Origin: Methanovulcanius yangii | Lineage (GTDB): Archaea > Halobacteriota > Methanomicrobia > Methanomicrobiales > Methanomicrobiaceae | DNA: 64,000 bases | Direction of reading: 5' to 3' | Assembly (NCBI RefSeq): GCF_018687785.1 | Contig: NZ_LTBL01000001.1 | Span: 1,975,780-2,039,779, forward strand | Shown: piece by piece, positions 1 to 64,000 of the stretch | Position numbering within the stretch: position 1 is the stretch's first letter | How the letters are laid out: the number at the start of each line of letters is the position of its first letter | Notes under the pieces: model-generated | What the model was told of the DNA's origin: nothing | The model's database searches: none | What the model saw: only the letters and a program-made list of their open reading frames with translations | Position numbers and translations under genes: made by a program

Positions 1-1683
1 GTGGGCGGCATGGGTGTAGGCACCGATATCGTCTTCATCGCGAGTGACGGCTACGAAACCGTCCTGCCCTACACCTCCATCTACCCGACGGCGGAGATCT
101 ACGAGCACCAGGGCGATGCGATCATCGCGTGGTATGCCGACGGTGCGTTCGTGCCCGGCTACAAGGACGGCATGCGCCTCTTCTTCATGCCCGAGGACAC
201 CATCTACGGCCAGTGGGACATGCACGAGAGCCTGCCCGAGGGGTACTGGCACTACTATTTCCAGTCCTACAGCGCAAGCGACCCGGTCTACGGGCAGTAC
301 GCCCCCGGTATCTTCTACCCCTCCTGTGCGGGCACCTCGGCGAAGTACGTAACCGAGATTGCCGTCTATTCGACCGCCGCGGCCGGCTGGGACCTCGAAC
401 TTGACGGCACCCGGATCGGCGGGATGACCACGACCGTCGACAAGGCCTACTTCGAGGCGGCGCTCGCCTGCCAGTTCGGTGCGAACCATGATGCGGAGTA
501 CACGGACGCGGACGAGAACGTCTGGGCCGGCATGCCGCTCTTCTTCCTGCAGGGCTTCGTCGATGATGCGGACCAGCACTCCGACCATGCGTACAACGAG
601 ACCCTTGCCGCGGCCGGCTACGACATCATCGTCGCGGCGTCCGATGGCTACGCCAAGACCTTCGACAGCCGCGACACCATCCGGAGCACCGGCTACCTCG
701 TGGCCAACACGATGAACGGCTACGCCATCCCGGAGGATGATGCGAGCTGGCCGCTCCGGCTCCTCGGTGAGAACGTCTCGAAGAGGGACAACGTGAAGGC
801 GGTCGCCGCCATCGTCCTGAATTACGCGCCGAACGTCACCGCCATCGACGCGCCCACAGCGGCGATGACGGGCGACGACGTGATGCTCACCGCATTCTTC
901 ACCGACCCGTATGACACGGACGCGGCGGTCATCGACTGGGGTGACGGGATGAACGACACCGTCAGTGATGTGGCGGGCACCGTCACCGGGTCGCATGCCT
1001 ACGCGGCGGCCGGCGTCTATACGATCAATGTCACCGTGACCGACAGCATGGGAGCGGAGGACATGATGTCCCATACCATCGAGGTTGCCGAACCCAGCCC
1101 CTATGACCGGACGATGGCGCTTCGCGAGTACGTCATCGCACTGGAGCTCCACCAGGGAACGGAGACCTCCCTCCTTGCAAAGCTCGACGCAGCCCTGAAA
1201 CAGATGGAGAAGAACCCGAAGACCGCGGCGAACATCCTCGGCGCCTTCGTGAACAATGTGGAGGCGCAGGACGGCAAGAAGATCCCGCATGATGCGGCGA
1301 TGTACATGATCGGCGAGGCGAACGAGATCATCGCGATGCTCATGGAGGACGGAACTGCCCCGATGGGCTTCACCGTCATGCAGCAGAACACCGTTGCATC
1401 CGGCACCGCCGTCCAGAGCGGTTCGGGAACGAATGACGACACCGCCGCAACCAACGACGAGAATGCAGAGACGAACAACGACAAGGGCAAGAGCGACAAT
1501 GGAAATGCGGGCAGGAACGACGATACCGCCGGGGCGAACGACTCGAATGCAGACACGAACAACGACAACGCGGGCGAGAACGACGACAACGACAACGACA
1601 ACGACAATGGCAATGCCGGGAACAATGGCAACCATTCAGGACAGACGAAAGAGAAGAGCAACAACGGAAACGGGAAGAAATAA
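1..1683 (+). CDS. Secreted PKD-domain surface protein (5' end outside the window)
   Basis: The frame is open from base 1 and enters in the middle of a domain, with no signal peptide, so the true start lies upstream. Two related segments are visible, around residues 8-110 and 205-275. Each carries a hydrophobic strand followed by ASDGY and resembles the molybdopterin-oxidoreductase-like fold of methanogen surface proteins. A PKD domain follows at about 276-363, with the typical WGDG near residue 313. The last 95 residues are a low-complexity Asn/Asp/Gly tail ending in Lys. No C-terminal membrane anchor is seen. An extracellular structural or adhesive role is inferred. PKD is confident; the name of the repeated domain is tentative. 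Confidence 0.75.
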   Translation: MGGMGVGTDIVFIASDGYETVLPYTSIYPTAEIYEHQGDAIIAWYADGAFVPGYKDGMRLFFMPEDTIYGQWDMHESLPEGYWHYYFQSYSASDPVYGQYAPGIFYPSCAGTSAKYVTEIAVYSTAAAGWDLELDGTRIGGMTTTVDKAYFEAALACQFGANHDAEYTDADENVWAGMPLFFLQGFVDDADQHSDHAYNETLAAAGYDIIVAASDGYAKTFDSRDTIRSTGYLVANTMNGYAIPEDDASWPLRLLGENVSKRDNVKAVAAIVLNYAPNVTAIDAPTAAMTGDDVMLTAFFTDPYDTDAAVIDWGDGMNDTVSDVAGTVTGSHAYAAAGVYTINVTVTDSMGAEDMMSHTIEVAEPSPYDRTMALREYVIALELHQGTETSLLAKLDAALKQMEKNPKTAANILGAFVNNVEAQDGKKIPHDAAMYMIGEANEIIAMLMEDGTAPMGFTVMQQNTVASGTAVQSGSGTNDDTAATNDENAETNNDKGKSDNGNAGRNDDTAGANDSNADTNNDNAGENDDNDNDNDNGNAGNNGNHSGQTKEKSNNGNGKK

Positions 1684-1694
1684 TCCCGGCATCC

Positions 1695-1703
1695 TTTTTT
1701 TTT
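1695..1703 (+). terminator. Poly-T terminator after the PKD gene
   Basis: Nine consecutive T residues begin 11 bases after the stop codon, the usual archaeal intrinsic terminator. No strong hairpin is needed or seen. Confidence 0.6.
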
Positions 1704-1794
1704 AAAATTCGCGGTTCGGGACGGTGCCCGGCCGTTCTTCGTCCCTCCCCTGTTTCCTTCTCCCGGCGAAACCATCATGAAGGAGGTGCGCCTT

Positions 1795-2046
1795 ATGGGT
1801 GCCTGGAGGAATGAAGAAATGTATGAAGCAGGCGAGGTCCACGTGGCCAAAGTGCTGGAACTGATCGGCAGCTCCCCGAAGGGATGGGACGATGCCGCCG
1901 CCAATGCCGTCCGGGAGGCGGCGAAATCCGTCCACGACATCAAGGGCGTCTACCTGAAGGAGTGCACCGCGAAGGTGGACGGCGACACAATTGTCGAGTA
2001 CCGTGCCGTGGTGAAGGTGACCTTCGTCGTGGAACGGGGGAGCTAA
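1795..2046 (+). CDS. Dodecin family flavin-binding protein
   Basis: The 83-residue protein matches dodecin, a small flavin-binding protein that assembles as a dodecamer and buffers free flavin. Visible signs are VAKVLELIGSSPKGW with a following Ala-rich helix, IKGVYLKE, and a C-terminal VEYRAVVKVTFVVE strand. The start was chosen at 1795 because GGAGGTG (1782-1788) lies 6 bases upstream. An in-frame ATG at 1777 has no ribosome binding site, and one at 1819 would give the more typical length of about 75 residues. The gene stands alone between a terminator and the kinase gene. Confidence 0.88.
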   Translation: MGAWRNEEMYEAGEVHVAKVLELIGSSPKGWDDAAANAVREAAKSVHDIKGVYLKECTAKVDGDTIVEYRAVVKVTFVVERGS

Positions 2047-2204
2047 AAGCGGTTCTGCGGCACCCGAAACATTCGTGCCGTCAATCATGCCGCCTGACGG
2101 CAGGGACCCTTCCACCGGAGGGTCCGGCCCGGCGAGGGGTTCGTGGGCCGTCGCAGATCTTTACTATTCTGTAGCCCTCATGTACCTGTGACAGTGGGGG
2201 CACG

Positions 2205-3170
2205 ATGGAACGCTTTGAGGCCATTTTAGAGCAGGTGTGTGCGTCGACCGGGTGCACGCAGGTGACGAAGATCGAGCGGGGCTATTCGTTCGATCACAAG
2301 TACCGGCTCCATGGAGGAGACGGGAGGGACTATCTCCTTCGAATCACGCCGCTCGCAGAGGGGGAGGACCGGGCCGCCAAGGAAGACGAGTATCACCTGA
2401 TCGAAGAGGTCGGCAGGTACTCCGCATTCGTGCCACGGGCGTACCAGTTCGGGGTATCCGGCGACGAGCGCCTCTGCTATATGCTCCTTGATTACATGGA
2501 GGGGGTGGACGGGGAGGAGGCGCTGCCCGCCATGAGCCCTGACGAGCAGTACCGGCTGGGCCTCGATGCGGGCCGCGAGCTTTTAAACGTGCACCGGATG
2601 GCGGCCCCCGCCACCATCGGTCCCTGGCGGGAACGGTTCGCTGCAAAGTATGCCCGGAAGTGCGCCGTCTTCGAGGCGATGCAGCTCCCGTGCGGACCTG
2701 TCGATAAGGACCGCCTCGCCGCCTCGATCGCCGACAATGAGCGGTTCCTGACCTGCCCGAAACAGTCGTTCCTGCACGACGACTACCACCCGGCAAATCT
2801 CATCGTCGCAGACGGCAGGCTTACGGGCATCATCGACTTCAACCGGCATGACTGGGGCGACCCGGTGCATGACTTCGTGAAGCTTGCCTACTTCTCCCGT
2901 GCGGTGAGCATCCCCTTTGCCGCCGGGCAGATCGACGGGTATGCGGGCGTGAAGGTCCCCGAAGTATTCTGGAAAAAATATGCCCTCTACGCAGCCATGA
3001 CTGTCATCCCGGACATCGTCTGGTCACACTGGTACGCGGAGACGGCGGATGCGCCCGAGCAGATCGACTACATGTGGGAGCGGGTGGAGCAGGTCTGGCG
3101 TGACCATGACGGCTTCACGGAGGATATCCCGCGGTGGTACAGGGAATACCGGCCGACTGCATCGCGTTAA
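2205..3170 (+). CDS. Aminoglycoside-phosphotransferase-fold (APH) kinase family protein
   Basis: The 321-residue protein has the APH/choline-kinase fold. An N-terminal lobe ends in a DYLLRITPL strand, the Lys/Arg position of the nucleotide-binding lobe. The catalytic loop LHDDYHPANLIV lies around residues 188-200 and is followed by GIIDFNRHDWGDP, the metal-binding DFG equivalent. Members phosphorylate small hydroxylated molecules, and many archaeal and Firmicutes homologues have no known substrate, so antibiotic resistance should not be assumed. A TATA-like TTTACTATT lies around 2159-2167. The stop overlaps the 3' end of the convergent lipoprotein gene by 4 bases. Confidence 0.82.
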   Translation: MERFEAILEQVCASTGCTQVTKIERGYSFDHKYRLHGGDGRDYLLRITPLAEGEDRAAKEDEYHLIEEVGRYSAFVPRAYQFGVSGDERLCYMLLDYMEGVDGEEALPAMSPDEQYRLGLDAGRELLNVHRMAAPATIGPWRERFAAKYARKCAVFEAMQLPCGPVDKDRLAASIADNERFLTCPKQSFLHDDYHPANLIVADGRLTGIIDFNRHDWGDPVHDFVKLAYFSRAVSIPFAAGQIDGYAGVKVPEVFWKKYALYAAMTVIPDIVWSHWYAETADAPEQIDYMWERVEQVWRDHDGFTEDIPRWYREYRPTASR

Positions 3171-3847
3171 AGTTCCACGTGGTGTTTGTCCTCGACTTCC
3201 CGCATTCGCTCTTCTCGTAGCCTGATATTCTCCCACAGGATTTCCCGGATGAGTTCCTGATCGTCACCTGAAAGCGGTCGCGAGAGATTAATGCCGGCAT
3301 TCTCTGCATTCCTCACCACATTCTGTGCATAGGTATCTTCCACGTCCCAGCAGTCCAGCATGAGGTGCGTATATTCCTCGTCATACGAGGGGACCGGAGT
3401 GCCGTAGGCAGTTGGGGATTTCCCGCCGGAGGGATCGCTCCCATTCACGAGATTTGTCGATGCATTTCTCCCGAGATAGCCAAAATCTCCGATTTGGGTG
3501 ACCGTTTTCCCCAGCAGTTTGTTCGCGCTCACCTGCACCGCATAAAAGATTTCACCGTCCTTTTGGACAAAATAACGGTAATAGAGGGGATGTCCGTCGG
3601 AGTCAGGCAGGATGAGGGGGTCCGGGGAGACCACCGACCCGTTGAACCTCTCGTATGGTTCCTGTCCGGCTCCCCCCAGCACGTAGGTTTCGAGGAGTGC
3701 CACCGCTGCCTGGTTCCATCCGCGTTCTACGGGGACGGTGGTATTGACGGCCACAGGCTCGTCTTCCGGCGCGACACAGCCGCAGGTGACGGCGCAGGTG
3801 ACGATGAGGAGGGCGGATGCAAGCGAAGAGATGGTGCGGGAGTGCAT
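3167..3847 (-). CDS. Predicted lipoprotein of unknown function
   Basis: From the ATG at 3847 the protein is 226 residues. It opens with a short hydrophobic signal and a cysteine in the context VTCAVTCGC, as in methanogen lipoproteins, followed by an acidic then Thr-rich linker. The middle holds a strand-rich region (RYFVQKDGEIFYAVQV) and the C-terminal 60 residues are charged and helical (WENIRLREERMREVEDK). The frame is open a further 99 codons upstream, but those residues lack a signal and cross a likely promoter region, so the short form is preferred. I do not recognise a family. Confidence 0.62.
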   Translation of the reverse strand: MHSRTISSLASALLIVTCAVTCGCVAPEDEPVAVNTTVPVERGWNQAAVALLETYVLGGAGQEPYERFNGSVVSPDPLILPDSDGHPLYYRYFVQKDGEIFYAVQVSANKLLGKTVTQIGDFGYLGRNASTNLVNGSDPSGGKSPTAYGTPVPSYDEEYTHLMLDCWDVEDTYAQNVVRNAENAGINLSRPLSGDDQELIREILWENIRLREERMREVEDKHHVEL

Positions 3848-4149
3848 GGGTATGGCTTCTTGTGAGGGATCTGTTTGTGCGGTGATAACGGTTTCCCCGG
3901 GTAGAATCGGCCCCCCCAATTTCAGAATGTGTGGGGGGCGTCTACTGGAAGGAGTGTGAGAAGAGAGTTGATTTAAAAAAATATTCTCTGAAATTACGGT
4001 ACGACGGGACATCTCATCTGCGACCACTACCGGCCGTGTGGGAACGCGGCGGATACTATTGAGGAGGGAGATGAACGGTATGTGAACCGTGGACTTCGGT
4101 ATATACGTCCGATCCTTTCGTATGCCGCACCCCTCGTCCGGCATTCCGC

Positions 4150-4159
4150 AAATACTTAA
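4150..4159 (+). promoter_or_regulatory. TATA-box candidate for the P-type ATPase gene
   Basis: AAATACTTAA lies about 40 bases before the ATG at 4193. A start site 25 bases downstream would fall after the alternative ATG at 4172, which supports the 4193 start. Confidence 0.4.
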
Positions 4160-4192
4160 GTACAGTTACCGATGAGAGGAGTAATCACGGCA

Positions 4193-6715
4193 ATGGACGG
4201 TGAACTCCCCCCGCATGCACAGGACATCGAGTCGGTACAGGCATCCCTCGCCACGTCGTATGAGGGGCTTTCCGACGGGGAGGCACGCCGGAGGCTGGAC
4301 CTCTATGGCAAAAACGTCCTCGAAGAGGAGGAGATCAGCCGGTTTCGCATCTTTCTTCAGCAGTTCCGCAACTTTCTCATCTACATCCTCTTCGCCGCTG
4401 CCGTCATCTCGCTCTTCGCCGGGGACGTCAAGGATTTCGCCGTCATCATCGCGTTGATTCTGGTCAACGGCATCATCGGCTACTGGCAGGAACTGAAGGC
4501 GGAGACCTCGATCCGCGCCTTAAAAAAGCTCACCGAGAGCACCGCATCGGTGGTCCGGGACGGGCGGACGGTCGAAATTCCGTCCTCTGAGATCGCGGTC
4601 GGCGACGTCGTGCTTCTCGCCGAAGGGGATCTCGTCACCGCGGATATCCGGCTCTTCGAGAGCGTCGGCCTCGCTGCCGATGAGTCTGCGATGACCGGGG
4701 AGTCCATCCCGGTCTCCAAGGACCACGGGGCCGTCCTCGACCCCGATGCCCGGGCCTACGAGCTCGTCAACAGCCTCCTCTCCGGGACGACCGTCGTCCG
4801 GGGCTCCGGGAAAGGATTTGTCGTGCGCACGGGGCACGACACCTATCTCGCCAAGATCGCGCAGAGGGCACAGGAAACCTCCTCGGAAAGCCCGTTCACC
4901 CGGGCAATCGGCCACTTTTCGGTGCGCTACGCCGTCCTGATCATCGTCCTCCTCGTGCTCGTGGGCATGGTCGCCTTCCTGCAGGGGAGGGATCTCATCG
5001 GGATCGCGTACCTCATGGTGGCCGAGCTGGTCTCCGCGGTACCGGAAGGGCTGCCGCTGGTGGTCACGATGGTGATGGTGGTCGGTGCGCTGGCATTGAG
5101 CAGGAAACAGACCCTGACCCGGCACCTCCCCTCGGTGGAGACGCTCGGCAGCGCCACGGTGATTGCATCGGACAAGACCGGGACGATCACCGAAGGGCGG
5201 CTTGCCGTGCAGGATTCCTATGCCGTCGACCAACGGGCCCTCACCCTCGCCGCCGCCCTCTGCAACGATGCCGGCGAGGGGTCGGGCGACCCGATCGACG
5301 TCGCGCTCTCGCGGTGGGTGGACGGGTATGCCGGGGTCCGCAAGCGGCATCCCCGCACGTGGACGTTCCCCTTCGACACCGCGATGAAGCTGATGGCGAC
5401 CGCGAACGAGGTGGACGGGGCGACCCGGTTCTTCATCAAGGGGGCGTTTGAGGAGCTGGCACGGCACGCCGGGAACCGGGACGACCTTGAGGACCTCAAG
5501 GTCCGCCTTGACGCCATGGCCGGCGGCGGGCTGCGGGTGCTGGCGTTCGGCGCGGGGGACTGGCGGGGCGAAGATCCCGATGCGTGGCGGTACGACATCG
5601 TCGGGCTCGTCGGCTTCATGGACCCCCCCAAGGACGGCGTCCGGGAATCGGTGCTCACCGCCCGCAGGGCGGGCATCCACGTGATGATGATCACTGGCGA
5701 TTACCCCCTGACGGCACGGTCGGTCGCCGGGGAGGTGGCTATCTGGAGGAAGGGGGATTCGGTCCTGACCGGGAGCGATATCGCGTCCATGGACGACGAG
5801 GAGCTTGCGGCAGCATTGGAGAGGGCGACGGTTCTTGCCCGCGTGCTCCCCGAGCATAAGTACCGGGTGGTGCGGGTCCTGCAGGACCGCGGCGAGATCG
5901 TCGCGGTGAGCGGGGATGGCGTAAACGACGTCCCTGCCCTGAAGGCGGCGGACTTGGGGATTGCGATGGGGTCGGGGACCGAAGCGGCAAAGAGCGCCGC
6001 GAGGATGGTGATCCTCGACAACAACCTGCGGGTGATCGTCCACGCCATCAGGAACGGCCGGGTGATCGTCGACAACGTGCGCAAGGTGATCTACTACCTC
6101 CTCTCCACCGCCATCTCCGAGATCGTGCTCATCAGCACCGCGATCTTTGCCGGGCTCCCCCTCCCGCTCCTCCCCATCCAGATCCTCTGGATCAACCTGG
6201 TCACGGACGGCGTCCAGGACAAGACGTTTCCCTTCATTAAGGAGGAGGGAGACGTCATGAACCGTCCGCCCAAACCGCCCGCCCTGCAGTTCTTCGAACG
6301 CCGCCAGATCACGCGGATTTTGATCTTCGGGCTCGTGATGGGCGTGGCAAGTTTTCTGGTATTCGAACACCTCGTCGACCGGCTCCCCTACGAGAGTGCC
6401 AATGCGATCATCTTCACTGCGTTCGTGGTGTTCCAGTGGTGCAACGGCATCCAGGCGCAGAAAGAGCACGAACCGTTCTTCATGAACATCCGGCGCAGCC
6501 TGACGATCAACCCGCTCATCTACCTCAGCGTTCTCATCGGGCTCGCATTGCAGCTGGCCGCGATCTATGCGGTGCCCTCCTGGTTCAATGCCGTACCCCT
6601 CGCAGCGGAGCACTGGGCCTACGTCGCCCTCCTCTGCGTTGTGGCATTCGCCGTGGTGGAGACGATCAAGTGGGCGGAGTATCTGACCGAACGGGCGGCA
6701 GAGCCCGCGGATTAA
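4193..6715 (+). CDS. P-type (P2, Ca2+-ATPase-like) cation-transporting ATPase
   Basis: The 840-residue integral membrane pump has the full P2 layout: an N-terminal cation-ATPase domain, a first membrane pair, the actuator loop with TGES, the PEGLP motif in M4, the phosphorylation motif DKTGT near residue 327, and MITGDYPLTA and GDGVNDVPAL in the P domain. M5/M6 residues aligned with SERCA ligands are present: the Glu in AISEIV and Asn, Thr and Asp in INLVTDG. Ca2+ is therefore the likeliest ion, although Mn2+ or Na+ cannot be excluded. The start at 4193 follows a GAGGAGT sequence, and an ATG at 4172 is the alternative. It is apparently monocistronic. Confidence 0.9.
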   Translation: MDGELPPHAQDIESVQASLATSYEGLSDGEARRRLDLYGKNVLEEEEISRFRIFLQQFRNFLIYILFAAAVISLFAGDVKDFAVIIALILVNGIIGYWQELKAETSIRALKKLTESTASVVRDGRTVEIPSSEIAVGDVVLLAEGDLVTADIRLFESVGLAADESAMTGESIPVSKDHGAVLDPDARAYELVNSLLSGTTVVRGSGKGFVVRTGHDTYLAKIAQRAQETSSESPFTRAIGHFSVRYAVLIIVLLVLVGMVAFLQGRDLIGIAYLMVAELVSAVPEGLPLVVTMVMVVGALALSRKQTLTRHLPSVETLGSATVIASDKTGTITEGRLAVQDSYAVDQRALTLAAALCNDAGEGSGDPIDVALSRWVDGYAGVRKRHPRTWTFPFDTAMKLMATANEVDGATRFFIKGAFEELARHAGNRDDLEDLKVRLDAMAGGGLRVLAFGAGDWRGEDPDAWRYDIVGLVGFMDPPKDGVRESVLTARRAGIHVMMITGDYPLTARSVAGEVAIWRKGDSVLTGSDIASMDDEELAAALERATVLARVLPEHKYRVVRVLQDRGEIVAVSGDGVNDVPALKAADLGIAMGSGTEAAKSAARMVILDNNLRVIVHAIRNGRVIVDNVRKVIYYLLSTAISEIVLISTAIFAGLPLPLLPIQILWINLVTDGVQDKTFPFIKEEGDVMNRPPKPPALQFFERRQITRILIFGLVMGVASFLVFEHLVDRLPYESANAIIFTAFVVFQWCNGIQAQKEHEPFFMNIRRSLTINPLIYLSVLIGLALQLAAIYAVPSWFNAVPLAAEHWAYVALLCVVAFAVVETIKWAEYLTERAAEPAD

Positions 6716-6955
6716 CCCGCGTTCTCTGGTCTTCAGGGGAACAGTGCCGGATGGGGCGCAAAGCGCAGGCGGGACGGCTCAGCGGATGAGGAAACGGAAA
6801 AAAAAGGCCCGCTGCGTTCCTCCGTCGCCCCGTCGGGGACCAACGCGTCCACGGACCCGCCGGTCATGGATGGGATGCGGCGTTCGCTCTTCATAAAAAT
6901 TGCGAAAAATGTGTGGGGTTACATCGTTCGGAGATATCGTCTCTGAAGCAAAAAG

Positions 6956-7028
6956 CGCCCCCAACAGGACTCGAACCTGTGACATTCTGGTTAACAGCCA
7001 GACACTCTACCAACTGAGTTATGGAGGC
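6956..7028 (-). tRNA. tRNA-Asn (GTT)
   Basis: Read on the minus strand this is a complete 73-base tRNA without intron. The 7-bp acceptor stem (GCCTCCA paired with TGGGGGC) has discriminator G, the T loop is GTTCGAG, and the anticodon loop CTGTTAA gives anticodon GTT. CCA is not encoded. A TATA-like TTTAATTAT (around 7063-7072) lies about 40 bases upstream. No duplicated 3' end that would mark an integration site was seen nearby. Confidence 0.95.
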
Positions 7029-7102
7029 ATGCACCTGTGTGCCTTACAATGTCGGCGTGAGTGATAATTAAAGATTATGGATTGGGCCGATGGCGGCCGG
7101 GA

Positions 7103-7396
7103 TTATGTGCCCTTTCCGTCCCGCATCTCCTCGAGAAGCGCAATCAGGGTATCGATCTCCTCGTTGAAGTGCGCAAGCATCTCATCGGCCGCCTCGGTCA
7201 CCACCGCCCCCGAGGGGGATGCCCGGATGTAGCCCTGCGACTCGAGGACCTTGAGCGAATAGCGGATGCGGTGGGAGGGCTCGCCGGTCATCTCGGCGAG
7301 CTTCATGATGCCGATGGGCTGGTTTTCGGCGACCACCCGCACCACCTCGAGATGGCGGGCGACGAGTTCGACCTCTGACCTGAGTTTTTCGAGCAT
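7103..7396 (-). CDS. Winged-helix transcriptional regulator, small
   Basis: The 97-residue protein is almost entirely one winged-helix DNA-binding domain. A long first helix (EKLRSEVELVARHLEVVRVV) leads into a helix-turn-helix around residues 28-55 (GIMKLAEMTGEPSHRIRYSLKVL) and a wing (GYIRASPSGAVVT). The last 25 residues form a Glu/Leu-rich helix suited to dimerisation. Similar small regulators are common in methanogens and of unknown target. It is the second gene of a pair: the membrane-protein gene ends 9 bases before it, so the two are probably co-transcribed. Confidence 0.78.
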   Translation of the reverse strand: MLEKLRSEVELVARHLEVVRVVAENQPIGIMKLAEMTGEPSHRIRYSLKVLESQGYIRASPSGAVVTEAADEMLAHFNEEIDTLIALLEEMRDGKGT

Positions 7397-7405
7397 CGGG
7401 TATCC

Positions 7406-7732
7406 TCACTCCTCCGGTTCTGTGGCATCCGCATCCGCATTCGCATCCGCTGCCTTGGAAACGTCTCCTGCGGCCGCCGCTCCCGCGTTCTCCGCCGGTT
7501 TGTCGTCGGGAACGGAGGCGAGCCACGCCTTGTCGCGGCGGTAGGCGAAGACAAAATAGACCGCAAGGCCGATGGCGGCGAGGCCGAAGATGACGGCGAC
7601 GGGGATGCGGTAGACGGGGATGATGCCCGCAATCGCGAGAATGGCGATGGCCGCGAAGAGGAAGACCCCGTTGAGGACCATCGTGAGTTTTGCGAACTTG
7701 AATTTCAGCGTCTGCCGGGATGCGTCGTCCAT
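7406..7732 (-). CDS. Two-helix membrane protein with acidic Ala-rich tail
   Basis: The 108-residue protein has a short basic N-terminus (residues 1-17), two hydrophobic segments at about 18-38 and 41-63, a positively charged YRRDKAW stretch and a roughly 40-residue Ala/Asp/Glu tail with Ala-Asp-Ala-Asp repeats. A hairpin topology with both ends on the same side is inferred from the charge pattern. No family is recognised. It leads a two-gene unit with the winged-helix regulator, divergent from the peptidase gene at 7792, so the 60-base gap must hold both promoters. Confidence 0.7.
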   Translation of the reverse strand: MDDASRQTLKFKFAKLTMVLNGVFLFAAIAILAIAGIIPVYRIPVAVIFGLAAIGLAVYFVFAYRRDKAWLASVPDDKPAENAGAAAAGDVSKAADANADADATEPEE

Positions 7733-7791
7733 TATCCATACATGCGTGGGCAGGATAAAAGTACTTGTGGTTTCATGGGCAATGTTTAGGC

Positions 7792-8925
7792 ATGCCTTCC
7801 CTTGACGAGGCGATGGAGGCGGCAGGAGCGGCCGCCTTCGTCATGTACGCCAACTCCGCTGATCCGAATTTCAGGTACCTGACGGGGTTTGTCACCGGCG
7901 ACCCCATGTTCTATATCAAAAAGCGGGGGGAGGCAGGGACGCTCGTCGTCCCACAGATGGAGGCGGGCCGGGCGAAGGGTGAGGCGAACTGCCAGATTAT
8001 CACCCGCGGCGAGGCCCGCTACTTCGAGTTCCTCGAGGAGGAGCAGGACGCACGGCGGGCCGCGGCCCGGATGGTGTACGAGCTTGCGGGCGGGGGCATC
8101 CTCGTCCCGGGGACGTTTCCGCTCGCCATCGCCCGTGCGTACGAAGCCTTTGCGGCGGTGACGCCGGAGTCCGGCATCCTCGATACGATGCGGGCGGTCA
8201 AGACCCCGCGGGAGCTGGACGCCATCCGGGCGGCGCAGGCGGTCACAAACGAGGTGATGGGATTTGCGGCGGGCATCATCAGGGATGCCGCCATCGCCCC
8301 CGGCGGTGAACTCATGTGGGACGGCGATCCCCTCACCTCCGAGGCCCTGCGCCGGGAGATGCACTGCCGGCTCCTTCGGCAGGGGTATGCGGCGCATGAT
8401 ACGATTATCTCCTGCGGGCCCGAGACGGCCCAGCCGCACAATACCGGGTCGGGGACGCTCCGTGAACACGAGCCCATCGTCATCGACGTCTTCCCGCGAA
8501 ACGAGGCGACGGGGTACTATGCGGACATGAGCCGGACCTTCGTGCGGGGCGAACCGACCGAGGAGGTCGTCAGTCTCTACGAGGCGGTCCGCGACGGCCA
8601 GACCCTCGCCGAGGGGATGATTCGCCCCGGCATCACCGGCGCCGCGGTGCACGGGGCGGTCGTCGACCTCTTCACGGAGCGGGGCTTTGCGACCGGGACC
8701 GAGGGGTTCATCCACAGCCTCGGCCACGGCGTCGGCCTTGCGATACACGAAGACCCCTACCTCTCCCCCCGCGGGGATACGGAGCTCCTCCCCGGCCACG
8801 TGGTCACGGTCGAACCGGGCCTCTACTACACGGGTATCGGCGGGGTGCGGCTCGAGGATATGGGTGTTGTGACAAAAGACGGCTTTGAGGTCTTCACCGA
8901 CTACGAACGAATACTGATACTGTGA
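7792..8925 (+). CDS. M24 family peptidase (Xaa-Pro aminopeptidase/dipeptidase-like)
   Basis: The 377-residue protein has a creatinase-like N-terminal domain (about 1-135) and a pita-bread M24 catalytic domain. Metal-ligand motifs are visible: VIDVFPR, YYADMSRTF, HSLGHGVGLAIHE, VTVEPGLYY and VRLEDM. It would cleave peptides N-terminal to proline. The start at 7792 was preferred over 7765 because homologues begin near this Met and ATAAAAGTA (around 7755-7763) would place transcription just before it, implying a leaderless message. The methionine aminopeptidase gene follows after 10 bases in the same direction, so a two-gene peptidase operon is likely. Confidence 0.88.
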   Translation: MPSLDEAMEAAGAAAFVMYANSADPNFRYLTGFVTGDPMFYIKKRGEAGTLVVPQMEAGRAKGEANCQIITRGEARYFEFLEEEQDARRAAARMVYELAGGGILVPGTFPLAIARAYEAFAAVTPESGILDTMRAVKTPRELDAIRAAQAVTNEVMGFAAGIIRDAAIAPGGELMWDGDPLTSEALRREMHCRLLRQGYAAHDTIISCGPETAQPHNTGSGTLREHEPIVIDVFPRNEATGYYADMSRTFVRGEPTEEVVSLYEAVRDGQTLAEGMIRPGITGAAVHGAVVDLFTERGFATGTEGFIHSLGHGVGLAIHEDPYLSPRGDTELLPGHVVTVEPGLYYTGIGGVRLEDMGVVTKDGFEVFTDYERILIL

Positions 8926-8935
8926 ATGTGATACC

Positions 8936-9817
8936 ATGAACGACGACATACTGGAGAAATACATGGAGGCGGGCAGGATTGCCGCACGCCTCCGCGACGA
9001 CGCGGCAGCGATGGTGGTGGTGGGTGCATCCCGCCTCGAGCTTGTGGAGACGATCGAACAGGGCATCCTTGATGCGGGAGCGGAGATTGCATTCCCGCTC
9101 AACATCTCGCTCAATGAAGACGCGGCCCATGACACCGCAGGGCCGGAGGACGACCTGCTCTTCGCCGAGGGCGACGTCGTCAAGGTGGACCTCGGGGTGC
9201 ACGTCGACGGCTATGTCGCCGATACGGCGACGACGGTCGACCTCGGCGACAACGCCCTCCTTGTGGAGGCGTCCCGTGCGGCCCTCGAGGCGGCGATCGC
9301 CCTCGTTCGGCCCGGCGTCACCGCGGGCGACCTCGGGGCCGCCATCCAGCACGAGATCGAGTCGAGGGGCTTTCGGCCGGTCGCAAACCTTACCGGCCAC
9401 GGGCTGTCGCAGTACCACCTCCACGGCGTCCCGACCATCCCGAACATCGGCATTGCCGGGGGAGCGCTCATCGAGGAGGGGATGGCCTTTGCGATTGAGC
9501 CCTTCGCCTCGACCGGCACCGGGTTCGTCCACGACCGGGCACGGGCGGTGATCTACAGCCAGATAGCGGCGAAAGGCGTGCGCCTTGCGTCCGCCAAGCG
9601 CGTCCTCAACCAGATCCGCGACCGCCGGAGCCTCCCCTTCTCCCGGCGCTGGATCACCGGTGACAAGGTGGATCTCGCCCTTGCGACCCTGAAGAAGAAC
9701 GGGGTTGTCCGCGACTACCCCGTCCTGCGGGACGTCGACGGCTCGCTCGTCTCGCAGGCGGAACACACCGTGATCGTAACAGATGACGGCTGTATCGTGA
9801 CAACCCGCAGCGTTTAA
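8936..9817 (+). CDS. map: Methionine aminopeptidase, type II
   Basis: This 293-residue M24A enzyme removes the initiator methionine from nascent proteins. The five metal ligands are seen in order: Asp in KVDLGVHVDG, Asp in VADTATT, His in NLTGHGLSQY, Glu in FAIEPFA, and Glu in SQAEHTVIV near the C-terminus. The insertion between the last two ligands (about residues 205-265), which includes a small helical subdomain, marks the eukaryote/archaeal type II enzyme rather than the bacterial type I. Length is normal for archaea. It lies 10 bases after the other M24 gene. Confidence 0.95.
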   Translation: MNDDILEKYMEAGRIAARLRDDAAAMVVVGASRLELVETIEQGILDAGAEIAFPLNISLNEDAAHDTAGPEDDLLFAEGDVVKVDLGVHVDGYVADTATTVDLGDNALLVEASRAALEAAIALVRPGVTAGDLGAAIQHEIESRGFRPVANLTGHGLSQYHLHGVPTIPNIGIAGGALIEEGMAFAIEPFASTGTGFVHDRARAVIYSQIAAKGVRLASAKRVLNQIRDRRSLPFSRRWITGDKVDLALATLKKNGVVRDYPVLRDVDGSLVSQAEHTVIVTDDGCIVTTRSV

Positions 9818-9857
9818 CCGGCACGAATACCTTATTCGTGCCTGAGTGCGACAGTAT

Positions 9858-11147
9858 ATGTTACGCATGTCAGGCGATACCGAAGGAATGGTTCTTGATC
9901 TCATGGAGCTCCTGTTGACCGCCACGGTGGTCAACGAGCACCCGGATCTCGATATAAATGATCTGACCCCGGCATTCCGCCCGATTGCAGGGGCCTCCGG
10001 GTCGGAGGGGGAATTTAAACGGCCGGTTGCGATCAGCGAGGGTCTCCTTGCCCGGGTGGCGGGCATCGAGCATGCCTACTCGCACCTCCGGAAGAATCCC
10101 TTCGTCGAATACGATGATTTCGGGCAGCGTCTCTCGATTACGGCCGTCGATGCGGCCTTTGCGTGGTTCCTGAAGAAGGGCGGGGAGGAGCGCGCAGCCA
10201 AAAACCCCGTTCTTGCCTACTACTCCGAGAAGGTGCTGGGCAAAGACACCCTCTCCTACGCGGCGGCACGGGAGGCAAACCCCCGGTACGAGGACACGCT
10301 TGCGTACATGGAGGCACGCATCGCCCCCGTCATTGAGGAGAACGAGGAGATGAGAAACGCCCGCGACCTCCTCATCATCTATGCCCCCGAGGAGATCGAG
10401 TTCTCTTTGGGCGACCTCGTCTGCACCGAGTCGCAGGTGGACACGATACGAAAGATCGACGTGGCGCTCAAGAACCGGGACTTTTTAAAGGACCGGAAGG
10501 TCTACGAGTTCGGCAAGCTCCTCTTCGTCGGGCCGCCGGGTACCGGCAAGACCTCCCTTGCGCTTGCGATGTCCAGAAAGCTCCACATGCCGCTTCTCGA
10601 GGTCCGCCTTGCGATGATCACCTCGCAGTACCTGGGCGAGACCTCGAAGAACATCGACCGCATCTTCGAGCTTGCCCGGCGTCTTGCGCCCTGCATCCTC
10701 TTCATCGACGAGTTCGACTTCGTCGCGAAATCACGGCTGACCGAGGACAACTCCGCGATGAAGCGGGCGGTGAACATGCTCCTCAAAAACATCGACATGG
10801 TCAGCTTTGTTCGAAACGGCGTGCTCCTCATCGGTGCGACGAACCACCCGGCGCTTCTCGACGAGGCGGCATGGCGGCGGTTCGACGACGTGGTGGAGTT
10901 CCCGCTCCCCGACCATGGGATGCGCCGCGACATTTTAAAGGCGGTCACCTCCCTCATCGAGTGCGACTGCGACTTTGATGCGATCGCGGCCCAGACGGAG
11001 GGCTTTTCCGGGGCGGACCTGCGGATGATGGTGAAAGAGGCGATCATCTCCGCCCTCATGAAGGGCGAGTACCACATCGACAGCGACGACATCGAGACCG
11101 GGATGCGGATCATCAAGGGCCGCCACTTCATCCGGGAGAACGTTTGA
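9858..11147 (+). CDS. AAA-family ATPase
   Basis: About 429 residues. The first 200 are helical and family-specific. An AAA module follows, with Walker A VGPPGTGKTSLA, Walker B CILFIDEFDF, sensor GATNHPALLD and the arginine-rich AAWRRFDDVVEFPLPD. The small helical lid (GFSGADLRMMVKEAI) matches the classic AAA clade of proteasomal, FtsH and Cdc48 proteins. It carries one ATPase domain and no protease or membrane segment, so a remodelling role is inferred. A TATA-like sequence at 9829-9837 would start transcription near 9858. ATG 9858, ATG 9867 and GTG 9846 are all in frame and the choice is uncertain. Confidence 0.85.
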   Translation: MLRMSGDTEGMVLDLMELLLTATVVNEHPDLDINDLTPAFRPIAGASGSEGEFKRPVAISEGLLARVAGIEHAYSHLRKNPFVEYDDFGQRLSITAVDAAFAWFLKKGGEERAAKNPVLAYYSEKVLGKDTLSYAAAREANPRYEDTLAYMEARIAPVIEENEEMRNARDLLIIYAPEEIEFSLGDLVCTESQVDTIRKIDVALKNRDFLKDRKVYEFGKLLFVGPPGTGKTSLALAMSRKLHMPLLEVRLAMITSQYLGETSKNIDRIFELARRLAPCILFIDEFDFVAKSRLTEDNSAMKRAVNMLLKNIDMVSFVRNGVLLIGATNHPALLDEAAWRRFDDVVEFPLPDHGMRRDILKAVTSLIECDCDFDAIAAQTEGFSGADLRMMVKEAIISALMKGEYHIDSDDIETGMRIIKGRHFIRENV

Positions 11148-11175
11148 GCCGTCCGCGGGCGGCGGTGGGGGGGCC

Positions 11176-11904
11176 ATGATGCGGGTGCGGCTGTTGGGGA
11201 CCGGGGATACGGCGGGAACGCCGAAGGTGGGGTGCACCTGCCCGGTCTGCACCCGAGCGGCACAGGTTGGCATGGAGCGCCTGCGCACCTCGATTCTCAT
11301 CACCCGCGGGGAGGAGAACATTCTCATCGACACCTCCCCGGATCTTAGGGCCCAGCTCATCGCGGCGGGGGCCCCGCACATCGACGCCGTCATCTGGACC
11401 CACGGCCACTACGACCATTTTTCAGGATTCAACGACTTCTACCGCGTCCAGAAGTTTCCGCCCGTCTACGGCGCCCCGCCGGTGTTGGACTACCTCGGCG
11501 GGGTCTATGACTACATCCGCCTCGACGCCCACCCGCAGTCGCCCTACGAGCCGTTCGAGCTTGCGGGGATCACGTTTACGCTCGGGGTGGTGACGCACCC
11601 GGACGACTACACCTGCGGGGTCGTCTGGGAGGCGGACGGGGTGAAGGTCGGCTACACCGCGGATACGAACAAATACCTCCCCGAGAGGACGAAGGAGCTC
11701 CTCTCGGGGTGCGACCTCCTCTTTCTGGACGGTCTCTTCCCGCCGGACGTCTCCCACCACAAGCACATGAACTATGACGAGGCCGTCGCGATGGCAGGGG
11801 AGCTTGCGGCAAAGGACTTCCGGGTGGTGCACATGTCGCACCGCATCGGCTGGGACTGGGCCCACATCGGCCTCGACGGCGAGACCTTCGTCCTCGGCGA
11901 GTGA
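11176..11904 (+). CDS. MBL-fold metallo-hydrolase (PhnP/RNase Z-like)
   Basis: The 242-residue protein has the metallo-beta-lactamase fold. The metal motif THGHYDH lies around residues 75-81, with later ligands in VVTHPDD, TADTN and the C-terminal HMSHRIGWD. Near the N-terminus CTCPVC is the cysteine-rich zinc-binding insertion typical of PhnP-like phosphodiesterases, which act on cyclic phosphate esters. The true substrate cannot be read from sequence. No phosphonate genes are nearby, so it is not a C-P lyase component by context. It starts at ATGATG 11176, 28 bases after the AAA gene. Confidence 0.85.
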   Translation: MMRVRLLGTGDTAGTPKVGCTCPVCTRAAQVGMERLRTSILITRGEENILIDTSPDLRAQLIAAGAPHIDAVIWTHGHYDHFSGFNDFYRVQKFPPVYGAPPVLDYLGGVYDYIRLDAHPQSPYEPFELAGITFTLGVVTHPDDYTCGVVWEADGVKVGYTADTNKYLPERTKELLSGCDLLFLDGLFPPDVSHHKHMNYDEAVAMAGELAAKDFRVVHMSHRIGWDWAHIGLDGETFVLGE

Positions 11905-11986
11905 GAGGGAGGCTTTTTCTCTGTCCGCGGGCGGCGGGGCTGCCTGTGGTACGGGGCCGTGCCTGCCGGCCCGTCCGGGAACGGTA

Positions 11987-11993
11987 TTTTTTT
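11987..11993 (+). terminator. Poly-T terminator after the MBL hydrolase gene
   Basis: A run of seven T residues lies about 80 bases after the stop, preceded by GC-rich sequence. Confidence 0.4.
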
Positions 11994-12124
11994 CACACCC
12001 CCCCCGATTTGGGACAAAGATTGATAATCGATGATGGTCACCTAACAGTCGGGAGCAGGTGCTCTTCTGCGGCCCGGTCCGGAACCGGGGCGCCGTATCC
12101 CCGAGGGGGGGTGGAGGTATGAAG

Positions 12125-12532
12125 ATGGTTGGAGAACTGACAATCAAGCGGGAACTGATGGCCGACCTTCTCCGGCGGACCATGAATCCCGAGGAGGAGG
12201 TGCGGGAGGCCGCCATCGAGGCGCTCGCCGTCGTAACGGAGGATGAGGACTGGCGGCCGAACGAACTGGTCCGCCAGAACGGGGTCGCGATCGTCATGGA
12301 CCTTCTGGGGGAGGAGAACCCGCACATCGTCGCATCGGCGGTGCAGGTCCTGATGGCGACGGCAGCGGCGGGGGAGGACGAGGCGGTCCTTTCGGGGGGG
12401 GCGATCGCCTGCCTCGACGCGATGCGGGACCACGACGACCCGCTGGTCCGCGAGACGGTGCGAAAGGCGCTCTGGCTCCTCGAACCCGAGGTGGAGGAGG
12501 CGGTCGTCACCAAGCCGCAGGACGAGTACTGA
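12125..12532 (+). CDS. HEAT-repeat protein, small
   Basis: The 135-residue protein consists of two to three HEAT/ARM-like helical repeats: EEEVREAAIEALAVV, NPHIVASAVQVLMAT and DDPLVRETVRKALWLL, each with the usual Pro/Asp turn and paired amphipathic helices. Such proteins act as protein-interaction scaffolds, and the partner is unknown. GGAGGT at 12113-12118 touches an ATG at 12119 but is correctly spaced (6 bases) from the ATG at 12125, which is why the latter was chosen. The next small gene begins about 40 bases after the stop. Confidence 0.8.
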   Translation: MVGELTIKRELMADLLRRTMNPEEEVREAAIEALAVVTEDEDWRPNELVRQNGVAIVMDLLGEENPHIVASAVQVLMATAAAGEDEAVLSGGAIACLDAMRDHDDPLVRETVRKALWLLEPEVEEAVVTKPQDEY

Positions 12533-12575
12533 CGAGGAAAGGTATTATGAGGAGTGAGGAGGAGTAGTGACCATT

Positions 12576-12899
12576 ATGAAAGGCCGACGACTGCAACTGA
12601 TCAAATACCCGAACCTCTCCCAGGGGAGGCCCAACATGAGCCCGGCGGAGAAGCGCCACCTGGAGACCGACAAACACCACCCCTTCCACCGGCGTTACCC
12701 CCGTATCCCGCACACGGCGTGGCCCAAACCGCCGTTTCCCGAGGACCACGACCCCCACAGCCACATCCACGGGGACGAGCTGGGGTGGCATACGAACCAG
12801 CCGGGGCCGATCAAGGACGAACCGACGATCACCCCGAAGGGGCGAAAGCCGGGCAAGTGGTACACGTATAAGAAGCGAAACGACCGCCTGATCGAGTGA
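12576..12899 (+). CDS. Small basic Pro/His-rich protein of unknown function
   Basis: The frame encodes 107 residues rich in Pro, His, Lys and Arg. It has no predicted membrane segment and little helix, but ordered patches such as GRRLQLIKYPN and KWYTYKKRNDRL. A GGAGGAGT sequence at 12558-12565 lies 10 bases before the ATG, and a T-run terminator follows the stop, both in favour of a real gene. Alternative frames in this stretch give longer but Arg/Pro-biased shadows. It lies downstream of the HEAT gene in the same direction. No family is recognised; a nucleic-acid-binding role would be only a guess from composition. Confidence 0.55.
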   Translation: MKGRRLQLIKYPNLSQGRPNMSPAEKRHLETDKHHPFHRRYPRIPHTAWPKPPFPEDHDPHSHIHGDELGWHTNQPGPIKDEPTITPKGRKPGKWYTYKKRNDRLIE

Positions 12900-12936
12900 A
12901 GGGGTCTGGCGGTCGTCCGCGGCCCCATCACCATCG

Positions 12937-12945
12937 TTTTTTTTT
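12937..12945 (+). terminator. Poly-T terminator
   Basis: Nine T residues lie about 40 bases after the stop of the small basic protein gene, with a second T-run (five T) shortly after. Confidence 0.55.
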
Positions 12946-13055
12946 ATCCATTTTTCGTCCCTGCCGGCGTGGGCTCTTTTGGCGGGCGGGTTCCCTGCCG
13001 CTCTTTTTTCCCGCAACCTATTAGTGGCCCCCTGCCGATTCTCATCAGAGAACCC

Positions 13056-14552
13056 ATGCCATCCCGTCACCCCGTCAACATGGAATCGATCGCCTACGAG
13101 GCGATGCGTACCTACGGCTTCGCCCCGCACTTTCCCCGCTCCGTCATCCGTGAGGTGGAGGCGCTTGCCGGCGGGGGCCTTCCCCACGGCGGAAAGACCG
13201 GCATCGTCGACCTGCGGGGGCTTCTCTGGTCCTCCATCGACAATTTTGACTCGGAGGACCTCGATCAGATCGAGGTCTGCGAGGCGGGGAAGGAGGACGG
13301 GGCGATCCGCATCCGCGTCGCGATCGCGGACGTGGATTATTATGTCCCGAAGGGCTCCGCCGCCGACCGCTACGCCGCCCACAACGGCACCTCGGTCTAC
13401 ACCGGCATCCTCACCTTTCCGATGCTCCCCGACCACCTCTCGAAGGACATCTCGTCGCTTCTCCCCGGCGGCGACCGGCTCGCGATTGTGCTCGACTACA
13501 CGGTGCTCCCCGACGGGAGCACACAACCGGGCGGGGTGTACCGGGCGCTCGTGCGCAACAAGGCGAAGCTCGTCTACGAGGTGATCGGCGCCTGGCTCGA
13601 GGGGGAGACGGGGGTGCCCGAGTCGGTGGCGGCGGTCGACGGGCTCGAGGCGCAGCTGCGCCTCTCGTATGAGGCGACGCAGCGGCTCAAGGAGCGGCGG
13701 GCACGGCAGGGGGCGCTTGCGCTGCAGACGCTGGAGGCCCGCCCGGTGGTGGACGCGGGCATCGTGCGCGACCTCGTGGTGCAGGAGCAGACCGCCGCCC
13801 ACTGCCTGATTGAGGAGTTCATGGTCGCGGCGAACGAGACGATGGTCGACTACCTGACGAAGGCGCAGGTCCCGATGATCCAGCGCATCGTCCGGGTGCC
13901 GAAGTACTGGGACGAGATCGTCGCGAAGGCGGCGGAGTACGGGGAGTATCTCCCGCCCCGTCCGGACGCAAAGGCCCTTGCGATCTTTCTGTTGCGGCGG
14001 CGGGAGGCGGACCCGGAGCGCTTCCCGGATTTGTCGCTCGCGGTGGTGAAGATGATGGGGTACGGGGAGTACGTGACGCTTCGGCCCGGGCGGGCGCCGG
14101 TGGGGCATTTTGCGCTTGCCGTGACCGACTACACCCACTCCACCGCCCCGAACCGGCGGTACGTGGATTTGATCATCCAGAGGATCATCAAGGCGGTGCT
14201 TGCGGGGGAGGAGGTCCCCTATGCCCTCTGGGAGCTCGACGAGCACGCCGAGTGGCTCACCGACCGGGATCTTACGGCAAAGAAGGTGGAGCGCTTCGTC
14301 CACAAGGCGGCGGCCGCGGTGCTCCTGCAGGATAGAATCGGCGAGGAGTTTACGGGGCTCGTGACCGGCGCCTCGGAGAAGGGGACGTACGTGCGGCTCA
14401 CCGGGATGCCCGCCGAAGGACGGGTGATGGAGGGCGGCGAGGGGCTGCACGTCGGCCAGAGGGTGAAAGTTAGGCTCATCGCGACGGACCCCGAGAAGGC
14501 GTGGATCGATTTTGCGTTTGTGGAGCGGGTGAAGGAGGAGGGGGAAAGGTAG
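13056..14552 (+). CDS. RNase II/R family 3'-5' exoribonuclease (RNB domain)
   Basis: About 498 residues. The RNB catalytic domain is clear: TGIVDLRG, then the metal-binding series RVAIADVDYYV with the following aspartates, FPMLPDHLSKDI, and later YTHSTAPNRRYVDLIIQRII, the RNA-binding and substrate-clamping segment. The C-terminus (GEEFTGLVTGASEKGTYVRL) looks like an S1-type OB strand set. The usual N-terminal cold-shock domains are missing, as in several archaeal forms. It would degrade or trim RNA processively. The start at 13056 was chosen because a TATA-like AACCTATTA (around 13014-13022) lies about 40 bases upstream; the open frame extends further, through GC-rich sequence, to 12969. Confidence 0.88.
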   Translation: MPSRHPVNMESIAYEAMRTYGFAPHFPRSVIREVEALAGGGLPHGGKTGIVDLRGLLWSSIDNFDSEDLDQIEVCEAGKEDGAIRIRVAIADVDYYVPKGSAADRYAAHNGTSVYTGILTFPMLPDHLSKDISSLLPGGDRLAIVLDYTVLPDGSTQPGGVYRALVRNKAKLVYEVIGAWLEGETGVPESVAAVDGLEAQLRLSYEATQRLKERRARQGALALQTLEARPVVDAGIVRDLVVQEQTAAHCLIEEFMVAANETMVDYLTKAQVPMIQRIVRVPKYWDEIVAKAAEYGEYLPPRPDAKALAIFLLRRREADPERFPDLSLAVVKMMGYGEYVTLRPGRAPVGHFALAVTDYTHSTAPNRRYVDLIIQRIIKAVLAGEEVPYALWELDEHAEWLTDRDLTAKKVERFVHKAAAAVLLQDRIGEEFTGLVTGASEKGTYVRLTGMPAEGRVMEGGEGLHVGQRVKVRLIATDPEKAWIDFAFVERVKEEGER

Positions 14553-14606
14553 GCATCCCGAAGTATTCGGGCGCAGAACTGCGCTGCGGGATGCATTTCT
14601 TTTCTC
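14553..14606 (+). terminator. Hairpin plus T-rich terminator after the RNB nuclease gene
   Basis: GCATCCCG (14553-14560) pairs with CGGGATGC (14587-14594). A T/C-rich tail follows. Confidence 0.6.
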
Positions 14607-14657
14607 TAGGAGCTCACTCTCACTCTTTCATTGTCATCGGTCAGGGCAGGATGGAAT

Positions 14658-14861
14658 TCAGACGATAATTTCGACCTGCTCGGCATGTTCACCGTACATT
14701 GCATCGTCTTCGATTGGTTCGAGGTAGAGGGTGATTGCCTCCCTGATATTGTGGAGTGCCGCATCCCGGCTCTCCCCTTCACTGATGCAACCGGGAAGTC
14801 CCGGCACAGACACGGTAAATCCTCCCTCATCACTGGGTTCGAGAACGACACGTAGTTTCAT
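14658..14861 (-). CDS. HicB-family antitoxin, without adjacent HicA
   Basis: The 67-residue protein has the short HicB fold: a beta hairpin with EGGFTVSVPGLPGCISEGES followed by an amphipathic helix (DAALHNIREAITLYLE). HicB proteins neutralise the HicA mRNA interferase and repress their own operon. The usual C-terminal DNA-binding ribbon or helix domain is absent, as in many archaeal copies. No HicA-like frame lies on either side within 300 bases, so it is either an orphan or works in trans with the hicA at 15,769. It is the first gene of the minus-strand island. Confidence 0.8.
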   Translation of the reverse strand: MKLRVVLEPSDEGGFTVSVPGLPGCISEGESRDAALHNIREAITLYLEPIEDDAMYGEHAEQVEIIV

Positions 14862-14973
14862 GCTCTTATTTTCCTGTTTGATTGGTTAGATTCGTTGCGG
14901 TGAACACATCAAAGTGATGAGTCGGGATATTGCCGTCTCATCCGTTCTCATGGAAACAAAGAGTAGCGAAAGA

Positions 14974-15147
14974 TCAAGGGATAAATTCCACGAAGTCGCG
15001 CTCCGCCTCGATGGCGGTCATCTCTTCCAGGAAGCGGCCCTTCGTCCGTGATCGGTCTTCCGAAGACTCCTTGGCATCTAAGGGTTCGAGATGGAGGCTG
15101 ATGGCTTCTGCGATATTCCTCTTTGCTTCTTCTCCTTCACGCTTCAC
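14974..15147 (-). pseudogene. Truncated HicB remnant (C-terminal half only)
   Basis: A short frame reads GEEAKRNIAEAISLHLEPLD followed by about 35 charged residues to a stop at 14974. The first part closely matches the conserved helix of the intact HicB at 15990-16211 (EEEAKKNIAEAIELHLKSL). The beta-hairpin half with the GLPGCISEG motif is missing and is replaced by the end of the nucleotidyltransferase gene, which overlaps in another frame. A GTG at 15147 could start a 57-residue peptide, so a small functional protein is not excluded, but a deletion remnant is the simpler reading. Confidence 0.6.
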
Positions 15148-15457
15148 ACCAGATCACCTCTCTGAGGGTGTACGGGCGAACGTACGGGTCGATGCCGCCG
15201 GTGGTGACCACGTCCATCTTGCGTCCGAAGAGGTCTTCGAGGTAGAGGGTGAGGTCCATGAAGTTCCGGAAGGTAGACTGTCCCCGGTCAAACTCGACGA
15301 GGATATCGATATCGCTTGCAGGGGTCTCCTCGCCGCGGGCGACGGAGCCGAAGATGCCGATCCGTTTGACTCCGAAGGATTCCCTGATCACGCTAAGATG
15401 ATCCTCCAGGCGCCTGAGGGCCTCTCCTCCCCGGCCAGAACGGATGATGGTGCTCAC
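15137..15457 (-). CDS. MNT-type minimal nucleotidyltransferase
   Basis: The 106-residue protein has the pol-beta-like nucleotidyltransferase signature GIFGSVARGEETPASDIDIL, with both catalytic aspartates, and a third acidic residue in KMDVV. Such minimal proteins usually act as the antitoxin-side partner of a HEPN protein, AMPylating it. Here no HEPN gene is adjacent: the 3' end runs directly into a broken HicB sequence. It may be a solo MNT, or the partner may have been lost in the same rearrangement. Three copies of a short repeat at 15571-15634 lie upstream and may regulate it. Confidence 0.85.
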   Translation of the reverse strand: MSTIIRSGRGGEALRRLEDHLSVIRESFGVKRIGIFGSVARGEETPASDIDILVEFDRGQSTFRNFMDLTLYLEDLFGRKMDVVTTGGIDPYVRPYTLREVIWCEA

Positions 15458-15570
15458 TGCTATCGATACAATCTGTGAGATGGCGGCATAAAAAATGTCC
15501 CTCGGTGCCGTGGGGGATGCGGGATATTGCCTCGTTGTTCGATTATCGTCGGCCTTCGTGGGGTGAGATT

Positions 15571-15634
15571 ATCCAATAGTAATGGACAAATCCTTTCATT
15601 AGTATTGGATAAAAGTGTCCAATAGTAATGGACA
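15571..15634 (-). promoter_or_regulatory. Cluster of three ATCCAATAGTAATG-type repeats upstream of the nucleotidyltransferase gene
   Basis: The 311-base gap between the nucleotidyltransferase and hicA has no convincing gene. It holds ATCCAATAGTAATGGACA (15571-15588), an inverted copy CATTAGTATTGGATA (15597-15611) and GTCCAATAGTAATGGACA (15617-15634). Each direct copy has GTCC/GGAC-like arms around AATAGTAAT. The set lies 115-180 bases upstream of the minus-strand gene, where an operator could sit. An operator role is inferred. Confidence 0.5.
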
Positions 15635-15768
15635 GTCATGTCCTCCGTCGGCGGGTGAGGAATATTTGCCGTCATATATGCGAAAGGAAGTGTCCCGATT
15701 CCATCGGTAGGATTTCATCAGGAGAGTCTTTCGCACAGGAATTGGGGCACCGGTTGGCGTTGACCTGG

Positions 15769-15993
15769 CTATTTCAGCAGTTCCACATATTCATCCGGGG
15801 TCAGTTCGGCTTCCCGGAGTATTGCTTTCAGGGTTCCACGTGAGATCTCGTGGTGATTGGGGACCGTTAACGGTCGTTTTGTCGGGTGGCGAAGATGGAT
15901 ATGACTTCCCTTCTGGTCGTGCACGTAGTATCCGTCTTTTGCCAGCGTCTTTATCAGCTGATTTCCGGATACGACTGGAAGCTTCGGGCTCAT
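15769..15993 (-). CDS. hicA: HicA-family toxin (mRNA interferase)
   Basis: The 74-residue protein has the double-stranded-RNA-binding-like fold of HicA/YcfA. The helix SGNQLIKTLAKDGY leads to the strand with the catalytic histidine context QKGSHIHLRHP, then LTVPNHHEISRGTLKAILREA. HicA cleaves mRNA and blocks translation until bound by HicB. The ATG overlaps the stop of hicB by 4 bases (ATGA), so the two are translationally coupled in antitoxin-toxin order. Length and key residues are normal, so it should be active. Confidence 0.93.
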   Translation of the reverse strand: MSPKLPVVSGNQLIKTLAKDGYYVHDQKGSHIHLRHPTKRPLTVPNHHEISRGTLKAILREAELTPDEYVELLK

Positions 15994-16211
15994 ACATCCA
16001 CGGCCACGAAGGTCTCCGTCATGCCATTTTCAGGCCGTAACGGGATCCCTTCTTCGGCAAGGGATTTGAGATGAAGTTCGATCGCCTCGGCAATGTTCTT
16101 CTTTGCTTCTTCTTCCGTCCTCCCTTGTGAGATACATCCAGGAAGGGAGGGGACGGTTGCCGTAAACCATCCGTCCTCGTCTTTTTCAAGGAATATTTTA
16201 AACCGGATCAT
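15990..16211 (-). CDS. hicB: HicB-family antitoxin
   Basis: The 73-residue protein shows the full short HicB pattern: an edge strand MIRFKIFLEKDEDGWFTATV, the PSLPGCISQGRT turn, the helix EEEAKKNIAEAIELHLKSL and a short C-terminal strand. It precedes hicA and overlaps it by 4 bases. It should neutralise HicA and, with it, repress the operon. The C-terminus is too short for a separate DNA-binding domain. The 253 bases upstream contain no gene that can be supported. Confidence 0.92.
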   Translation of the reverse strand: MIRFKIFLEKDEDGWFTATVPSLPGCISQGRTEEEAKKNIAEAIELHLKSLAEEGIPLRPENGMTETFVAVDV

Positions 16212-16464
16212 GATCGTTTTTGGTCCCCGTTTGATTACTCATCTCTTATCGAGTAATGCTATTTCATTGTATGCTGAAAGGAAAATGATGCATCGGGGTG
16301 ATGAACGGGTGTATTGGTGAGTCACCAGTGCGACCGATGCGGTCATCCGTCCAGCAGGAAAAGAGGTGGATGATGGGGAACGACCACAGGTATGATGAAC
16401 CGGCCCCTCGTTGTTCGAAGCGGTACGACGGGGGGTGGTCTGCGATGGTCATCCCGCTTTTTCT

Positions 16465-16893
16465 CTACTCGATGTACCCTTCCTTCCAGAGGGTGACGAC
16501 GACGTCCATCTGGCCGCTGTGGGCGACGCCCGCGTTCACGTGGCGCCAGAGGACCATCGGTGTCGGGACGTACCGGTGGCCCGGCGAGGACGCCGGCGCC
16601 CGCCCCTTCTCCCTCGTCCGCCGCTTCTCCTCCGCCTCACGCAGGTACATCAGCCCGTCGAGGGCGTACTGCTTGTTCAAAATGGACATGCAGTAGTTCC
16701 CCGCAGGCACGCCCTCCACGAGGCCCTCCTCGCAGAGCCCCAGAAACGCACACCGGGGCCCGGTCTTTGCCGCTGTACTCTTCGAGCAGCAGGTCTCCCC
16801 CGCCGCCCGGTCCCAGGCAGCCGGAGGGTCGGGACACTCGCCGGTTCGGATGAGCTCCACGGCCCTGACGGCCGACTCTCCATAGACTCCCAT
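16465..16893 (-). CDS. Conserved protein of unknown function (DUF6979-like)
   Basis: From the ATG at 16893 the 142-residue protein matches what I recall of the uncharacterised DUF6979 family. It has an N-terminal YGESAVRAVELI helix, PPAAWDRAA, a cysteine-containing core GPRCAFLGLCEEGLV, the NKQYALDGLMYL helix, and a C-terminal HSGQMDVVVTLWKEGYIE. The conserved Cys, His and Lys residues could form a small active site, but no activity is known to me. The frame continues upstream to 16977 through repeat sequence, so the short start is used. It lies at the edge of the defence island. The family assignment is from memory. Confidence 0.65.
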   Translation of the reverse strand: MGVYGESAVRAVELIRTGECPDPPAAWDRAAGETCCSKSTAAKTGPRCAFLGLCEEGLVEGVPAGNYCMSILNKQYALDGLMYLREAEEKRRTREKGRAPASSPGHRYVPTPMVLWRHVNAGVAHSGQMDVVVTLWKEGYIE

Positions 16894-16937
16894 GCGGTGG
16901 GAGTGGGCGGGGGGAGGGATAAAGGTTTGGGGGGTGG

Positions 16938-16992
16938 TTCCGGATAGGGAAAAAAGGGGTTTCCGGATTGGAAACAAATTGTTTCCGGATTG
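16938..16992. repeat. Three phased TTCCGGAT repeats
   Basis: TTCCGGAT occurs at 16938, TTTCCGGATTG at 16960 and again at 16982, a spacing of about 22 bases (two helical turns). The element lies in the 215-base gap upstream of the DUF6979-like gene and could be an operator array. The rest of the gap is G-rich with no gene. Confidence 0.45.
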
Positions 16993-17108
16993 TGAACATC
17001 AGCTGAATCTTGTTGTGAATGCAAGGAGGAACGCTGGTATCGAGGCAGTGTGTTAGGGGGGTGATCTGTTGAGCCGATTGAGCATCGCGAGTTGAGGGTT
17101 GTATTTGG

Positions 17109-17675
17109 TTATTCAATTCCAAGAGCCGCGTCGATGCTCTGTTTCAGCTTGGTGTGGTGCACCGGCTTGCAGATATCCTTGATGCGGGAGAGGGCGACGG
17201 ATTTCTGCTCGCCGAACCGCTCCTCGATGGTCGGGGTCGAAAGGACGTAGAACTCCCATTGGGAGATGTCGAGGACGTCGGCCGCCTCCGCGTCCGTTGC
17301 GGCGAAGAGGCAGAAGACGTAGCAGTCGGCGCAGCGGCAGGGGTAGTCGGGGTTAAACGAATTGGTGGCAGGGTCCCAGCGATTCTTCAAGGCAATATCA
17401 AATTTGATATTCGAGTTCTGTTTCTGGTGCCAGCTCTGCAGATACGCGGAGGACTTCACCTCGATACCCCTTCCCCGGTATTCGAAGTCCTGCCGGTCCC
17501 ACTCGACCCGCGGGGTGTCCACGACCCCGAGGGCGGCCCCCACGAGGTATTCAGCAAAGATGGAGCGGGTGGTGTTCGTGAGGACCTCGGAGTAGGCCCA
17601 CGACCAGAAGTCGCCGAGGGTGTGACCATCTAGATTTGGGATTTTATGGTCCGGAGGGAGACGTGGGGTTGGCAT
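17109..17675 (-). CDS. PD-(D/E)XK-like restriction endonuclease, last gene of a five-gene cluster
   Basis: The 188-residue protein has a nuclease core in its first half. A helix with Glu (FAEYLVGAALG) is followed by an acidic strand (VEWDRQDFEYRG) and the catalytic strand GIEVKSSAYL, the E-x-K of the PD-(D/E)XK fold, near residues 66-75. Four cysteines in YPCRCADCYVFC may bind a metal. A double-stranded DNA nuclease is inferred. GGTGAT lies 5 bases before the ATG at 17675, so the 145 upstream codons open in this frame are rejected. The DUF1848 gene ends 88 bases upstream. This is probably the effector of the cluster 17109-22600. Confidence 0.7.
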   Translation of the reverse strand: MPTPRLPPDHKIPNLDGHTLGDFWSWAYSEVLTNTTRSIFAEYLVGAALGVVDTPRVEWDRQDFEYRGRGIEVKSSAYLQSWHQKQNSNIKFDIALKNRWDPATNSFNPDYPCRCADCYVFCLFAATDAEAADVLDISQWEFYVLSTPTIEERFGEQKSVALSRIKDICKPVHHTKLKQSIDAALGIE

Positions 17676-17763
17676 GGGGATCACCTTTGATGATGAGAAT
17701 ATTGTGTTGAATAAAATAAGGGTGTGGATGTCCGCTGGGTGTGAGGGAAAAATGGGTTGTGAA

Positions 17764-18765
17764 TTACTCGGATTTGTCCGAATTTGTTTCTTGAAAAATA
17801 TTTTTGCCGGTGATTGTTTCTGAAAACGGGTTTTGCAGGTGGTGCTGGTAATTGTCCTGCGCTTCCTTAGGAGACCTGTTCGCGTAACAGTAGAGGCACA
17901 TATTGGTGCAGGTACTGTATTGGCCAATATCCTTGCTCCATATGCAGTTGCAGGCCTTACGCTGACCCTTGTCCTTTTTGTTATGCTTGCCCAGAAATCC
18001 GACCAGGCGTGCGTCATTGGGAAAGAGCCGGTGTAACAAGTCTCCGTCGATACAACTATTATGACGGATCCCGAACCGTTCGAGGTCGACCTCTTCGCCG
18101 CAGGTCGCACATTCGAGGCCCCATTTCGAATTCATCTCGGCGATCTTCTCTGCGAAGAGTTCCATTTCACTGGTTGAGGGTTCACGCACGCTCGTCATCC
18201 CAAGGTTTTTTTGGACTTTTTTATACCCGGCAATGTCGATGAAACTAAAGACGAGTTTTTGTGTGTAGGGATGGACCCTGTTCCCGATCCACTCAATTCG
18301 GGTCAGGATATCATCGATTGAGAGTTTATCTGAAAGGATTATGGGGTCAAACCTCCAGATGACCCGTTCCTTTCCGATTTTTTTGGACAACGCCACAAAA
18401 TTATTGGTCCTCTCATCTAATGTAGGAAGGTTCGGTTCTAGACCTTCGTTTTCGTAATCGTTTATCGTATATTGGACATAGTAGTGGATCGCCCGTTCAT
18501 CGATCTCTCCCAGGTATGGTATGAGCGGTCCGGCATTCTTCGTCCAAAAGACGATGGCACGGCATTTATCAAATGAGATATACGATGGACGTCGGTTGAA
18601 GGGGTTCACCCATACGAGGTATCCACTCTTCATCCGCTCGACGAACCATTCCGCGTAGCAGGCAGGGATGTCAGTGGACCTGCTTGCAGAGATGATCACC
18701 GGGGCCAGGGCGTCGACGATCTCACCAGCATCTGTCTGGATTTTTACTTTTTCCCATGAAACCAT
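17764..18765 (-). CDS. DUF1848 family protein, probable Fe-S enzyme
   Basis: The 333-residue protein matches DUF1848. It opens with ISASRSTDIPACYAEWF, then KSGYLVWVNPFN and VFWTKNAGPLI, the RVIWRFDPIILSD block around residue 135, and ends with a cysteine cluster CNCIWSKDIGQYSTC plus NMCLYCYANRS around residues 268-291. The CxxC at the end recalls iron-sulfur clusters of radical-SAM-like enzymes, and the N-terminal half could be a TIM barrel. The biochemical role is unknown. It lies 13 bases after the TPR-methyltransferase-like gene, so it is translated from the same message. Its presence next to a nuclease and a methyltransferase suggests nucleic-acid modification or processing, as an inference. 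Confidence 0.82.
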   Translation of the reverse strand: MVSWEKVKIQTDAGEIVDALAPVIISASRSTDIPACYAEWFVERMKSGYLVWVNPFNRRPSYISFDKCRAIVFWTKNAGPLIPYLGEIDERAIHYYVQYTINDYENEGLEPNLPTLDERTNNFVALSKKIGKERVIWRFDPIILSDKLSIDDILTRIEWIGNRVHPYTQKLVFSFIDIAGYKKVQKNLGMTSVREPSTSEMELFAEKIAEMNSKWGLECATCGEEVDLERFGIRHNSCIDGDLLHRLFPNDARLVGFLGKHNKKDKGQRKACNCIWSKDIGQYSTCTNMCLYCYANRSPKEAQDNYQHHLQNPFSETITGKNIFQETNSDKSE

Positions 18766-18778
18766 TGGTCACCCGTCC

Positions 18779-19915
18779 TTATGTCCTCATTGCGATGAAC
18801 GAAAAATAGTTGGTATACCGGCGGTCCCTGTTGATTTTTCCAGTGAAGAACAAACGAATTTCATCTGGTTTTTTAAAATTTGGCTGGTACGTCTTCTTCT
18901 CGGATATCTGTTGAAGAATTGTACCGGTGCCTGATTCTCTGATAAATTCTTCGAACTTGTTGAGAAATAATTTTGTTTGAGGGTAATACATCTCGACGAT
19001 AATGAGGATTCCGCCCGGGCGAAGTGCCATAAATATGCTTTTTAAGAGCTCCAGTACATCCTCTGTCTTCTCCGAGAACTGGATGAGGTCACGCATGCAG
19101 TTCTGAAAGATATGAAGGTTTGAGGTCCGGATCTCTGGATATTTTGCGATGATTCCTGCATTTCTGAGAGTGAGAATATTCAGGTGTCTTGAATTGGTGG
19201 TAATATTGAGACTTTCATTCCCATAGTAGTGCGGGCTTATAGACCGGATACATTCATCCCGTGTCTCGTCCCATTGGCTCTTTTCGAAGAAGGATACCGA
19301 GATGTGACGATAATTTTTCTGTTTTTCTGATATGAATTTCAACGTCCCCATGTACTCAGGGGCTGGGCCACAGCAATAAAAACAGATGCCTAGGTGATGT
19401 GAAGATGAATTTGAGAGATAATTGGGGGAAATTAGGAGCATCTCACGGTAGATGGTCTCGATGTAATAGGGGTAGTAGTACAGCAAATATGCATGTTGTA
19501 GGTGTGCATCGTTGTATTGGCCGCTAATCTGGAGACTACTCTGATTGAACCCCGAGATGAGGTCTTTGAGGGGAGCGGTGTATGCCTCCATGAGTTCGCT
19601 CACGTCCGAAAAATTGCCGTTCTCACAGAGGAGATGTGTTATGTGGTGGTAAGGGTCGTGGGGAGGGAAATCAGATCCAAGAACTGTCTCACTCTGGAGG
19701 TCAGCAATAATGGCGCAGACTTCATCGGCCTCACTGAATCGACCCATTTTCCTGAGGCATTTCTCTTTCTCGATATAGGCGAGGGGATAGAACTGGTCTA
19801 TCTCAATGGCAGAATCGAATGCGTTGAGCGCCTTCTCGTAGTTGTCGAGTCTAAGATATGAGGCCCCGTCATTCATCCACCCCTGAAGGGTCTCTGTATT
19901 CTCCGCAATCTCCAT
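18779..19915 (-). CDS. TPR protein with SAM-methyltransferase-like domain
   Basis: The 378-residue protein begins with two tetratricopeptide repeats (about residues 8-75, for example NYEKALNAFDSAIEIDQFYP). A second part resembles a class I methyltransferase. A glycine motif appears as CFYCCGPAPEYMG around residue 175, where the usual GxGxG is altered, and the later ALRPGGILIIVEMYYP around 295-305 is the typical motif after the acidic residue. The ending GKINRDRRYTNYFSFIAMRT is strand-like. Fusion of TPR to such a domain is unusual, and the neighbouring helicase has TPRs too. Either SAM binding or a degenerate fold is possible. It is 33 bases downstream of the helicase gene. Confidence 0.65.
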   Translation of the reverse strand: MEIAENTETLQGWMNDGASYLRLDNYEKALNAFDSAIEIDQFYPLAYIEKEKCLRKMGRFSEADEVCAIIADLQSETVLGSDFPPHDPYHHITHLLCENGNFSDVSELMEAYTAPLKDLISGFNQSSLQISGQYNDAHLQHAYLLYYYPYYIETIYREMLLISPNYLSNSSSHHLGICFYCCGPAPEYMGTLKFISEKQKNYRHISVSFFEKSQWDETRDECIRSISPHYYGNESLNITTNSRHLNILTLRNAGIIAKYPEIRTSNLHIFQNCMRDLIQFSEKTEDVLELLKSIFMALRPGGILIIVEMYYPQTKLFLNKFEEFIRESGTGTILQQISEKKTYQPNFKKPDEIRLFFTGKINRDRRYTNYFSFIAMRT

Positions 19916-19948
19916 TTATCTATTAGCTCCTATTTCACGATGCTCGCG

Positions 19949-21916
19949 TCAAAAGGCTGTTAACGTGCTCTGGTACGAAACTGTGCTCTCCGGGTCGTAG
20001 AGATTGTCCAGGCACCATTGGGGTGGTTTTTTGTAGACAAATTTCAGTTTCCCCGTCGCATCCAGATCTTCCATGACCGCTCGTAACTCATGGTACAGGC
20101 CATAATCTCCGATACCGCTCAGGTGTATCCATGCCCGTGAACGGGTCATGGCGATGAAGAGACGGTTTCTTTCGTGAATGTTTCCTTCCTTCTCTCCGAC
20201 AGCATCCAGACCAACGATATACACCATGTTCCCCTCGTTTCCCTTTGCACGATTAATGCCGCTTACCGTGACGGCATTGGGAAGAGAGAATGTGTCAGAA
20301 TACTGAGTTGAGATGTTGTTTTTTCCAAGACCTGCTGTAGCACTGATATAATTTGTGATGCCGTATTCCCACAACTTACTGCTCAAATCTATCAGGGACT
20401 GGTTGTTTTTTACAAGACTGACCACCAGAATATCGTCGGGGGAGAGGCCGTTATGGTCAATATTTTCCCGTATGGACTGTGCAAGACGTGCATATTCCTC
20501 TTCTCTGTTTGAAAAGAGCCGCACATTCATGAGGGGGCCATTCCAGGTCCAGGATATGGGGTTCGGAGATGTATGGCGGTTTCGGCTGAGTTCAATGGTA
20601 TTGCCGAACTTAAAAGCACCAGTCACCTCATATCCAAGGCCTTCCCATGTATCTTTTGTGGTCGGCCCAGAGAGCATACCTTCCCGGAAGTAGAGGCCCA
20701 TTCCGAGGGCATGGGCAGCCATCAGGATCTCTTTTGGGGTGCGGTAGCACTGGTCCATGATGTAGCTGCGGCCCTTCCCCTTCATGATATTTCTGAATTT
20801 TTCGCTGTTGCCAAATATCTCGGCCGCCGTGGGAACCTTCAGGCTGTTGATGGTCTGATATTCATCAAAGGCCCAAATGAGCCTACGGAGTTCAAGCCTT
20901 ACCGGGTCAAAGGGCCGGAGTGCCATATAGCAGAGCCAGAAGACCGGCTGTCGGTTTTCATAAAGGAGTGACGGGTCATCGACCACGAAGTCCTGTGCCT
21001 CATCCAGAAGAATGACATCATAGGACGGTTGGATGGTCACCGTCTTCAGCATGTCCCGGCATGCCATTGCAAACATTTCTGGCGGCGACGCCGGTGATAG
21101 ATCATTCACCTTTTTTGGTGTTAGGCCGTGGGCATTGCAGAGTTCCGAGTAGAACCCTTTTTTCCGCTGTCCCCCCCAGGAATGGAGAACCTCAAGGGTT
21201 CCCTGGTCTTCAGGGCTCCACCGGACGCCGTTGAGCCGGCAATATTTCTGGACCAGGCGGGTGATGTATCGGTACAGTGACTGGGAGAAGAACACAACCG
21301 CAATTTTACAGTCCGGGTGCTGGGCATGGATGTAGGCCGCCTTCTGGCAAAGGGTCAGGGTTTTGCCCGATCCTGCGATCCCGCGGATCAATTGCGGGCC
21401 GTTCGGGATATTTTGGATGATCCAGTTCTCATCGCTCATGGCGTCGATCTGCGAGAGACACTCGCTGATCTGGTCGAGCGCTTGGGGATATGAGAGCCCT
21501 GGTGGTGAATTGATGGGAGGGACAGGCCCCTGTAGATGTATTTTTTGTTCGGCCTCTTCCCTAAGCGCCATTGCAGCTTTGAGTAGGGACCTGTTACCAC
21601 TTTCCAGGACCTGGTCGAAACACACGATTGCCTCGTGGTAATTATTGCACTGGAGATGGGCCTTTCCAAGATTGCACCAGCTTGTTACATAATCAGGGTA
21701 ATATTCTATTGATGTCTGGTATGCGGATATTGCGTCTTCGTATCGGCCACATTTTCCGAAGGCCGTGCCGAGGTTATTCCAGACAAATTTGTGGGCAGGG
21801 TTGATTGCAATTGCCTTGTTGAATGCCTCGATTGCCCCAGGGTATTCCTTTTTCCCCAGTAGGTCCCTGCCTGCGAGGTTCCAATATTTTGCAGTGTTGA
21901 AAGGGCCGGTATTCAC
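19949..21916 (-). CDS. TPR-SF1 (UvrD-like) helicase fusion
   Basis: The 655-residue protein has three TPR units at about residues 8-110 (EYPGAIEAFNKAIAINP, YEDAISAYQTSIEYYP, YHEAIVCFDQVLES). An SF1A helicase follows: Walker A RGIAGSGKT near residue 180, FFSQSLYRYI, Walker B VILLDEAQDF near 304, YRTPKEIL, and the C-terminal VTVSGINRAKGNEG and RNRLFIAMTRSRAWI motifs near 547 and 588. It would move along DNA or RNA using ATP. Shared TPRs with the next gene suggest direct contact between the two products. The gene lies 45 bases after the coiled-coil gene. Confidence 0.85.
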   Translation of the reverse strand: MNTGPFNTAKYWNLAGRDLLGKKEYPGAIEAFNKAIAINPAHKFVWNNLGTAFGKCGRYEDAISAYQTSIEYYPDYVTSWCNLGKAHLQCNNYHEAIVCFDQVLESGNRSLLKAAMALREEAEQKIHLQGPVPPINSPPGLSYPQALDQISECLSQIDAMSDENWIIQNIPNGPQLIRGIAGSGKTLTLCQKAAYIHAQHPDCKIAVVFFSQSLYRYITRLVQKYCRLNGVRWSPEDQGTLEVLHSWGGQRKKGFYSELCNAHGLTPKKVNDLSPASPPEMFAMACRDMLKTVTIQPSYDVILLDEAQDFVVDDPSLLYENRQPVFWLCYMALRPFDPVRLELRRLIWAFDEYQTINSLKVPTAAEIFGNSEKFRNIMKGKGRSYIMDQCYRTPKEILMAAHALGMGLYFREGMLSGPTTKDTWEGLGYEVTGAFKFGNTIELSRNRHTSPNPISWTWNGPLMNVRLFSNREEEYARLAQSIRENIDHNGLSPDDILVVSLVKNNQSLIDLSSKLWEYGITNYISATAGLGKNNISTQYSDTFSLPNAVTVSGINRAKGNEGNMVYIVGLDAVGEKEGNIHERNRLFIAMTRSRAWIHLSGIGDYGLYHELRAVMEDLDATGKLKFVYKKPPQWCLDNLYDPESTVSYQSTLTAF

Positions 21917-21961
21917 TGTACATCCCTCGGATATGAGCGTCGCAAGTCACTGTTTTTTAAA

Positions 21962-22600
21962 TCAACGACCGTTTCGAGTAATATCAAATGAGACGGATTT
22001 TTTCCAATCGCAGACCTCATCGATTAGCATTTTGGGCAGTTCTTTTTGTATATCTGTTATTGTCACTTTTGCCACAGCATCGTATTCCTCAGGATGGCTC
22101 TCCTTCATTTGTCTCTGAAATTCCTCCTTACCGATGGCCTTCTCTATTGCAGATGCTGAGACCTTCTTGTGCTGTTCAAAAATTTCTGGATATGTGGTCC
22201 TAAATTTATCTACGTTGAGTGATCTTGTGGACCGTTCTTTCCTCTTCAGTTCGTAGCTGCCTATTTTACGGGCACCCTGGTCATATGCAGCCCGATAAAG
22301 GTATTTGACATCTTCATCTATTTTTCTGATCTGTTCTTGCAGCTGTTCCCGTTCAGTGTTGAGAAGGTAGATATGCTCCAGAATGTTGGTGCTTTTCTGG
22401 GGAATGTTCAGGATACGTACCTCGGCAGGTTCGTCAGTTTGAGCTTCTTCTGGATGCTCTTCCAAATTTGCTGTTATCACTGACGATCTACGATAGTCCT
22501 CAAAGTTCATTCTATTTTGAGTTCTCGCAGTTTTGGTGTCGTCGATGTCGGGGAAGAGGTGTTTGATCTCTGAAAATTCTGGTGCGGTGGGTTCTTTCAT
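21962..22600 (-). CDS. Coiled-coil protein of unknown function, first gene of the five-gene cluster
   Basis: The 212-residue hydrophilic protein has a disordered acidic N-terminus (about 1-65), a coiled coil (LLNTEREQLQEQIRKIDEDVKYLYRAA, about 75-105) and a basic segment (GSYELKRKERSTRSL). Two helical regions follow: FRTTYPEIFEQHKKVSASAIEKAIG and, at the C-terminus, VTITDIQKELPKMLIDEVCDWKK. The layout recalls small phage or recombination accessory proteins, but I recognise no family. It is the promoter-proximal gene of the minus-strand cluster. The 211-base AT-rich gap before it (22601-22811) separates it from dndE and likely holds its promoter. Confidence 0.6.
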   Translation of the reverse strand: MKEPTAPEFSEIKHLFPDIDDTKTARTQNRMNFEDYRRSSVITANLEEHPEEAQTDEPAEVRILNIPQKSTNILEHIYLLNTEREQLQEQIRKIDEDVKYLYRAAYDQGARKIGSYELKRKERSTRSLNVDKFRTTYPEIFEQHKKVSASAIEKAIGKEEFQRQMKESHPEEYDAVAKVTITDIQKELPKMLIDEVCDWKKSVSFDITRNGR

Positions 22601-22811
22601 TGTTTCATCGCCGTTTCGTTGAGAAGAAAGGAATTACTTAATGAGTAGTATAAATTCAATTGGAAAAAGGTGCCGATTTGTTTGTTATTTTTGAATGTGT
22701 CGAAATTTAGGGTTTTTTTCGTGATAATGTTGTCTATTTGCATATTGATGAGATATTCTGTGAGTAGATTGATGGATTGTTCCTTTGGGATTTCAAGTGA
22801 TTGGGTGTGAA

Positions 22812-23231
22812 TTATTCGATGTCGAGAGTTGTCTGACGTCCATTATCTCCGCTAATAAGGGAAAGGAGAAAACGGACAGGAGAATTAATCACAATAAATT
22901 CATCATAGAGCAGATCGATTCCTCGTTCGACATGCTTTCTGAAGTATACCGAGAAATAATATTGTTCGGAGATCTTCTTTTGAGATGCCTCAAATTCATG
23001 CTGAAGGATGAGAGCCCGATAGTGTGAATCGAAATCTCCTGAGAGGGTATAACGGTTGAATTCTCTTCCTGCTGAATCTTCAATCGGATATGAATACACG
23101 GATTCCGGAATTGAAAGCGACTTGCCGATTGCAAGGCGGCAAATAACATATGGGCGCAATCCTAATCTTGATTTTAATAAATCAAGTTTATCGGAGCGTG
23201 TTTTTGAGATGTGGATTTTATGAGAACCCAT
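22812..23231 (-). CDS. dndE: DNA phosphorothioation protein DndE
   Basis: The 139-residue protein has the DndE N-terminal pattern HISKTRSDKLDLLKSRLGLRPYVICRLAIGKSL, a small helical DNA-binding unit, then a C-terminal helical region. DndE acts with DndC and DndD to replace a non-bridging phosphate oxygen of DNA with sulfur at specific sites, and binds nicked DNA in studied systems. The gene starts directly at the dndD stop and is the last gene of the dnd operon. Length is slightly above the typical 110-130 residues. No dndA or dndB is adjacent. Confidence 0.88.
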   Translation of the reverse strand: MGSHKIHISKTRSDKLDLLKSRLGLRPYVICRLAIGKSLSIPESVYSYPIEDSAGREFNRYTLSGDFDSHYRALILQHEFEASQKKISEQYYFSVYFRKHVERGIDLLYDEFIVINSPVRFLLSLISGDNGRQTTLDIE

Positions 23232-25226
23232 TTACGCACCTCCAAAGAAGTATCCTTTTGAAATTTTGTTCGATTCGGAATATGAAAGCAGATAACTCTG
23301 TGAAATGCAGGGGAGAAGTTTCCTGTACAGTTCTTCATCGACCTCTCTGTCGTGCGAGAGGATGATGACCTGTGACCCGGCCTGTGGCAGGAATCTCGTT
23401 GCGACCTTATCGACATGGTCGGCATCGAGGCGGGCAAGAAGTGAATCTACGATAATGGGCATCGTCGTTTTCCCTATTCGCGAAAGAGCCCAGAGTATCG
23501 ACAAGGAGAGAATTTCCTTTTCCCCTGCTGAGAGGAGCTCTTTTTTTACTTCTTTTCTATCCCTATCGAAAAGGAAAATTTCGAGCGTTATTGGATTGAT
23601 CTTCAACGATGCAATCAAATCGTTCTTGTTTTCAAGCCGTGAATGCATCTCCATGACGAGCTGTTCCAATTCCTGGACCCGTGATGCAAGCATGTACTCC
23701 ATATACTCGTCCAGAGTCTCCTGCATCCGCTCACAAAGGCTAATTTTTCTGAAATCTTCTTCGGCTTTAAGGCCGCTGATCTCAATTTTTTCCAGCTCTT
23801 CCCTGATGATTTTTGTCTCGGAGGTAAGACTGAACTGCTCGTTTTCAAGTGTCGAGAGGGCGACCTTATTATTGCTGATGTCGTCTTTTATTTGCAGAAT
23901 TTTCTGTAATTCATCTTTTACTATCGAGTCGTCAGGTATTGTCTTGAGTTGTGACTGATATCTTTTCATTGCCAGGTCGAGATTCTGACGTTCGATGAGT
24001 TTGTCTTTCAATTGAATTCTGCCCTTCTCTTCAACCTGAGAAAAGATCTCTTCAATTTTTAGAAATGTTTCATTTGTAACATCGTGGATGAGAGTGGCAT
24101 TAGAACAATTCAACCGTTCGTCTTTCAGAGATGAAAATTCAGCACGGACCTCTTCGATAACCCGGTTATACATATCATCTTTGAGAATTGGTTTGAAGGA
24201 TTCGAGACGCTGGAACACTCTACTTTCCGCCTGTTCAACAATGCGGTTGCTATTGGTATTCTCTTTAATTTCTTTCTCCGCTTTCAGTGCCTCAATGGTT
24301 CGTTCGACAAGAGGTTTTGCAAGGACAAAAGAAGTGTAATTACAGACTTCTGCAATCTCGTCGGTGAGACTATTGACCCGTTCTTTTGCAAGAGCGAGTT
24401 CCTCTCCGATAGTCTGTCGTTCTTTTGCAATTGATCCTGCCTTTCTCTGAAGTTCGTCCTCAATATTTTCAATATTATGTTCTTTATCCTTGATTTCTCC
24501 ACTGAGGTCGGCTATGATTCTAATATTTTCCTGAATGAGTGAATTGTTCAGTTTTACTTTGGAGTCAAGTTCCTGGATCCTTTCGACCGTGGCCTTGTTT
24601 TTTATTGATTTTCGCTTAATTTTTTTCTCGAGGGTATCCAAGTCGCCCTTCAGTGTCTCGTATTGCTTGAGACCAATGAGGTCCCGTGCAGCATCTCTGA
24701 GAATTTCTTCGGCATTATCTCCAGAGGTTAATTCTGCAAGCCGTTCCCCATCAAAGAAGAAGTAATCGGTAATATAGGGAGGAACAAGCGAGGAAATATA
24801 GTCCTGCCAGTATTCCTGGGAGACAATCTCGAGGGGGATATTATCCCGCATAATGGAAAATGACTCATTGACCCTTCCGTGCTCATCAAGGCTCCAGGAT
24901 CTCTTGAGAGTTATTGAATAAGTCGGAAATACGTCTTCCAAGAGAAGCGAGACTTGTACAAAATATCTCGAATCCTTCTCTAACACTGAATATTTATTCC
25001 TTGCATCTCGAATAAAGGAGTCATACCGCTTTTTTGGAAGTGCCTGTCCCTGATACTGGATGCCGAACAGGCAAAGCTTGACTGCTTCAAAGATGGTTGT
25101 TTTTCCGGCTCCGTTCATTCCCCCAATCAGAATAATCGGGTGGGAAGGTGACCTGGTCGAGAAATCCATTGAATGAAGTCCACGGTAATTCTTGAAATTA
25201 CAAAGCTGAAGTTCGAGGATTTTCAT
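23232..25226 (-). CDS. dndD: DNA phosphorothioation ATPase DndD
   Basis: The 664-residue SMC/Rad50-like ATPase starts with LELQLCNFKNYRGL and Walker A IGGMNGAGKTTIFEAVKLCLFG. A long coiled-coil middle (about residues 190-510) follows, with a signature and Walker B region near the end (LLSAGEKEILSLSILWAL and TMPIIVDSLLARLDADHV) and the usual ILSHDREVDE. DndD supplies ATP-driven DNA opening or nicking during sulfur insertion. Its ATG overlaps the dndC stop by 4 bases, showing translational coupling. The coding sequence is visibly AT-richer than the flanking core genome. Confidence 0.92.
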   Translation of the reverse strand: MKILELQLCNFKNYRGLHSMDFSTRSPSHPIILIGGMNGAGKTTIFEAVKLCLFGIQYQGQALPKKRYDSFIRDARNKYSVLEKDSRYFVQVSLLLEDVFPTYSITLKRSWSLDEHGRVNESFSIMRDNIPLEIVSQEYWQDYISSLVPPYITDYFFFDGERLAELTSGDNAEEILRDAARDLIGLKQYETLKGDLDTLEKKIKRKSIKNKATVERIQELDSKVKLNNSLIQENIRIIADLSGEIKDKEHNIENIEDELQRKAGSIAKERQTIGEELALAKERVNSLTDEIAEVCNYTSFVLAKPLVERTIEALKAEKEIKENTNSNRIVEQAESRVFQRLESFKPILKDDMYNRVIEEVRAEFSSLKDERLNCSNATLIHDVTNETFLKIEEIFSQVEEKGRIQLKDKLIERQNLDLAMKRYQSQLKTIPDDSIVKDELQKILQIKDDISNNKVALSTLENEQFSLTSETKIIREELEKIEISGLKAEEDFRKISLCERMQETLDEYMEYMLASRVQELEQLVMEMHSRLENKNDLIASLKINPITLEIFLFDRDRKEVKKELLSAGEKEILSLSILWALSRIGKTTMPIIVDSLLARLDADHVDKVATRFLPQAGSQVIILSHDREVDEELYRKLLPCISQSYLLSYSESNKISKGYFFGGA

Positions 25227-26620
25227 GTTATCCTCTCCGTGGATTCCTTCATTTCCTTGAGAATCTCTGTCTCAATGACATCTTCAAGTCGGTTGTATAT
25301 CCCATGTCTTCTTGATAAACCGGAGAGGTCATCTTCGATGATGAGTAGTTTATCGATGAGGTCGGGGGGGACCTCATGGGACGTACATATCGTTTGGAAG
25401 GTTTCAGCATGGACCCCTGCCTCCATTTTTAGGAGATGTTCGATATAGCGTTCGCCTGCTCCGCATTCTGTGAGAAGCGTGTGAATCTCTTCAATATCAT
25501 CTCCCTCATATATCCAGAGACGAATAATCGCCTCGACTTCTTCGGGAGAGATGAGGCTTACCCCAAATTCCTCAAACTTCTCCTTCAGGTTCCCGGACTG
25601 TGTTTGGAGAGCAATGACCCGACGGAATATTTCATGGCGGGTATCAAGGGTGAACGGACCATAGACTTTGTGGCCAAATCGGACGAGTCCTTCATATTCG
25701 TGGCCAAGGATATCGGCGTAGACTTTATGCTTTTTCTCGTCCTTTCTCCATTTTTCCCGGTATTGTTTATCGTCCCGGATGACAAACAGCCAGTCCCTCA
25801 ATTCCTTGAGTGGCAACAGCCATGTTTCTCCATCCTCAATATAGGCCATGATTGAGCGGTCCTTTGGGACAACCGTACAAACCCAGCATCCCATTCTTGA
25901 GGCGCCGCTTGCATCCTGCTTAGCATCAATAATGAATTGTACATCATCCTCATCCTTACTGTAGCATTTCATCAGGAATTCCTTGTCATCGCCCCACGGA
26001 GACGGGGTATTGATAAGATAATCCCATACTTCTCCGTCTGCCCAGTCGGTGATGGGGGCATAGATGAGGCCACCTTTGATGTCATTATGTTGAGAGAGTT
26101 TTGTTCCGGCAATATTGTATTTCTGAATCGTCCTGTCCCTGTTTTGACTTTCAGCTGTCCGGATACCGAGAAGAATGATGACTTCTCCGCTTTCCTTAAT
26201 TTTCTCGGTCACGAATTTGTTCATTGGGCGAATTTTGAGACGATCCGTACACCATCTGAACCATCTGTTTGGTGAGGGGTAGCCGCGACCAATGAGGTTG
26301 ACCCAGAATGAGTCCCCGAGTTGAGGGCGGATTATGACTGCCTGAATTGGCAGATCGTCAATTTCTGCCTGTTCATTGATCATTGTGCAGATATCCTTGC
26401 GACGTTTATCTGCAATAGGGGTGTCAACAAGAGTGTCCGATGAGATGACCCAGATTTTTTTGAACCTTTTGTGTTTGGGAAGATCCCTTAGCATCTCATA
26501 TGCAAGCTGGGTGATAGCTGTGGAGTCCTTTCCTCCGGATAGCCCGATGATCCAGGGACGATCATCCTGAAGATAGATTTCTTCCATCTCTTCAAGGGCT
26601 GATTGTTTTTTCTCTCTCAT
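25223..26620 (-). CDS. dndC: DNA phosphorothioation sulfurtransferase DndC
   Basis: The 465-residue PP-loop ATPase of the PAPS-reductase superfamily has the P-loop IIGLSGGKDSTAITQLAYE near residues 24-42 and a long-range RTAESQNRDR motif. Cysteines in RWFRWCTDRLKI and GCWVCTVVP can carry the Fe-S cluster and activated sulfur. DndC transfers sulfur delivered by a cysteine desulfurase to DNA. No desulfurase (dndA/iscS) lies in this window, so a chromosomal IscS must serve. It begins the dndCDE unit and is separated from the upstream DUF262 gene by about 140 AT-rich bases that may contain its own promoter. Confidence 0.93.
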   Translation of the reverse strand: MREKKQSALEEMEEIYLQDDRPWIIGLSGGKDSTAITQLAYEMLRDLPKHKRFKKIWVISSDTLVDTPIADKRRKDICTMINEQAEIDDLPIQAVIIRPQLGDSFWVNLIGRGYPSPNRWFRWCTDRLKIRPMNKFVTEKIKESGEVIILLGIRTAESQNRDRTIQKYNIAGTKLSQHNDIKGGLIYAPITDWADGEVWDYLINTPSPWGDDKEFLMKCYSKDEDDVQFIIDAKQDASGASRMGCWVCTVVPKDRSIMAYIEDGETWLLPLKELRDWLFVIRDDKQYREKWRKDEKKHKVYADILGHEYEGLVRFGHKVYGPFTLDTRHEIFRRVIALQTQSGNLKEKFEEFGVSLISPEEVEAIIRLWIYEGDDIEEIHTLLTECGAGERYIEHLLKMEAGVHAETFQTICTSHEVPPDLIDKLLIIEDDLSGLSRRHGIYNRLEDVIETEILKEMKESTERIT

Positions 26621-26761
26621 TTAGTCACTCAAAGTTTGTTGTGTATTATTTGTGGTTTTCATCATATAGAAGCGTTCGGAAGTGTATGTTTGGGTTGATT
26701 TTTCAATTTATTGTAGATTTATATCTCTATTAACCAAGAAGAGTGAAAATAAAATATTTCT

Positions 26762-28564
26762 TTATATTTTATTAATTTCTAAAAGGGTGGCTACAATACT
26801 TTGTGTTCTTTCATTTATTTCATCTTGGCCCCACTTTTCTTTTGATAGAATTTCTTTATTGATCGAAAGAGCAGATGTTAATTTTGTCTTTTTCCCTTTT
26901 TCTCCAGCAAAACATTTTCGTCCTAAATTCGAATTGTAAGCTGTCAATGTCAAATTTCCAAATTTGTGCGTAATGTTATTACGAATTTCTACCGCCTCTT
27001 TATTTTCTTTGGCATCTAAATCAGAAATCCAACATTGGTCCAATTCTGTCCCGCCTTGTGGTAGTATATGCTCAACTGTCCAGTATGGCTTTCCTTTATC
27101 GTTTTTATCCCAAAAAGGTTTCAATTCTCTTAAATTTTCATTTTGATTTTCTTCTATTTGTATAAGTAAATATTTTGTAGCTTTAGGATTGGTTAAGTAA
27201 ATATCTCCTTCTATTGCAGTTTTAAATTCGTCTTCTGAAGCGAGTTTATTTTCTGAAGCCTTTTGAATCTCTTCTTTGATATTTTTGGATATGAGTGTTG
27301 CATTTAAGCACTTCTCAATAACATCCGTAAAGATGCTATCCAAATCTCTAACCTTTGGTTTATCGCAAATATGCCTACGTATAAAATAGATTTTTAAGAA
27401 ATCAATTACTTCTATTAATTCATCATCATTTATTTCCTTAATTTTAAGGAATAATAAGAGTGAATAAGAAGGTATTGCACTAATATGTGACAAATCATGT
27501 AATTTTTTGGTACATATATCAATATTTTCAGGGAATTGTTCAACAGAAATTTGTGGGTTAATTAAAGTTGAATAAATATCAGCTTGTTCTTTTAAACCAT
27601 TCCATAATTTTTCCACATTAAAATTAATAATATCTTCATAAATCCCAATAATATTTGATTTTGTGGCTATTTTTGGTTTTTTGCTATCTTTGAATATTTT
27701 GGTTTCATAAGTATGTTTGTTAGCATAATAGAAATGTCTGAAATAATTTTCTTTATCTGTATTCGTTCCAAGGGTTTCAATATGTTGTCTCCATTCTTCT
27801 TCAATTTTATCGATATCCCCGTTATTTTCGTCCAATTTAGAGAATAACTTATTTTTTATTATGTCAACCACTGATAATGCTTGACCTCGGTTATTTAATG
27901 TTTCAAATATTAGATATGCATTTGAATCATTATCTGGAATAATTGCGACCGAGATTGAAGAAAAAATATTATCTGTAAGATTGATCAAGTCTTGCATTTT
28001 ATTATCATTTATTCTAGAATAATAATAATCAAAACATTTGTATATCTGTCTTCTCTGCATATTTTTGGGTTCTTCTTGGGAATAATCCTTAACCATGGAA
28101 TTGAATAGCAAGTATCGATATTCGGAATAATTATTTTTTATTAATGATAGATCGATTTTTGTATCATAATTCTTGCCATATTCGATAATTAAGGCTTTTT
28201 TTATCTGTTTTTTTGCAGCAAAATAATTTCCAAGTTCATCTTCTTCATCAGTTTCATCTTTATATGTAACATATAATTCTTGCATTTTTTTATGAATTGC
28301 TAGTAATAGAATGGTTATTGATGTTAATCGCTGTTGACCATCGATAATTTCATATTTTTCCTTTACAACTTCTGAATCATTCCCTTTTTTCAGAAGGACA
28401 ATTGTCCCTAAAAAATGTCCCTGATTATTTTTTAAGTCCTCAAAAAGGGCTTCCCATTTTTCTTTTTTCCAAACATAGTTCCTTTGATATTTTGGGACTG
28501 AAAATTTGAAATTATCCTCCACCAATAGCTGGTTGATTGTTTTATCTTTTGGAGTGACAGCCAT
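26762..28564 (-). CDS. DUF262-DUF1524 protein, SspE/GmrSD-like modification-dependent nuclease
   Basis: The 600-residue protein has an N-terminal DUF262 domain with VPKYQRNYVW (about 24-31) and the nucleotide-binding EIIDGQQRLTSI (about 75-86). A long helical middle leads to a C-terminal DUF1524 HNH-type domain with VEHILPQGG (about 496-504), FGNLTLT and YNSNLG. This layout is that of GmrSD and of SspE, which senses phosphorothioate DNA and nicks unmodified invaders. Placed between the Dnd genes and their restriction cassette, an SspE-like role is a strong inference. The gene is strikingly AT-rich compared with all its neighbours, a sign of separate transfer. Confidence 0.85.
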   Translation of the reverse strand: MAVTPKDKTINQLLVEDNFKFSVPKYQRNYVWKKEKWEALFEDLKNNQGHFLGTIVLLKKGNDSEVVKEKYEIIDGQQRLTSITILLLAIHKKMQELYVTYKDETDEEDELGNYFAAKKQIKKALIIEYGKNYDTKIDLSLIKNNYSEYRYLLFNSMVKDYSQEEPKNMQRRQIYKCFDYYYSRINDNKMQDLINLTDNIFSSISVAIIPDNDSNAYLIFETLNNRGQALSVVDIIKNKLFSKLDENNGDIDKIEEEWRQHIETLGTNTDKENYFRHFYYANKHTYETKIFKDSKKPKIATKSNIIGIYEDIINFNVEKLWNGLKEQADIYSTLINPQISVEQFPENIDICTKKLHDLSHISAIPSYSLLLFLKIKEINDDELIEVIDFLKIYFIRRHICDKPKVRDLDSIFTDVIEKCLNATLISKNIKEEIQKASENKLASEDEFKTAIEGDIYLTNPKATKYLLIQIEENQNENLRELKPFWDKNDKGKPYWTVEHILPQGGTELDQCWISDLDAKENKEAVEIRNNITHKFGNLTLTAYNSNLGRKCFAGEKGKKTKLTSALSINKEILSKEKWGQDEINERTQSIVATLLEINKI

Positions 28565-28664
28565 ATATTAAAGTTTGATTTTATGTGTAAAAATATTCCG
28601 AATTTATTTATATTTAAGTTATGTAAAATTAAAAAAATGGAATTATTATTATTTGTGGTCTCTA

Positions 28665-29105
28665 TTACAGGGCGCCCAAAATTTCTTTTAACTCTAATTC
28701 AAGCTGTTTAGGGTAATTCGGCCCATATCTTTCCATATGTGACTTAATGATCTCAATGCCTTCCTTGGCATACTCTTCTGCATCTTCATACACGCTTTTT
28801 TGATCATCAAGACAGAGGATATCTCCCGTTTCCTCGATTCCCGAAGCAACGATACACCATTTTTCTTCATTCGTCATAGCTTCTACAGAGACATTGGACC
28901 GTCGTTCATTCGGTTTAAAAATGCTTTTCGAGCCTCTGTTTTTTCCAATTGCATACGCAAATAAAAAGAGGTCTTTTTGCCTTTTTCCTTGGAAAATTGT
29001 CGATGAATTTTTACCCAACCATCCATTCTCCTTATTCTGATAATAATCAGCATGGTCTTTGCTATACGATGCATTACGGGGGACCTCAAATGTCTTAGTT
29101 GCCAT
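28665..29105 (-). CDS. Dnd-associated small protein (dnd system-associated protein 4-like)
   Basis: The 146-residue protein resembles the Dnd-associated family I recall as protein 4: an N-terminal charged part, the block QKDLFLFAYAIGKNRGSK, the NEEKWCIVASGIEETGDI strand-helix and a C-terminal helix EEYAKEGIEIIKSHM. No catalytic motif is evident. Its start overlaps the end of the upstream ATPase gene by 11 bases, so it belongs to the restriction cassette 28665-34520. The family match is from memory of the pattern, not from a search. Confidence 0.62.
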   Translation of the reverse strand: MATKTFEVPRNASYSKDHADYYQNKENGWLGKNSSTIFQGKRQKDLFLFAYAIGKNRGSKSIFKPNERRSNVSVEAMTNEEKWCIVASGIEETGDILCLDDQKSVYEDAEEYAKEGIEIIKSHMERYGPNYPKQLELELKEILGAL

Positions 29106-31083
29106 AGGATATCAACTCCGATTGGGTATTCTCTCCATCCTCAACAATTTTGTAATTGTTTGAAGGTAAGAGAAATGCGTTAAGATTATGCTCAACATGC
29201 TGGTCGTATTCAGTGGGCGTTACGAGGAGCATAAGTTGCGTTCCACGAAGGAATTTCGGAAGTTCATTCGTTATGTAATCTCTGTGCTCATCGTCAATTT
29301 TGCCGAGTGGGGTGTCAATAATTACCGGTGCCTGAAATCCGGAAATGGTCATCAGCGAACTCATGAATGAAAGACCAAGGATCATGTATTCTCCTGCGGA
29401 TAGATCGTTTATTGCATTATAGCCGTTCACATGTGAGATTCGAACCTGATAACTATCGTCGATATCAATATCTGAAAAAGCATTTTTCTTCCGAATCAGA
29501 GTCATGAAATTCTTCTTCGTATTCGTTTCGACCTGAGTACGGATTTTTCCCTTGATGATGGATTCCGTGTTGGATAGGATTTTTTTGGCATCCTGAACAA
29601 ATTTGAGTTTGATTTTTATTTTCTCAAATTCCTTTTCTTTTCTGGTTTCGGATTCCCATTCTTCCTTTAATTTTTCTTTCATTTCAAAAAGTCGTTTGAG
29701 TTCTTCCTGTAATCCGAGAACCTTTAGTCCATAATGCGAAATTGATGAGTTTAACTCCTTCAATCTTTGTTCTTTTAATTTTATTTCATCAATATTATAT
29801 CCTTCTATCTCTTCTCCTATCTGGATTTCTCTTCGTATTTTTTCCTCCCGTCTTTCCATCAACTTATCAATTTTCGCATTTTTTTCATCAATCATTTCCG
29901 GGAATTTTTTAATATCGTTAAGAATCGTAGTTAAGGCATATTTCCCTTCGACTCCCTTTTCCGCATATTCAGAATATTGGAGTGATTTTGCGTATTCAGT
30001 TAAATTTTGTCGCGTTTCTTCGTTCAATTGAGTCCCGCATATGCACTCGCCCTTCTCAAGTAACTCACCAATGAGATTTTCACGGATGGGTGGAGGGAGT
30101 ACTCCCCTTTCAACCTTGGATTGAATAATGTCGTAACTTGCTTCGATTGTATCTTTTAGATAAATGAATGGAGCTTTATCTACGAGAAACGCATTTCGAT
30201 CGGCAACATCTACTGCGATGTCATTATCCAAAGCAGATATATCTTTTTTTACAAGGTCTCTTTCCTGTGCGAGACGTGAAATATTTTTATGGCTATAATT
30301 TTGAAGATAATCATCAACAAGGATTTTTTCTCCCTCTAAATCGTCCTTTTTTTGTTCGAAGTCAATAATCCCCGTCTGACTTTTTGTAATATTATTTTCT
30401 ATGAGTTCAAGCCTCTTCTCTAACTCCTGAACTTTTGGATTGTTACTCCTTGCACTTTTCCGCAGTTTCTTTTCGGATAAATCCAGGCTTGCTGCAACAC
30501 GGTACAGAATATCCAGTTGAGATACCTGGTCTATCGCTGCTGCGATTTTTCGAGGAGAACTCACCTTAAAAAATTCTCTCAATTGCTCCCCATCAATAAA
30601 AAAGAAACTCCGAAGCGCTTCTGGGAGAATATTATTGATTAATACCTGTGCATCGGGTGTATCAATCACCTTATTCTGTCCATTTTCCTCATAGATTACC
30701 CGAATTTTATCGGTATATGATTTTTCCATAAAACCAAGGGCAGATTTTCCGATTTCACGAGAGCGTGTGATACTCCATGGTCTTCCATCTGCTGACAAGA
30801 GGATGGTAACTTCGGCTGCGACAGTCTGTCCAGGTCTTAATTCTTCAAGTGCCCGAGTATTGATTAATGGCATACTGTCGGGTGTGGCTTTGTCATTTTG
30901 CTTGTGAGCTTCTATGCCATAGAGACACCAGGTAATTGCATTCAAAAAATTCGACTTACCTGCACCATTGCGACCATGAACCAGGCAGACATTTTTATCC
31001 TGCTGATAGGTGAAATCGATTTTTTGAGTTCCATAGTACTGGCGATAATTGTTCAGTTCGATGGATTGAATGAAGGATTTCAA
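29095..31083 (-). CDS. SMC-like (DndD-like) ATPase of the phosphorothioation restriction cassette
   Basis: The 662-residue protein shares the DndD layout. IELNNYRQYYG is followed by Walker A VHGRNGAGKSNFLNAITWCLYG and FFFIDGEQLREFF, then two coiled-coil arms around a central KGECICGTQL (a half zinc hook with a C-x-C), and the C-terminal DLSAGEYMILGLSFMSSL signature with Walker B PVIIDTPLGKIDDEH. It is not a copy of dndD, since arm sequences differ. In archaea a Pbe cassette partners DndCDE for restriction and includes such an ATPase; I infer this is its equivalent. It abuts the 64-residue gene upstream. Confidence 0.82.
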   Translation of the reverse strand: MKSFIQSIELNNYRQYYGTQKIDFTYQQDKNVCLVHGRNGAGKSNFLNAITWCLYGIEAHKQNDKATPDSMPLINTRALEELRPGQTVAAEVTILLSADGRPWSITRSREIGKSALGFMEKSYTDKIRVIYEENGQNKVIDTPDAQVLINNILPEALRSFFFIDGEQLREFFKVSSPRKIAAAIDQVSQLDILYRVAASLDLSEKKLRKSARSNNPKVQELEKRLELIENNITKSQTGIIDFEQKKDDLEGEKILVDDYLQNYSHKNISRLAQERDLVKKDISALDNDIAVDVADRNAFLVDKAPFIYLKDTIEASYDIIQSKVERGVLPPPIRENLIGELLEKGECICGTQLNEETRQNLTEYAKSLQYSEYAEKGVEGKYALTTILNDIKKFPEMIDEKNAKIDKLMERREEKIRREIQIGEEIEGYNIDEIKLKEQRLKELNSSISHYGLKVLGLQEELKRLFEMKEKLKEEWESETRKEKEFEKIKIKLKFVQDAKKILSNTESIIKGKIRTQVETNTKKNFMTLIRKKNAFSDIDIDDSYQVRISHVNGYNAINDLSAGEYMILGLSFMSSLMTISGFQAPVIIDTPLGKIDDEHRDYITNELPKFLRGTQLMLLVTPTEYDQHVEHNLNAFLLPSNNYKIVEDGENTQSELISYGN

Positions 31084-31278
31084 CTATAGCACCTCCCTGT
31101 AAATTCGATCGATTATTGAGAGGTATTTCGCTTCAATATCAGCTGGTCGTGGATTTCTGTGGTACATATCAATTTCATACCGCATGGCCTCACGGATCAG
31201 CTTACGTATCTGCGGATCTGTACAATGCTCGTCAATCGTCTCAAGAATTAAGGAATTGATTTCATACTCTGTAACCAT
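31084..31278 (-). CDS. Small acidic helical protein of the Dnd restriction cassette
   Basis: The 64-residue protein is all-helical and charged: EYEINSLILETIDEH, DPQIRKLIREAMRYEID and the C-terminal ADIEAKYLSIIDRIYREVL. GGTGAT four bases before the ATG at 31278 decides this start over an in-frame GTG at 31287. It sits exactly between the helicase and the ATPase genes with no spacing on either side, so it is probably a subunit or adaptor of the complex. I do not recognise a family. Confidence 0.65.
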   Translation of the reverse strand: MVTEYEINSLILETIDEHCTDPQIRKLIREAMRYEIDMYHRNPRPADIEAKYLSIIDRIYREVL

Positions 31279-31287
31279 GTTAATCAC

Positions 31288-33381
31288 CTATATCAGACCG
31301 TATTTTTCCTCGATTTTATGAACCTCTCCACAAACCTCGGCGCAGTTGATTGCGTCAGTGGCAAAAATTCTGACTCTTTTCAATTCTTTTTCAACTAAAC
31401 CCCTCGCTGCATCCTCCGTGTAGTTTCCGGAGAACATGTTCGGCAAAACGGAGATGTCGTAGATAACAGCCATCTCCTTATCCGGTGCCCTCCGGAGTAC
31501 CCTCCCTCGGCGTTGTATGTACTCTTTCGGGTTCCCCGAACTCGAAAGAAGAATTGCATTCCGGGTGGAGGGGACATCCACTCCTTCATCCAGGCACCGG
31601 ATAGCAACAAGAACATTATAGACTCCCTTATCAAAATTTGAAAGTAGATATTCACGTTCTGTCATTCCATGATACTGCCTCTCCTTTTTCCTCGCATTCT
31701 CAGTGTTGGTAAATTTGTGCTGGATGATGGTACCCTGCTCTCGAATAATGTCCTGTGCGGTTTCGATTTGCTTTGGTGCGCAATATACAAGGGTATGAGA
31801 AATATCGCCTTCTTTTAAGAGATTGGTGAGAAGATCTCTGAATGCAGGATATTTGGTGGACGAATTGTTGACAATATCCTGCCTTTTTAAGAGGAATTTT
31901 TCCAGCTTTGCTATCTCGGAAGTAGTCCTCTTTTTTCTATTCATCAGAACTGCAATTTTCCCACTGAGCAGAAGATATTCATCCATGTCTTCCGTGCTCA
32001 GTTCAACAAAGATGGGATGATACTGATATGGTGCAAGGTAGCTTTTCCCTGTTTCCGGGTTGATCTCGGTAATTGCCCGTGAGAGATCAAAGGAGTAGAC
32101 AATCCCTCCAAAATAGGTCATCAACTCTTCCGTCCCTTCCTCATCGAGGTATCGTTCGGGTGTTGCACTGAGGCCGAGACGATATTGGTATATGTCCTGT
32201 AAGCCGGCCAATCTCTTTGATGAACCCATTCCATGAATTTCATCTCCGATGAGGAGGATGGGCACATTTGCCTCTTTCATGGTGGAAATGAATTTTTCAG
32301 ACGATATTGTGTCATGAGTAGTCATGACGATAAACTGGTTTTCTTTCCCCAGTTTTTGATTGAGGATTGCTCCCATGACCTGGTCGTTCCACTTGGTGTT
32401 GATGCTGCTTGCATGGTAAAGCGGTAAATGGACCTCCATTTCTTCCAACGTGTCTTCCCATTGGCGACAGAGATGGAGGTACGGGCAGGATATTATCGTG
32501 AGTAATTTCTTCTCCCTCTCAAGAACGTTTTTCAGGGCAGAGATGGCCGTGATCGTTTTTCCGGTACCTGTTGCCATTTCAAAGATCCCTCGACGGTCAT
32601 GGGACAACCATGAATCAATTGCCTCTAATTGATAGGAACGAAGACGGATTTTTGGGTCATCATCTGGAGGATAGGTTTTTTCGATGAGTTTTTCAAGTTC
32701 TTCAAAAGAGGAAGGCGCTAATCGGATGATCTCCTTTTTTACTGCCTCTGGAAACGGGATCACCCTTGTCCGCGGAGAGCGGTCATTCCATAATTCATCA
32801 AAGTCGTTGATATCACATTCATACAGTTCAGAGTTGTCTTCCCAGCTAAAAAATACCTTGAATTTCTCTGAATTGTATTTCCAGCCCATTGCGCTCTCGT
32901 TGTTGGAACCACTGAATGTCAGGGTATTGCCGGCATTATCCTCCACAATTCCGACTTTTTGGTGGAGAATCTCCTTCCCGTATTGTTCGGATTCAAGGTA
33001 TCCAATCTTTACATCAAGAATTTGATTTGCAACGAGCCAACCAAGTATGGCAGCATGGTTTTTTGCCATCTGGTCCGGATTGTTTTCGAGATCATCAAGC
33101 AAAATACGACTAATGATGTTTTCCGGTGATTTCAGCCCTTCTTGTATTGCTTTATAGTCATTTGGTATAAGCTGGACATTGAGGATGAATTGCATATTAC
33201 CGCCGTTTTTGATAAATGCAATCAGGCCTTTTCCTGCAACGCTGAAGGAAGAAGAGGAGAAATATCCCGTTATTCGTTTATAGGATACGGACTCCCTGAG
33301 GACATTGATATAGAAGTCCTCCAGTATGTTATCCTTTTCAGAATTGTACACATGTTTTAGAGTGATATCTGGGAGGGCCAT
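31288..33381 (-). CDS. PLD-like nuclease/SF2 helicase fusion of the Dnd restriction cassette
   Basis: The roughly 697-residue protein joins a phospholipase-D-like nuclease domain to an SF2 helicase. The first has LHQKVGIV and then FSGSNNES around residues 139-162, the H-x-K and downstream Asn/Ser of the family. The helicase has Walker A MATGTGKTITAISAL near 265, ILLIGDEIHGMG near 377, LGLSATPER, and CLDEGVDVPS with YIQRRGRVLRR near 620. It resembles helicase-type restriction proteins linked to Dnd loci and would cut DNA lacking phosphorothioates. It overlaps the upstream gene's stop region; ATG 33381 is preferred to GTG 33390. Confidence 0.85.
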   Translation of the reverse strand: MALPDITLKHVYNSEKDNILEDFYINVLRESVSYKRITGYFSSSSFSVAGKGLIAFIKNGGNMQFILNVQLIPNDYKAIQEGLKSPENIISRILLDDLENNPDQMAKNHAAILGWLVANQILDVKIGYLESEQYGKEILHQKVGIVEDNAGNTLTFSGSNNESAMGWKYNSEKFKVFFSWEDNSELYECDINDFDELWNDRSPRTRVIPFPEAVKKEIIRLAPSSFEELEKLIEKTYPPDDDPKIRLRSYQLEAIDSWLSHDRRGIFEMATGTGKTITAISALKNVLEREKKLLTIISCPYLHLCRQWEDTLEEMEVHLPLYHASSINTKWNDQVMGAILNQKLGKENQFIVMTTHDTISSEKFISTMKEANVPILLIGDEIHGMGSSKRLAGLQDIYQYRLGLSATPERYLDEEGTEELMTYFGGIVYSFDLSRAITEINPETGKSYLAPYQYHPIFVELSTEDMDEYLLLSGKIAVLMNRKKRTTSEIAKLEKFLLKRQDIVNNSSTKYPAFRDLLTNLLKEGDISHTLVYCAPKQIETAQDIIREQGTIIQHKFTNTENARKKERQYHGMTEREYLLSNFDKGVYNVLVAIRCLDEGVDVPSTRNAILLSSSGNPKEYIQRRGRVLRRAPDKEMAVIYDISVLPNMFSGNYTEDAARGLVEKELKRVRIFATDAINCAEVCGEVHKIEEKYGLI

Positions 33382-33386
33382 GAATA

Positions 33387-34520
33387 TCACTCTGCGTCAT
33401 TGAGGAGGGCATCGATTCTTGCACGAAGGAGTTCTTCTTCAAGTTCCTCTTCGAAATGGCTAATGGTACTCTGTCCTCTGCCAGCTATCTCATGATCATT
33501 CATTGATAATTTGATCAATCTCTCAATTTCATCATAGTCGCCGTATTTTTTCAAGAATGTCTTTATTTCGCCGACTTTGCAACTTTTTAGATTCGCCCCG
33601 TACACCTTTTTGATCATGTATGCAAGCAGGCCATAGAGTTCCCTTTTCTCTGATGCCAGTTTTGCAACTTTTTGCTGATATGTACCAGAATATTCCTCTA
33701 ATTGAAGATCCCTGAATTTCCAGAGCCCAACCTTGTGAAGAATGTCGCACGCGTGTTCCTGGATGATATAATAGGTGTCCTCATAAACCTCCTCAATGAG
33801 CTGCAATACATTTCCTTCGTATTCCCAATTATCCTCGAGCAGGTTTGGAGAGACGTGCTTTTTTATCTCCCGAAGGACATACAGCAGAATGAAGAGATCG
33901 TCCAGATAGCCAAATTCCTCGTTATCCGGCATGACATCCTCTTCCAGGATGTAATAGCCCAACGCTGAACTAATGAGAATTTTTGTATGCCAGTCGGTAT
34001 AGGGATCATTGAGAATTTTGCATGCTAAATTGTAGAATGCCGGGAAAAATGAGACCAATTTCTTATCCGGTCCGGAATAACCCTGAATTCTGTTGATGAG
34101 GTATTCTTCATACGAAAGTGTGTCGGATATCGATGGGTTAATTTTTGAAAATATCTCTTTTTTATTGACTTCTTTTTCAGAGTTAATTTGGGTATCGATG
34201 GGAATATTCGTAGTGTTCGATTTCTTTGGTATCGGAGTTTTTCCTTGTTTTACAAGGAAATAGTTACGCGTCGGTTTGAGTAATGCCCCTCTTCCATAGA
34301 CTTTTTTAACAAAAAATCCATCATGTGATAATTTGGTGAGGCATCCATGGATTTCATTTTTATCGATTTTTTTGTTGTAAGAGCTGGTATATGCCGATGA
34401 GATCCAGTTTACGAGAGCTGTTTCCCCGATTTCATCTTCCGGAAAGGTAAGGGAAGGGAAGAGGAACACCAGCTGTACCATATCGACATCCATATCCTGG
34501 GCTATATCATGAAGGACCAT
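33387..34520 (-). CDS. DUF1232-containing protein, first gene of the Dnd restriction cassette
   Basis: The 377-residue protein has an N-terminal region resembling a winged helix (MVLHDIAQDMDVDMVQ to about residue 95), then a polar linker. A DUF1232 segment follows at about 175-215, with DWHTKILISSALGYYILEED and DNEEFGYLDDLFILLYVLREI, whose Asp/Glu pattern is typical of that small domain. The C-terminal half is helical and charged. DUF1232 proteins accompany several archaeal defence loci, and here it leads five genes with no real gaps. A sensor or regulatory role is inferred. The promoter should lie in the AT-rich bases 34521-34640. Confidence 0.7.
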   Translation of the reverse strand: MVLHDIAQDMDVDMVQLVFLFPSLTFPEDEIGETALVNWISSAYTSSYNKKIDKNEIHGCLTKLSHDGFFVKKVYGRGALLKPTRNYFLVKQGKTPIPKKSNTTNIPIDTQINSEKEVNKKEIFSKINPSISDTLSYEEYLINRIQGYSGPDKKLVSFFPAFYNLACKILNDPYTDWHTKILISSALGYYILEEDVMPDNEEFGYLDDLFILLYVLREIKKHVSPNLLEDNWEYEGNVLQLIEEVYEDTYYIIQEHACDILHKVGLWKFRDLQLEEYSGTYQQKVAKLASEKRELYGLLAYMIKKVYGANLKSCKVGEIKTFLKKYGDYDEIERLIKLSMNDHEIAGRGQSTISHFEEELEEELLRARIDALLNDAE

Positions 34521-34639
34521 ATTCCACCAAAATTCGATTATTTGAGACTGCGGTTTAACTTAAAATAAATCTTTCTGTTTGAATATTTTTTATTGGATTA
34601 TGTCTCATTTAATTAAATTATCATCCGCAATAGGTCAAT

Positions 34640-34925
34640 AATTGCTATCTCATCGAATAGGGCAATTTTCAGAAAAGAAACCCATAAATAACCCCACATT
34701 CTCCCAAAAAACCCCAAATCAACCATCAACACAGAAGCCAAATAACGGCCGATCTCCCCCTCTCCCAACCCACAGCATCTTCAAAAACCACACCTCCGTA
34801 AAAGCCCACTATAAACCCCAAAAATCCCTCAATTCTCCAAAAAAACCGTGAAAATAGCTCCTTCTCAAAACCCCAAAAAAACAACAAAAACAACCCCAAA
34901 TCACCCCCCAATCCCCCCGAAAAAG
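34640..34925. other. Gene-free stretch with extreme C/A strand bias
   Basis: The 473-base gap 34521-34993 has no supported gene. Its left part is AT-rich (promoter side of the Dnd cassette). From about 34680 the top strand becomes C/A-rich and very poor in G, with many CCCC and CCCCAAA runs, so the bottom strand carries closely spaced GGGG runs able to form a G-quadruplex. At 34914-34955 C-runs face a GGGGG run, a possible hairpin terminator for the minus-strand gene at 34994. Confidence 0.6.
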
Positions 34926-34993
34926 GGGGAAAATCCCCCCCTCCACTGGAGGTCAAGGCCGGGTATATGGCACTTCCAACCCTCAAAACCCGC

Positions 34994-35497
34994 TCACGCA
35001 AGCTCAGGGACGGTGTCGGCCCAGGTCTCGACGGCCCCGACGATCGCGTCGCTCTCGTACGAGGAGACCCGCACCTTGTCGCGGCTGAAGGTCACGTAGT
35101 AGACCTCGCCTGAGGGGTCGTGGCACTTCAGCTTGCAGTAGAAGGTGTCCTTTGCGGTGTCGCGGACGGCGGTGCCGCCGATGATGGCGGCAAGGGCCGC
35201 GTTGCCCATGAGTTCGGTTGCAGCGGCGCTGAAGGCGGCGACTGTCTCCACCTGGGCGGAGATGTCGCCGACCTGCTCGAGCTCGGTGTCTTCGTAGACG
35301 ATCTTGGCGTCGTAGCGCTCCTGCGAGCGGGTGACGCCGTCGACGGTTGCACCCTGGTAGGTGTACGCGGTACACCCGAAGGGGTTCTCTGCGATGACGG
35401 CGGAAACGATGCCGTCGAAGGTGCCGATGTCAGCGATGGGAGCAGAAAGCTCCCGGACGGCACTCTTGGTGTAGGTGGTCTGAACAAAGTCTGCCAT
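34994..35497 (-). CDS. Protein of unknown function, possibly provirus-related
   Basis: From the ATG at 35497 the protein is 167 residues. The N-terminus reads ADFVQTTYTKSAVREL, followed by a Cys/Tyr-rich strand region (FGCTAYTYQG), an Ala-rich helical middle and strand-rich C-terminal half (FYCKLKCHDPSGEVYYVTFSRDKVRVS). No signal peptide or membrane segment is seen. Composition and size suggest a structural or coat-type protein of an archaeal element, but I recognise no family. A GGAG lies about 12 bases upstream, and alternative starts exist at 35509 and further up. It is divergent from the XhlA-like gene. Confidence 0.5.
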   Translation of the reverse strand: MADFVQTTYTKSAVRELSAPIADIGTFDGIVSAVIAENPFGCTAYTYQGATVDGVTRSQERYDAKIVYEDTELEQVGDISAQVETVAAFSAAATELMGNAALAAIIGGTAVRDTAKDTFYCKLKCHDPSGEVYYVTFSRDKVRVSSYESDAIVGAVETWADTVPELA

Positions 35498-35640
35498 TGT
35501 TGATAGCATTCTCCTGCCAGCCATGGCCCCGGGGTTGTATGACTGACAATACTAAATATGACTATAAGTAATATTAATCTGCCTTAACCGCGGATAGTTG
35601 AGCAGGGAATTCAAACGAAATTGAGGAGAATCAGAGGGAA

Positions 35641-35904
35641 ATGGGAGAGGAAATACGAAATTATGAAAGGACCAATTTGACGGAAACAATCATCGAGACG
35701 CACCGCGATGTGAAGTGGATCTGCAAAACCCTGAAGGAGATGGACGCACGGGATGAGGACTTTGAGACGAGACTGCGCACACTGGAGCGGTGGCGTGCGG
35801 AACGGGCCGGGGCCGAGAGGCGGACGAGCGGGATGGTCGCGGGAGTGAGCGGGGTTGTCGGAGCCGTTGCGGCGTGGGTGGTGCAGTGGTTGGGGATGGG
35901 GTGA
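35641..35904 (+). CDS. XhlA/holin-like small membrane protein
   Basis: The 87-residue protein has a charged N-terminal amphipathic helix containing IIETHRDVKWICKTLKEMD, the pattern of the haemolysin XhlA family found in phages and proviruses. A coiled-coil part follows (EDFETRLRTLERWRAERAG), then one C-terminal membrane helix (GVVGAVAAWVVQWLG). XhlA-like proteins assist membrane lysis or anchoring in viruses. A second, truncated copy of the C-terminal half occurs at 37771-37893. Together with the primase operon this marks a proviral or plasmid remnant. Confidence 0.7.
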   Translation: MGEEIRNYERTNLTETIIETHRDVKWICKTLKEMDARDEDFETRLRTLERWRAERAGAERRTSGMVAGVSGVVGAVAAWVVQWLGMG

Positions 35905-36029
35905 GAGGAGGAGATCTGCCCGGCCCTTCCCGCTTCTCCTCACGCCAGGACACGGTTCCACGACAGGGGAACCTTTAGGGTGGAATTCGGCGTATTCTCA
36001 CTCATGACACGAATTGGCGATGATGAACC

Positions 36030-37619
36030 ATGACCGGCACCCACCCGCTTCTCCGGAGTGCCCTCATCGGCCTTGGTGCCGGAGGCGTCATCGTCGGGCT
36101 CATGTACCTCGTCTCGGTAGGATGGATGGGCCCGACGTCCTACAACGACGGGCTCTGGAAGATGCGCATCCTGCACCTGTACGGATCCTCTCTGCTGGTG
36201 TTATTCTTCGCCGGGTGCTGCACCCCCTTCGTGCTTCCTGCCGGAAAACGTAAGGCGATCCTTTTGCATGCCGCCCTCGCGGGTCTCATCGCCGCGGCCG
36301 TGGTCCGCTTCCTGCCGCCATATGGGAATCCTCCCTCCTCCCTCTCCTCCTTTCTTGCGACCTGGCCACAGCTGGCCATCATCCTTGGCACCGGCCTGCT
36401 GGCGTCCGCCGCCGGGGGGCTCTTTGCCTCGTTCATCCGGAGAGACGGGGCACAGGGGGTTGCACCCCTTCTCCCGGTGGCTGTGGTCGTCATCGCGGCC
36501 ATCATCCTTCCGCCCCTCCTCGGGGACGCCGTGGTATCCACCGGCATCATTCCCCCCTCCGCCGATACCGGGGGCTTCTCGGTGGTCGCCTACGGGCCCA
36601 CGGCACCGACCGATCTCCGGGTGCTGAAACTCTCCCCCGAGGGCGATCCTGCATGGGAGAGAACGGTGGACATCGGCACCTATGACGGGGCGGACGTGCT
36701 CACCGAATACGCCGGCGGCTACGCACTCACGACAACGGAGTACGGGCAGAACCACACCACCGTGCATCCGGTCCTGATCGACCGGGAGGGAACCGTCTTG
36801 AGGCAGAATGCGATCACCGCCGAATTTCCCCTCGTATCGGCCTTCATCGCCGCACCGGACGGCGGGTTCCTCATTGCAACAGGGGCATCGGAAATTATCC
36901 GCATCAACAGCACGGGAGTGACCGTCCGGACAACCTCCCTCACGACCGAGAGTCCGGGCATGGCCCCCGTCTCGTTGTTGGCACGGGATGACGGGACCGT
37001 CGTCGTCGCCTGGGCAAACCGGGTCGCCTGCATGACGGACGACGGAAGCGTCCTCTGGGACGTTACGCCCGCGAGCCTGGGGAGCGGACCGTCCCGCGTT
37101 CTTCTTTCCCCCGCGGGGGACGGCGGCGTCCTCCTCTGCACGGAGGGGCGGCAGATACAGGCAGGCGAGGGGTATGCGGTGCATCCGGTCGCGGTCCGCC
37201 TCGGTGCAGACGGCACGGTCCTGTGGGAGAAGAGGTTCGGGAGCGGAGGCGCAGACACCCTCCTCGGCACCTGGCAGAACGGGTCGGGGCATGCCATTCT
37301 GTACCGGACGACCACATATCCTACCGGCTCCGGCGGCAGGGTCGTCCCGGCGTACACCGGACACCTCCTCGGCCTGGATGAGAACGGCACCGAAACCGGG
37401 CTGCGGGAGGTGCCGGATACCGGCGGAGCGGTGATCCCGTCTCCCGGCGGAGGGTATCTCCAGGTGGATGTCGGGGAGACCGCGCTTTCTGCCACCTGCT
37501 ATGATGCCGGCGGGGTGCTCTGGACAAACCACTACGATGTACGGGCCAACCCCATGTCGGTCCGGGGCACGGGGACCGCCGACGGCGGCTATCTCATCGC
37601 CGTCTCGTCTCCGTCATGA
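36030..37619 (+). CDS. Membrane protein with beta-propeller-like (PQQ/WD-type) extracellular domain
   Basis: The 529-residue protein starts with four hydrophobic segments (about residues 10-30, 50-68, 75-92 and 110-130) and a fifth near 145-165. About 350 residues of repeated strands follow, with the phrases VLKLSPEGDPAWERTV, VACMTDDGSVLWDV and VRLGADGTVLWEKRF, the D-G-x-x-L-W blade motif of PQQ/beta-propeller repeats. The domain probably faces outside. No export signal other than the membrane helices is needed. Function is unknown. It is GC-rich like the core genome, so it may be native sequence between element remnants. Confidence 0.75.
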   Translation: MTGTHPLLRSALIGLGAGGVIVGLMYLVSVGWMGPTSYNDGLWKMRILHLYGSSLLVLFFAGCCTPFVLPAGKRKAILLHAALAGLIAAAVVRFLPPYGNPPSSLSSFLATWPQLAIILGTGLLASAAGGLFASFIRRDGAQGVAPLLPVAVVVIAAIILPPLLGDAVVSTGIIPPSADTGGFSVVAYGPTAPTDLRVLKLSPEGDPAWERTVDIGTYDGADVLTEYAGGYALTTTEYGQNHTTVHPVLIDREGTVLRQNAITAEFPLVSAFIAAPDGGFLIATGASEIIRINSTGVTVRTTSLTTESPGMAPVSLLARDDGTVVVAWANRVACMTDDGSVLWDVTPASLGSGPSRVLLSPAGDGGVLLCTEGRQIQAGEGYAVHPVAVRLGADGTVLWEKRFGSGGADTLLGTWQNGSGHAILYRTTTYPTGSGGRVVPAYTGHLLGLDENGTETGLREVPDTGGAVIPSPGGGYLQVDVGETALSATCYDAGGVLWTNHYDVRANPMSVRGTGTADGGYLIAVSSPS

Positions 37620-37633
37620 CATTCCTTTCCCCC

Positions 37634-37740
37634 TCACACCACCCCCTCGGCCCGGTTCCACTCCCGGACCAGCCTCGCATAACACCCCTCGCAGATGCTC
37701 ATCACGTACTCGTCTGAATAGTACATCGCAGTTCCCCGGG
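37634..37740 (-). pseudogene. Remnant: C-terminal end of a second primase/helicase gene copy
   Basis: Read on the minus strand this gives YYSDEYVMSICEGCYARLV and a stop after REWNRAEGVV, nearly identical to the end of the intact replication gene at 39942 (YYSGEYVMNICEGCYARLV). Nothing of the remaining 900+ residues is present: upstream, at about 37740, the sequence switches to the XhlA-like fragment. The CxxC zinc-finger half is retained without its partner cysteines. Confidence 0.8.
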
Positions 37741-37770
37741 GCGGGACTTCGAGATCCGCCTGAGATATCG

Positions 37771-37893
37771 CTTGAAGGTTGGAAGGAGCAGCAGGCCAGA
37801 GCCGAGAAGCGGACGAACGGGATCGTCGCGGGGGTGAGCGGGGTTGTGGGAGCCGTTGCGGCCTGGGTGGTGCAGTGGTTGGGGGTGGGGTGA
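37771..37893 (+). pseudogene. Remnant: C-terminal half of the XhlA-like gene
   Basis: The sequence encodes EKRTNGIVAGVSGVVGAVAA and ends WVVQWLGVG-stop, matching the last 40 residues of the gene at 35641-35904 (35782-35904) with a few substitutions. The N-terminal half is missing and the open frame joins unrelated upstream sequence. It is the second copy of the element's other end, facing the primase remnant. Confidence 0.8.
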
Positions 37894-38050
37894 ATGGCAT
37901 TCGTATCGGAAAGAGGGTGCTCTTCCCCAAGGCGAAGGAGTATTCAGGGATACTGGTAAAGGGTTGAACTCGATCTATAGACAGTTTCACGGCACCCGTC
38001 TGGCAATCCCTTAGGAATACGGAAATTAAACATCACAATCAACCGGAAAG

Positions 38051-38060
38051 GTTATATTTA
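38051..38060 (+). promoter_or_regulatory. TATA-box candidate for the Panacea/PIN operon
   Basis: GTTATATTTA lies about 80 bases before the ATG at 38140 in an otherwise gene-free AT-rich 240-base stretch. Confidence 0.45.
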
Positions 38061-38139
38061 ACACTCAATAATACGCATACCTACAGAACCTGATGCCATC
38101 CGAGCGGATGCTCTGGAACCAATGTGCCGGGAGACCATG

Positions 38140-39114
38140 ATGAATAAAATCAAAAAGATCCATGCAATGCTCTTTGCAATCGAGAGGGATCCTGGTATCG
38201 GCAAGACCAAACTCATGAAATATATCTTTTTTATCGACCTCATCCATTTCAACCAGCGAGGGGTGAAACTCTTCGAGAGTTCGTATATCCGGATGCCGAA
38301 CGGACCGGTCGACGGGGGAGCCCTCTCCCTTGCGAGTGAATCGAATCGCTTCTTCGATGTCTCCTATCCACGCTCCGGAGCAGGAAACCAGACCTACGAG
38401 CAGTATCATTTCGACCTGAAGATGGAACCGGATCTCTCCCTCTTCACCGTTTATGAGCGCATGCTTCTGGTGATGGTCCTGCAAGCCCTGAAAGGGAGGA
38501 CGGCGACCACTATCAGCAGCCTGACCCATCAGCTTCGCCTCTGGAAGGAGTTCACCGACGGGGACGAGATCCCGACCGACAGTCTCGAGCTGAGCGAGGA
38601 GGAGATTCGCCTTCTGGAACAATACGGCTTTCATATCGATGGGTTCCAGCGCAGGTTCTGCCGTTCGATGCTCGACTTGTCACGGGGGATCCATGACGCG
38701 GTCTCCCCCCTGAATGAGGAGAGGATCACCATGGTCGAAAACTTCCTGGATGACCTCCTGCGTGACTACCCGCACCCGTCGATGGATATCTTCCATGACG
38801 CATATCTCGCCTGGGACGACACCTTCCGCACCGCACTCATCTACAACCCCGTAAGCACGCTCTCTCTCACTGAAGATTGTTGTGATGCCATATGTTACGT
38901 CTCGTATGCTCTCGCTGCAAAACCGGGCCGCACTGCTGATATTACGTCCTACTGCGAGAAGGTCGAGGAGAGGTTCAACAGCATCGGCGAGGACATCTAT
39001 CGTGGCCTTCCGGTTCGGGAACCACCTGAAGAAATGATTTCCTCTCTGCTGGATGATACGATGAGGCTCTCCCGGTCCATGGCACAGCATCCCTCCACGA
39101 TCGCGAGGAGATAA
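38140..39114 (+). CDS. Panacea (SocA/DUF4065-like) domain antitoxin candidate
   Basis: The 324-residue protein has the Panacea domain in its first 130 residues: TKLMKYIFFIDLIHFNQRG, then SYIRMPNGPVDGGAL. The remaining 190 residues are helical with no recognised domain, longer than standard Panacea antitoxins. Panacea proteins neutralise diverse toxins encoded next to them. CCGGGAGA sits 5 bases before the ATG at 38140, the preferred start over 38137 and 38122. The toxin candidate begins one base after its stop. The pair lies between two copies of a provirus fragment. Confidence 0.75.
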   Translation: MNKIKKIHAMLFAIERDPGIGKTKLMKYIFFIDLIHFNQRGVKLFESSYIRMPNGPVDGGALSLASESNRFFDVSYPRSGAGNQTYEQYHFDLKMEPDLSLFTVYERMLLVMVLQALKGRTATTISSLTHQLRLWKEFTDGDEIPTDSLELSEEEIRLLEQYGFHIDGFQRRFCRSMLDLSRGIHDAVSPLNEERITMVENFLDDLLRDYPHPSMDIFHDAYLAWDDTFRTALIYNPVSTLSLTEDCCDAICYVSYALAAKPGRTADITSYCEKVEERFNSIGEDIYRGLPVREPPEEMISSLLDDTMRLSRSMAQHPSTIARR

Positions 39115-39115
39115 T

Positions 39116-39757
39116 GTGCCCTATTTCCATGACAGCAATGTGATCATCGGGTATTATTTTCAGGTTGCCGACACATGGGGGCAGGAGGCGACGACTGTTT
39201 TTGAAGATCCCGAACCGAACCATACCAGCACCTTTGTCTGGGCAGAGTGTTTCGGTCTGGAATCGGGCGGGAGATGCACGACTATCCAGTCTGCCATCAG
39301 AAGGGAATTTCGCCGGGTCATTGCAGCACTCACAAGAGAGGAATCGATCGAGACCCTGCTGACCATGGTGCAGGACTGGAGAATCTGCTCCATTGTGCGT
39401 ACCGCCGCAAGCGGCGTTCAACATGACCCTCGCCGTCTCATCACAATCCTCAGGGACGTGCATGAGAGATACCAACAGGAATGTGCCGGGCGACTCATGC
39501 GGCTGGAAAACCCGGACGTGCTCAGTGTACATACCCGGAATACGCCCTACAACGATCTCTATCGCTGTCTTGAAGAGTACATCAACGATCCCGATGATAT
39601 CGAGGTCATTCTCGATGCCCACGACGTTGCACAAGCGATTGCTGGCCTCATTCTCTGGACGGGGGATTTGGGGCATATAGTGGCACACCGGCAGAAGATA
39701 GTGGAAAAGACCGCGATTGCCGCTGTCTGTTTTCTGGGTTGGAAAACTCCTGTCTGA
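39116..39757 (+). CDS. PIN-like domain toxin candidate
   Basis: The 213-residue protein starts at GTG 39116 with GAGGAGAT correctly spaced inside the end of the Panacea gene. It opens YFHDSNVIIGYYF, the first Asp of a PIN-type RNase, and ends with a helix DAHDVAQAIAGLILWTGDLGHI, where TGDLGHI is the fourth-acidic-residue block. Acidic residues in between (FVWAECFGLE) complete the likely metal site. An RNase toxin neutralised by the Panacea protein is inferred from coupling and order. It is longer than VapC (about 130 residues), with an inserted helical region at about 60-150. Confidence 0.72.
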   Translation: MPYFHDSNVIIGYYFQVADTWGQEATTVFEDPEPNHTSTFVWAECFGLESGGRCTTIQSAIRREFRRVIAALTREESIETLLTMVQDWRICSIVRTAASGVQHDPRRLITILRDVHERYQQECAGRLMRLENPDVLSVHTRNTPYNDLYRCLEEYINDPDDIEVILDAHDVAQAIAGLILWTGDLGHIVAHRQKIVEKTAIAAVCFLGWKTPV

Positions 39758-39940
39758 GCCCGATTGAAAAGAGGATAAAAGAGTGATCCCTTCCGTACTT
39801 TGTCCCATCCACCTCAAGGCAGCATCATCCGTTTCAGGAAGGACTTACTCACTCATGACAAAGAAGGGAGGGACCTCCCATAACCGTTGCGGCTGCATCG
39901 CGAAAGAGAACCGCCTCCTCTCCTAAATGTTCCTTCTCTT

Positions 39941-40044
39941 CTCACACCACTCCCTCCCCCCGATTCCACTCCCGGACCAGCCTCGCATAACACCCCTCGC
40001 AGATGTTCATCACATACTCCCCCGAATAATACACCGCCGTCCCC
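39941..40044. repeat. Approximately 105-bp direct repeat, right copy (left copy 37633-37735)
   Basis: The 3' end of the intact replication gene (with adjoining bases) is repeated in the same orientation 2.3 kb to the left, with about a dozen substitutions. A long exact core runs through the segment encoding EGCYARLVREW. The two copies bracket the Panacea/PIN pair and the XhlA-like remnant. Recombination between them would delete the module. Confidence 0.8.
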
Positions 40045-42872
40045 TCGCCGCAACAGTCACATCTCCCGAGTGAGACTTTCTTCCGCCGGAAATGCCGGTG
40101 ATCCAGGACGCCGGGGAGGGGGAGGGTGGTGCCGGGAGACGCCTGTTTCGCCGTGGATTGTTGCACCGTTGCACCAGGTTCATTGTCTTTGCACCGAGTT
40201 TTGCACCATGAATCTCTTGCCTGTGGTTTTGAATTGTAGAACGGAGTCTGTTCTGCTCGTAACTCCGGTAACGTTGCACTCGCACCGGGATCACAGACAG
40301 AGCCACACACAGGAGCAGGGCCAGTGGGGGTGCCGAGTGTTTCCGGGAAGTAGTGCAACCTTCCCCTACTCTCTGTACGCCTCTCTTCTCTCTCCTCTTC
40401 TCTACCAAAACAACGGGAATTCCGGCCGTCTGCCACGTTTGCACAATCGCCGGTTTTTTGGTGCAAATCTGGTGCAACGGTGCAATCCTTCCCGCCGGGA
40501 CCGGGGTCGTTTCCGTCATCACTGTCGCTCTCCTCCTCTCCGTCCTCTCCCCCATCCAGCCAGACGTCCGTCCGGGCGGCCCATTCGAGGTACTGGACGA
40601 GGTCGAAGGAGAAGTAGTGCTGCCGCCGCTTCGCCTCCGTCCCTTCGATGTCCTCGACGACCGTCGCATCGATGAGGCTGATCGCGGGGCACTTGTCGAG
40701 GATGCCGAGGTAGGAGGCATGGCTGTTCGAGTAGCCGTGGAGCAGCCGGTAGGTCTGGTGGTACGACAGCCCGAGGCTGTCCTGGAGCTGCCGGATGGTA
40801 AAGACCCGCAGGCCCAGGCGCGACATCGTGGTCAGCGCCGCCGACTCGTTTCTCGTCAGCTTCGTCTCCTGCCCGCCGACGTCGCCGTTGAGGGCGAGAA
40901 AGAGTTTCCTCGCGTAGGTGAAGTCCTCCATCGTCGCGACGATCGCCCCGTCCTCGCCCACCTTTCGCTGGAGGAAGTGGAGCACCGCGTGGCACTTGAT
41001 GAGGTCGAAGAGCATCGCGGGGTTGCGGCGGTTGTGGGCCGCGGAGAAGTTGATCCTTCGGGCATAGGGGATGCGGACGGTGCGGACGGCGCCCTTGAGC
41101 ATCTCCCACATCGACCGGCAGACGAGGACGTCGGGGTCGGCTGCCGCCGGGGAGACTGCGCCCGCCTCGACCCGCTTCAGGTGGGCGAGGACCCGTTGAT
41201 CCTGGGCGGTCGAGTCGTCGATCCAGACGGTGAGCATCCGGTTCATCACCTGGTCGTCGCCGACCGCTTCCACCTTCGCGAGCCACCAGACGCAGCGTTC
41301 GGGGATGGTGCAGACCTTCAGCTGGCGGTCGCGGGTGAGGGTCCTATGCTCGATCGGTTCCTGGAAGTTCGCGGTCGCCGACTTGAGGAGTTCCTGCAGG
41401 TCGTCCGAGAGGGTGATGTCGTCGAAGAGGAGGACGGTTCCCGGCCGAAAGTCGTCATAATAGAAGAGGGCCTTGTTGGAGACGGTGCCCTTGAGCCGGT
41501 AGGCTTCCGGGAGGAGGCGGAGCATCGCGTTGCAGGCGTGGGTCTTGCCCTTGCCGGAGTTGCCGGAGATCGCGACGTGCAGCCCGCGGGTGTTTGCAAC
41601 CGACTGCGAGGCGACCGACATGATGAGGCACTCGGCGACGGTCGCATCACCGACGTGGTCGCGGTGGAAGCAGTCCATGAAAAACCCGAGCGGGTCGCCT
41701 GACTCGAGTACCTCGCAGGCACGCTTCCGGTGCTCCTGCGCCGGGGTGCATGTGGCGGATGCGGGCGGGGGATCTGCTTCTTCCGCGGGTTTCGTCTCAG
41801 CGGGACCGGTGACGACTGTGGTCCGGCCCGTGCTCTTCCTCGTCTTCTTCCCCTCAAACCGCTCCCGCAGTTCCCCCCACCGCTGCACCCCGCCGCCACA
41901 GGAGGCATGGTGGCACCCGGCGAAGATGGCGCCGTTTCCGAACTGGACGGCAAAGGCCCCGTCGGCGTGGGCCGCGGAGAAGGGGCACTCGGCAAGGACG
42001 AAGAGCGTCCCGCCCTGCCAGGGCTTTGCGGATCTGACGGCGATGCCGTGCTCCCGGAGCCAGTCCCCGAGGTCGATCGCTGGTGTCTGCTTCCTCCCGT
42101 TCTTTCCACTCTTCGCGGGTGCCGTCGGCGCCTCCCGCGGGAGGAGGCCTGCGACCCGCCGGAGGGTTGCGGTGTCGATCACCTCGCACTCGTCCGGGAC
42201 GGACAGGAGCCGGGCGGTCCGGTGGGGCCGATCCGTCGTGTCGTCGCCCTTTTTCGCCGGGGTGCCGTAGCACTTCCAGATGCGGGCGGCGTTGAAATTC
42301 GCCGTGTCGACGGTCACCGCCTCGTCCGAGAAGAGGGCGTCGAGGGTGGCAAGGACGCCCTTCACGAGCTCCGCGGCATCGGCGTCGTTTCCGAGGTCGA
42401 TGCGGTAGAGGAGGTGGGCGCCGTTCCCCGAGTCCGCGATGAGGGGGGCGGGAAAGCCTTTGCCAGAAAGCCATGTCCCGATCTCCTCCGCCCGTGCGAG
42501 GGCGGCCTCGTGCTCGGCCTCCGAGGAGGAGACGCCTGCCGGGCGGACCGGGTCGAGGTCGACGGGGAGCCATCGCCGCCGGACAATGTCGGCGTCCGCG
42601 GTCGTGGGATCGGACCGGCCGACCCGCATCACCACCCGGTTTGCCCGCCGGGAGAGGAGGGCCGGGTTCACCTCATTGAGGGTGCAGTAGACGCCCGAGA
42701 CGTCGTTCAGGGTCGCAATCGCCGCGGCCCTATCGGTGAGGACGGCGGGATCATCGAAGTACCCGGAATGTACCCCGCCCGGCCCGAGCGCCCGCAGCTC
42801 GACCACCGCTCCTGCGGGGAAGAGGAGGCGGGCGGCACGGGCGATCTCCTCCCGGTCGACGGGAGCCGTCAC
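39942..42872 (-). CDS. Replication protein: primase-like N-terminus, P-loop helicase domain and C-terminal zinc finger
   Basis: From the GTG at 42872 the protein is about 976 residues. The first 230 resemble bifunctional primase/polymerase Rep proteins, with RWLPVDLDPVRP as the acidic strand and SGNGAHLLYRID as the histidine motif. A cysteine/histidine patch near 320 (GCHHASCGGG) is followed by an ATPase with Walker A SGNSGKGKTHACNAML near 436 and Walker B VLLFDDITLSDDL, then winged-helix-like LGLSYHQTYRLL. The C-terminus carries CDCCGEG and ICEGCY, a zinc finger. GGGAGG lies 8 bases upstream, and the start overlaps the previous stop by 4 bases. It probably initiates replication of an integrated plasmid or provirus. 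Confidence 0.82.
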   Translation of the reverse strand: MTAPVDREEIARAARLLFPAGAVVELRALGPGGVHSGYFDDPAVLTDRAAAIATLNDVSGVYCTLNEVNPALLSRRANRVVMRVGRSDPTTADADIVRRRWLPVDLDPVRPAGVSSSEAEHEAALARAEEIGTWLSGKGFPAPLIADSGNGAHLLYRIDLGNDADAAELVKGVLATLDALFSDEAVTVDTANFNAARIWKCYGTPAKKGDDTTDRPHRTARLLSVPDECEVIDTATLRRVAGLLPREAPTAPAKSGKNGRKQTPAIDLGDWLREHGIAVRSAKPWQGGTLFVLAECPFSAAHADGAFAVQFGNGAIFAGCHHASCGGGVQRWGELRERFEGKKTRKSTGRTTVVTGPAETKPAEEADPPPASATCTPAQEHRKRACEVLESGDPLGFFMDCFHRDHVGDATVAECLIMSVASQSVANTRGLHVAISGNSGKGKTHACNAMLRLLPEAYRLKGTVSNKALFYYDDFRPGTVLLFDDITLSDDLQELLKSATANFQEPIEHRTLTRDRQLKVCTIPERCVWWLAKVEAVGDDQVMNRMLTVWIDDSTAQDQRVLAHLKRVEAGAVSPAAADPDVLVCRSMWEMLKGAVRTVRIPYARRINFSAAHNRRNPAMLFDLIKCHAVLHFLQRKVGEDGAIVATMEDFTYARKLFLALNGDVGGQETKLTRNESAALTTMSRLGLRVFTIRQLQDSLGLSYHQTYRLLHGYSNSHASYLGILDKCPAISLIDATVVEDIEGTEAKRRQHYFSFDLVQYLEWAARTDVWLDGGEDGEEESDSDDGNDPGPGGKDCTVAPDLHQKTGDCANVADGRNSRCFGREEEREERRTESRGRLHYFPETLGTPTGPAPVCGSVCDPGASATLPELRAEQTPFYNSKPQARDSWCKTRCKDNEPGATVQQSTAKQASPGTTLPLPGVLDHRHFRRKKVSLGRCDCCGEGTAVYYSGEYVMNICEGCYARLVREWNRGEGVV

Positions 42873-43222
42873 CGGACATGCCTCCCGCCGATGATCAGGT
42901 GAAGGGTGGCGGCGGGGCGTTCGCCCGCGATCACATCCGCAAGCCGCTCCCTTGGGAGGTTGCAGATGCACGTGTGGGTGTAGAAGGTCACGCCGCCCCC
43001 GAAGAGGTTCTGCTTCGCGTGGCCGCCGGGAATGCACCGGGTGGCCCAGCCCTGCCGGCCGGCGGGGACGACCGCAAGGAACGTGCCGAGCCCCTCGCCC
43101 TCCATGAGGCGGTCGACCTCGCCCGCGGTCATCACGTACTCCCGTCCGTCGATGACCATCGCAAGCTCCCCCTCCGGGGTACTGGTGATCCGGCCGACGG
43201 GGTCGCCGTGGGTCCGGGTCAT
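42869..43222 (-). CDS. Small protein of the replication operon, unknown function
   Basis: The 117-residue protein has a strand-rich N-terminus (GRITSTPEGELAMVIDGREY), a short helix (AGEVDRLMEGE) and a Cys/His-containing middle (GGVTFYTHTCICNLPRERL). It ends LHLIIGGRHVR. The Cys residues could bind metal. It overlaps the genes on both sides by 4 bases (stop/start), so it is made with the replication protein. No family is recognised. Confidence 0.7.
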   Translation of the reverse strand: MTRTHGDPVGRITSTPEGELAMVIDGREYVMTAGEVDRLMEGEGLGTFLAVVPAGRQGWATRCIPGGHAKQNLFGGGVTFYTHTCICNLPRERLADVIAGERPAATLHLIIGGRHVR

Positions 43223-43443
43223 GCGGACCCTCCCGTGGTTATCCCAGGGACGCCGCCCTCTCCGGCGGCGACGGCCTCCGCGATCGTGATCCGGTAGTTG
43301 TGCCGCCCGGCCCGTCGTATGGTAATCGCGGTGATGGTCCCGCCGCGGGCGTGGATCTCGCGGGAGAGGGCCTGCGGGATGAGGTAGAGCGGGTAGGCCC
43401 CGGCGTCCTCGCCCGCCGGTGCCGCGGGTGCCTGTTCACTCAT
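43219..43443 (-). CDS. Small protein of the replication operon, unknown function
   Basis: The 74-residue protein has a Pro/Ala-rich N-terminus, a YPLYLIPQALSREIHARGG segment and a basic strand ITAITIRRAGRHNYRITI. A GAGGAGG sequence 7 bases before the ATG at 43443 supports this start; a longer frame to 43782 has none. Its stop overlaps the next gene by 4 bases, and its ATG lies inside the end of the upstream gene. Function is unknown. Confidence 0.65.
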   Translation of the reverse strand: MSEQAPAAPAGEDAGAYPLYLIPQALSREIHARGGTITAITIRRAGRHNYRITIAEAVAAGEGGVPGITTGGSA

Positions 43444-43816
43444 AGTACTTCCTCCTCTCGAAGGTCGGCACCTGCCGGCGGCAGCTCTCCCGTTCGAGGG
43501 ATTCGACCCTTTCTGCAAGGGCGTTGATGACGGCGTCCCGGCGGGCGAGCTCCTCGTAGAGGACGTACCACCAGACACGGCCGGGGGCGGGAGTGGGAGC
43601 CTGACCCGGTGCGGTGGCGGTGGCATCCGAAGGATGATCGAAGGAGGGTGCCGGCGGCGGTGCCGCTTCACCGGACGGTCCCGGCGATGTGCCGGGGAAT
43701 CGAGGAAAGAGGGAGGCCGGTGGTGCGGATGGCACCGGCCCCGCATCCTCGTGATGGTAGACAATTGCTGTTTCTCTGACAAATCGAGGTGATGAAACTG
43801 ATTCTCTTTGATTCAT
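43436..43816 (-). CDS. First gene of the replication operon: Pro-rich protein with coiled-coil end
   Basis: From the ATG at 43816 the protein is 126 residues: a Pro/Ala/Ser-rich disordered first 75 residues, a Trp/Tyr patch (RVWWYVLYEELARR) and a coiled coil with AVINALAERVESLERE ending in RRKYYE. AGAGGAAT lies about 5 bases before the start. It may be an adaptor for the operon's replication protein, but this is only inferred from position. The open frame reaches 44005 with no better start. No family is recognised. Confidence 0.55.
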   Translation of the reverse strand: MNQRESVSSPRFVRETAIVYHHEDAGPVPSAPPASLFPRFPGTSPGPSGEAAPPPAPSFDHPSDATATAPGQAPTPAPGRVWWYVLYEELARRDAVINALAERVESLERESCRRQVPTFERRKYYE

Positions 43817-44245
43817 GGGTATTCCTCTGGATGGTGGTGGTTTTCCAGACGCTTCGCTTACGCCTGCGATTGTTTTGTGGATGTGATTGCGGTTCGTTCG
43901 CTGGTGCAATCGGTGTGTGTCGGTCGTTCCCGTTGTGGTACGCGATCGCGGCGGGCCTGAAGTGCGGGGCACGGGTGCGGACATCGGAGGGCACCGGCCT
44001 CTCATCTCCGGCCCCTTGGCTGATTTGTCCGCTGTCGTTTGGCAGGCCCCGCCCGACGACGTCTCTCGAAAAGAATTCCTGATCGCTTTTTTCTCGTTCA
44101 GGATGGTGTCTGGCTGTAACTGAATCTCGTGTACGGGACCTGCTGATTATGCCCCGGCCCTGCCGGGTCGCATGAATGATGGGTTGGGGTGGGGATGCAT
44201 AGGGGTTTGCGATGTGGGGGGCGGAAGTGTAGAAATAAAAAAATC
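43817..44245. other. 429-base gap without a supported gene
   Basis: The GC-rich stretch lies between the replication operon and the convergent-side gene at 44246. Frames here are short and biased. It must hold the operon promoter, but no clear TATA box, repeat or tRNA-like sequence was found, and no duplicated attachment site is visible. Confidence 0.5.
44237..44243 (-). terminator. Poly-T terminator (minus strand)
   Basis: Seven A on the top strand directly after the stop of the 250-residue gene give a T-run on the transcript. Confidence 0.5.
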
Positions 44246-44998
44246 TTAGGATCCATCAATAGGGACAATCTGGATGTCGTGGTCTCCCTTCACCACCTGC
44301 GACGCATAGCTGAAAAGAGCCGTCTCCACATCGGCCGGGAGCCATTTGCCCTCTTCCCGGCGGCCGGATTGGAGATACTGCTCCGGGTGGGGGCAAGCTA
44401 TTCCCTCGGTGTTCAGGGCTCCGGCGATATGGTTGAGGACCCGGACCCATGTGCCATATTCCCGTGGCCAGCCCTCCTGATCCCGGGGAATCTGCCATAG
44501 GTTATTCGAATATGAAACGTTGAGATCAAGGAGCTGATATTTCCCCCCGGACAGGGGATCCCCCTTGCCAAAGACCCGGACGAGGCGGGTATCGATGGCC
44601 CCGAATATTTGTGGTACGGCAAAGTGGAGCACCTTGCTGCAATAGGTCGGCCCGAATCCCCTGATCCTGCATCCAAGGATACAGACGGCGTTCTCCGGTT
44701 CGTTCTCAAGCCAGAAGGCAGGGGCGCCGTCATGATAGAGGGATATCCGGATCGGGTCCTGGCAGGAGACGTTTTTCGGATTGGGAAGACTGCCCCATGT
44801 GGCAATCTCGATCAGGTGCGTCCGGTCGAGAGCATTGTCCATCGCCGCCTGCGAGATCATCTCTTCCAGGCGGAAGAGATCCGGAAATCCCTTCTCCCAG
44901 GTATCCCCCTTCCAGGTATATGACCGGTAGAGGTCGGGGAGATCATGGTCCTGCAGGAATCTGTTGATGGTGGCATGGTGTGATTCTGAGAGAGTCAT
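44246..44998 (-). CDS. Helix-hairpin-helix-like protein of unknown function
   Basis: The 250-residue protein contains a central segment RIRGFGPTYCSKVLHFAVP followed by FGAIDTRLVRVFG, which reads like the helix-hairpin-helix and following helix of HhH-GPD DNA glycosylases, with an Asp soon after. The expected catalytic lysine and the flanking helices are not recognisable, so glycosylase activity is not claimed. The N-terminal 60 residues are helical and Trp-containing. It stands alone, followed by a T-run, between the replication operon and the DarT/DarG pair. It could be an accessory of either. Confidence 0.6.
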   Translation of the reverse strand: MTLSESHHATINRFLQDHDLPDLYRSYTWKGDTWEKGFPDLFRLEEMISQAAMDNALDRTHLIEIATWGSLPNPKNVSCQDPIRISLYHDGAPAFWLENEPENAVCILGCRIRGFGPTYCSKVLHFAVPQIFGAIDTRLVRVFGKGDPLSGGKYQLLDLNVSYSNNLWQIPRDQEGWPREYGTWVRVLNHIAGALNTEGIACPHPEQYLQSGRREEGKWLPADVETALFSYASQVVKGDHDIQIVPIDGS

Positions 44999-45137
44999 GG
45001 GAGTGTTCTCATGGGTAATCGGGGAGTGGGGGGATAAAGGTTGGTGGGGACTTGGGTGTGGGGTGGAGATGGGTCTCGTGTGCGGATAATTTGTGAGGTG
45101 GTGAGGGCGGGATGAGCCAATTCTCTTTTAGAAACCA

Positions 45138-46274
45138 ATGGAAAGAGTTTCAATATATTTATTTATTATAATTCTATATTACAATTTATTGTTTTTAAAT
45201 CAAGGAGATAATCTGCAGGAGACGAATATTTTGAAACTAAAAGCTGAACCAACTGGACTTGGCTGGAGAATGAGGTTTTCGGACGATGATAATCCAACAA
45301 TTGCATTCCAGGTGTCCATAAAGGATTTAATTTCGCTCTATCTTGGATTGGAGAAGGATGCATATGTTCATGATACTAAAATCGGACCTATTGGTCACAT
45401 ATCGATTAATACTGATTCGGATTGCTATGAAACCGTTTTCAATGGAAAGGAGATATCGCAATCCACTGGTGACGTGATTTCTGCTATCCCAAATAATCTG
45501 TTTTTTCAATTGCTATTCCAGGAAGACTTAGGGTATTTGGAACAAAATCAGATTGCCTCCGCTGGCTTGGCGATTCAGAAGCGTTATGAAGGGGAAATAC
45601 AAGCCAATAAAGAAAAAGGCAATCCAGACATTTTGAAAAAACATGATGTTAGGGCGCTATGGCATTTTTGCCATATCGATAACATACCAACAATTTTGAA
45701 ATATGGGATAATTGCTCGTGATTACCAAAAATATTGTAAAATCGGGCCTCAACCCCTGTCCTTTGAAGAGATTTCAGATCCAACCATTCAGAAAACCCGA
45801 AAGGAAAAAGGATGCCATAGATATGTGCCATTGTATTTCGCCAATGCTGCACCCATGGTTTATCGGATTCAGAAAGCAGATAATGAAAAGGGATTACAGG
45901 ATATCGTTGCCCTTGAAATTGACCCCGAAATTCTCTTCGTCAACCACAAAAAGATTACAAGGATGAATGCAGGTTGCAAGGATAATCTGGATTTTTCTTC
46001 GGATTTGAATTCATTGTCATCATTCCAGTGGGATCTTATTCATTTGGAACCGAATGTGGCCTGGAACTGTGAAAAAGAATTGAACCACTTCCGTGGTGCA
46101 GAGGGTTTAATTAAATACATCATTCCTCCTTCGTTTATTAAGGGAATTCATGTTCACTATGATTCAGTAAAAACAAGAGTACGAGAGATGGTAGATCCAG
46201 ATAAATCAATTCGAGTGAAAAAAAGTTTGGAGAAAGGAGGGGTGAATACTCACGACCTCTTTGACAAGGAATAA
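45138..46274 (+). CDS. darT: DarT-type DNA ADP-ribosyltransferase toxin (DUF4433) with N-terminal extension
   Basis: The C-terminal 200 residues of this 378-residue protein are a DarT domain: ALWHFCHIDNIPTILKYGII (NAD site), RYVPLYFANAAPMVY, and the catalytic-glutamate region CEKELNHFRGAEGLI. DarT attaches ADP-ribose to thymidines of single-stranded DNA and stops replication, including that of phages. The first 165 residues are a separate strand-rich domain I do not recognise. The ATG at 45138 gives an N-terminal hydrophobic stretch overlying TATA-like sequence; TTG 45231 with an upstream GGAG is a possible alternative. The macrodomain antitoxin follows after 5 bases. Confidence 0.85.
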   Translation: MERVSIYLFIIILYYNLLFLNQGDNLQETNILKLKAEPTGLGWRMRFSDDDNPTIAFQVSIKDLISLYLGLEKDAYVHDTKIGPIGHISINTDSDCYETVFNGKEISQSTGDVISAIPNNLFFQLLFQEDLGYLEQNQIASAGLAIQKRYEGEIQANKEKGNPDILKKHDVRALWHFCHIDNIPTILKYGIIARDYQKYCKIGPQPLSFEEISDPTIQKTRKEKGCHRYVPLYFANAAPMVYRIQKADNEKGLQDIVALEIDPEILFVNHKKITRMNAGCKDNLDFSSDLNSLSSFQWDLIHLEPNVAWNCEKELNHFRGAEGLIKYIIPPSFIKGIHVHYDSVKTRVREMVDPDKSIRVKKSLEKGGVNTHDLFDKE

Positions 46275-46279
46275 TTCAA

Positions 46280-46804
46280 ATGCGAAAAATCGAACCGAAT
46301 ATTACCTTGATGGACGCCGGAGACGATATCTTCAAAAGCAGTGTGCAGGTCCTGACAAATACCGTAAACTGCGCCGGATATATGGGCAAAGGGCTTGCAA
46401 AACTCTTCAAATCCAAATATGGATCGACGGATATGTTTGATTTCTATAAGGAAAAGTGCCTAAATAGTGAACTCAGGGTCGGTGAACCGATCCTCTGGCC
46501 CAGCACTACCAAAAAGAAGAAGTCTGTCCTCCTCTTTCCGACAAAAAACCGTTACCAGAACCCTTCAAAGATAACCTGGATTGAGGACGGTCTCGACTAT
46601 CTCCGCGACCACTACAAGGAATGGGGAATTGAATCGATTGCAATCCCGGCGCTGGGATGCACCAACGGGGGCCTCAGGTGGGATGAGGTGGAGACGATCA
46701 TCATTGAAAAACTGGGTGGTCTTGAGGACCTAAAGGTAGAGATCTATCCGCCCCATGAGGAGAAAAAGGAGAAAGTAAAGAATCCAACACTTTTTGATTA
46801 TTGA
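46280..46804 (+). CDS. darG: DarG-type macrodomain antitoxin, short form
   Basis: The 174-residue protein is a macrodomain: a QVLTNTVNCAGYMGKGLAKLF nucleotide loop, then the conserved LRVGEPILWPS and IAIPALGCTNGGLRW blocks. DarG removes ADP-ribose from DNA and so reverses DarT. Studied DarG proteins carry an extra C-terminal domain that binds DarT directly; here only about 30 charged residues follow the macrodomain, so neutralisation may rely on hydrolysis alone. It is placed directly after the toxin gene in the same operon. Confidence 0.9.
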   Translation: MRKIEPNITLMDAGDDIFKSSVQVLTNTVNCAGYMGKGLAKLFKSKYGSTDMFDFYKEKCLNSELRVGEPILWPSTTKKKKSVLLFPTKNRYQNPSKITWIEDGLDYLRDHYKEWGIESIAIPALGCTNGGLRWDEVETIIIEKLGGLEDLKVEIYPPHEEKKEKVKNPTLFDY

Positions 46805-46887
46805 AATGTATTCTTCCGGGGCATTGCGGCGGTCGGTTAACATCGCCCGCCCTTCTGCGACCGAATCGAAGAGGATGATGGTAAGGT

Positions 46888-49800
46888 TCACCCGGTCGCC
46901 GGGTCCTCATACGTAAGCCCGAAGACGGTGTCCTTCAACCACCGCTGGAATGATTCGTTGTCCATGAACTGTTTGAAGAGCTCCGTGTCATCCTTCAGGA
47001 TGGCGTTCATCACCCTGCCGAGCGCCTTGTCGTGTTCGATGCGGGCGTTCTGTTTGTCGGAGTTCTTCTTCGCGTTCTGGTAGGCTGTGTCCGCTGCAAC
47101 GCGTGCCGGGATATCTTCCGTGATCAGCTTGTGGACGTGGTCGGCATTCGTCCAGGGGATATTGCCGAACTGGTCGTTGAACGCCCGGATGATATTCGAG
47201 AGCCGGTCCATCTCCGGTTCCGGTCTGTGCCCTCCGCCGCTCGCCGGGGCCGGGTTGATCTCTGCATCCTCGTCGGGGAGCTGGATCATCATCATCGCCT
47301 GCTTCTCGGCCCGGTAGCTATCCATGTCGATTGCCTCGAGAATGCCTCTCGAGAGGTCGTCGGACTGAGGCGCGGGAAGTTTGGGGACGAGGAAGTTGAG
47401 GAATATCGAGAGCTTCTCCCATGCCGGGTTGGGATACGACAGCACCGCCGAGAGGAACCCGTAGGTGCGGAGGAATGCCTTCGCCTTGCTCTTGAAGTCC
47501 ACCTGGCCGTCTTCATCGAGCTCTTCCCTGTAGATGGCGACGCAGGCATCGAGAATCGGGTCGAGCCGGTCGCGTTCGGCACCGCCGAGGTAGAGGGCCA
47601 CGAGATCTTCGATCGCGGCATCCGCATAGATCTGGTAGCTGTCGAGGTCTGCTTTCAGGTCGTGGAGTTTGTTGGGGTCGGTCTCGTCGCTGAGGATGGT
47701 CGTGCGGTAGTAGTTGGCGAAGGCCGTCTGGATCATGTCGGCGTCGTTCATGAAGTCGAGGACGAAGACGTCGTGCTTCTGCGGGTGAGCACGGTTGAGG
47801 CGGGAGAGGGTCTGGACCGCCTTGATGCCGGCGAGCGTCTTGTCCACGTACATCGTGTGGAGGAGCGGTTCGTCGTAGCCGGTCTGGAACTTGTCGGCAC
47901 AGATCAGGAACCGGTACGGGTCGTTCTGGATTTTGTCGGCGATGTCCCCTGACGGGAATCCGTTGAGGGACGCCTCCGTGACCTTTCCTCCGCCGTATTC
48001 ATGTTCGCCGGAGAATGCGACGATGGCCTTGTAGGGGCTCTTTCGTTCGGCGAGGTAGTCGCGGACGGCGTGGAAGTACTGGACGGCCCGCTCGATGCCG
48101 TTTGTTACGACCATCGCCCGTGCCTGGCCGCCGATCTTGTTCTGGGCGATCACCTGCTCGTGGAAGTGGTCCACTATGATCTCGGACTTGAGGCGGATGG
48201 CGTGGTCGTGGCTCTCGACATAGCGGCGCAGTTTCTTCTGCGCCCGCTTCGTGTCGAATTCGGGATCGCCTGGCACGGTCTTGATCAGTTTGTAGTAGCT
48301 CTGGACGGGGGTGTAGTGGGCGAGAACGTCGAGGATGAATCCTTCCTGTATCGCCTGTTTCATCGTATAGTGGTGGAACGGGACGTGCTGGACCTTCCCG
48401 TCCGGCTGGGGCACAGGGGCGCCGAAGATCTCGAGCGTCTTGTTCTTTGGGGTCGCGGTGAAGGCGAAGTAGCTCGCGTTGGGGAGGAGTTTCTTGGACT
48501 CGATGAGGCGGTTGATGGTATCCTCGATTGTCTCGTCGTCCTCTTCGGCCCCTGCCTCGGAGAGGGTCATCGCAAGAGCGGCTGAGGACTTCCCGCCCTG
48601 GCTGGAGTGGGCCTCGTCGATGATGATGGCAAAGGTCCGGTCCCGGTGATCCTTGCCCATGTTATCCACGATGTAGGGGAACTTCTGCACGGTGGTGATG
48701 ATGATCTTCTTGTTCTCCGCGATGAACCGGCGAAGGTCGCCTGACTGGTTCGCGTGGCCTATCATTGCGCCAACCTGTGTAAACTGCTTTATGGTGTCGC
48801 GGATCTGGCTGTCGAGGATACGCCGGTCGGTGACGACGATGATCGAATCGAAGACCTTCTTCCCGTCTTTTTCGAGCGGAACGAGCTGGTGGGCGAGCCA
48901 TGCGATGGAGTTCGATTTGCCGCTGCCCGCCGAGTGCTGGATGAGATAGCGGTTCCCGGCACCCTTCTCCTGTGCATCTGCAAGGAGCTGCCTGACGACG
49001 TCGAGCTGATGATATCGGGGCCAGATCTGCGATTTCTTCTTTTTGCCGGTCTTCTCGTCCTTTGTCTCGATGATCTGGGCATAGTTTTCGAGGATGTTGG
49101 TCAGGCTCCGCCGGGTGAGGACCTGTTTCCAGAGGTAGTCGGTCTTGAGCCCGTTCGGGTTGGGAGGATTGCCTGCCCCGTCGTTCCAGCCCCGGTTGAA
49201 GGGCAAAAACCACGACTCCTTGCCTTTCAGGTGGGTGCAGAACCAGACCTCATGCTCGTCGAGGGCGAAATGGACCGCACACCGGCCGAACTCGAAGAGC
49301 TTCTCCCGCGGGTCGCGGTCGCGCCGGTACTGCTGGATGGCGTCGTCGGCGGTCTGTTTGGTGAGGCTGTTCTTCAGTTCGAAGGTGGCGACGGGAAGGC
49401 CGTTGATGAAGAGTGCGAGGTCGAGGGCGAGCTGTGTCACGTCGCGGCTGTACCGGAGCTGGCGGGTGACGCTGAACCGGTTCTTCCCGAATTTTTCTTT
49501 GGCGGCGGTGTTCCCCGGCGACGGCGTCGCGTAGAAGAGGTCGATATGATGGGCATGGTGCTCGATGCCCTTTCGCAGGACATCGATGGTTCCCCGCTTG
49601 GTGATCTCGCCCTGCAGTCGTGCGAGGAACTTACGCCTGGTCGGCCCGTCCTCACCCAAGGCGAGGGCCTCTGCCGCCTTCGGCTGGGTCGCCGTAAGAA
49701 ACGTACTGAGCTGGACGAGGTCGACGCAGTACTCGCGGTCGTAATCGGCAGGGCTCCCGCAGATCCAGCCTGCCGCATAGTCGCCGGGCCGCTCGGTGAC

Positions 49801-49896
49801 CCGGTCCGGCCCCCCCGCTCCCGGATCGCACGGGGCGCCGGTCAGGGCCGCACAGATCAGCCGTTCGAGACCGCGTTCGGTGGTGTCGGTGGTCAT
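46888..49896 (-). CDS. hsdR: Type I restriction endonuclease subunit R (HsdR)
   Basis: The 1002-residue motor-nuclease has an N-terminal PD-(D/E)XK domain with LPVATFELKNSLTKQT (catalytic E-x-K around residue 173). An SF2 translocase follows: Walker A HSAGSGKSNSIAWLA near 320, IIIDEAHSSQGGKSS near 430, FTATPKN, and the C-terminal KFQTGYDEPLLHTMYVD and TLSRLNRAHP motifs. A helical C-terminal assembly domain ends at 46888. HsdR binds the M2S complex and cuts DNA after translocation. It is about 610 bases downstream of the six-gene unit 50507-61091, in the same direction, with repeats in the gap. Confidence 0.95.
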   Translation of the reverse strand: MTTDTTERGLERLICAALTGAPCDPGAGGPDRVTERPGDYAAGWICGSPADYDREYCVDLVQLSTFLTATQPKAAEALALGEDGPTRRKFLARLQGEITKRGTIDVLRKGIEHHAHHIDLFYATPSPGNTAAKEKFGKNRFSVTRQLRYSRDVTQLALDLALFINGLPVATFELKNSLTKQTADDAIQQYRRDRDPREKLFEFGRCAVHFALDEHEVWFCTHLKGKESWFLPFNRGWNDGAGNPPNPNGLKTDYLWKQVLTRRSLTNILENYAQIIETKDEKTGKKKKSQIWPRYHQLDVVRQLLADAQEKGAGNRYLIQHSAGSGKSNSIAWLAHQLVPLEKDGKKVFDSIIVVTDRRILDSQIRDTIKQFTQVGAMIGHANQSGDLRRFIAENKKIIITTVQKFPYIVDNMGKDHRDRTFAIIIDEAHSSQGGKSSAALAMTLSEAGAEEDDETIEDTINRLIESKKLLPNASYFAFTATPKNKTLEIFGAPVPQPDGKVQHVPFHHYTMKQAIQEGFILDVLAHYTPVQSYYKLIKTVPGDPEFDTKRAQKKLRRYVESHDHAIRLKSEIIVDHFHEQVIAQNKIGGQARAMVVTNGIERAVQYFHAVRDYLAERKSPYKAIVAFSGEHEYGGGKVTEASLNGFPSGDIADKIQNDPYRFLICADKFQTGYDEPLLHTMYVDKTLAGIKAVQTLSRLNRAHPQKHDVFVLDFMNDADMIQTAFANYYRTTILSDETDPNKLHDLKADLDSYQIYADAAIEDLVALYLGGAERDRLDPILDACVAIYREELDEDGQVDFKSKAKAFLRTYGFLSAVLSYPNPAWEKLSIFLNFLVPKLPAPQSDDLSRGILEAIDMDSYRAEKQAMMMIQLPDEDAEINPAPASGGGHRPEPEMDRLSNIIRAFNDQFGNIPWTNADHVHKLITEDIPARVAADTAYQNAKKNSDKQNARIEHDKALGRVMNAILKDDTELFKQFMDNESFQRWLKDTVFGLTYEDPATG

Positions 49897-50147
49897 CGTA
49901 CCCTCCGTAGCTGCAATTCCTCGCCTACATCCATTGTTTTTATCCTTGACCTACGGGAAATTAAGTATTCTGCCTTGATTTACTCTCTTCTCCTGAAAAA
50001 TAATCATAATCAGACGATTGGGAGGTATATTCTGTTCTTTGCCTGAATGAAGGGATAATTAAAATTATACTCAATGAAATGCCGTCTGATCTTTCTGGAA
50101 TAGTGAAGATACCGGTTCATTCCATGTGACGTGAGTATCAGAGAATC

Positions 50148-50515
50148 ATCAAGTACCCATCAAGTAAAATGGAACGTTCACATATCTGTCTGTTTTCAGA
50201 AAAACGCAAGAATTGTTATAATTCGAAGACTTGGATGGGACGGCGAAAAGGGAGGTATCAAGTACCCGTCAAGCAAATTTGGCGAGGTTATAGCAGATAA
50301 TATGTTCAATATCTCCTGGAGATGGAGCAATTCTCCACGATACCGGCGCTAAATGGCGGCAACTGTCAAGCATCCATTGGACATCCGTCAAGCATCTATC
50401 AAGCATCCATCAAGCAAATTTAGGGAGCCAATTTTCGTGCATGTCTTGAAAAAACGTGAGAATTGAGGTATTTCCTAAACGTATTGAAACATTGAGAGGA
50501 TCACGATCAAGCATC
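50148..50515. repeat. Dispersed CAAGCATC/CAAGTACC repeats between hsdR and the AlbA_2 gene
   Basis: The 610-base gap 49897-50506 has no supported gene. It contains imperfect copies of TCAAGTACCCRTCAAGYAAA at about 50148-50173 and 50256-50282. A dense cluster at 50364-50424 has five CAAG-type units of about 10-11 bases. A further CAAGCATC (50508-50515) overlaps the stop of the AlbA_2 gene; on the minus strand the unit reads GATGCTTGA, exactly the last codons plus stop of that gene. Confidence 0.6.
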
Positions 50516-51994
50516 TTCTGTGTCTGGTGCTGCCCACCAGGGAACATATTTCATGATTTTTGAACCTGCGGTCGGGTCGTAGGGGAGAATCTCTCCCATG
50601 TCTATTGCCTCTTTGATGTATCGGGAAACTATTGCGCTATTCTTCGGTGCAATCCCAAATCTCTTTCGAAGGGATCTGTTCGTCAGATATTCCCGATTCA
50701 CATATTTCAGGCAGGCGTGAAGGTAACAGGCCCGCACTCTGTCGGCCTTGTCCATTCTGGTGAGCGGTCGGGGAGAAAAGAGTACTGTTCGCGTTGTTTC
50801 ACCGGTAACCTCAAAGATAGGAGCAGGAAGCTGATAGAATTCCGTCTCCAATACGACTTTGTCGATACCACTCCCGCGCTCTTCGCAGATACCCATTCGC
50901 CGCATGAGGGAGGCCAGAGTTTCGTTTCTTGATTTTGGAGAAGTATCCAGAAATCGCTCGGTTGCCACAAGGGGAATTCCGGGATTGCTTATTTCCATAC
51001 GATCGTCGAATATTTCGACCATTGGGCCGGTGCCTGTGAGGAAGAAGTCCTGATGAATCAAAGCGTTTACCACCAGCTCGCGCACCGCAAGCTCGGGATA
51101 CCTGGGAACTGTCTTTCTCAGTGCGTTTTTTATCTCCTCGTTGGACGGAAGAAAACTGTTGATTGAGACTATCAGATCCCCAAAACCGCTTGCATATCCC
51201 TTGTCGATCACCTGCTCTTTGATTGTTTCAAAACGACTGTTTCCACGATATATGATGATTCGTATCGCCTTTCGGCGGAGCGTCCGAAATGCGCCCAGTC
51301 GTCTGGCAAAGAGGATGGCACCAAGGTTCGTGATGTCCCAGCCGCCTGCTTCGGCGGGTTGAATTAGTTCGTCATCGGCAAGTGCCTCGATAATTCCCTT
51401 GCGGCTTTCCGGCAGCGGGAGCTTCATCAGGTCGAAGTATGCCGGGTAATCAAGGAGCTTCAGGACCTCGTCGTCCGAAACCCGCTCTTTTGCGATCATC
51501 TCCTCAAACGGTGTCTGGTCGAAAATGCGCCACAGTTCCCGCTCCTTCTCCGGAAAATCCTTCAGTTTCTTTTTGTAGGAGCCGACCCTGATGAACTCAT
51601 GAATCTTGTATCGGACCGGATGGCGGGAGGCCCGCTCGATTTCCAACAGGACCACCGGGTGTCCTTCGACGGTCACCTCGAAAAAGTGGAAATTGATCTT
51701 TGGAGATAATGACCGGAGCAGGTAATTTTCCAGTTCTTCACCATGGACCTTGGCCGTATGTGGTGAGAAATGAGTACCGACAATTGCATGCGTCCCGTCT
51801 TCGATTCCCCAGACAAGATACGCATGGGACTTCCCGGACAACGCGGCGGAATTTGCAAGAGCCGAGATATATTCGCCTATCTCTTCCGGGTCGGTATTGT
51901 TGACCTTAAACTCCGCCCATTCCGTCTCCTTCGGCAGTTTACGCAGCTCCTGCACCAGACCGACGAGATATTCCTCCTCATGTGTGCCGCTCAT
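50507..51994 (-). CDS. AlbA_2 (Schlafen-type) DNA-binding, HATPase-type ATP-binding protein
   Basis: The 495-residue protein has an N-terminal AlbA_2/Schlafen domain (ETEWAEFKVNN around residues 20-30, HAYLVWGIEDGTHAIVG). An ATP-binding domain follows, with RELVVNALIHQDFF and VEIFDDRMEISNPG around residues 300-325, and then a C-terminal winged helix (NREYLTNRSLRKRFGIAP). Family members are often called transcriptional regulators, and Schlafen-type domains can also cut RNA. Its ATG overlaps the hsdS stop by 4 bases, so it belongs to the restriction operon. A regulatory or defence role is inferred from that coupling. Confidence 0.85.
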   Translation of the reverse strand: MSGTHEEEYLVGLVQELRKLPKETEWAEFKVNNTDPEEIGEYISALANSAALSGKSHAYLVWGIEDGTHAIVGTHFSPHTAKVHGEELENYLLRSLSPKINFHFFEVTVEGHPVVLLEIERASRHPVRYKIHEFIRVGSYKKKLKDFPEKERELWRIFDQTPFEEMIAKERVSDDEVLKLLDYPAYFDLMKLPLPESRKGIIEALADDELIQPAEAGGWDITNLGAILFARRLGAFRTLRRKAIRIIIYRGNSRFETIKEQVIDKGYASGFGDLIVSINSFLPSNEEIKNALRKTVPRYPELAVRELVVNALIHQDFFLTGTGPMVEIFDDRMEISNPGIPLVATERFLDTSPKSRNETLASLMRRMGICEERGSGIDKVVLETEFYQLPAPIFEVTGETTRTVLFSPRPLTRMDKADRVRACYLHACLKYVNREYLTNRSLRKRFGIAPKNSAIVSRYIKEAIDMGEILPYDPTAGSKIMKYVPWWAAPDTEDA

Positions 51995-53463
51995 ACCTCA
52001 ACCTCCTCCCCGGCATTCTCGTCGGTCTCCATCGCCATGCCGTCGGGATAATCTTCTCCTACTTCTCCTTCTTCTTCAGTCCAATCGTTGTCTTCCCCGT
52101 CTTCCTGTTCATCTACTTCGTCTGCTTCCACCGGCAGGCGTGCCGCCGCCTCCCGCACATCGAGCTTGCCGGTGACGACATCCGAGATAAGGCGGGTGCG
52201 GTATTCGCGGAGGAGGGTGATTTCGCTTTCAATTTTATGGATTTCGTATACTACCGGTAGAGTATTCTTTTCAATGTGGTCAATAATGGCAAATTGTTCT
52301 TGGAGTGGTGGTGCAAGGATAGTAAGTGCTGCAATATCTTCAACATTAAAATGCCCAACGGTTGATCCTTGTGAAGCGAGTTTAATATGGTGTTCTGGGG
52401 CGCCTCGATAAATCGTGAGGACTAGGAACTGGGGGTTATACTTGTCCGGATTTAGCTTCATTAACACAGTTCTTTGACCTAAACAAAGCCGATAACCTTC
52501 CGGAACAATACATGCCTCTCCAGCAGGAGCTTCACGGGTGAATATCACATCTCCGGGTTCAGGTAGACCTCGTCGTGTCCATTCTTTGAATCCTTTTTCA
52601 GTCGTACAATATGTTCCTGCGAGTTGAAGTTCCCCTTTACGCACCGCTGTAGTTCTTACCACTCGATAATCACTATTATCAATTTCTGGAGCGGTTTTGT
52701 GTTCACAGTCAATTAGTTTGTGAAGGACTCGCTTTAAAGCGATTATATCCCAATGCTCCGGCACATCCCCCAGCCACTCCACGCCGGAGGGCTTGAGGGG
52801 CACATCCGGGTCGAGGCCGCGGGTGACGGCCTGGTGGATGATGGCCTGCTTCTCCTCTTCGAGGAGCTTGATGAGCTTTTGTTTGGCGTGGATGGAGCGG
52901 CGGATGCGGGTGTCGGCGTAGTCGAGGAAGCGGACGATGGCGGTTTGTTCGGGGAGGGGGGGGAGTAAAGATGAAAGTCGGAAGAAAACCTCTGGGTAGA
53001 GACGCAGACGACTTTCTACAACTCCTGTTGAAACGGTTTTGAATATGCTCGTGAAAAGCGGTGTGCGGAAAAGATAGTGAAGAAATTGTGGATATACGCC
53101 TGATTTGGCACGAAAGACACAGTATGCCGGACTGACGATGCCTTCGAAGGGTGAATAACCGAGACTACCGTTCCACGCGAGCATGATATTCATTACAAGA
53201 TCACCCGAGTGCACACGTTTGTATCCAACAAGACTTGCCGCATTGGTGAGCAAAGACCCCTCATCAGACTGACGATCTCGTCTTCTTGTAACACCAGTGT
53301 ACTGTGATACTGTTAGAAGTTCTTCGGAGCCATCTTCTGAAAGCTCGTTTATCTCACGCATGAAGAGCTTATTGCGTCGTATTTCCCAATGCTCAGGGAC
53401 GTCCCCCAGCCATTCAAAACCGGAATCCTTGTAGGAAGAATAAGGTCTAAGACCAGCGGTCAT
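51991..53463 (-). CDS. hsdS: Type I restriction specificity subunit (HsdS)
   Basis: The 490-residue protein has the usual two target-recognition domains, each starting with a DSGFEWLGDVPEHWEI-type helix (about residue 12 and about residue 228) and each followed by a conserved helical spacer (PPLPEQTAIVRFLDYADTRI at about 175-195 and LQEQFAIIDHIEKN near 405). This gives a bipartite DNA target. A long Glu/Asp-rich tail (about 460-490) is added. The middle parts, the variable recognition domains, are AT-richer than the rest, as expected for recombining specificity regions. The start overlaps the HerA stop by 4 bases. Confidence 0.93.
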   Translation of the reverse strand: MTAGLRPYSSYKDSGFEWLGDVPEHWEIRRNKLFMREINELSEDGSEELLTVSQYTGVTRRRDRQSDEGSLLTNAASLVGYKRVHSGDLVMNIMLAWNGSLGYSPFEGIVSPAYCVFRAKSGVYPQFLHYLFRTPLFTSIFKTVSTGVVESRLRLYPEVFFRLSSLLPPLPEQTAIVRFLDYADTRIRRSIHAKQKLIKLLEEEKQAIIHQAVTRGLDPDVPLKPSGVEWLGDVPEHWDIIALKRVLHKLIDCEHKTAPEIDNSDYRVVRTTAVRKGELQLAGTYCTTEKGFKEWTRRGLPEPGDVIFTREAPAGEACIVPEGYRLCLGQRTVLMKLNPDKYNPQFLVLTIYRGAPEHHIKLASQGSTVGHFNVEDIAALTILAPPLQEQFAIIDHIEKNTLPVVYEIHKIESEITLLREYRTRLISDVVTGKLDVREAAARLPVEADEVDEQEDGEDNDWTEEEGEVGEDYPDGMAMETDENAGEEVEV

Positions 53464-55568
53464 GCGTCATCACCAACGGTTTCGTCTACATTCTCAACTG
53501 TTTGCTTCCCCTGCCAATCATTTGCAATAAGTGACCAGTCGATTTCATATAAGATTTCATGACCTTCTTCATCCATACCCACCCATGATCCCCAGAAATC
53601 CGGGTCATTCGAACGTGGTTGATAGGATTCAGGTAGATTGTTCATCTTCACCAGAACTGGTAATTCTGAGGCCCAGCCAAGAAGAATTGCATTTTGCGAG
53701 GGCAATAACGGTAGTTCTCGCAATAAGCCCTTCAGATTATCGGGTACAAGTCTATGGACAAGTTCTTGATCACGATCATTGGTGATCCTGTGTAAGAGGT
53801 AAGTATTACACTGGGACAAAACTGTTGGGGAGAGTTCTGAGGGTCTTTGAGAAGAAAGAACCAGACCTAATCCGAATTTTCTTCCTTCTCGAGCAATGCG
53901 CTCGAAAATCTGACAGCAGACTTTAGCCGTATCCTGACCATCTATGTCTTGTTGATATCTTTTTATGAAGGTATGCGCCTCCTCCATCACAAGTACAGTT
54001 GGGAGGGCCACACTATTGATTTTCATATATCTCTGAAGTGCCTCAAAGATCATTCGGGCAATTACAGCCGTTAATATGTGAACAACTTCGGTTGGCACTA
54101 ATGATAGATCAATCACGGAAACGCAACCATCTTCCGCCTGATCCTTTCCGATATAGTCTGAAAGCCACTTTTCAAGCGTAATGTCTGAAGCACTGCTTAG
54201 TATTGGCTTCATGCGGGTATCGGTTAGCAACGTACGAATTCTGATGAGGAGAGTCTCAACATGTTCTGATACATTGAGCATTTCTGCTACTGCTTCTACG
54301 CTTCGAAGCAGGGAATCCCCCTCAAAGGGGCATGGTGCATCCACGTCGGAGGGTAAAACATCTGATTCCAAGCCTCCAAATGCGACGTGTGCATCTCTTG
54401 CAACTTGAATTAATTCGTTGACTTCTATTAGAGTAAAATCATAATGAGGATATCTTCCTCGGCGGGGCTCGCAGAGTCCTTCAATTATTTCAATTAACTG
54501 GTGTAATTTCTGGTTTGGTTCACCTGGAAAAGTATCCAAATTAGGTTCAAGACCTTTTTTCCATTTTTCTAATTTTTCATAGAAATTTTTTGGTCTTGGG
54601 AAACTTCCCCAAGGTGACCCTGAATTCTTTTCAATTTGTATGGTTGAAATGATCGTCCTTAGAAAGCGACGCATTTCATGGCCTGCATCCTCTACAGGTT
54701 CTACGTCTCCCTCCCTCACAAACCGTAACGCATGAATGAGGGTTGGTCTCTGTGTCTTCGCGCTTGCCTGCGTAATAGATGCCCATTCTGCACTATTCCA
54801 GAACCATAATGGAACCTGCAGCGGGTCCTCATTTTCTCCTGGTTTAACTTTAAATATTCGTGCCTTAATTTCTGAATTTTTAGCACTAAAAGCACGTGAG
54901 TATTCGCCATTAGGATCAAGAATGATGAATCTTGCATTGGGTTGCCCTGAGCACGCTTCCTTTGCCTGTTCGAGGTTCCAGCGAATCAATCCGGCTATGG
55001 AACAGGATTTTCCACTTCCTGTATTCCCAAGAACAGCGAGGTGACGGCCAAAAAGCCTGTTTGGGTCTACCCGTACCTCAGCATTGCCGGCAAGAGGGCT
55101 TGTCCCAATCAGAACACGTCGGTTTTCTCCAGACTCTACTATTGAGCGAAGCTGGCGTTCTGTGGGGAGCATTACTGCTGTACCGACAGATGGCAAGGCA
55201 TCAGCCCCACGACGAAAGATATATTGATCTGGATCATGGGGATGTTTTCGCAAGGTGCCAAGAGGATTGAGACTTAGTTTCCGAAGTGGGTACGGTAGAT
55301 CAACAAGTCCAAAGTCCTTCATCCCCCGACGCTGCGGAAATGCGGATCGTTCGACTGCCAACCAAGTAATCTGCCCAACAAGAAATCCATCATCGACAGG
55401 TATAAGGACATAGCTATTGACACGGGGAAATGGGCGTGGTCCTCCCGTATTCAATGCCATTGATTCGGGAGTTTCGATATCTAGAGCAACCTTCACTTCG
55501 TCGGATGAGACAAAGTCTACCGTCCCTATTTGAAGACTTCCTGTGTGCTCGAAGGGAGTACGGCTCAT
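53460..55568 (-). CDS. HerA-like DNA translocase (DUF87), partner of SIR2
   Basis: The 702-residue protein is a HerA/FtsK-type ATPase. It has an N-terminal HAS-barrel-like domain (about 1-120), Walker A VLGNTGSGKSCSIAGLI near residues 180-195 and RFIILDPNGEYSRAF. The Walker B VLVMEEAHTFIKRYQ lies near 523 and the sensor LVLSSQRPSELSPTVLSQCN follows. HerA forms hexameric rings. With a SIR2 NADase encoded directly upstream it matches the known SIR2-HerA antiphage pair, in which NAD is depleted on infection. It overlaps the SIR2 gene and hsdS by 4 bases each. Confidence 0.9.
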   Translation of the reverse strand: MSRTPFEHTGSLQIGTVDFVSSDEVKVALDIETPESMALNTGGPRPFPRVNSYVLIPVDDGFLVGQITWLAVERSAFPQRRGMKDFGLVDLPYPLRKLSLNPLGTLRKHPHDPDQYIFRRGADALPSVGTAVMLPTERQLRSIVESGENRRVLIGTSPLAGNAEVRVDPNRLFGRHLAVLGNTGSGKSCSIAGLIRWNLEQAKEACSGQPNARFIILDPNGEYSRAFSAKNSEIKARIFKVKPGENEDPLQVPLWFWNSAEWASITQASAKTQRPTLIHALRFVREGDVEPVEDAGHEMRRFLRTIISTIQIEKNSGSPWGSFPRPKNFYEKLEKWKKGLEPNLDTFPGEPNQKLHQLIEIIEGLCEPRRGRYPHYDFTLIEVNELIQVARDAHVAFGGLESDVLPSDVDAPCPFEGDSLLRSVEAVAEMLNVSEHVETLLIRIRTLLTDTRMKPILSSASDITLEKWLSDYIGKDQAEDGCVSVIDLSLVPTEVVHILTAVIARMIFEALQRYMKINSVALPTVLVMEEAHTFIKRYQQDIDGQDTAKVCCQIFERIAREGRKFGLGLVLSSQRPSELSPTVLSQCNTYLLHRITNDRDQELVHRLVPDNLKGLLRELPLLPSQNAILLGWASELPVLVKMNNLPESYQPRSNDPDFWGSWVGMDEEGHEILYEIDWSLIANDWQGKQTVENVDETVGDDA

Positions 55569-56983
55569 TGCACAGTATCTCCTTCCGGCGTCGGCTTTGG
55601 AGTCTTTGCATCTTCATCATTCTGGACTGTTCCCCATCGTGCTTTCAGGAGTTCTGCCATCCGGAAGGTCGTCCGATCAATCGCTGGTTTTGGCAGATAA
55701 TGGTCCACAAGCGTCTGGAAGTCTCCGAGATGGTCTCCGATTAAAAGTGTTATTTGTGCAGGCCTACCTAATTTTTCATAGGTATACATGATCCGGCCCA
55801 GAGGATCGCCATATGAGATTATCACCAGATGTGCTGATGGGATTGTCAACATATCCTCAATTACGCGATTGATGTGTTCATCACCAAAGCTATATCCATA
55901 ACAAATGAGCGTGCTGTTTGGACGGCATATTGCCGCTGCTAAGTCACGGAATAATTCAACATATGGATATGATGCTGTCTCCCTGTCTTTGGATGCATTA
56001 GGATAGATCATCAATTGCAGTGCATTAGCATCTTTCAAACCGGGGGCATTCAGGTATGGATCAATTTCTTCCGCACCGAATGGAAGGCCAATCCGTTGGA
56101 TGTTTTTATTATAATCTATCCAGTCAACTGAACCATGCAATTTTGTAAATCGTGCGACTCCCTCCAGGTATCGTGGTTCTCCCCTGATGCCCGGAGGATT
56201 GTAATGCATATCAACATCAAGACGTGATGAACGGAAAATTGGAACTAATGTACCGACGAAACGGTCAATCAATCGTAATCCTGCTACATCTGCGCCTGCC
56301 TCAATACAACGATCGTAGTTAGTGGTGAATATGTGGAGACGATCACGAGTACCACTTCGGCTGGCAAAACTCATCAGAAAACTTACAAGATAATTAAACG
56401 CTTTTTCCCTCTTTTCTATTTCTGCTGATATTAACCCATTTTCTCCTTTTAGAATTGACTTGGTAAAATCATCAAGAACGGATGTCAATGCTTGCTGCAA
56501 CGTGGCAACGTCTTCATACTCTTTAGAATCTGTAGATTTTGTGGATGCGAGAACTTCAAGTCCGCGAAGTAATTCGTTTGAAACACGAATTTGATCTTCA
56601 ATATTAATTTTTGTTCTTCCCGCAGATATGGCAGAATCCTTTGCTTTGGTGTTTATTTCCTTGTCAAATATCCCAAATGTGGCTTCATTCATCCCAGATA
56701 ATTGCTCACCAGCAGCCATCTGATGGAGGCCTTGTGTCAACCCAGAACCAACAAGCACAGAAAGATGCTCTGATTGAAAGAGAGCGGTTAACCAAGGTTC
56801 GATCCTAGACCGTAATTTGTCCGGACCAAATTGATCTTCCTTCTTTACCCAAGGGCAGTGGGATCCTTCTTCCAATTTGAACGATGGAATTCCTTCAGTA
56901 CCCTCATTATTGATACTAAAGCAGACTGGTGCATGATCGTCGTGGCATTTCAGAATCTGAATAGATCTTTCATCATCCTTCAT
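55565..56983 (-). CDS. SIR2-domain NADase, partner of HerA
   Basis: The 472-residue protein has the SIR2 NAD-binding fold. The glycine motif HLSVLVGSGLTQGL lies near residues 72-85, FTTNYDRCIEAGADVAG near 218-235, FTKLHGSVDW near 278-288 with the catalytic His, and the late STLICYGYSFGDEHINRVI. A helical insertion (about 110-200) separates the first two. Defence SIR2 proteins hydrolyse NAD rather than deacetylate. The N-terminal 60 residues are not part of the fold. Stop and start overlaps join it to the DUF262 gene upstream and to HerA downstream. Confidence 0.88.
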   Translation of the reverse strand: MKDDERSIQILKCHDDHAPVCFSINNEGTEGIPSFKLEEGSHCPWVKKEDQFGPDKLRSRIEPWLTALFQSEHLSVLVGSGLTQGLHQMAAGEQLSGMNEATFGIFDKEINTKAKDSAISAGRTKINIEDQIRVSNELLRGLEVLASTKSTDSKEYEDVATLQQALTSVLDDFTKSILKGENGLISAEIEKREKAFNYLVSFLMSFASRSGTRDRLHIFTTNYDRCIEAGADVAGLRLIDRFVGTLVPIFRSSRLDVDMHYNPPGIRGEPRYLEGVARFTKLHGSVDWIDYNKNIQRIGLPFGAEEIDPYLNAPGLKDANALQLMIYPNASKDRETASYPYVELFRDLAAAICRPNSTLICYGYSFGDEHINRVIEDMLTIPSAHLVIISYGDPLGRIMYTYEKLGRPAQITLLIGDHLGDFQTLVDHYLPKPAIDRTTFRMAELLKARWGTVQNDEDAKTPKPTPEGDTVQ

Positions 56984-59112
56984 GACTGCCCACCTCCATT
57001 AATCTCATCCAACAACTCCTCACTCCCCATCTGCTTCTCGAACGACTGCCGCACCAGTCCCATGATATAAGGGAGGTCCTCGTGCGTGTTGAAATCCACT
57101 TCGATGTCGCCATTGCACCATCGTCCACGGCCCGTTACATCCCTTCCCATCCCCCTCGGGTCATCGAGTTCGTGGAACCTGAGGTTCAGCGTGATACGCA
57201 ATGCCTTGTTCAGGGGTACCAAATCCACAAAGTTTGTCTCGGCCTTGTAGGCGACATAGAGCTTGCGGAACTCCTCGGTGATACATGGGTCGAGGGCGAG
57301 CACCTCCCTGCGGAATGCATCGAAGAGAGAGCGCATGGGTGCTCCGGGACCGAGCTTGGGATGGTCTTCGATGGTGTAGACTCCCGTCTTTCTGTTCTTT
57401 GGTTGGTATTTCTCGAGCACATCCGCGGGGAGGGACGGGGCCGCCCACACCTCGGTGGCTTGTTCGGCAAGTCGTTTGGCACGCTCCTGAATTGCCGCTT
57501 CATTCCATGCATCAAGGCTCCCCAGTCCCGTGTTGAGCTTAATCGGGCTATGCCTGAAGCCACCCTCCATGTCGCGTTTCTCTGCAAAGGGCCGGTCGCT
57601 GTACTCGGAGTTGTAGCCAGTGAGCGTCAGGTTGCCGAGTGTGTGGAGATATGTCTCCTGGATACGCTGCCACTCTGGCCCGAGGTCTTCCGGCCACCGT
57701 GGCGAGAGATTCTCGTTTTGCGGCAGGATATGTTCGATCGTGTATTCATCGACGTGAACGCGTTCCTTGCGATCGTAATTTTCCAGGCGGCGCAGCCAGT
57801 AACTGCGGCTGCGGAAGTTGTAAAGGTCCCGCTGTACGATCTCCCGTCTGAACTCATCGTTGCGTGGGAAACGCCGATATGATGGAAGGTTCAGAAGATA
57901 AGCCTGAATGCTCTCGAGATAGTGGCTCTTTCTCAACTCACGACCAAAGACGGCAAAGGTCTTGTTCAGTGAGTTGGTGGGGATGCTGCACACCGCACGG
58001 CGGAAGACATAGGCCTCCACGAGACGAACCGCCTGGATAAAATCATTCTTTGAAAGGATTCCCATCCGATAGTCGTGATAGAGTTCCAGGAGAAACGGAT
58101 AGGCAACATCCACCCGGAGTTCCCGCAGGTCGTGGAACGCGGCACCGAGATCCTTGTCCTTTTCATGGCCGAGTGCCATTGCACAGTAATAATTTGCAAA
58201 GTCATGGATGTCGGCAACCAGGGCATCGACTCCCGATGCAGCAACGTCGGGTTCTCGGGCATGAGCTTTGAAGGCCTCATAGACCGCATTGACGTTGGGG
58301 ATATCTCCCGTCTTAAACGTCAGATAGTGGCGCATAAATGAATCAAATTGTGATCCATATGCCTCCTGACCGAAGGACACCTCCATGGGCCGCCAATGAT
58401 CCTTGTACAGGCGGGTCTGGTGGTCGGTCTCCAGACCCATGAGAATGAAGTTGCGAATGAGGTCCGCCTGGCTCAGTTCCCGTCCGGTCGAGTTCATGCT
58501 CTCGAAGATGAGCTGGGGATTGTCCTGATCACGATTGAGCGAAATATCGACGAGCACGAGTTTTGCGAGTCCCTTACAGAGGGCGGCGACCTCTTCATCG
58601 TTAAGGTCTTTAACCTTCTTTTCAAACAAAGCGAAATTTTCCGCGATGCGAAGAGAGTATTCTGCGGGCATTGGTTTTTGCTGAACCAGAGCAAGAAGAC
58701 TTTCCTTGTCTGTCTGGGTGAGGAGGAGCTTGAAGCCTTGTTCACCCTCCTCCAGTGGATTGAGCAAATAGTAATTACGCAGTTTTTTTGCTGAAAATCC
58801 CTCCACCGGTTCGGTCTCTCCCAGACGTCGGGCAAGAGCCTCCAGAACAAGCATAATAGTGGTAAGCCGTTGCTGGCCGTCAATAACAAGGAGAGGTGAC
58901 TGGCTCGTTACCTGATACAGTCCCTTTTCAATGTATACGATGGAGCCGACGAAGTGTGCTGAGATAGCATCATTTCTTCCCGTGCGAAGAATATCATCCC
59001 AGAGCTGCTGACATTCCCGTTCGGTCCAACTATAGGTACGCTGGTAGATGGGGATGACAAACTGCGGAGACTTCTTGAGAAAGTCGAGGATCTTTGCCTC
59101 GGTGGCTTTCAT
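56980..59112 (-). CDS. DUF262-DUF1524-DUF5655 protein (GmrSD-like effector) inside the type I RM operon
   Basis: The 710-residue protein has DUF262 motifs VIPIYQRTYSW (about 18-28) and LLVIDGQQRLTTIM (about 75-88), a helical middle, and the DUF1524 HNH-type nuclease with TIEHILPQNENLS near 456-468, LGNLTLTGYNSEYSD and the Lys/Arg-rich helix after it. The last 110 residues resemble DUF5655 (FRKLYVAYKAETNFVDLVP). GmrSD-type proteins cleave modified DNA or are controlled by it. Here the gene sits directly between hsdM and SIR2 with ATGA overlaps on both sides. It differs clearly from the AT-rich DUF262 gene at 26762. Confidence 0.87.
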   Translation of the reverse strand: MKATEAKILDFLKKSPQFVIPIYQRTYSWTERECQQLWDDILRTGRNDAISAHFVGSIVYIEKGLYQVTSQSPLLVIDGQQRLTTIMLVLEALARRLGETEPVEGFSAKKLRNYYLLNPLEEGEQGFKLLLTQTDKESLLALVQQKPMPAEYSLRIAENFALFEKKVKDLNDEEVAALCKGLAKLVLVDISLNRDQDNPQLIFESMNSTGRELSQADLIRNFILMGLETDHQTRLYKDHWRPMEVSFGQEAYGSQFDSFMRHYLTFKTGDIPNVNAVYEAFKAHAREPDVAASGVDALVADIHDFANYYCAMALGHEKDKDLGAAFHDLRELRVDVAYPFLLELYHDYRMGILSKNDFIQAVRLVEAYVFRRAVCSIPTNSLNKTFAVFGRELRKSHYLESIQAYLLNLPSYRRFPRNDEFRREIVQRDLYNFRSRSYWLRRLENYDRKERVHVDEYTIEHILPQNENLSPRWPEDLGPEWQRIQETYLHTLGNLTLTGYNSEYSDRPFAEKRDMEGGFRHSPIKLNTGLGSLDAWNEAAIQERAKRLAEQATEVWAAPSLPADVLEKYQPKNRKTGVYTIEDHPKLGPGAPMRSLFDAFRREVLALDPCITEEFRKLYVAYKAETNFVDLVPLNKALRITLNLRFHELDDPRGMGRDVTGRGRWCNGDIEVDFNTHEDLPYIMGLVRQSFEKQMGSEELLDEINGGGQS

Positions 59113-61091
59113 AACTCCCCACCCCCGATAATCTCGTCCAACAACCCCTCGCTCTCCTCCCGCACCTTGAGGATATCTGCCCGGATCTCCTCCAAGCTCC
59201 GCATGGGTTTTGGCTTGTAGAAGTAGCGGGTGAAGCTGATCTCGTAGCCGATCTTCACGCTCGACTCGGTATACCAGGCATCCGGGGCATACGGGAGCAC
59301 CTCGCGGCGGAGGAAGGCATCGATGCCGCCCTCCTCGAGGAGGGGGACCTGCTCGGTGTCGCGGAGGTCGCTGTCGGGTTCGTACTCGACGACGGCCGGT
59401 TTGCCGCCAATGGTCGTCTCGAAGAGCCCGTGGAGCGGGTCGGGGACCGTCCCCCTCTTATGGACCTTCTTGATCACCGGCGGTGCGGTCTCGTCGCGTT
59501 CGCGGGTCTCCTTGAGGTCCTTGATCTCCTTTGCCTTGTAGACGCGGCCCGGCTCGATGCCCCTCAACCGGAGCGGCCGGTCCACGGTCAGCTTCCAGTA
59601 GCCGAACGCGGCGTTCTCGAAGATCTTACTCTCCTCGGTTTCGGCAAACGCGATGTACGCATCACAGATCTCCTGGCAGTCCTCCTCGGTGAGCTGGCAG
59701 TTCTTCTTGCCGAGGTTCTTCCTGAGCGGTTTGTACCATTTGGTCGCGTCGATGAGCTGCACCCTGCCCTTCCGGTGCTCGGGCTTGCGGTTGGTGATCA
59801 CCCAGATATAGGTCGCAATGCCGGTGTTGTAGAACATGTTGAGGGGCAGTGCGACGATCGCCTCGAGCCAGTCGTTCTCGATGATCCAGCGGCGGATGTT
59901 GCTCTCCCCCTGCCCGGCGTCGCCGGTGAAGAGCGAACTGCCGTTGTGGACCTCTGCAATACGGCTGCCGAGTTTAGTGCCGTGCTTCATCTTGGAGATC
60001 ATATTGGCAAGAAAGAGCATCTGGCCATCAGAGGAGCGGGTCACAAGAGAGTATTCGGGGTCGCCGTTGTGCTCGATCACAAACCGCGGGTCGCGAAGGC
60101 CGGTCTTCCCCCCCATCCGCTCGAGATCGCTCTTCCAGCTCTTCCCGTAGGGAGGATTGCTGAGCATGAAGTCGAATTCATGCGAGGGGAACGCATCGTT
60201 CGAGAGCGTCGAATATTCCGGGCCGCCGATGATATTGTCGGCCTCTTCCCCCTCGCCCTTGAGGAGCATGTCGGCCTTGGCGATCGCATAGGTCTCGGCG
60301 TTGATCTCCTGCCCGTAGAGGTGGGTTGCGACCTCTTTTTCGTGGGCAAGAGCGAGGTCATGGAGGGTCTCCTCGGCAACGGTCAGCATGCCTCCGGTCC
60401 CGCAGGCTCCGTCATAGAGGAGGTAGGTGCCGGACTCGATCTCGTCAGCGATGGGGAGGAAGATCAGCCGGGACATGAGCTTCACCGCATCGCGGGGTGT
60501 CCAGTGCTCACCCGCCTCCTCGTTGTTCTCTTCGTTGAACCGCCGGACCAGTTCCTCGAAGACGGTGCCCATCGCGTGATTGTCGAGACCGGGATGCTTT
60601 TCGGAACCATCGCCGTTCATCACCGGATTCGGGCTGACATTGATCTCCGGGGAGAGAAACTTCTCGATGAGTGTGCCAAGTGCATCTGCCTTGGAGAGCC
60701 GGGGGATCTGGTTGCGGAATTCGAATTTTTCGAGGATATCCTGAACATTGGGGGAGAAGCCGTCGAGATATGCCTCGAAGTCGGCCCGGAGCTGCTGCTG
60801 GTTGGCACAGCTTTTGAGGTCACGGAGGGTAAATTTGGAGGTGTTATAGAATGCCTGTCCGGCCGCCTGCCGGAGGGCCGGGTCCTGGTGCACAACTCCT
60901 GCCGCATCGAGCGATTCCTTCATCTCGAGGACGGACTGCTTGGTCGGTTCCAGCACAGCATCGAGGCGGCGAAGGACGGTCATCGGCAGGATGACGTCAC
61001 GATATTTGCCCCGGACGTAGAGGTCTCGCAGCACATCGTCGGCGATACCCCAGATGAAATTTGTTATCCAATTGAGTTGGTGTGATTCCAT
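59109..61091 (-). CDS. hsdM: Type I restriction methyltransferase subunit M (HsdM)
   Basis: From the ATG at 61091 the protein is 660 residues. The N-terminal HsdM helical domain (FIWGIADDVLRDLYVRGKYRD) is followed by the adenine methyltransferase fold with the SAM motif YDGACGTGGMLTVAEE and the catalytic NPPYGKSWK, then a C-terminal region that contacts HsdS. It methylates adenine in the sites defined by HsdS and protects host DNA from HsdR. GGAG lies 7 bases upstream of the start, and the 58 codons further upstream lack homology to HsdM. It is the first gene of the operon; the next gene starts inside its stop. Confidence 0.95.
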   Translation of the reverse strand: MESHQLNWITNFIWGIADDVLRDLYVRGKYRDVILPMTVLRRLDAVLEPTKQSVLEMKESLDAAGVVHQDPALRQAAGQAFYNTSKFTLRDLKSCANQQQLRADFEAYLDGFSPNVQDILEKFEFRNQIPRLSKADALGTLIEKFLSPEINVSPNPVMNGDGSEKHPGLDNHAMGTVFEELVRRFNEENNEEAGEHWTPRDAVKLMSRLIFLPIADEIESGTYLLYDGACGTGGMLTVAEETLHDLALAHEKEVATHLYGQEINAETYAIAKADMLLKGEGEEADNIIGGPEYSTLSNDAFPSHEFDFMLSNPPYGKSWKSDLERMGGKTGLRDPRFVIEHNGDPEYSLVTRSSDGQMLFLANMISKMKHGTKLGSRIAEVHNGSSLFTGDAGQGESNIRRWIIENDWLEAIVALPLNMFYNTGIATYIWVITNRKPEHRKGRVQLIDATKWYKPLRKNLGKKNCQLTEEDCQEICDAYIAFAETEESKIFENAAFGYWKLTVDRPLRLRGIEPGRVYKAKEIKDLKETRERDETAPPVIKKVHKRGTVPDPLHGLFETTIGGKPAVVEYEPDSDLRDTEQVPLLEEGGIDAFLRREVLPYAPDAWYTESSVKIGYEISFTRYFYKPKPMRSLEEIRADILKVREESEGLLDEIIGGGEL

Positions 61092-61412
61092 AGAGACGCT
61101 CCAGAATCCCCGTCGCCCCCTTGTAGAATGGTCGGGTGATGGATGCAGGTTGGGGATAAAGGAAAACTTTACCATTGACACCCTTGAACCTTTCCAAATG
61201 ATGTACTGTTTAGGAATAATTGAGTGAGCTGCGGGGTATTGGCTCGGATGATCTCGGTCAATCAAAACAAGTTGAGGAGAGTGGAGAAATTCCCTGCAAA
61301 TGCTGGCCTAATATCCGCGGAAGCATAGATGATTAGGATTCCTTATTCAATATAATTCTTGCAAATAATCTCCAATAAGTTTTATCGTTGATAATGGTAT
61401 AAATAAAAAAAT
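61092..61412. other. Divergent intergenic region with two promoters
   Basis: The 321-base gap must carry the minus-strand promoter for the restriction operon and the plus-strand promoter for the lipoprotein gene. An AT-rich CAATATAATTC (about 61348-61358) is a TATA candidate for the latter. TTTATCC on the minus strand near 61153-61160 is a weak candidate for the former. No gene or repeat is supported. Confidence 0.4.
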
Positions 61413-62075
61413 ATGGTGTCAAAAAAGATCATTGTGTCATTGCTCCTTCTTGTGTTGGCTGTCGTTTTCACCTGCGGCTGTTTTACCGCCACCGTTCATT
61501 CCACGGTCGAATCCGATGCGACGATAAGTTATTACCGAATGGATGTCGAGACAACCCAGTTTGTCTATAACATGGTAAAAGAACAGGCCAAAGAAGATGG
61601 ATATTCTTCCGTGCAGAGTTACATGCTCGCTGAAAGTGAAAATCAAGGGGATTTCAAATACTCCGAGTCCTGGGACGGGGACACGGTCACGATGAGCTTT
61701 GAAAGCACGGCAATCCTCGAATCGGACGACGCCGACAAATTACGTATCGAGAAGGTAGACGGCATGATGGTGTATGAGGACTCGCGTTTCGCCACCAACG
61801 AAGAGATAGACACGTCGGATGACTATTCAAAGGCGATGCTCAGTGGCATCGGCGTTCATTACTACCTGGAGATGCCGGGGACGATCGTCGAATCGAATGC
61901 GGATATCGTGGATGGAAAGAAGGCCGAATGGCACCTGTCCGGTTCGGATGCGTTCTCCACCCCGATTCAGGCAACGAGTGAAATTCCCACATTGCCGGTT
62001 TCCGGCTTCACCGGACTCCTGGCGATTGCCGGGTTTGCCTGCGCAGTAGGAATTTGCCTCCGGTGCAGGGATTAG
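61413..62075 (+). CDS. Lipoprotein with C-terminal membrane anchor
   Basis: The 220-residue protein has an N-terminal hydrophobic signal ending in a lipobox-like TCGC, a strand-rich body (residues 35-185) and a second hydrophobic segment near the C-terminus preceded by LPVSG and followed by RCRD. Such a tripartite end (short motif, hydrophobic helix, basic tail) resembles sorting signals of archaeal surface proteins, but the motif is not a known PGF or PEF form. The body resembles LppM-like domains only loosely. The upstream TATA candidate and the ATG at 61413 suggest a leader of about 30 bases. Function is unknown. Confidence 0.65.
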   Translation: MVSKKIIVSLLLLVLAVVFTCGCFTATVHSTVESDATISYYRMDVETTQFVYNMVKEQAKEDGYSSVQSYMLAESENQGDFKYSESWDGDTVTMSFESTAILESDDADKLRIEKVDGMMVYEDSRFATNEEIDTSDDYSKAMLSGIGVHYYLEMPGTIVESNADIVDGKKAEWHLSGSDAFSTPIQATSEIPTLPVSGFTGLLAIAGFACAVGICLRCRD

Positions 62076-62306
62076 ATCTCCATCTCTCTCATTTTTCTGG
62101 CACATTAAACGATAACGAGAATCGGGATTGAAGAGAGTCTCGACGGCCTCTCCGTGGGCTAAATCAACAGAAATATATTAAAAAACAATGATGTATTGGT
62201 GTGGCGGCGTGGAAAAAACACGATCGCCCGGTCCCCCCTCGAGGCACTTGGCCGGGAAATCTTATCATTAACCAGGGAAGGTCCCTGGAAAATAAGGAAG
62301 GGGGGG

Positions 62307-64000
62307 TTAAATTCTATCCACGTTTCTCTCGCCCTGGATGATCTTTATCATGTGTGCCGGACTTGATCCTGCCGCCCATCCGTTTCCTGAGAAGTAATAG
62401 ATATTGTCGGATATCTCGTTCAGTCCGCCGGCGTCGTCATTGCCGACGATGCAGGAAAAAATTCTCGCATCCTTGGTCTCCTTGAATTCTGTCCATCTGT
62501 CCACGAGGGAGCGATCGGTCACACCTCCGAGGCCGTCTGTTATAAAGAGCAGGTCTGCCCCTTCATATTCCGGTTCCGAGAGGGAATCAAGGCCGGTTCT
62601 GAGGGCTGTGTTGAAGTCCGTCCCCCCGCGGAATCCCTGCTGAATGAACTGCAGGAACGTGTCTGCCATTTTTCTACGCGAAGTCAGCTCGATCTCGGTA
62701 TTGCATCCCGGCCCGGAGAAGAGAATGACCTTCACATCACGGCGGTCCTTGAGCATTCTCTTCGTTATCGCGAGGATGATTGCCTTTGCAAGCGTCTCCG
62801 GGGCACCGCTCATCGAGCCGGAGGTATCCACCATCGCAACCACCGGCCCGCGCTTTCGCTTCTTCGGCGTCCCGTCTGCCCAGTGTTTTCCCCGGAGCTG
62901 ATAGGACAGGAGCCGCCCCTCGGTGAGATCCGCATAGAATTTCTTTCTTAGTGTCGGGTGGTGGAGTTTTGAGGCCTCCATCGGGAGCATACGCGAAATG
63001 TCATTGGACAGGGTCACCGAATGCATCTCGGTCTTCCCAGAAGGGGAGATGGAGATCTTCCTGAGGCCATATTCGAGTTCGATGCGGCCGAACAACTCGA
63101 CCATTTTTTTCAGGTCATCGTTCTTCTGGACGATCGCCGCATATCTCTCGAGATTGTTGATGTAAGTTGCATGAACGGGCGACATCGAGAGGTCCATTCC
63201 CCTCCCCGGATAGAGTGCGGTCAAAAATTCAATCGTCTCAATGTGGGGTTTGATCGCTGAGATGTCATTTCCAAGAGGTTTTAAGATCTGTTGGGACACC
63301 TGTGCCTTTAAAAACGAAGATTTTGCGGTATTCGAGAGGAACCGGTCGATGTTATCATTGGGTTGGTTCAGCTGTTCAGAATCCTCTTTATTGGATTCCT
63401 GCTCGAGAATATCATCGATTGTCGCGGATAATTCTTCAATCTTCGATGCAGTACTGTCCGCATCATTCTTTGCCCCGTCAGCCGGTTCCGTATGAGATTG
63501 ATCACTTGCCGGCTCTCCCGTCTTTCCCGCTTCGGAGGTACCGTCGGTATCTGGCTGGGCCTGGGATGGTTCACCTTCTCCCTGCCTCGTCCCCCATTGA
63601 GAGCTCTCCTCCGGTGCACTTCCCTGATCATCACCATCCATTTCAGACGGGGTTCCATCATCTTCTCCACCACCTGGCTTCCCTTCTCCCTCCATTTCAG
63701 ACGGGGTTCCATCATCTTCTCCACCGCCTGGCTTCCCTTCTCCCTCCATTTCAGACGGGGTTCCATCATCTTCTCCACCGCCTGGCTTCCCTTCTCCCTC
63801 CATTTCAGTCGGGGTTCCATCATCTTCTCCACCGCCTGGCTTCCCCTCTCCCTCCATTTCAGTCGGGGTTCCATCATCTTCTCCACTGCCTGGCTTCCCT
63901 TCTCCCTCCATTTCAGACGGGGTTTCCTCATCTTCTCCGCCACCTGGCTTCCCTTCTCCCTCTTCATCAGGTTCGTCACCTTGAGTCGCATCCGGTGGGG
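62307..64000 (-). CDS. VWA-domain protein with acidic repeat region (5' end outside the window)
   Basis: The frame is open to the window edge, so the N-terminus is missing. The visible part of about 563 residues starts with six 18-residue acidic repeats (EMEGEGKPGGGEDDGTPS and variants), a Ser/Glu/Asp-rich linker and a helical region (about 180-340). It ends in a von Willebrand A domain with the metal-binding MVDTSGSMSGAPE, RGGTDFNTAL and LLFITDGLGG. The layout resembles CobT/Mg-chelatase-like VWA proteins that work with a MoxR-type AAA ATPase, usually encoded next to them; none lies inside this window. A cytoplasmic chaperone-type complex is inferred. Confidence 0.82.
   Translation of the reverse strand, partial: PPDATQGDEPDEEGEGKPGGGEDEETPSEMEGEGKPGSGEDDGTPTEMEGEGKPGGGEDDGTPTEMEGEGKPGGGEDDGTPSEMEGEGKPGGGEDDGTPSEMEGEGKPGGGEDDGTPSEMDGDDQGSAPEESSQWGTRQGEGEPSQAQPDTDGTSEAGKTGEPASDQSHTEPADGAKNDADSTASKIEELSATIDDILEQESNKEDSEQLNQPNDNIDRFLSNTAKSSFLKAQVSQQILKPLGNDISAIKPHIETIEFLTALYPGRGMDLSMSPVHATYINNLERYAAIVQKNDDLKKMVELFGRIELEYGLRKISISPSGKTEMHSVTLSNDISRMLPMEASKLHHPTLRKKFYADLTEGRLLSYQLRGKHWADGTPKKRKRGPVVAMVDTSGSMSGAPETLAKAIILAITKRMLKDRRDVKVILFSGPGCNTEIELTSRRKMADTFLQFIQQGFRGGTDFNTALRTGLDSLSEPEYEGADLLFITDGLGGVTDRSLVDRWTEFKETKDARIFSCIVGNDDAGGLNEISDNIYYFSGNGWAAGSSPAHMIKIIQGERNVDRI
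63638..63961 (-). repeat. Six tandem 54-bp coding repeats in the VWA gene
   Basis: Units begin at 63638, 63692, 63746, 63800, 63854 and 63908, each exactly 54 bases and nearly identical. They keep the reading frame and encode the same 18-residue acidic Gly-rich unit. Small differences (Ser/Thr, Gly/Ser, Asp/Glu) distinguish copies. Copy-number change would not break the frame. Confidence 0.92.

Follow-up and report, generated by a model that had tools for sequence, protein, structure and literature searches.

We studied a locus of the methanogen Methanovulcanius yangii in which the gene of a DUF262-DUF1524 protein, a predicted NTPase-HNH nuclease, separates the dnd module from the pbe module in a predicted phosphorothioate (PT)-based defence system. 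Results of profile searches, structure prediction and comparison of gene neighbourhoods suggest that this gene is an added defence layer and not a wholly new system. We put the probability at about 0.5 that its product is an interchangeable second-layer nuclease, largely independent and BrxU-like, rather than an obligate reader of PT. The window, i.e., the whole stretch of DNA analysed, was 64,000 nucleotides long; in it, the genes of the locus were all intact and all in the minus strand, in the order DUF1232, pbeABCD, DUF262-DUF1524, dndC, dndD and dndE.

Gene content of the dnd-pbe locus

The pbe cassette begins with the gene of a 377-aa DUF1232 protein (33387..34520, PF06803 above its cut-off), which heads the Pbe cassette in this archaeal clade and overlapped pbeA by 4 bp. 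The pbeA product (31288..33390, PADLOC PbeA 1.2e-228) presented a single-HKD (PLD-like) domain and an SF2 helicase, with the motif HxK...GSxN from residue 143, a Walker A and a DEIH. The next ORF, pbeB (31084..31287, 67 aa), had no family match and was identified by synteny and by its similarity to the syntenic PbeB of genome G198 (E 9.5e-17). The CxC-type ABC ATPase encoded by pbeC (29095..31083, PADLOC PbeC 1.6e-167) had its hook, KGECICGTQ, at residue 347; DndD, with a Walker A, lacked the CxC. This hook is characteristic of the CxC ABC-ATPase clade, so that PbeC corresponds to the ATPase described under that name by Rakesh et al. The cassette ends with pbeD (28665..29105, 146 aa), which matched TIGR04062 below its cut-off (3.1e-7) and the syntenic PbeD of G198 with an E of 5.5e-49. 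Downstream, the Dnd module comprised dndC (25223..26620, TIGR03183 408 bits, above cut-off), with SGGKDS and CxxC motifs, dndD (23232..25226, TIGR03185 402 bits, above cut-off) and dndE (22812..23231, PF08870 above cut-off and TIGR03184, with 61.3 bits, slightly below).

All the members of both modules were present: DndC and DndD by curated cut-offs and DndE by PF08870, and PbeABCD as PbeA and PbeC homologues plus two small ORFs in the order pbeA-B-C-D. PbeABCD systems are characterized by stopping viral DNA replication in a PT-dependent way. The locus is thus a complete predicted PT-based defence system in which DndCDE writes the mark and DUF1232-PbeABCD restricts. The first-pass annotation of this DNA had read the same gene content, order and strand for dndCDE, the DUF262-DUF1524 gene and the five-gene cassette, and had called the latter Pbe-like, which the profile matches of PbeA and PbeC and the G198 matches of PbeB and PbeD bear out; only the length of the small cassette gene, given there as 64 aa, had to be corrected.

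Neither dndA nor dndB was found near dndCDE in the window, nor beside dndCDE in its closest relatives, G371 (DndC 60% identity) and G254. The sulfur donor of a Dnd module is DndA or, in its place, IscS; outside the locus, the genome encodes two good cysteine desulfurase homologues (best E 5.8e-107 to the G198 DndA), which could be the source of sulfur for this dndA-less Dnd. The system described in Haloterrigena jeotgali A29, DndCDEA-PbeABCD (PMC6459918), likewise has dndCDE and pbeABCD in conserved order, with PbeB and PbeD of matching sizes (66 and 152 aa in A29). Unlike A29, the window has the extra DUF1232 gene, no dndA, pbe before dnd, and the DUF262-DUF1524 gene between the modules.

A DUF1232 homologue was located directly upstream of pbeA also in G198, G011, G262, G347, G504, G428 and G435, which with the window makes eight loci of the closest PbeA group, and was absent in G042. 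We found no description of DUF1232 as a Pbe cassette gene in the main texts of open-licence papers, that of PMC10853773 included.

An accessory slot in the dnd-pbe locus

The DUF262-DUF1524 gene (26762..28564) encodes a protein of 600 aa in which the GmrSD_N (PF03235, 1.3e-37) and GmrSD_C (PF07510, 3.6e-16) domains were both above their Pfam cut-offs. Its GC content was 28.8%, whereas that of the pbe and dnd genes was 38-47%. It was flanked by spacers (100 and 141 bp) in a locus where most of the pbe and dnd genes abut or overlap. Both features agree with the earlier statement that the gene is spliced between the two modules. G254, whose pbeABCD-dndCDE order is the same, offers a natural empty site: there is no gene between its pbeD and dndC, which share 23 bp. 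The nuclease gene may well have been gained horizontally and placed where the two modules meet. Note that its homologues in G198 and G504 also had GC contents of 28-29%, under those of their neighbours, and that low GC is partly a trait of the family, whose members average 5 points under their flanks.

We inspected the 232 genomes of the methanogen order of the window (the phylum also includes haloarchaea) and found DndC in 13 of them. The DUF262 subfamily was detected at E<=1e-35 in three genomes (the window, G198 and G504), and all three copies were in a dnd-pbe locus; within the order, the association with dnd proposed in the first-pass annotation therefore holds for every member detected. 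The G198 copy is located between dndA and DUF1232 on the opposite strand, and the G504 copy between the same two genes on the same strand. A fourth slot copy, in G435, was a remnant of 265 aa that kept the DUF262 domain alone; PF07510 and its HNH had been lost, while the dnd and pbe genes were retained. The four occupied slots thus differ in position and orientation of the DUF262 gene. The PF03235 family at large was found at about 96 sites spread over 70 of the 232 genomes, and the dnd loci examined held only these four. Under random placement, the probability that the subfamily genomes would all be among the 13 dnd genomes was 1.4e-4 (three genomes) or 6e-6 (four), figures that are optimistic since kinship and the clustering of defence genes are uncorrected in them.

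Nine of the 13 dnd genomes of the order were without a gene of the subfamily. Their slots held an AIPR gene in G262 and, in G428, a gene of 201 aa that matched Mrr_N weakly and had a homologue also in G435, and were empty in G347, G042, G062 and G486; outside the order, the slots of G011 and G254 were empty as well. The proteins of the window, G198 and G504 have kept full length and all catalytic motifs at mutual identities of about 29-35%, which indicates purifying selection. In the trees the four slot proteins, on long branches, fell outside the free-standing clade (SH-aLRT 95), and a single origin for them was neither shown nor rejected (p-AU 0.487), results that would fit a long association with dnd-pbe.

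Motifs, fold and relatives of the DUF262-DUF1524 protein

All the motifs of known importance in SspE and DndI were present in the window protein: P-x-Y-Q (P24KYQR, with P24, Y26 and Q27), DGQQR (D75GQQR, residues 75-79) and HNH (E498HILP and H533KFGNL). An AlphaFold2 model built from 45 sequences (mean pLDDT 86.6) had as its best PDB fold match DndI (9JFL, E 2.8e-16, TM 0.59), ahead of SspE (E 1.8e-14, TM 0.41) and BrxU (E 1.4e-4, TM 0.35-0.37). The profile search of the PDB agreed with this ranking, DndI 9JFL being the best full-length match (1.7e-27, residues 8-597). In the alignments, window Y26/Q27 corresponded to DndI Y25/Q26 and SspE Y30/Q31, among which SspE Y30 and Q31 and DndI Y25 are required for PT sensing.

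DndI is a published PT-sensing effector, a DUF262-DUF1524 nickase that reads Dnd marks in the DndBCDE-DndI system (PMC11662687). The DndI of Salmonella enterica Cerro 87 (IscS-DndBCDE-DndI; PMC11662687, PDB 9JFL) has the same domain architecture and almost the same length (a 596-aa chain) as the window protein; the two share the pocket P-x-Y-Q, DGQQR and HNH, and both are encoded beside a Dnd module. Besides an ATPase that is stimulated by PT, DndI is characterized by DUF262-DUF1524, DGQQR, HNH and the pocket Tyr; the latter features were all found in the window protein, and these motifs are common to the wider family. The identity between the two proteins was about 17%, and DndI was a distant outgroup to the window protein and its relatives in the tree. 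DndI is moreover bacterial and co-transcribed with dndFGH beside dndBCDE, whereas the window protein has a Pbe partner and no dndB, and its relatives, unlike DndI in its own setting, are mostly away from dnd. The sole match in the search for DndH was a HerA domain (1.1e-4) in a restriction-modification (RM) operon of the window (see below); the TIGR03237 control gave no match, so that the lack of a DndH match carries no information.

SspE (SspABCD-SspE; PDB 7DRS, 20YV) has the same two domains and key motifs, which is the part of the earlier label "SspE-like" that stands; the protein is nevertheless closer to DndI both in sequence and in fold. SspE is also longer (771-818 aa), and its partner SspABCD makes single-stranded PT. 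No ssp cluster was seen in the window: no ssp partner gene was found among the genes scanned around the DUF262 gene, and the SspD model gave weak matches (best 2.6e-12), one of the three being DndC. BrxU, a GmrSD type IV enzyme (PMC8565348, PDB 7P9K), is likewise encoded by a DUF262-DUF1524 gene inside a modification-based defence operon, and its restriction of modified phage DNA does not depend on the BREX system in whose operon it is encoded (PMC8565348). Its sequence match to the window protein was weak and N-terminal only (2.4e-4), and it is located between brxC and pglX, whereas the BREX members of the window subfamily are between pglX and pglZ. Type IV enzymes of the BrxU/GmrSD kind are characterized by the GmrSD_N and GmrSD_C domains, which the window protein has, and by cutting DNA with modified cytosines. 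The PADLOC name Orf5 was not adopted for the protein, as DUF262 proteins embedded in dnd, BREX and RM loci all match the models of that name.

The neighbourhoods of the 80 closest relatives were compared in GTDB representative genomes (one per species), with flanks of up to 10 kb. None of the 80 had dnd or pbe genes beside it, apart from weak helicase-level PbeA matches near five; these were set aside as general HKD/SF2-helicase likeness because PbeC and DndC were absent there. Outside the order, therefore, the evidence is mostly against the proposed tie to dnd. With ten representative queries, at least 23 of the 80 were placed within BREX operons (in 20 cases exactly between pglX and pglZ), and at least 17 others were near C5 methyltransferases (8), in type I RM loci (5) or near a single HsdM-like gene (4), all these counts being lower bounds because contig ends cut some flanks. 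The flanks of the remaining 40 had none of the BREX, C5 methyltransferase, type I RM or HsdM markers. The subfamily is thus embedded in modification-based systems generally. Among the matches listed for plasmid records, 49 records had DUF262 and 61 had DndC, with no record common to both.

The four motifs tested were present in 78 of the 80 relatives, and the PT-pocket motif in all 23 of the BREX-embedded ones. The pocket sought on the strength of the first-pass annotation is thus there, with P24, Y26 and Q27; however, its sharing by the BREX-embedded members rules it out as proof of PT sensing, and its presence is no sign of PT reading here.

The window has a second DUF262-DUF1524 gene, located inside a type I RM operon of four-base overlaps that contains hsdM, DUF262-DUF1524-DUF5655, SIR2, HerA, hsdS and a 495-aa gene, with an HsdR-like gene nearby. 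Both DUF262-DUF1524 genes of the window are therefore within modification-based defence loci.

Possible roles of the nuclease

The protein could be a PT reader of the DndI type, in which NTP hydrolysis and release stimulated by PT at Dnd sites would spare self DNA, one Dnd mark thus serving two restriction arms, Pbe and this protein. This is the model of the first-pass annotation, with SspE replaced by DndI. PT gating of the nuclease is possible, and we regard this as a serious contender, somewhat less probable than a second-layer nuclease. DndI as the best PDB match in profile and fold, the alignment of Y26/Q27 with the PT-sensing residues of DndI and SspE, and the confinement of the order's members to dnd-pbe loci speak for it, while the lack of dnd near any of the relatives outside the order, the equal conservation of the pocket in BREX-embedded members, the nine dnd genomes without the gene, the copy without a nuclease domain and the great distance of DndI speak against. 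The gene may also be a passenger of a defence-gene insertion slot that does not act together with this locus, or a suicide effector freed when Dnd-Pbe is inhibited. The AIPR and 201-aa genes in the same slot and the decaying DUF262 copy are consistent with this, as are the backup nucleases that Rakesh et al. (PMC10853773) proposed for Dnd neighbourhoods; since the three full-length copies have kept their motifs through considerable divergence, we find it rather improbable.

A second-layer nuclease is favoured because the subfamily is habitually found inside modification-based systems, because its closest relatives are without dnd or pbe neighbours, and because the slot is optional and its cargo interchangeable (a DUF262 gene, AIPR, the 201-aa gene or nothing). 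The varying position and orientation of the gene, its low GC in three genomes, the loss of HNH in G435 while dnd and pbe stayed, and the precedent of BrxU within BREX (PMC8565348) point the same way. Against it, the subfamily occurs in the order only in dnd-pbe loci (three of three, plus the shortened copy), the window protein resembles DndI, a PT reader, more than BrxU in sequence and fold, the single origin that was not rejected would fit a long dnd-pbe association, and the low GC is in part a family trait.

The protein would most likely be an NTP-gated HNH nickase. Its N-terminal DUF262 domain would bind NTP via DGQQR and read the modification state of DNA, and NTP hydrolysis would control whether the HNH domain at the C-terminus is active. 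The analysis shows the domain architecture, the motifs, the predicted fold, the reuse of the slot and the settings of the subfamily; from these we infer the nickase activity, the NTP gating and the choice of mark for this protein. As a second-layer nuclease, its likely role would be that of a restriction layer beside Dnd-Pbe, for viruses that escape Dnd-Pbe.

Dnd with a DUF262-DUF1524 PT effector (DndI), Dnd with Pbe, and GmrSD-type enzymes within BREX are already known. We found no description of a DUF262-DUF1524 gene between Dnd and Pbe in the main texts (without supplements) of open-licence papers. The first-pass annotation had taken the coupling of Dnd marks to such a protein and to Pbe as undescribed; since DndI is published, the novelty is limited to the three-part combination with Pbe, which does look undescribed. 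That in some methanogens one PT mark is read by two restriction arms of different folds, PbeABCD and a DndI-like nickase encoded between the modules, is a tentative candidate, and we think it doubtful; if true, it would be a three-part PT defence inside a subfamily that is elsewhere paired with methylation-based systems.

In methanogens, the Dnd and Pbe modules flank an accessory effector slot that is filled by differing defence genes, and one DUF262-DUF1524 subfamily links BREX (between pglX and pglZ), type I RM, C5 methyltransferase and Dnd-Pbe loci. A testable question is whether these nucleases read the mark of their own host system or attack modified invaders that get past it; the subfamily spans both possibilities, since its nearest solved structure is a PT reader and most of its members are without a PT partner.

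DUF262-DUF1524 genes in other defence loci

Genes for close relatives of the 600-aa DUF262-DUF1524 protein were found between pglX and pglZ in 20 BREX operons (L062, L075, L087, L118, L122 and 15 others) from diverse phyla, including one archaeon (L118), whereas brxU is located between brxC and pglX (PMC8565348). The window also holds a type I RM locus (46888-61265), in which hsdM, a DUF262-DUF1524-DUF5655 gene (56980-59112), SIR2, HerA, hsdS and a 495-aa gene form a single operon with four-base overlaps, with SIR2-HerA embedded in it; an HsdR-like gene is present as well. A gene at 45138-46274, whose product has a C-terminal DarT-like domain (PADLOC, 2.3e-29), is possibly another defence gene.

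Gene content around the dnd module

Beyond dndE and a 212-aa unknown, the window presented genes for a TPR protein (18779-19915) and a TPR-UvrD-like helicase (19949-21916), a homologue of the latter being also close to the dnd genes of genome G291 (L218). The position between the dnd and pbe modules was filled in genome G262 by an AIPR-family gene (L173:5986-7785). Most dnd loci of the methanogen order had dndB, encoding a ParB-like protein with a DGQHR motif, ahead of dndC (L041, L171, L172, L174, L180 and L215-L220), whereas published haloarchaeal systems are, to our knowledge, described as lacking DndB.

A DUF1232 gene upstream of pbeA

A DUF1232 gene (33387-34520) adjoins pbeA on its upstream side. 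The same gene immediately preceded pbeA in eight methanogen-clade Pbe loci (the window, L041, L172, L173, L174, L215, L221 and L222); the Pbe locus of genome G042 lacked it. Since these loci carry it in addition to the published four-gene cassette, and since the window gene had no match among PADLOC models, the DUF1232 protein may be a fifth Pbe component.
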